From the IMG/VR virus record IMGVR_UViG_3300032401_000106, positions 1 to 20,335 of that record: DNA of 20,335 bases. One strand, 5' to 3'. The position numbers and the translations under genes were made by a program. The notes under the pieces are model-generated. The model was given only the letters and a program-made list of their open reading frames with translations. It did no database searches and was not told where the DNA came from. Positions 1 to 20,335 of this stretch are shown piece by piece. Position 1 is the stretch's first letter; the number at the start of each line of letters is the position of its first letter. The stretch is from a virus.

Positions 1-540
1 TAGACTGTCGATTTGCCACTGTTATTCGAATCAGACATAGCTACGTAGGGAACGCCTGAAGAATCGATAGCGATAGAAGTGTAATTTGAGTTGCCGCCGC
101 CGAAGGCTGCGCCTACTAGTGTCCAAGTACCCGAAACTAATTTATAGACTGTCGGTTTTTGGGTGTTACCCCCATCAGTAAAAACTACGTAGGGAACGCC
201 AGCAGAATCGATAGCGATAGAAGTGTAATTTGAGAAGTTGCCGCCGAAGGCTGCGCCCACTAGTGTCCAAGTACCCGAAACTAATTTATAGACTGTCGAT
301 TTGCCGCTGTTACCCCCATCCTTAAAAGCTACGTAGGGAACGCCTGAAGAATCGATAGCGATAGAAATGTACTGTGAGAAGTTGCCGCCGAAGGCTGCGC
401 CTACTAGTGTCCAAGTACCCGAAACTAATTTATAGACTGTCGATTTGAGGTTGTTATTCCCATCATTAAAAGCTACGTAGGGAACGCCTGAAGAATCGAT
501 AGCGATAGAAGTGAAACCTGAGTTGATGCCGCCGAAGGCT
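1..540 (-). repeat. 144-bp in-frame tandem repeats encoding 48-residue blades
   Basis: The string TAGACTGTCG recurs at 1, 145, 289 and 433, exactly 144 bases apart. There are three full units (1-144, 145-288, 289-432) and a shorter first unit in reading order (433-540), which lacks the KLVSGTWTLVGA segment. Units 2 and 3 differ at 14 of 144 bases by hand count. Each codes for KLVSGTWTLVGAAFGG, then SIAIDSSGVPYVAF, then an Asp/Gly/Asn-rich loop and a TVY end. Differences concentrate in that loop and in the short segment after AFGG. The array probably continues beyond the left edge. Confidence 0.95.
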
Positions 541-1604
541 GTGGTTAAAAACCCTAGGGCGGCTTTTACATATAAGGCACTATTTTCTGGCGTTAGACTA
601 GGCACATTTTGTGCAGCCTGTTTGGTTACGGCATTGCTCAATAAGTTAGCTAAGGTCGAGAGGGTTTGATTTGAATATTTTAAGGTCATACCCCCTTTCC
701 CTATAGCGCTACCATATGTAAACAATGCTTCCACCTCTGTTGGTAGTAGATATTGCCCTGCTGAAGGGATGGGTACAATTTCTACGGACGTTTGCCCAGC
801 GATCTGGGCTGCGTTAAGCGTAACAACTGCCGTTGAGGCACCCACAGAAACCCAAGTCAAAACCCCTGAACCATTGTTCTGGAGGAAGGTACTAGCTGCT
901 CCCTGCGAAGCCGGGAAGCTGGTTACAACGTCGTTGATCCGAGTTATGTTTCCTCCGTTACTCACGCGGAATTGGGAACTCGGACCTACAAGGAAAGCAC
1001 CTAGTGCTGTTCCTATCCCAGCAGCGTTTCGATTAACACTAACGGTAGTGTTAATGAAAGAGTGGGCCAATCCGTTTACTGTCAGATACTCCTTAGAACT
1101 ATCGTGTACACCAGCATTGCCATAACCTATAACAAAATTAGGGTTGGGTGAAGTGCTGCCCGTCAATAGGGCAAAGTTATCACCACCAGGGGCGGCCAAT
1201 GTAGCGCCACCGCCGAACCTAATCGTGCCATTCACATCTAATTTTTGTGCTGGGCTTGTCGTTCCGATACCTAACCGGTTGTTAGTGTCATCCCAGAAGA
1301 GGTTAGCATTATCCTGAGCCAGAACCCCAGCTGCGCCAGCAAATAGCACTGAACCGGCAGTAGCACTAGTGATGGTGTCACCGATAGCAACGCCGCTAAC
1401 AACTGTAGCCCATCTAAGACCGGTCGCTTGAGTAGAATCAGCAATAAGAGTCTGATTGTTGGTTCCAACACCCAGTCGAGTCGTCTGTGTACTATAGGTA
1501 AATAAATCGCCCTTGGTAGTCAAGGGAGATGGCATGCCGTTGGGAAAGCTCGGCGAACCTGTCCCAGCTGCGTCTGTGATCTGATCTACTTGAATCTTAC
1601 TCAT
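1..1604 (-). CDS. Tail fibre/adhesin with propeller-like repeats (3' end beyond window)
   Basis: This open frame starts at ATG 1604-1602 and stays open to position 1, giving about 534 residues before leaving the window. Residues ~26-40 read PLTTKGDLFTYST and residues ~105-125 carry NNRLGIGTTSPAQKLDVNG. Both are stock phrases of phage tail-fibre and structural adhesin proteins. Residues ~355-534 are four copies of a 48-residue repeat (SIAIDSSGVPYVAF core) that look like beta-propeller blades. The likely role is a distal baseplate fibre that binds the host surface; the repeats would be the exposed part. A weak SD-like TAGG lies 8 bases before the ATG. The gene follows the 1732-residue fibre gene after a 66-base gap holding a TATAAT. 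The true C-terminus is not visible, so a tip domain or chaperone domain cannot be excluded. Fibre identity is well supported by motifs; receptor binding is inferred. Confidence 0.85.
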   Translation of the reverse strand, partial: MSKIQVDQITDAAGTGSPSFPNGMPSPLTTKGDLFTYSTQTTRLGVGTNNQTLIADSTQATGLRWATVVSGVAIGDTITSATAGSVLFAGAAGVLAQDNANLFWDDTNNRLGIGTTSPAQKLDVNGTIRFGGGATLAAPGGDNFALLTGSTSPNPNFVIGYGNAGVHDSSKEYLTVNGLAHSFINTTVSVNRNAAGIGTALGAFLVGPSSQFRVSNGGNITRINDVVTSFPASQGAASTFLQNNGSGVLTWVSVGASTAVVTLNAAQIAGQTSVEIVPIPSAGQYLLPTEVEALFTYGSAIGKGGMTLKYSNQTLSTLANLLSNAVTKQAAQNVPSLTPENSALYVKAALGFLTTAFGGINSGFTSIAIDSSGVPYVAFNDGNNNLKSTVYKLVSGTWTLVGAAFGGNFSQYISIAIDSSGVPYVAFKDGGNSGKSTVYKLVSGTWTLVGAAFGGNFSNYTSIAIDSAGVPYVVFTDGGNTQKPTVYKLVSGTWTLVGAAFGGGNSNYTSIAIDSSGVPYVAMSDSNNSGKSTV

Positions 1605-1663
1605 AAGTGTTGCCTACATACTGTTGTTGTTTAAACCTAAATATACACAAGTCGATCTACTAC

Positions 1664-1669
1664 ATTATA
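1664..1669 (-). promoter_or_regulatory. Possible -10 box (TATAAT) before the second fibre gene
   Basis: In the 66-base gap between the two fibre genes the coding strand reads GAGTATAATG just after the TGA stop of the upstream gene. It lies about 60 bases before the ATG at 1604. No good -35 hexamer is visible 16-18 bases upstream, so this may be a phage-type or weak promoter, or chance. Confidence 0.3.
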
Positions 1670-1670
1670 C

Positions 1671-4600
1671 TCACAATAACACTCTCCAGAAACCGCCTGG
1701 ATTCACTACTACTGTACCATCGATTATATCATCGCAAGTGAAAAGCTTCGCACCATTCGCTACAGTTAGTGTGTGCCCAGTCAACACGTGCATACCAAGA
1801 TGGGTGTGAACCTTTCCCGTAGCAACCGTGTAAGACATTAGTGTGGTGTCTACCAGGTATTCGGCCCCACCATTTACAGCACTATTAGAAAGATTGTCTA
1901 TTTGGGTCTGGATAGAAGATGTTACGCCATCCAGGTATTGGAACTCAGTGTTACTTACAGAACCATTTGCTACCTTAATCGCATCAATACCGGTAGCAAC
2001 CTCTGTGTTGGTGATTCCCCCTGTTGCAACTCTTAGACCAGAAGAAGATTTGCTTAAAGTACTACCATCAAGTTTAACTGCTAATTGAGCAGCAGAAACA
2101 GTAGACGAGATGCTGTTATCAACAGTGGTAAATAAGCCGCCAGCAGTGTGGACATCGACGCCCACTTCATCCGCAGGAAGTGCTACGATACCGGCACCAA
2201 GATTCACATTTAGAGTATTGCCATTCCAAGAAAGACCGATTCCAGCATTGGTGGCACTTGGCCCACTAAATTCCACCCAGTAGCTACCATTGTATGTATA
2301 GCTATGACCAAAATGGGGAGAACCAAGTTGACCAACATACACAGCGTGAGGAGTTGTTGGAGTGGTAAAAGTATAAGTGATAAATCCTGGAGTTGCTGAA
2401 ACAATTTGAGCAATCTTTTCATCTTGACCAGCAAGTCCGCCTGCACCAATAGTAAGCGATTCTACACTAACACCAAAACGATCATCAGTTGCAACTGGTC
2501 TACCCAATAAATCAATCCAACTACTACCATTCCAGAACAAAGCATAACCAGCATAACCAATCCACGCTCCAGAAGGAGTTGCCCCCACAATATAGACATC
2601 CCCATCTACAGGTAGACCGGGTGGGGCATTCAAGGAATCATCAATTAAATTTGGATCTAAAATTGGGTCCAACCATAAAGCACCAGTAGCAAATGCTGTT
2701 AATTGTGCGTAATTAACTGCATCATTTGCCAAAGTGCCATTTGCAAGACCAGTAATCTTGTTGGCACCCATGGCAAGATTGCCAGACATCGTGTCGCCAG
2801 CTTTAGCAACTTTGAGATCAGCATAAGCCTTGGTAGCGGCATCTTGCGCACCTGTTGGATCAACTACGTTTATTACGCGATTGGTGCCAGCATTTAGATT
2901 GGCAGTCATCGCATTAGTGCCATCTAATTTTAAATAGCCCCCAGCAACCGTATCGACATACCCCTTAGTAGATGCATCTGTTGCAAGTGTTGGGGTTGCA
3001 AGATTTATAATCTTATTGCTGTTTAGATTTAGGTTTGCAGACATTGACAAAGAGCCGTCTCTACGGACAAAATCTGTGTTCAAGTTTATTGCAGAACCAG
3101 CACCCTGCTTGAAGATAAATTGATCTGAAGCGTTGCGCCAAATACCCCAGTCAGTTACTGCTAGTGGATCAGAGACTTGCTGAGTAAAGGTTATCCCAGC
3201 TGGGTCGATGACGCCATCGACTTGTATATCGCCTTGAATCCAAAGCAGCTTAGTTCCTGGAGTACCAGCTACAGTAACAGGTAGACCTGTTACTACACTT
3301 ATGAACCTACCGTTGTCATAGGCATCTTGTAATGTCCCGTTGCCGGTAGAGTCAGATGCGAAGTACACTGCACCAGAAGCATCTGTGCGGAATGTCAGTG
3401 TGTCGCCTACCTGAAGATCCTGTGCCACAGTAATACGTTTTGACAACGCACCAGAAACGCCAACCTCACCCCAGTCGACACCTGTTCGTAGATACTGACC
3501 ATCGAGATACATCTCGAGTTGACCTGCACCTACAACATACTCCTGAACAGAGCTTATCGTACCGCGACTATCTGGTGGGAGCAAAATAACCATACCTGCA
3601 AGAATTGGTCCTTGCAGTTCATAGTTGCCAACAGGCAGACCTGGCACTATAGTGTACGATTCGTCGTACACATTACCATCAGGTCTTTGAGATTTGTTGG
3701 TTTCAGCTATATTGTCTAGAACGCGTGACCACAAAACAAACACGTCTTGATCAATAGGCACAACAGAGGTGTTGGTAATATAAATGGCACCACTTACATC
3801 AGTGTCTGGGGTATCGGTGGTCAATATTTGATTGAATGTCTTAGTCGCAAAACGATTTATACGAACCCAAGCCGACTGTTGATCTGTAAGAATAAGGGTG
3901 CCGAGTGCATTTATTGCATCAACATCGATAGTATTGTTACTTGAACCGGGAATTACAATGGATATATCAGGATCAAAACCCTGCTGCGTTATGGAGATTA
4001 TAAAAGTAGTACTGGGCGTGCCATTAGCTGCATTCTCAGTATAACCAACAAAATCTTGCACCAGAGTAACGATAGCACCAATATTTGTAGCGGTTACATA
4101 TGCACCGGCAGCAGTATTGAGAGCTGTTACGGTTTGAGCTGCAACCACTGTTGCTGTATCAGTAGACAACACAGACACAAGAATGCCAACCCTGCCAAAA
4201 GGAGCCGGGTCGGTACCAGAGCCGTTTACCTGATACCAGGCATAATATTTCGTTAGATTATCAACATTGTTGAATGTAAAATAACTACCAGGAATAACGA
4301 GACCACCAGCCAGTACAGTGATATCGGTACTCTCTACACCATCTTTAAGATCGAGATATAGAAGTCCTACAATAGGATCGAATTCGACTCTACCGGGATT
4401 AAAGACAAATACGTTCCTATTCTGGGAATCATCTGGATAATTAGTGTTTAAGTGACCCGAAGCAGCAATCGCTTCTCCTTGCCACGTATACACTGTTGTA
4501 TCGGCAAAACGATAGAACAAGATAATCTTGTTCTCAGCTATTAGATAATTATTACCCCAACTCTCAATCGTGGGTACCAGCGTAGCTGAACCATCGCGGT

Positions 4601-6869
4601 CAATATCGATAACAGCAACACTGTCGGCAGGTAAAGAAATAACCGATGTCAAGTTGATAGTCTGATCGGGACTACTGGGTTTCTTTAAAGTAAGATTTGT
4701 AAGAGTACTTACGTCCTGATTAATACCATTAGTAGCATTAACGATGTTTGTGCGGCCAACTATCTGGGTTCCGCGATCTTGAACGCGATCAGCCATCATG
4801 GCGGTTAGCTTAGATACTCGAGTTGTCAAGTTATCTGTAGCTAAGGAGTTATAGTTTTGAGCACCATTTAGCGCATTGTAGCTACCCGGAATACTATAAT
4901 TGGGTGTTGTTTGAGCAAGGGAATCCATGCCGATATACGACAGAAGATTCGCACTATCCATATCGCCGATATTAGCGCTCTCACCCTGAACAACCTTAAC
5001 AGTACCAAACTCAGTGCGTACGTTTAAGCGTGCAAGATTAACTATCTCACCAAGAGTTGGACCAGTTGTAGCAAGTGGACTAGCTACAGCGACTTGAACT
5101 GACGTGGTACTTCTATAATTTACTGTATATGAACCATCCCACGGTGATGCGCCAGCAACAGTGATCTGTTCGCCAGATTTAAATCCGTGTTGTGCAGTTT
5201 CAAGGGCATAACCAAAAGTAGTACTTCTTGCAGCAGTTGTAATGATGCCGTAATAAGCAGCACGACCAAGATCGTCGCCTGTCACAGCGGTGTTGATATT
5301 GAAAACAGTAGCACTTTCGTACTCTACCACATATGTTCCAGCATATGGGCCAGTAGCAATAGTGATTCTATCTTTGTCCAGAAGACCGTGCGCTGCACCG
5401 GTGGTACATTTAGCAGTTACACCATCTGTATCTGTGATATTTAGAGAAAGTGTAGTACTGACAGCGCTTGTTAGACCGAGCGATGTATCAGATCTGTATG
5501 CAAGCCAGAAGAAATTACCACCGGCTGTAGCAATAGCTGCATCATCTCTAGTGGTGAGATTGATATCTGCCGTCTGGTATTCGCCTTTAGTATATTGACC
5601 AACGTCGGTCCCCGTAATACCGGGATATACATCACTCAGTACTGCGTATAAGGCTAGAGCAGCAGTCGTAGGACTAGCGCCCAATGAATCAACACTCAGT
5701 TCCTCTATACGTCTAAAGTAAGAGTTTGGATCAGAAGATTTCTTAACCCAATCCCCTTTTGATATGTTGATAAATGAACCAGACACGCCGCTCAAGTAAT
5801 TGGTACCGCTATCCCAAGCTACTGGCGCAGACACATTATTAAAATTAGCCTCACGACTTAGATTGATCCATGCAACCATATCAGAGCTAGTCAAAGTGAC
5901 AGTATCAGCACGTACTATCAAGTCTCTTGAGTCAATTAGAGAATAGTAATGAAGATCCTCAGTCCACGTTGCTTCACCAGGGGTAACACCAGAATGTTGC
6001 CACTCACCCTTAGACTTAATCGTACTGCCTAAAGCATCTAGGAATGCGTTGTTGATACTTGGACCGCTGCCTGGCGTAGCACTACCTTGATACCAATAAG
6101 TTGTTCCACCGAGTTCTTTGATGCGTGTCATCACAACATCCATCCACTCTTTGAGAGTGCGGATGTTCTTGTCACCACCCTGGAATGGATTTGGATTCAA
6201 GGCCGTGGTCATCTTACCTGGTGGCTCTAACCGAGCATAGGACGCACTAGGGTCTTTGCGGAAATTGTAGGTAGAGAATGGATCTGGAGATATGCCACCA
6301 GTTCCAAGTCTAAAGAAATGATCTCGGCAGTCCTCAATAGACGAAATAACAGTCCCAATAACCACTTTACAGATGGGTATGGTGTTTTCTGGGAATGTCG
6401 ATGTAGAGACATTGACTTCAATCTTAAGAGCAGTCTGGGTATTTACGTCTTGACTGAATTCACCCCCAGCGCCGCCGTTCTGATCGGGATCCCAAAAGGC
6501 TCTACTATCGCGAGCTGTATCAAGAGTACCGAGGGTGAGATATACGAAGTTAGTCGCATTTTGTCTAAGTTCAGGAACAAGTGGTTGGGCATTTATATGG
6601 CCTTCTTTAAGACCATAATAGAAGGCGCCCGCTTGAGCTCCAGGGTAGTAGACAACTGATTCAGCAATCCTCAGTGAAATGCTGTTAAAACCAAGTGAAT
6701 CTTGGGGATTAATGACATCTAAACCATGAAGAATATAGGGTTTATCTGCCCCAATAAAACTTTGGATCAAATACTTGAAGTCAGCAGCCACATAAGAATC
6801 AACGGAAAGAAGATCCGCTAAATCAAGGCGCTCACCTGAACCAATTAAGAGACGTCCTAGTACTGCCAA
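1671..6869 (-). CDS. Large tail-fibre-like baseplate protein, 1732 residues
   Basis: This is probably the fibre or fibre-anchoring protein that occupies the gene H position of P2-like phages. Residues 1-330 (RLLIGSGERLDLADLL near the start) form an attachment-type region that I do not assign to a family. Residue ~364 onward holds a GSFINISKGDWVKK segment, ~475-615 two Ala/Gln-HG modules, and ~860-970 a YFTF...YYAWYQV module. Residues ~1266-1393 hold three fibre repeats ending in DAxxKxYxD-type motifs, and ~1415-1450 a DGDVYIVGATPSGAW segment like DUF2793. Near the C-terminus NTEFQYLDGVTSSIQTQI is typical of phage fibres. The start is TTG at 6869: a stop codon lies two codons upstream in frame, GGAG sits 8 bases before it, and the next Met codon is far downstream. 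No enzymatic motif was seen. Fibre-like identity is strong; its exact place in the particle is inferred. Confidence 0.87.
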   Translation of the reverse strand: MAVLGRLLIGSGERLDLADLLSVDSYVAADFKYLIQSFIGADKPYILHGLDVINPQDSLGFNSISLRIAESVVYYPGAQAGAFYYGLKEGHINAQPLVPELRQNATNFVYLTLGTLDTARDSRAFWDPDQNGGAGGEFSQDVNTQTALKIEVNVSTSTFPENTIPICKVVIGTVISSIEDCRDHFFRLGTGGISPDPFSTYNFRKDPSASYARLEPPGKMTTALNPNPFQGGDKNIRTLKEWMDVVMTRIKELGGTTYWYQGSATPGSGPSINNAFLDALGSTIKSKGEWQHSGVTPGEATWTEDLHYYSLIDSRDLIVRADTVTLTSSDMVAWINLSREANFNNVSAPVAWDSGTNYLSGVSGSFINISKGDWVKKSSDPNSYFRRIEELSVDSLGASPTTAALALYAVLSDVYPGITGTDVGQYTKGEYQTADINLTTRDDAAIATAGGNFFWLAYRSDTSLGLTSAVSTTLSLNITDTDGVTAKCTTGAAHGLLDKDRITIATGPYAGTYVVEYESATVFNINTAVTGDDLGRAAYYGIITTAARSTTFGYALETAQHGFKSGEQITVAGASPWDGSYTVNYRSTTSVQVAVASPLATTGPTLGEIVNLARLNVRTEFGTVKVVQGESANIGDMDSANLLSYIGMDSLAQTTPNYSIPGSYNALNGAQNYNSLATDNLTTRVSKLTAMMADRVQDRGTQIVGRTNIVNATNGINQDVSTLTNLTLKKPSSPDQTINLTSVISLPADSVAVIDIDRDGSATLVPTIESWGNNYLIAENKIILFYRFADTTVYTWQGEAIAASGHLNTNYPDDSQNRNVFVFNPGRVEFDPIVGLLYLDLKDGVESTDITVLAGGLVIPGSYFTFNNVDNLTKYYAWYQVNGSGTDPAPFGRVGILVSVLSTDTATVVAAQTVTALNTAAGAYVTATNIGAIVTLVQDFVGYTENAANGTPSTTFIISITQQGFDPDISIVIPGSSNNTIDVDAINALGTLILTDQQSAWVRINRFATKTFNQILTTDTPDTDVSGAIYITNTSVVPIDQDVFVLWSRVLDNIAETNKSQRPDGNVYDESYTIVPGLPVGNYELQGPILAGMVILLPPDSRGTISSVQEYVVGAGQLEMYLDGQYLRTGVDWGEVGVSGALSKRITVAQDLQVGDTLTFRTDASGAVYFASDSTGNGTLQDAYDNGRFISVVTGLPVTVAGTPGTKLLWIQGDIQVDGVIDPAGITFTQQVSDPLAVTDWGIWRNASDQFIFKQGAGSAINLNTDFVRRDGSLSMSANLNLNSNKIINLATPTLATDASTKGYVDTVAGGYLKLDGTNAMTANLNAGTNRVINVVDPTGAQDAATKAYADLKVAKAGDTMSGNLAMGANKITGLANGTLANDAVNYAQLTAFATGALWLDPILDPNLIDDSLNAPPGLPVDGDVYIVGATPSGAWIGYAGYALFWNGSSWIDLLGRPVATDDRFGVSVESLTIGAGGLAGQDEKIAQIVSATPGFITYTFTTPTTPHAVYVGQLGSPHFGHSYTYNGSYWVEFSGPSATNAGIGLSWNGNTLNVNLGAGIVALPADEVGVDVHTAGGLFTTVDNSISSTVSAAQLAVKLDGSTLSKSSSGLRVATGGITNTEVATGIDAIKVANGSVSNTEFQYLDGVTSSIQTQIDNLSNSAVNGGAEYLVDTTLMSYTVATGKVHTHLGMHVLTGHTLTVANGAKLFTCDDIIDGTVVVNPGGFWRVLL
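2690..3075 (-). repeat. Three ~43-residue tail-fibre repeats
   Basis: Residues ~1266-1393 of the 1732-residue protein hold three diverged copies of one unit. Each begins with a Gly- or Asp-Gly-containing start (RRDGSLSM, KLDGTNAM, KAGDTMSG), continues with ANLNxxxNKIxNL-like residues, and ends near DAxxKxYxD (DASTKGYVD, DAATKAYAD, DAVNYAQ). This is the common repeat of trimeric phage tail fibres. The copies are similar as protein but not near-identical as DNA, so this is an older array than the 144-bp one. Confidence 0.85.
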
Positions 6870-6877
6870 GTGTTATT

Positions 6878-6881
6878 CTCC
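6878..6881 (-). promoter_or_regulatory. Ribosome binding site that decides the TTG start at 6869
   Basis: GGAG on the coding strand lies 8 bases before TTG 6869-6867. The only nearby ATG (6883-6881) opens a different frame that stops after eight codons, and an in-frame TAA sits two codons before the TTG. This makes TTG the best-supported start for the 1732-residue protein. Confidence 0.65.
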
Positions 6882-6900
6882 ATTATCCAAGTTCACCTGA

Positions 6901-6906
6901 ATTATA
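6901..6906 (-). promoter_or_regulatory. Possible -10 box (TATAAT) before the 1732-residue fibre gene
   Basis: The 43-base gap 6870-6912 contains GGTATAATTC on the coding strand, 31 bases before the TTG start. That spacing would suit a short leader carrying the GGAG site. The bases 17 positions upstream do not resemble TTGACA, so support is limited to the hexamer and its place in a gap. Confidence 0.3.
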
Positions 6907-6912
6907 CCGTAA

Positions 6913-9036
6913 CTACTGTTGACCTGTGGGGTACAAAGTATCATTCCCGCTTCGATAGACATCTAAAACACTATATAGTTGCTCAGGGAAGCGAATCAAA
7001 AATTCGATAAAGATTCCAACTGACTTCACCTGCCGCAATAAATCCTGTAAGAGCTCCCTTGCCACCCCTGTATCGGTGACATATAAACTGTACTCTTTAC
7101 CCAAACCACTCATCACTATGGCCCCACGCCGCCTTATGATCGTAATGCTCGAACCTATCTCATGATTTTGCTTGAAAATATAGGTTGGATCAAGTTGTAC
7201 AGAGTTAGCTGTTGGCTTATACAACACTCTTACGGGTCCTTCTTGAAACTCTGTGCCAAAGTCAAAGATAGCAAAAGACTCTTCGTTACCGATATTGTTA
7301 GGTGAATCAATGGGCAATGTGCGAACATTGTTACCGGCCTTGATTTCCATTTGAATCGTGGACGTAAGTGACGACACTACAAAGGCCGCATTAAGATCCC
7401 AAGTATATGGACCTAAAATACCGGTATCGAGTTGAGCACTAGTTAGGTGCGCTATGCCGCCCTCATTAGACATGCCAATACGCTCAGTGCGACACACGCC
7501 CCCGGTATTAATCCCCGCAACTCCAATCGCTGAATAGGTGAACGATGTTGGTGAAGGAATAGAGGCTACAACAAATGTCCCATTTATAGTTGGATCTGCT
7601 ACTGAGTTTTGCACCCTAACACCCTCACCTATCAGAAATCCATGCGGCGTTACAGTGGCCACGGTAACTGTAGTACCAGCACGAGTGGCAGTGGATATGT
7701 TGGTCTCAAATAAGTCAGCAACTTCTGGCAAATCTGGCGTCACACCATTGAGGATGTTGCCGGTTTTAGAGGTGTAGGTGTACGCCTGATTATGATCAAA
7801 TCTAGTATTAAAATCCTTGGATAAAACAATGTCTTCAGAGATAGTGAGAACGTGAGTCTTAATCTCCTTCAACTCCTGGACAACAAATCGTCCTCCATTA
7901 AGAGGCCAATTGGTCGCATCTGCAACCTCAAGAGATGTCGCACTTAGTCTGTTGATTACTCGTTCTGAAAAACCGTTTATATGTGCGGAGCCAGCAAGAC
8001 CTCGTCTCACCACTGGTGGTGAGGCTGGCATCTCTACGATTATCTGCCCGGGTGACACTTCCCACACCACAGAGCGTGAGTCATTGCCGTATATTACAAG
8101 TTTTAATGGCGATATGAAGTTTAAAGCTGTAATAGAGGTATGAGTGTGAGAGCCAACTATGCCAAACAGGTTTACGAACGTAAAAGATGATGCAGATAGA
8201 TCAACTGTGTTTATCACGAATGAGCCTGTATTCCCAGGAATATCAATGATAGCGATATCGCCAATTTGCACCTTGTTGAGATTGGGGGTGGGTCCACCGG
8301 TGTGTTGAAACGTCACGGTATCACCAATCTTGGTGATAGTCCACGTAGTTCCAATGCTAGCCCCAGCATCCTCATTAAAGCCCTTAAATTGCAATCCTAT
8401 ATTAGCTCTACCACCAACTACCTGTATAGATCCTTTTGCACCAACGGTATTTGAGAACAAACGGATAAACTTCTTCTTCTGAATACGATCGTCATACACC
8501 ACAGCAAAACTATGACTAGTCTGCCGATTAATAACTCCAACGATTTCTTCTGCTGTAGCGGCAGCAATGTCGGTAAAGTTCTCAGTCTTAAACACAATCC
8601 GCTCTTCATGCACCTGATCAACGCGGTAGTTCAACTCCCAACCATCTCGAAGAGTTAATGGGGTAAACTTCATTGATTGAGTAAAGGATGTCGTAGTTTC
8701 CTTAAAGAAGAAGATGTCTAGTAAGGTGTCCATAACAAGTTTTACTTGTTTAGGTTGGTAGGCTAGAACAGGTATATAACGACGAAAATCGTCATCCTGC
8801 ATGCCGATAAACCTAGGCCTAGATATCTTAAAATTCGTACCAAGCCTATCAATATATGGTCTAGATGCAGTTTTGATAAAGAATTGTTGGCGCACTTCTT
8901 CCGTGAGATCTGCGAGTTTCTGATCTGATTCGCCAAGGGCTTCTATAAGAGCTTTCCAATTAGGGTTCTGCCGAGTTTTAAAATAACGCGGTAACTCATC
9001 ATGGATGCGATCTATTTTTGTTTTATTATTAGCCAT
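6913..9036 (-). CDS. gpI-like baseplate/tail wedge protein with inserted modules, 707 residues
   Basis: Position directly after the J-like gene and the two ends suggest the P2 gpI / T4 gp7-like role of a wedge protein linking the J-type core to the fibres. Residues 1-115 are helical-looking (LPRYFKTRQNPNWKALIEAL, then RPYIDRLGTNFKISRP) and ~635-690 form a second conserved-looking block ending near IEFLIRFPEQLYSVLD. Between them sit inserted modules: ~131-209 (AATAEEIVGVINRQ, then GSIQVVGG), ~235-305 (VQIGDIAIIDIPGNTGSF) and ~452-515 (TPHGFLIGEGVRVQ). Family members such as P2 gpI are under 200 residues, so this one is greatly enlarged. ATG 9036 follows the upstream TAA by one base and lacks a visible SD, so translation probably depends on coupling. 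The assignment rests on synteny and end motifs; I could not confirm it by alignment. Confidence 0.82.
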   Translation of the reverse strand: MANNKTKIDRIHDELPRYFKTRQNPNWKALIEALGESDQKLADLTEEVRQQFFIKTASRPYIDRLGTNFKISRPRFIGMQDDDFRRYIPVLAYQPKQVKLVMDTLLDIFFFKETTTSFTQSMKFTPLTLRDGWELNYRVDQVHEERIVFKTENFTDIAAATAEEIVGVINRQTSHSFAVVYDDRIQKKKFIRLFSNTVGAKGSIQVVGGRANIGLQFKGFNEDAGASIGTTWTITKIGDTVTFQHTGGPTPNLNKVQIGDIAIIDIPGNTGSFVINTVDLSASSFTFVNLFGIVGSHTHTSITALNFISPLKLVIYGNDSRSVVWEVSPGQIIVEMPASPPVVRRGLAGSAHINGFSERVINRLSATSLEVADATNWPLNGGRFVVQELKEIKTHVLTISEDIVLSKDFNTRFDHNQAYTYTSKTGNILNGVTPDLPEVADLFETNISTATRAGTTVTVATVTPHGFLIGEGVRVQNSVADPTINGTFVVASIPSPTSFTYSAIGVAGINTGGVCRTERIGMSNEGGIAHLTSAQLDTGILGPYTWDLNAAFVVSSLTSTIQMEIKAGNNVRTLPIDSPNNIGNEESFAIFDFGTEFQEGPVRVLYKPTANSVQLDPTYIFKQNHEIGSSITIIRRRGAIVMSGLGKEYSLYVTDTGVARELLQDLLRQVKSVGIFIEFLIRFPEQLYSVLDVYRSGNDTLYPTGQQ

Positions 9037-9037
9037 G

Positions 9038-12000
9038 TTATGCTACACTAATATCTTGAGGTTCAATAAAGGCTCTCTCTGAGTCAGATACGGGTATTCT
9101 CCCCTCGATACTCGCCAACGGAGCGCTAACCGTCATGGCCTCAATCCCTGTTATTCCCATGACACGAACTATAACCTCAGCTAAGATTGCATCACTACCT
9201 ATGCCTAATGTGTTAACGTAGCCCACTATAACAGACTTGATGTCATTTGTTATGTCGTTGATGTTAACACCCACATTAGTAGTAATTTGTAACACCATGC
9301 TCAAGCGCTTGATCAATGGCGGTAGGGTTTCTATGGCGCCGCCGATAGCACGACGACCTGGATAGGTAACCTGATCTGGTTCAAAACCATCCACAATGCG
9401 CTGTACTGTGCGCATTAGCCCGGTGTAGTATGTGTACCCGTCGATACCCGTAGTCACATCTACTGAGTACCCCAGTTTACCCATAGGAATTATCTGCGTA
9501 CCGCTGACCTGAGATACCTTATATGCTCTGGTAGCTGGAGTTAGGAAGACCTGACGACGATTGGTATTAAATGTATCAATAACAGTGTGTTCGATTCTAC
9601 GCAGACTTCTGTAGGTGTTATTGACACCCTCAATCAAGAAGTAGCCAATTGGACTTACAGAAATCTGGCGTGTAGATTGCGTAACTCCAGTCAAATTCTC
9701 TGTCCTAACGAATGGGCGACAGTCGGCAGTGCTGCCCACCTGTGTCAACTTGAAGGATCCAGAGTTTGCTGAACTGAACCAGTTCGCATGGGCGATATTA
9801 TCAACAAACAGTGTGTCATCCACTCTAGCAGAGTCGCCTTCAAGGATCTGTATATCGCCTACATTTTGAAGATACGCGCCTTTTCCTGCATCAAGTGTTT
9901 GATTAAAAGAGACACCAATTGATGTTGAGGTGGTTCCCTTATAATTCCCACCAAGAGTAACGACTGTAGCAGTGTCAAAAGAACCGGTATTCTTCGCAAT
10001 CACTTGACGATAAAGTGTCTCAGGATCTTCTTGTTTCTTTACCCAGGTGCCAATGCTGAGGTTCTTGAATGCACCTGCAGCCCCAGTCACCTGATCTAGG
10101 TTTGCAGCCCAATTAGTGGATAGATTCAAGTTGTTAAATAGAGTTGCCGTGTCTAACTGCTCAGTGGCTCCCTCATTTTGGAAGATAATCGAATCATTGG
10201 TCAATCCAAGAATTCGAAATGTTCCAGAGTTGGAGGCACCAAGTGTCTCACCGGAGATCACTATGAGGTCATCGACTGCAGCACCGCAGTCGATAAAGCC
10301 CGGTGCGTCACCATCTATCCAGCGAAGCTTATATAGACTATTAAACCCAGTCGACTCCACGGTGTATCGCGTAACTGTTCTTGCAGCATCGATCACATGC
10401 CCATCAACGTAGCTACCATTGGACGTCGCAGTGGTAAAAGTAAATGTCAGCACACTGGGCACTGTGAGCACAAGATATGTTGATGGAACCACATTGTTAT
10501 CAGTGAGAACAAAGGTATCACCCTCTTTTAATCCGTGCTGAATCAGGGTGGTGGCAGTTGCTGTACCCCCCAATACACTGATTTCTACCAATGGTATCTT
10601 AGCAGAGTGTTTTAGATTCCATTTGATAATAGGGGTCGGGACGATGCCAATATTCCCTGTTGTGCCTACTGCCTGATTAGTCATGGCGACACCATCTGGA
10701 TTGACTACGTCAACGTATCGGGCTACAGCATCTTTACCGACAATAGGTAAACCAGAAACATTGGCATCTCCAGTAGCTTTTGCTTTATTGCCGCTACTCC
10801 AACTAGACGAGAAGGTTCCATAGGCGCAAAGTAGATCACCAATCTCAACATCATCTAGGTTAGCACCTTGAGTTTGTGCTCCGATAAAATGTGTGCTGAA
10901 TGCTGCAGTTGCCAACAGTTCAATGGAGAGGGCAGATACAACCTCATCTTCTGTATTGCTGCTCAGAATATCAACACGTATTTGATTCGTAGCTGCTATA
11001 TAGGTTGCTCCAGTTGGAGCTGTTAAGTTGGCATCCACTGAGAACCACACAGCAAATGTGACGCCGCTTGCACTTTGGAATGTGAAGTAGTCAGCTTGAG
11101 TAGGTACGCCACTAACCGTAAGAGAAAAGGTCTGTGGAGTGGTGACAGAACCAAGATGTGGTGCGGGGATTTCAAAGTGAAGATTTGCAGCATCTGCAAT
11201 ACCAGCCGCTATCTCGTCGTCTGGTCCAATAGATGCTGCACCATTCACAGTTGCAGTAACGTTGAAAACTGAGCCGCCATCATTGTGGGTCCAACGCCAC
11301 ACTGTTCCAGCAGGGCGACCATATGACGTAGATTGGTCAGCAATCGTAAATCTAACAAAGGATCCTAATTGTGTGTCTTTGTAATTCCAGCGATACTCAA
11401 CGTTGCTGCCAACACCCTTAAGCACATCAATAGAGTCACCAATTTTTAGTTTAGATGCTCGCTTGGTGGGTTGTGCATTGACGATTTCCACATAATCGCC
11501 ACGTGTTAGGGTAACTGGAAATGCTGCCGTCTTAACTGCTAATAGGTTGTCAGGGACACCGGGAGAGATCTGTCCATCGCCGAATATAGATAGTGCAATA
11601 TTGTTGGCGTTGCCCCCAACCACTTCTACTGCGCCAGCGGATCCCAGTTCTTTAGACCTGACCTGTATTTTCCTTATTGCACTCGATATTGCCACGTCAG
11701 AAACAATGGGGAGTTGTGATAGTGCTTTCTGTGTGAAATGGTGATATACGTTGTTTAGCGTAACTGGCACCAGTTTAAAGAATTCACCGAGATCTGTTGT
11801 GTCGTGATTTGGCGCACTCTCGATAGCATAGGCAGTTGGAGCACTTCCTTGAAGTATCATTGCTGTCTTTAGGGAGAAGTTTGGTAGAGTATTTTCGAAT
11901 TGGCGAACCCAATTGATGCCATCATATAGGCTGACATATCCATTAACTGTATTCCCCGGATCTGGATCATGTCCATAAGACAGCGACATGCTGTAATCAC

Positions 12001-15000
12001 TCGGACCCGCAGGGAGATACTCCTCATCGCGGGTCGCTTTAACAATAGGGTTTGTACCACTAACCAATGCTGCATACAACACAGTGCTGTCAGCATTTAT
12101 TTGGGTTACAATGTCAGATACAGCTGTCCCCGTTAGTGAAAAGATAAGAACAGATGTTGCAATAGCGATGGTTTCAGGACCCGCATTAGTACCAGCAGAA
12201 GACTGCGCCGCAGTAAAACCTGAAGTCCCTACAGCAGCAGGTAGTCTTCCACCGTTTGCGGCGTCAGTGACAGTTATCACATTAGCGAGCACGGTGGCAG
12301 ATGCAAAACCAGAATCACCGTTGATAATCACGGCTGTCTTAGTTGCTATTGTGCCAGCACTGTCGCCAGCGCTTACAGTGCTGATTCTTACTGCCCTACT
12401 TGCACCGTGTAGAGGCTGTGGAGTAACACCAGAGACATCATACCAAAAGGCAACACTACCCGCAGCATCTTGAAGTATGAAGTATTTACCGTCCAAGCTT
12501 ACATCTGCCACACCGGTGAAGGGAGCACCAAAGGCGAAGCCTGTGGTATTCACACCTTCGGCAGCAGGAGCATATGGTCCATTATCCGCGTTTGTTATAG
12601 TTACAATGTTGCCAAGCACAGAAGCAGTAAACTCAGGATCAGCACCGACAATGCTCGCAGTCAATCCTGCAACAGTAACGGCAGAATCAAGCGCAACAAC
12701 TTTAACAACCAGTATGCGGTTTGCGCCATAAGATACGGGTGTACCAACAACACTGTTTGTGTCATATACTACAGCAACAACTCCAGCGGAGTCATTGAGT
12801 GTAAAGAAACTGTTATCTACAAGTGGGGGTGTTGCTGTAGTAGTTACCGTATTATAAGATTTACTTCCAATATTATCAGCAATGGTGGTTACTGCTGTAA
12901 CCTCCGGAGACCCGGCACCAGTTATGGTGGCCTCAGGATTGTGGACATCAACATATTTAAGAATATCGCTGACCGCCTTAATCCTAAATTGCCCTCTATT
13001 GGAGGCACTTACACCAGAATCACCAAGCATGCTGACAATGTCGCCAGCGACCACTGTTGCTAGGTTGGTACCAGGATTAGAGAATGTCAGGCGATAATCA
13101 TCGCCACCCAATGAAGTTACCGCAATAGTATCACCGGTTACAACCCCAGTTGCTTTGATAGAGCCAGAACCAAAAGTGTAGGTATTAAGAGCATAATTAG
13201 GAGTTGTACTATGCAATATAGTGCTTAGTTGATCTGGAGAAGTGGGGTACTCAATACGAAATCTATAGTTATCACCATGTGGACCGTATTCACGAGCACG
13301 AATTAGTAAGGCTCCACCACCTGATGTAGCACCACCAGATACATACCAGTTTCTAGAACGGAACCAAACAGCATAGTCTTTAAAATCCGTCTTGTTAGCG
13401 GTTTTCCCCCAAACTGGTAGACTGGAAAATATCACATTTGGTTCATTGTCAGCATCGTATGCAGAAAATGATTGATCAGATATAGGCAGCGATGTGCTAA
13501 CCCGTCCCGTTCGCGACATCCGGATATCTATAGTTTTCGCAACTGAATCTTGATCTAAGATGAAGACAATACTATCTTCAGCATTTATAGATATTGGTCT
13601 CACCAAATTGAAGCGATCATTAATACTATGATCCATCAAGGTGCGAGGTAGCGCATGCTGTGTTCCCACTCTATCGCCGGCCAGTTTATCTCGGATAGAG
13701 CGATATTGTCCCTTGTTATTGCCGTCCAGGTTGCTGATGTAATCGTCGTAATCTACCACAGTTGCATTAAGACTGTCAGTAGATTGAAGCTCTTCACTAT
13801 ATGGATCTGGATCTGGGGCAATAATGGGGTATGGACTATACACCCCTGGTATGGCATTGGACGTCAATACCCCACTTCTATCAGCATATGTAACTCGATC
13901 AAGCCAAACTAATTTACCCAATTCTGCGTCAGCATTGGTGCTCGTTGGTTCTGTGATTTTAAAGAAGGACACCAGATCTTTGCTAGACACCCTATTAGCG
14001 ATATGCGACGGATTGCCCGCATATTCAGGTTGTTGACTACTAAATAGGAAAGCGGCGTTACCTACGGATATTGGAAGCGCGATGCTGCCACCATCTTCTG
14101 TAGTAGAGGTGATTTTTACAGCACTAGTTTTAAAGACTGAGGCCTTTACATTCACCAGGTTGCTATTGATCGCATCAACGATACTTTGAATAGTGGCAGC
14201 AGGTGGGGTAGCAGTAAAAATCCCTTTCCAAAGTTGCAAAAATTTATCGGCTTTAAAGATCTGCATGTCTTCAGTTGCTGCAACAACATGAACACCGGGA
14301 ACAATATCTACATTCTTGACTTCAATATATGAATCAGTGTTGGCAACTGTGTGCCCACCTTTCGATACTATCTTGTACAATCCAGTGTTTGCAGGATCAA
14401 TCCATGAATCCAACCCACTATGACTGGTGATATAAATGAAGTCATGCGGTAATGCTGCTTCAAAAGACAACAATGAGTCTGACATCAACCGCATTACATT
14501 AGACGATTGATCTGTGATCGTGATCGTTTGGCCCAGAGCCAAACCTATGCCAGATCGCGAGTTAACCTCTAATGCATCTGCCGTTATTACAAGCTCTGCT
14601 GGTCTGTTTTTTGAGTCTGTCGATACATTGTAGGCACCCGTAATTGTCTCAGACGAAATAACACTCCCCTTAGCATCACTTGTTCCTGCGGTAATGGAAT
14701 CACCAGGGGCAATATCAGTAAGAATCCTAAGATTACCTGTTTGACGATTTAACTGAAAATTAGAATTCTGACCAACTGCTGCAATTTTTTGATTATTAAA
14801 TAAAGCGTTGAAATACGTACCGCCATCAATAGAGAGTGTTGATGCTGATCCGCTCTTGTTGGACACAATTTGTAACTTGCCGCTAGTTATGTTTGCAGTG
14901 GTTGTTACACCGGCGTACTTGGCGTTAAAAGCGGTGACCCAGTCTGTGAGCGTTACAGCAGTAAGCGCAATACCATTAAAATCTGTAGTGTCAAATCCCC

Positions 15001-16582
15001 TATTCTGCGGGGGTGTGCCATCCACTGATATGATTAGGTTTCCAGGGATTGAGATATTCCACGATGAAAACGTAGTTGTTAACAGAGAGGCAGACTTTTG
15101 CTCCTCATTTAGCAGAGTGTTATTTTGATATAGACGAATATAGGAATATGAGTTAGTTGGAAACTTCAATATCACATTCGCCGATTGGAGCGGATCATCT
15201 GTTGCCAGAAGAGGCGATACTTGGATAGTTTCTGTAGCATGATCAACAGGAAACAACAGTATGCTTGTCGACGTATCTGTAAACGTCGCCTTAAAGGTTG
15301 TAGATTGGTTATTGATGGCGACAATAATCTCACTGATAGTGGCTGCCGAGATATTAAAAAACTGACTACTGTTAAATACCACTGTCTCTTCTATGCTATC
15401 AACTAGTACACGCAACTCCATTCCATCTGTTAACTCATAGGGTCCATCTGCCACATTGATTACTTGAGGACGTGGAAGCGGATAATTGGCTAGTTGTAGA
15501 AACTCCTCATTACCGGATGCATCACTAAGTAGAGTGTCGACACTTTGTCCCTGGAATGACGGTTGAAAACCACTTCCATCGTCAATATACAGAATCGATG
15601 GATCCCCAACAATGGGTGGCTCCGTGACGGAAGCTGAGGCCACTTGTTTTCCATCATCAGAGTCATAGACCCCAATGATGGAAGATAGGATCGCAGATGC
15701 AGTACCACGGGCTAGGGTGGTTGAATAAGACTTAATGCGTTCACGAAAGGCATCATCTGTCTCAGCATCTCTTCCATCTGTTGGTGAAGAGGTATTAAAG
15801 ACAGTGGCACCGGTGAAGGGTAGAGCAGTAAAACTAGTGATAGTGTTTATGCCTGCATTATTCCGGGAACCGGATAAAACGGATGTGATACTGATATTGG
15901 TTACCGTATCTTCACCAGCAGGAATTACGGCATCCCTGAGTGTCCTAAATTCAACACTAGGGTTCTGATTGTTGGCAGGAATGATAATGGCCGTCCCAGC
16001 AGCTATCAATCGATCTACTGTACCCTGGCCATCTACAACCGTATCAGAGATTAGATGGTCTTTCTGCAGGGCAGATCCAAGTGTGACAGTGTAGAACGAA
16101 CCGTTATAGACGATCTCTGTATAGGGAATTGGGCCTTCAAAGTTTTGAGTACCGCGACCAATAAAGAGATCGCCCCACGCACCAATACCCAGCCCCACAC
16201 CGTTCCATGCCGATGCATCATTTACATATATTGTCGTAGAGCTAGAAATAGGGGGCGTTTTAACTTGATATAGGCCTGTACTTCGTTTAGAGATATTAGT
16301 ATCTTGGATAGTCACAAAACCAGTACTTCTTTGTGCTGAAATTCTTGACAAACCAAAGTCAGCTCCACGGGCATCTAGATCATTGTTTCTTGTGGCATCG
16401 ATATTGAGGAGTTCAAGGACGCTAAGAATTGATGCATTGGTTTCAAAGTCAGTCTGGGCAGCGGCCTCCAATAAAGACAGGAGTACAGACCCGGCATTAA
16501 GGTCATTAAGGGGCGTATCGGCAATTATTTTACGCACCATTTCGCCGAGAATCTGATTATAGCTGCGAATATCAATTGTCAC
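9038..16582 (-). CDS. Giant baseplate J-like wedge protein, 2514 residues
   Basis: This is the J / T4 gp6-type wedge subunit that forms the ring around the tail hub. Residues 1-80 give the usual N-terminus (NAGSVLLSLLEAAAQ, then LDARGADFGL). Residues ~205-340 contain the family core, with IPAG, a GRDAETDDAFRERI motif and ARGT. Residues ~2379-2510 form the J-type C-terminal domain (GLMRTVQRIVDGFEP, then VNINDITNDIKSVI). About 2000 residues between ~360 and ~2378 are extra: a DGMEL...ISAATISEIIVAIN module at ~385-456, two adjacent YFxLxDxAG modules at ~1253-1354 and ~1361-1467, a third diverged copy at ~1828-1911, an HGL module near 2013 and a WVKK module near 2170. Typical J proteins are about 300-660 residues. 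Start is GTG at 16582, with GAGGT 5 bases before and an in-frame stop just upstream. The frame is open throughout, so a sequencing fusion is unlikely. Confidence 0.95.
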   Translation of the reverse strand: MTIDIRSYNQILGEMVRKIIADTPLNDLNAGSVLLSLLEAAAQTDFETNASILSVLELLNIDATRNNDLDARGADFGLSRISAQRSTGFVTIQDTNISKRSTGLYQVKTPPISSSTTIYVNDASAWNGVGLGIGAWGDLFIGRGTQNFEGPIPYTEIVYNGSFYTVTLGSALQKDHLISDTVVDGQGTVDRLIAAGTAIIIPANNQNPSVEFRTLRDAVIPAGEDTVTNISITSVLSGSRNNAGINTITSFTALPFTGATVFNTSSPTDGRDAETDDAFRERIKSYSTTLARGTASAILSSIIGVYDSDDGKQVASASVTEPPIVGDPSILYIDDGSGFQPSFQGQSVDTLLSDASGNEEFLQLANYPLPRPQVINVADGPYELTDGMELRVLVDSIEETVVFNSSQFFNISAATISEIIVAINNQSTTFKATFTDTSTSILLFPVDHATETIQVSPLLATDDPLQSANVILKFPTNSYSYIRLYQNNTLLNEEQKSASLLTTTFSSWNISIPGNLIISVDGTPPQNRGFDTTDFNGIALTAVTLTDWVTAFNAKYAGVTTTANITSGKLQIVSNKSGSASTLSIDGGTYFNALFNNQKIAAVGQNSNFQLNRQTGNLRILTDIAPGDSITAGTSDAKGSVISSETITGAYNVSTDSKNRPAELVITADALEVNSRSGIGLALGQTITITDQSSNVMRLMSDSLLSFEAALPHDFIYITSHSGLDSWIDPANTGLYKIVSKGGHTVANTDSYIEVKNVDIVPGVHVVAATEDMQIFKADKFLQLWKGIFTATPPAATIQSIVDAINSNLVNVKASVFKTSAVKITSTTEDGGSIALPISVGNAAFLFSSQQPEYAGNPSHIANRVSSKDLVSFFKITEPTSTNADAELGKLVWLDRVTYADRSGVLTSNAIPGVYSPYPIIAPDPDPYSEELQSTDSLNATVVDYDDYISNLDGNNKGQYRSIRDKLAGDRVGTQHALPRTLMDHSINDRFNLVRPISINAEDSIVFILDQDSVAKTIDIRMSRTGRVSTSLPISDQSFSAYDADNEPNVIFSSLPVWGKTANKTDFKDYAVWFRSRNWYVSGGATSGGGALLIRAREYGPHGDNYRFRIEYPTSPDQLSTILHSTTPNYALNTYTFGSGSIKATGVVTGDTIAVTSLGGDDYRLTFSNPGTNLATVVAGDIVSMLGDSGVSASNRGQFRIKAVSDILKYVDVHNPEATITGAGSPEVTAVTTIADNIGSKSYNTVTTTATPPLVDNSFFTLNDSAGVVAVVYDTNSVVGTPVSYGANRILVVKVVALDSAVTVAGLTASIVGADPEFTASVLGNIVTITNADNGPYAPAAEGVNTTGFAFGAPFTGVADVSLDGKYFILQDAAGSVAFWYDVSGVTPQPLHGASRAVRISTVSAGDSAGTIATKTAVIINGDSGFASATVLANVITVTDAANGGRLPAAVGTSGFTAAQSSAGTNAGPETIAIATSVLIFSLTGTAVSDIVTQINADSTVLYAALVSGTNPIVKATRDEEYLPAGPSDYSMSLSYGHDPDPGNTVNGYVSLYDGINWVRQFENTLPNFSLKTAMILQGSAPTAYAIESAPNHDTTDLGEFFKLVPVTLNNVYHHFTQKALSQLPIVSDVAISSAIRKIQVRSKELGSAGAVEVVGGNANNIALSIFGDGQISPGVPDNLLAVKTAAFPVTLTRGDYVEIVNAQPTKRASKLKIGDSIDVLKGVGSNVEYRWNYKDTQLGSFVRFTIADQSTSYGRPAGTVWRWTHNDGGSVFNVTATVNGAASIGPDDEIAAGIADAANLHFEIPAPHLGSVTTPQTFSLTVSGVPTQADYFTFQSASGVTFAVWFSVDANLTAPTGATYIAATNQIRVDILSSNTEDEVVSALSIELLATAAFSTHFIGAQTQGANLDDVEIGDLLCAYGTFSSSWSSGNKAKATGDANVSGLPIVGKDAVARYVDVVNPDGVAMTNQAVGTTGNIGIVPTPIIKWNLKHSAKIPLVEISVLGGTATATTLIQHGLKEGDTFVLTDNNVVPSTYLVLTVPSVLTFTFTTATSNGSYVDGHVIDAARTVTRYTVESTGFNSLYKLRWIDGDAPGFIDCGAAVDDLIVISGETLGASNSGTFRILGLTNDSIIFQNEGATEQLDTATLFNNLNLSTNWAANLDQVTGAAGAFKNLSIGTWVKKQEDPETLYRQVIAKNTGSFDTATVVTLGGNYKGTTSTSIGVSFNQTLDAGKGAYLQNVGDIQILEGDSARVDDTLFVDNIAHANWFSSANSGSFKLTQVGSTADCRPFVRTENLTGVTQSTRQISVSPIGYFLIEGVNNTYRSLRRIEHTVIDTFNTNRRQVFLTPATRAYKVSQVSGTQIIPMGKLGYSVDVTTGIDGYTYYTGLMRTVQRIVDGFEPDQVTYPGRRAIGGAIETLPPLIKRLSMVLQITTNVGVNINDITNDIKSVIVGYVNTLGIGSDAILAEVIVRVMGITGIEAMTVSAPLASIEGRIPVSDSERAFIEPQDISVA
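12180..12826 (-). repeat. Two adjacent ~108-residue modules inside the J-like insertion
   Basis: Copies at about 12826-12520 and 12500-12180 align by eye. Both run xxFxLxDxAGxVAxxYD, then a Gly-Ala-x-Arg turn, then DSA, then a segment ending FxAxVLxNxxTxTxAxNG and a final Gly-Phe. A third, more diverged copy starts near 11100 (ADYFTFQSASGVTFAVWF), and a relative lies in the 1732-residue fibre protein near 4290-3950. They are likely small beta domains; function is not known. The boundaries are approximate. Confidence 0.75.
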
Positions 16583-16587
16583 CTTTT

Positions 16588-16592
16588 ACCTC
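16588..16592 (-). promoter_or_regulatory. Ribosome binding site that decides the GTG start at 16582
   Basis: GAGGT on the coding strand lies 5 bases before GTG 16582-16580 and overlaps the TGA stop of the upstream gene (16593-16591). The in-frame TAA two codons before GTG and the first internal Met at residue 15 make GTG the only start that keeps the whole J-type N-terminus. Confidence 0.7.
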
Positions 16593-18174
16593 AACCTGTA
16601 TTAATGACGAAGTTAATTGGCAGTAAAGATCCAGAGCCTGCCAATCTAACGACTAGAGAAATTATAGCAGAACCTTGATCAATGGTCACATTCAGAGTCT
16701 CTATTCTCGAGAAGCGCTCATCAGCCTCTACCATGGAGTTTATACCTGTAATAAGAGCATCTTTAATATTGTTGGGGTCACTGTTTTTCACCCCCACCAC
16801 AGAAGGCAATCCATACTCTGGATGCCTAATAGATTGCCCTCTTTCTGACACCATTTTGAGCTGCATTGCCTGCATGGCGTTAGTTAGACCAAAATTAAGT
16901 TGAAAATCTCCGTTAGCAGCGAATACTAGGTCGTTCTTCGTATCAAGCAGTAGATCTACGCCCGCTCTTTTCTCATCTTCACTCTTGGACGCCAAGAAGA
17001 ATGGCGTCTCCTTAGTGGACGACTGCGAAACTGCATCTGGTTGTGGAAGCATGATTAGAAAATTACTATTAATCGTGTTTGGTTTAAATATCCGTATGTG
17101 CGCATTATCAATAGTTTGATATAGACCTAAGTTGGCTTCGCCATTTAACTCAATCACTATCTCGCCAGAGATGGGGATTTCTCTAATATTTATAATCGCG
17201 CGTTGATCGGGAAACTTAATTGCAGTAGACTGTAGAAACACAACTTGATTTATATATAGTTTTTCAATATTGGGCGCACCAGAACCGTCGAGTTTAGCAA
17301 TATTTAACTGACTATCGCTACCATTAGAAATCATTGATATTGTTTGACCAATTTCATCAACATAGGGTGGCTTCAATCCATTTGCAACCGCAATCTCGAT
17401 CCAGCGCTCGGGATCATCTAAATAGCGGGCTGCAATAGCCTGTAGACTGTCACCAAAGAACATGCGAACCAGTTGACCCGACAAACCTGTTTGAATATCA
17501 ATGTCGGGATTATTGGCGTTAGCTCTCGCAAGAGCAAACGGATCTACATTGGTCGTCGACAATGACGCCGTATTTGCTAGTATGTAGTCAATTGCAAATA
17601 TCGATTGCTGAAATGTCTGCATATCGGCGATATCACTTATCCTGACCGCGCGGAGTTGTGGCGTAGAGCTTCTACCAAAGGTGGTGTTGTAGTCGGTATC
17701 CGATAGACCCACGGTATCGGCGATTTCATTTCTACCGTCTACCAGACTCTGCCGTATGTTTAAGAAGTCTGTTTTTATAAACCGGCGTATACGAGAGAGT
17801 TTGTTGTTGGCTAGGGCAGACTCTTCTTTCGTTAAGGGAATACTGGTGAATTCAATGTTTTCCCATACAGCATAATATGTATTCAAGATATCAGATCTAG
17901 CGAATGGATTTACGCGCTTGTTCGCATCGTTACGCTGTATGCGAATAAGTTCACTCAAGCTGTTGATTTGATCACTTAATATATCGGGGTACACATAAGT
18001 GTTTAGTTTCGCTGTTAGGGAGTCTAAGATAAACTCCCAGTTTTCACGGAAATAAACCCAACGAAGAGGAATGACCTCTTGCACATCGGCAAGGGTTAGA
18101 TCAACACCAGACTGATCGTTGAACCAAATTTTTAATTCACATAGATTCTTGAATGCTGTGTCTATTAGTGACAT
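16591..18174 (-). CDS. LysM plus gp25/gpW-like baseplate wedge protein, 527 residues
   Basis: Residues ~405-525 match the gp25-like wedge family: a VDLLLDTKNDLVF opening, a run of self-input data residues (GDFQLNFGLTNAMQAMQ), an IRHPEYGLPS motif and an alternating beta end. Residues ~235-275 look like a LysM fold (FFGDSLQAIAARYLDDPERW, then ANGL). Residues 1-200 are mostly helical and unassigned. P2 gpW and T4 gp25 are small single-domain proteins of about 115-130 residues. In T4 the LysM-type fold is in a separate wedge protein, gp53, so this may be a fused gp53-gp25 equivalent. ATG 18174 overlaps the upstream TAA as TAATG, with AGAGGGG 7 bases upstream. Position just before the J-like gene is the usual W-J order. 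The gp25 assignment is strong; the LysM call is moderate. Confidence 0.9.
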   Translation of the reverse strand: MSLIDTAFKNLCELKIWFNDQSGVDLTLADVQEVIPLRWVYFRENWEFILDSLTAKLNTYVYPDILSDQINSLSELIRIQRNDANKRVNPFARSDILNTYYAVWENIEFTSIPLTKEESALANNKLSRIRRFIKTDFLNIRQSLVDGRNEIADTVGLSDTDYNTTFGRSSTPQLRAVRISDIADMQTFQQSIFAIDYILANTASLSTTNVDPFALARANANNPDIDIQTGLSGQLVRMFFGDSLQAIAARYLDDPERWIEIAVANGLKPPYVDEIGQTISMISNGSDSQLNIAKLDGSGAPNIEKLYINQVVFLQSTAIKFPDQRAIINIREIPISGEIVIELNGEANLGLYQTIDNAHIRIFKPNTINSNFLIMLPQPDAVSQSSTKETPFFLASKSEDEKRAGVDLLLDTKNDLVFAANGDFQLNFGLTNAMQAMQLKMVSERGQSIRHPEYGLPSVVGVKNSDPNNIKDALITGINSMVEADERFSRIETLNVTIDQGSAIISLVVRLAGSGSLLPINFVINTG

Positions 18175-19175
18175 TAGAGCGCCCCTCTGACACCACTAAG
18201 TAGAGTACTGGCTTTCCCAACAACATTAGTAAGTTTAGAAAAAAGAGACCCATTGAGACTACCTAAACCCAATTCTTTTAGTAAGTTATCTGCAGGAACC
18301 CCTTTTGCATTAACATTTTGTAAATTAAAGGCCCTTAATCTAATGCTGTATTCGTACAGCATTGGGTGTTCTGCTGAACGGTTTAGAGTAAATGAAATTG
18401 GCACGCAGTCGTATTTAATATTATCTTTATAGTTTAAAAACTGAAGCGGGTGGGTTTTACGTGACGTAGTCTTCGCAATTGGAGAGAAACCACCCCTTTT
18501 AAAATCAAGTGTACCGTTTACCTGTCCCAACTTCTGCGGCGTTGCTGCAGCACCTAGTGCTCCAACCCTAGATGCATCGGCTTTATATTGAAGCAGGAAC
18601 TTATAGAAGTTATGAAATGCATAGTATCCGCTTTGCTCAGGCTTGATCCCCGTTTCGTTAACAACTTCTCCACCTGTCTTAATACTTTTAACTAGATTTG
18701 CTGCCGCAGCAAAGGTGTTCGCTACCTCTGGTAGGAAACCACCTAGCGCTGCCTTATTAGCAGAACCAAAGGATGATCTTCCAATAGAGGGACTACCAGG
18801 ATTATTGGGGTTTGGTAGGGCAATACCTGGTTTTGGTATTGCTGTCCCATCAACACTGCCTGGGACGGTCTTAAAACCAACAGTATACTTTGGAGCAATT
18901 CCAGTATTACCGGATATAACTATATCGTAGTATCTAACCTCAGAGTGTTCCTCAACAATGCCGTACAGGGTGGTAATAATATTGGTGGCATAATGCGTAG
19001 TAACATTAATATTATTGGGTGCAATTGGTAACCAGAATGTTTCTGAGGCTTGACCACCCCTCTTGACATCAAAACTTGAGAATGCAAAACCATACGGATA
19101 AGACTTGTACCATCTGGTAGGATCTACCACATATGTTGTATCTTTGTTATTATTGCTAAAATTTAGGATACCCAT
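18174..19175 (-). CDS. Putative baseplate/tail structural protein, 333 residues, family not recognised
   Basis: I do not recognise a named family. The N-terminus has aromatic-rich strands (PTRWYKSYPYGFAF) followed by FWLPIAPNNINVTTHYATN and a segment EEHSEVRYYDIVISG with beta-domain character. Residues ~110-165 are rich in Gly, Pro, Ala and Ser and look like a flexible linker. Residues ~180-200 (YYAFHNFYKFLLQY) may be helical, and a beta-rich end follows (SIRLRAFNLQNVNAKG). There is no signal peptide, membrane segment or enzyme motif. It sits between the spike and the gp25-like gene, so a hub or tube-capping role is plausible by context only. P2 has no gene at this place. The start ATG 19175 has a strong SD (AGAGGTGA) 4 bases before it, and the stop TAA overlaps the next ATG by one base. 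Confidence 0.8.
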   Translation of the reverse strand: MGILNFSNNNKDTTYVVDPTRWYKSYPYGFAFSSFDVKRGGQASETFWLPIAPNNINVTTHYATNIITTLYGIVEEHSEVRYYDIVISGNTGIAPKYTVGFKTVPGSVDGTAIPKPGIALPNPNNPGSPSIGRSSFGSANKAALGGFLPEVANTFAAAANLVKSIKTGGEVVNETGIKPEQSGYYAFHNFYKFLLQYKADASRVGALGAAATPQKLGQVNGTLDFKRGGFSPIAKTTSRKTHPLQFLNYKDNIKYDCVPISFTLNRSAEHPMLYEYSIRLRAFNLQNVNAKGVPADNLLKELGLGSLNGSLFSKLTNVVGKASTLLSGVRGAL

Positions 19176-19179
19176 TAAA

Positions 19180-19187
19180 TCACCTCT
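19180..19187 (-). promoter_or_regulatory. Strong Shine-Dalgarno site (AGAGGTGA) for the 333-residue gene
   Basis: AGAGGTGA on the coding strand ends 4 bases before ATG 19175. It is the best SD match in the window and fixes the start of that gene. It shows that the phage relies on SD-type initiation at the head of at least some of its units. Confidence 0.8.
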
Positions 19188-19192
19188 TTGCT

Positions 19193-19198
19193 ATTATA
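19193..19198 (-). promoter_or_regulatory. Possible -10 box (TATAAT) within a small palindrome
   Basis: The 39-base gap 19176-19214 reads GCTATATAATAGC on the coding strand, a TATAAT embedded in an inverted repeat with arms GCTAT/ATAGC. It lies only 17 bases before ATG 19175, so a transcript starting 7 bases downstream would barely include the SD site. It is therefore a weaker promoter candidate than the two upstream of the fibre genes, and may be an RNA hairpin or chance. Confidence 0.2.
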
Positions 19199-19214
19199 TA
19201 GCGTAAGTCATAAG

Positions 19215-20288
19215 CTACTTATTGCTTTCAATAACGGCATCCGCGTCACCGGAGAGTTCAAAAGACTTGGCATCTTTTAGAGATCCTTTAACCAATGACA
19301 TCTTGATCTTAAGCGGCAGTATCTGTGCTGCCCACGTGGGGGCGGCACTAAGCGGAGTGCACGTACCAACTGGACTAATAACTGTAAGAGTACCTAGTGC
19401 ATCAATTAGCTTCATAAGTCCATCGATTAGTTCAAACTGCTCATTGCCAATAGCTATTTGAGTCCCTTTGATACTAACCTGTAGAGACTGTAACGCTAAT
19501 CCGGTGGTGGCCTTAATAGAAGCCGTGGTGCTAAAATCCATTACAGCTTTTCCAGACTTTACGCCAAAAGAACCTAAAGCAGGATTACCGCCTAATTCAA
19601 TCTGGGATGAGCCAGACTTGAGAATAATGGATCCCTTAGCAATATTCTTATATATCTTTAAAAACTGACCACCGTCTGAAACTACAAAACTCCCGTTTTT
19701 ACTAAAACCGTAATATGAGCCGCCAGTTAGGGGATTATATACTGGTGGCGGTACATTAGCTCCTGTGGGTGGAATCTTAAGTGTAGCATCATTTGTGGGA
19801 GCATACCCCTTGAACGTTATCTTGTAGCTACCATTTGGTGTTATGCTGGTCTCTAACCCGTTAAACTCAGACAGATACGCTATAGTACCCTTCTTTAAAA
19901 TTGGTTTTCTAGAGTTGTGGTTTAAGCCACCTATAATGACACCTTCCCTAGATTTACCATTCAGGTACGCTACCAACACAACATCACCAGATCGGGCCTT
20001 GTATTCAGCCCCAGCTGCGGGAGATAAGGTCCCCGCAGCAGTAGTCAACCACGGCCTGTACCCTACTTCCTCAAAATTATGTGCACCACCATATTTCACT
20101 AATGGGACGCAACCCACAAGTATGGTTTTGCTATCCATGGAGACTTCTACTATGTATATCGTGCCGGTCTTAGTTTGTTTTTGTTCACGAACAATACCAA
20201 TACGAACAGCTGTATCACTAGCATGCGTGGCAGCATATGTGTGTATGTTTCGCAATACAGAACTATCTTTAACTATGTAATCGCCCAT
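19215..20288 (-). CDS. Baseplate spike/hub protein, OB-fold, gpV/gp5-like, 357 residues
   Basis: This is likely the central spike that sits under the tail tube and pierces the envelope. Residues ~28-125 look like the OB-fold of P2 gpV and T4 gp5: VRIGIVREQKQ, a strand YIVEVSM, VPLVKYGG, and the paired strand GDVVLVAYLNGKSREGVIIG, which is the family signature. Residues ~215-290 are a run of short beta turns (GSIILKSGSSQIELGG) that could form a spike beta-helix. The C-terminal ~80 residues (ELIDGLMKLIDALG, then SPVGTCTPLSAAPTW) resemble spike-tip ends. No lysozyme domain and no HxH metal-binding tip were seen, unlike T4 gp5 or P2 gpV tips. ATG 20288 overlaps the upstream TAA (TAATG), so coupling is likely. 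The OB-fold assignment is by motif; the beta-helix is inferred. Confidence 0.85.
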   Translation of the reverse strand: MGDYIVKDSSVLRNIHTYAATHASDTAVRIGIVREQKQTKTGTIYIVEVSMDSKTILVGCVPLVKYGGAHNFEEVGYRPWLTTAAGTLSPAAGAEYKARSGDVVLVAYLNGKSREGVIIGGLNHNSRKPILKKGTIAYLSEFNGLETSITPNGSYKITFKGYAPTNDATLKIPPTGANVPPPVYNPLTGGSYYGFSKNGSFVVSDGGQFLKIYKNIAKGSIILKSGSSQIELGGNPALGSFGVKSGKAVMDFSTTASIKATTGLALQSLQVSIKGTQIAIGNEQFELIDGLMKLIDALGTLTVISPVGTCTPLSAAPTWAAQILPLKIKMSLVKGSLKDAKSFELSGDADAVIESNK

Positions 20289-20335
20289 TACACTGAGCCT
20301 TTATCAATATGGGTCGTAGGCAATCTCTGGGGTTT
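20288..20335 (-). CDS. 3' end of an upstream gene, function unknown
   Basis: The last 48 bases read as 15 codons (KPQRLPTTHIDKGSV) and a TAA stop that overlaps the ATG of the spike gene by one base. Too little is visible to name it. In P2- and Mu-like tails a hub protein of the gpD/gp44 type sits near this place, which is context only. The reading frame is inferred from the TAATG junction style also seen at 18174. Confidence 0.55.
   Translation of the reverse strand, partial: KPQRLPTTHIDKGSV

Follow-up and report, generated by a model that had tools for sequence, protein, structure and literature searches.

Genes of the window and the repeat array

The stretch of DNA analysed here (hereafter the window) is an entire viral record of 20,335 bases, and the gene that carries the repeat array, the last one of the contig and cut by the left edge of the record, lies directly downstream of baseplate and tail-fibre genes and hence within the tail/baseplate module (Table 1). 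The baseplate wedge-like protein of 2514 aa (window positions 9038-16582) is very long, and its family profile matches part of it only.

Table 1. Features of the window, with positions in window coordinates
Feature	Position	Strand	Basis or remark
Fibre gene	1..1604	-	ORF with ATG at 1604; 534 codons present; runs off contig edge
N-terminal fibre part, 352 residues	549..1604	-	GIGTTSPAQKLDVNG motif common to many viral contigs
LTTAFGG, like the D-strand end of a blade (..TLVGAAFGG); possible ring-closing strand	528..548	-	Inferred from alignment with the units
Blade 1 (INSGFTSIAID...AAFGG)	384..527	-	
Blade 2 (NFSQYISIAID...AAFGG)	240..383	-	
Blade 3 (NFSNYTSIAID...AAFGG)	96..239	-	
Blade 4, first 31 residues	1..95	-	Rest cut by contig edge
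Variable B-C loop of blade 1; counterparts at 303-317, 159-173 and 15-29	447..461	-	AlphaFold2 strand limits
D-A loop joining blade 1 to blade 2; counterparts at 234-245 and 90-101	378..389	-	AlphaFold2 strands and variability
Preceding tail-fibre gene, 1732 aa	1671..6869	-	DUF2793; weak YadA-stalk match
Baseplate genes: 707 aa baseplate protein and 2514 aa wedge-like protein	6913..16582	-	phrog_1160, phrog_6

The N-terminal part of the array-bearing gene matches phrog_5906 (E 7e-7) and has relatives encoded by 215 viral stretches, the best 80 of which match mostly over residues 70-130. The tail-fibre assignment made in the initial annotation is putative and rests on position and on this fibre-like N-terminal part, the gene having given no hit to a named tail-fibre family.

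The nearest large relative is a 167.5-kb record (L086) encoding a protein 81% identical to the 707-aa baseplate protein; its DNA aligns with window positions 4392-18452 and, over short stretches, with 3115-3935 and 18889-19030, and similarity fades in the C-terminal part of the 1732 aa tail-fibre gene. Beyond the aligned region L086 carries different fibre ORFs, with neither blades nor a match to the fibre N-terminal part, as expected of a host-recognition module; from this comparison, the fibre end of the window is apparently a module that can be replaced, a common property of genes for host recognition. The only near-identical contig found (L088) comes from the same virus and shares 99.9% identity with the window over 13,515 bases (window 5522-19036); it stops at window position 5522, short of the fibre genes. 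Viral contigs, scanned at both the protein and the DNA level, yielded no close relative bearing the array, and phage records gave a single weak match (E 2e-5) that the blade profile supports poorly.

Tandem Repeats Finder detected one array, at positions 39-541, with a period of 144, 3.5 copies, 89% matches, no indels and a score of 810; the next-best array in the window scored 55, and there were no others. The repeats are in frame with a minus-strand ORF (3-1604) that runs off the left contig edge, and in the register used here (527-384, 383-240, 239-96 and 95-1) the 3' end of the gene consists of 3.6 in-frame units, each exactly 144 bp. Complete units share 89-90% DNA identity, differing pairwise at 14-16 of 144 bases (exactly 14 between units 2 and 3), and the partial fourth unit shows 15-20 differences from each of them in its 95 bases. 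The initial annotation had described in-frame repeats exactly 144 bases apart and about 90 percent identical, with the same 14 differences between units 2 and 3, and had placed the changes after PYVAF and after AFGG, all of which is borne out: the residues after PYVAF read NDGNNNLK, KDGGNSGK, TDGGNTQK and SDSNNSGK, and those after AFGG read NFSQY, NFSNY and GNSNY. The contig end falls inside the array, and short-read assembly of such repeats is unreliable, with short-read assemblies of the fungal HNWD arrays failing (PMC12222747), such that an assembly artefact or a chimaera at the contig edge might be suspected. We consider this very improbable: the units are ordered, in frame and at least 14 bases apart from each other, the longest identical stretch between aligned units is 59 bases, and the changes obey codon and structure logic.

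Predicted fold and number of blades

AlphaFold2 modelled the window fragment with a pLDDT of 92.3 and a pTM of 0.89, placing strands at unit positions 3-10, 16-22, 28-35 and 38-46, so that the 48-residue unit forms four strands in the tandem antiparallel arrangement of a beta-propeller blade. Relatives and models together yield the high-confidence prediction that each window unit is a four-stranded beta-propeller blade; confidence is low (pLDDT 69) for the LTTAFGG stretch (528..548). Pfam has no family that convincingly covers the repeat and NCBIfam gave no match; BNR_4 reached 27.9 bits against a cut-off of 27.3, and it was not taken as the family because no single stretch passes.

A search with a blade profile derived from the window units located the same blade in a viral-collection contig (L083), in MAGs of Tepidibacillus (L084) and Bacteroidia (L085), and in plasmids of Acidovorax (L089) and Pseudoalteromonas (L090), and matches occurred in 7/395 and 13/398 sampled genomes (two phyla, at the thresholds used). 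Elsewhere the blade family is found for the most part in proteins of bacteria whose architecture is that of secreted or surface proteins, and even the propeller gene of L083 resembles a bacterial lipoprotein. On that 27-kb contig (L083:1933-5223) the lipoprotein-like protein combines Ig-like domains with a seven-blade propeller, and its gene may sit at the edge of a prophage rather than be a phage gene. The Bacteroidia MAG holds a 5166-aa open frame (G004:C1:229922-242992) with several propellers of the window blade type and, on other contigs, more blade-bearing frames of 2610-4209 aa.

Blade counts were seven in L083, seven in L089 and 7+7 in the two domains of L084; among the 27 arrays located off contig edges, 21 had seven blades, four had six, one had five and one had three, and the counts below seven may include missed blades. 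The propellers of L084 and L089 start with an extra clear D (fourth) strand (SWEIVGSPQFSGG and AWQVVGTAGFSAG), and the fourth strand is missing from the last blade of homologous arrays, a combination that appears, from the sequences, to be a ring-closure pattern. A homologous seven-blade domain of L084 was modelled with a pLDDT of 91.0 and a pTM of 0.90, with four strands in blades one to six and three in blade seven. Among PDB folds, this domain is best matched by Photorhabdus PLL lectins together with sugar-active propellers and enzymes (for PLL, E 7.6e-13, TM 0.64-0.68), and with 10-15% identity and no PDB sequence match at E 0.01, the likeness to these seven-bladed lectins is one of fold only. 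In the same MAG (L084:2897-5437), the protein sequences of the two seven-blade propellers hardly differ from a point inside blade 3 through blade 7, while blades 1-2 are different, which we read as a recent event that duplicated or converted the greater part of a propeller.

Seven blades is the number that closes the ring in the homologous family. The window model spans 3.6 blades, a seven-blade domain having been modelled with high confidence for the L084 homologue, and extrapolation from the homologues makes the window propeller most likely seven-bladed; because 21/27 complete homologous arrays have seven blades, about half of it probably lies beyond the contig edge, in keeping with the truncation noticed initially. 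The same count weighs against the initial suggestion, as it was worded, that copy number could change host range: a change in copy number appears less likely as a mechanism, since a complete ring apparently takes seven blades.

Distribution of change over the blade

By the geometry of an antiparallel blade, one face carries the D-A and B-C loops and the opposite face the A-B and C-D loops. We split each predicted strand at about its middle, which assigned 25 codons to the D-A/B-C half and 23 to the other. Fifteen of the 48 codons vary among the window units, 14 of them altering the amino acid and one being silent only, and the amino-acid-variable codons are concentrated in the D-A/B-C half (13/25 vs 1/23, Fisher p = 2.6e-4); a post hoc scan for clustering that made no use of structure was weak (p = 0.04 to 0.26). 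Substitution is thus not uniform across the unit, and the constant scaffold with variable loops anticipated in the initial annotation agrees with both the predicted structure and the variability by half. Relatives show the same one-face tendency more weakly (p 0.008-0.06), and the columns variable in the window are also more variable in them (Mann-Whitney p 1e-4); variable D-A/B-C loops on a constant scaffold are therefore, as far as these alignments indicate, a trait of the bacterial blade family and not special to the phage.

What distinguishes the window is near-zero synonymous change together with high amino-acid change. Recent amplification is visible in the DNA of the complete units (89-90% identity, pS 0.06), which lie above the 60% identity that marks highly repetitive propellers, and over all codons pS is 0.062 and pN is 0.161, giving a pN/pS of 2.26, although ratios of this type tend to rise at low divergence; all other surveyed arrays, some of which overlap or share a genome and so are not all independent, fall at 0.35-0.80. 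Comparable similarity at silent sites was seen outside the window in just two homologous blade pairs (pS 0.039 and 0.106), whose pN values are 0.011 and 0.033. The excess of pN over pS rests on 28 variable sites in 3.6 blades of one truncated metagenomic contig, persists after any one unit is dropped, and has a codon-bootstrap 95% CI for pN-pS of 0.021 to 0.170. It is confined to one face: in the variable-face half pN is 0.273 vs a pS of 0.066, and in the other half pN is 0.013 and pS 0.058, that is, diversification at few positions as in the HNWD repeats. Because silent divergence is equal in the two halves, both are of like age and mutation rate and only amino-acid change differs, which argues against locally raised mutation as the cause of the one-face change. 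The pattern fits a recent amplification of blades, after which a binding surface came under diversifying selection.

Could loops that are simply unconstrained have drifted after an ordinary recent amplification, with neither diversifying selection nor a special role? There is good documentation, also from viruses, of near-identical blades that were amplified recently (PMC9218822), and bacterial relatives vary in the same loops. Drifting loops, however, predict a pN close to pS, and not the values of the variable-face half given above; every other surveyed array has a pN/pS below 1; and neutral simulations, run from a consensus with three settings of transition bias and three of multi-base change, reach the observed pN-pS in only 0.2-1.3% of runs (p 0.002-0.013, all codons). 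We regard drift alone as quite unlikely.

Somewhat less unlikely, though still not favoured, is homogenisation, in which the scaffold stays identical through gene conversion or unequal crossover and old, divergent loops are swapped between blades or strains. Loop codons are often two or three bases apart (GGG/TCG, CTC/GGC/CAA), unlike single point mutations, and similar concerted evolution has been proposed for the fungal HNWD repeats (PMC12222747). Imported old loops should nevertheless exceed the scaffold in silent change, which the near-equal pS of the two halves does not bear out, and the informative sites in the window are too few to show mosaic structure. Homogenisation is compatible with selection, and both may act.

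Phage fibres are known targets of diversity-generating retroelements, in whose targets AAY-type codons are frequent, and some variable codons of the window are of this type. Base changes are not restricted to A, however, with only 17/28 variable sites having A in any copy, and a search of the window, the 167.5-kb relative and the record of the near-identical contig detected no reverse transcriptase, whereas positive controls were detected. We therefore rejected targeted mutagenesis by such an element, which is extremely improbable on these grounds, the window genome being partial and the absence of the enzyme resting on the relatives.

Proposed origin and comparison with known systems

We consider it likely that the array is part of a phage-fibre propeller, probably of seven blades, that was recently amplified from one blade and diversified by selection on one face. 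The phage would have acquired a bacterial-type 48-residue blade, and recent amplification of this single blade would have produced a propeller at the 3' end of the fibre gene; selection would then have diversified amino acids on the D-A/B-C loop face, with the core and the opposite face held constant. We infer that the variable face is an interaction surface, probably the one meeting the host, in a propeller most likely placed at the fibre tip, where it would bind a surface glycan or protein and so contribute to receptor binding and host range. Near-identical blade DNA would allow recombination between blades to reshuffle this face; no exchange between blades was observed in the window.

The closest parallel appears to be the HNWD WD40 sensors of Podospora anserina (het-d, het-e, het-r), whose blades are 80-100% identical and in which four codons under diversifying selection map to the predicted interaction surface (PMC12222747). 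Both systems have tandem, near-identical propeller blades with few diversifying codons, but the HNWD blades have 42 residues and belong to a fungal NOD-like receptor, as opposed to 48 residues in a phage, and concerted evolution and copy-number polymorphism are documented for HNWD (PMC12222747) whereas the window is known from one contig. More tentatively, and with considerable doubt, the phage may run an HNWD-like cycle that dispenses with a retroelement: a blade is amplified, the scaffold is kept identical for recombination, and one face is diversified into new host-binding surfaces. If so, both sides of recognition conflicts would use a design of near-identical blades, and phages would have an added route to changed specificity, separate from retroelements and domain swapping; blade amplification, and diversifying selection on near-identical blades in fungal immune receptors, are already known. 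Because the blades are nearly identical, long reads could put this prediction to the test.

The literature searched held no earlier report of a phage-tail propeller with repeated blades under diversifying selection; what the search returned concerned polymorphic toxins. Propellers do occur, as in the window, in phage host-recognition or baseplate-periphery proteins, namely phi11 Gp45 (five blades), PRD1 P2 and phiKZ gp131C (seven), which, unlike the window, are not described as near-identical-blade arrays in that account (PMC4901313); the window array has no significant match among PDB sequences and is, as far as tested, unrelated in sequence to these phage propellers. Recent amplification of a single blade has been described across the propeller superfamily, in bacterial and some viral members, in a paper whose main text makes no use of the terms phage, tail or positive selection (PMC9218822), and the highly repetitive propellers of Pereira and Lupas resemble the window in having arisen by recent amplification of one blade.
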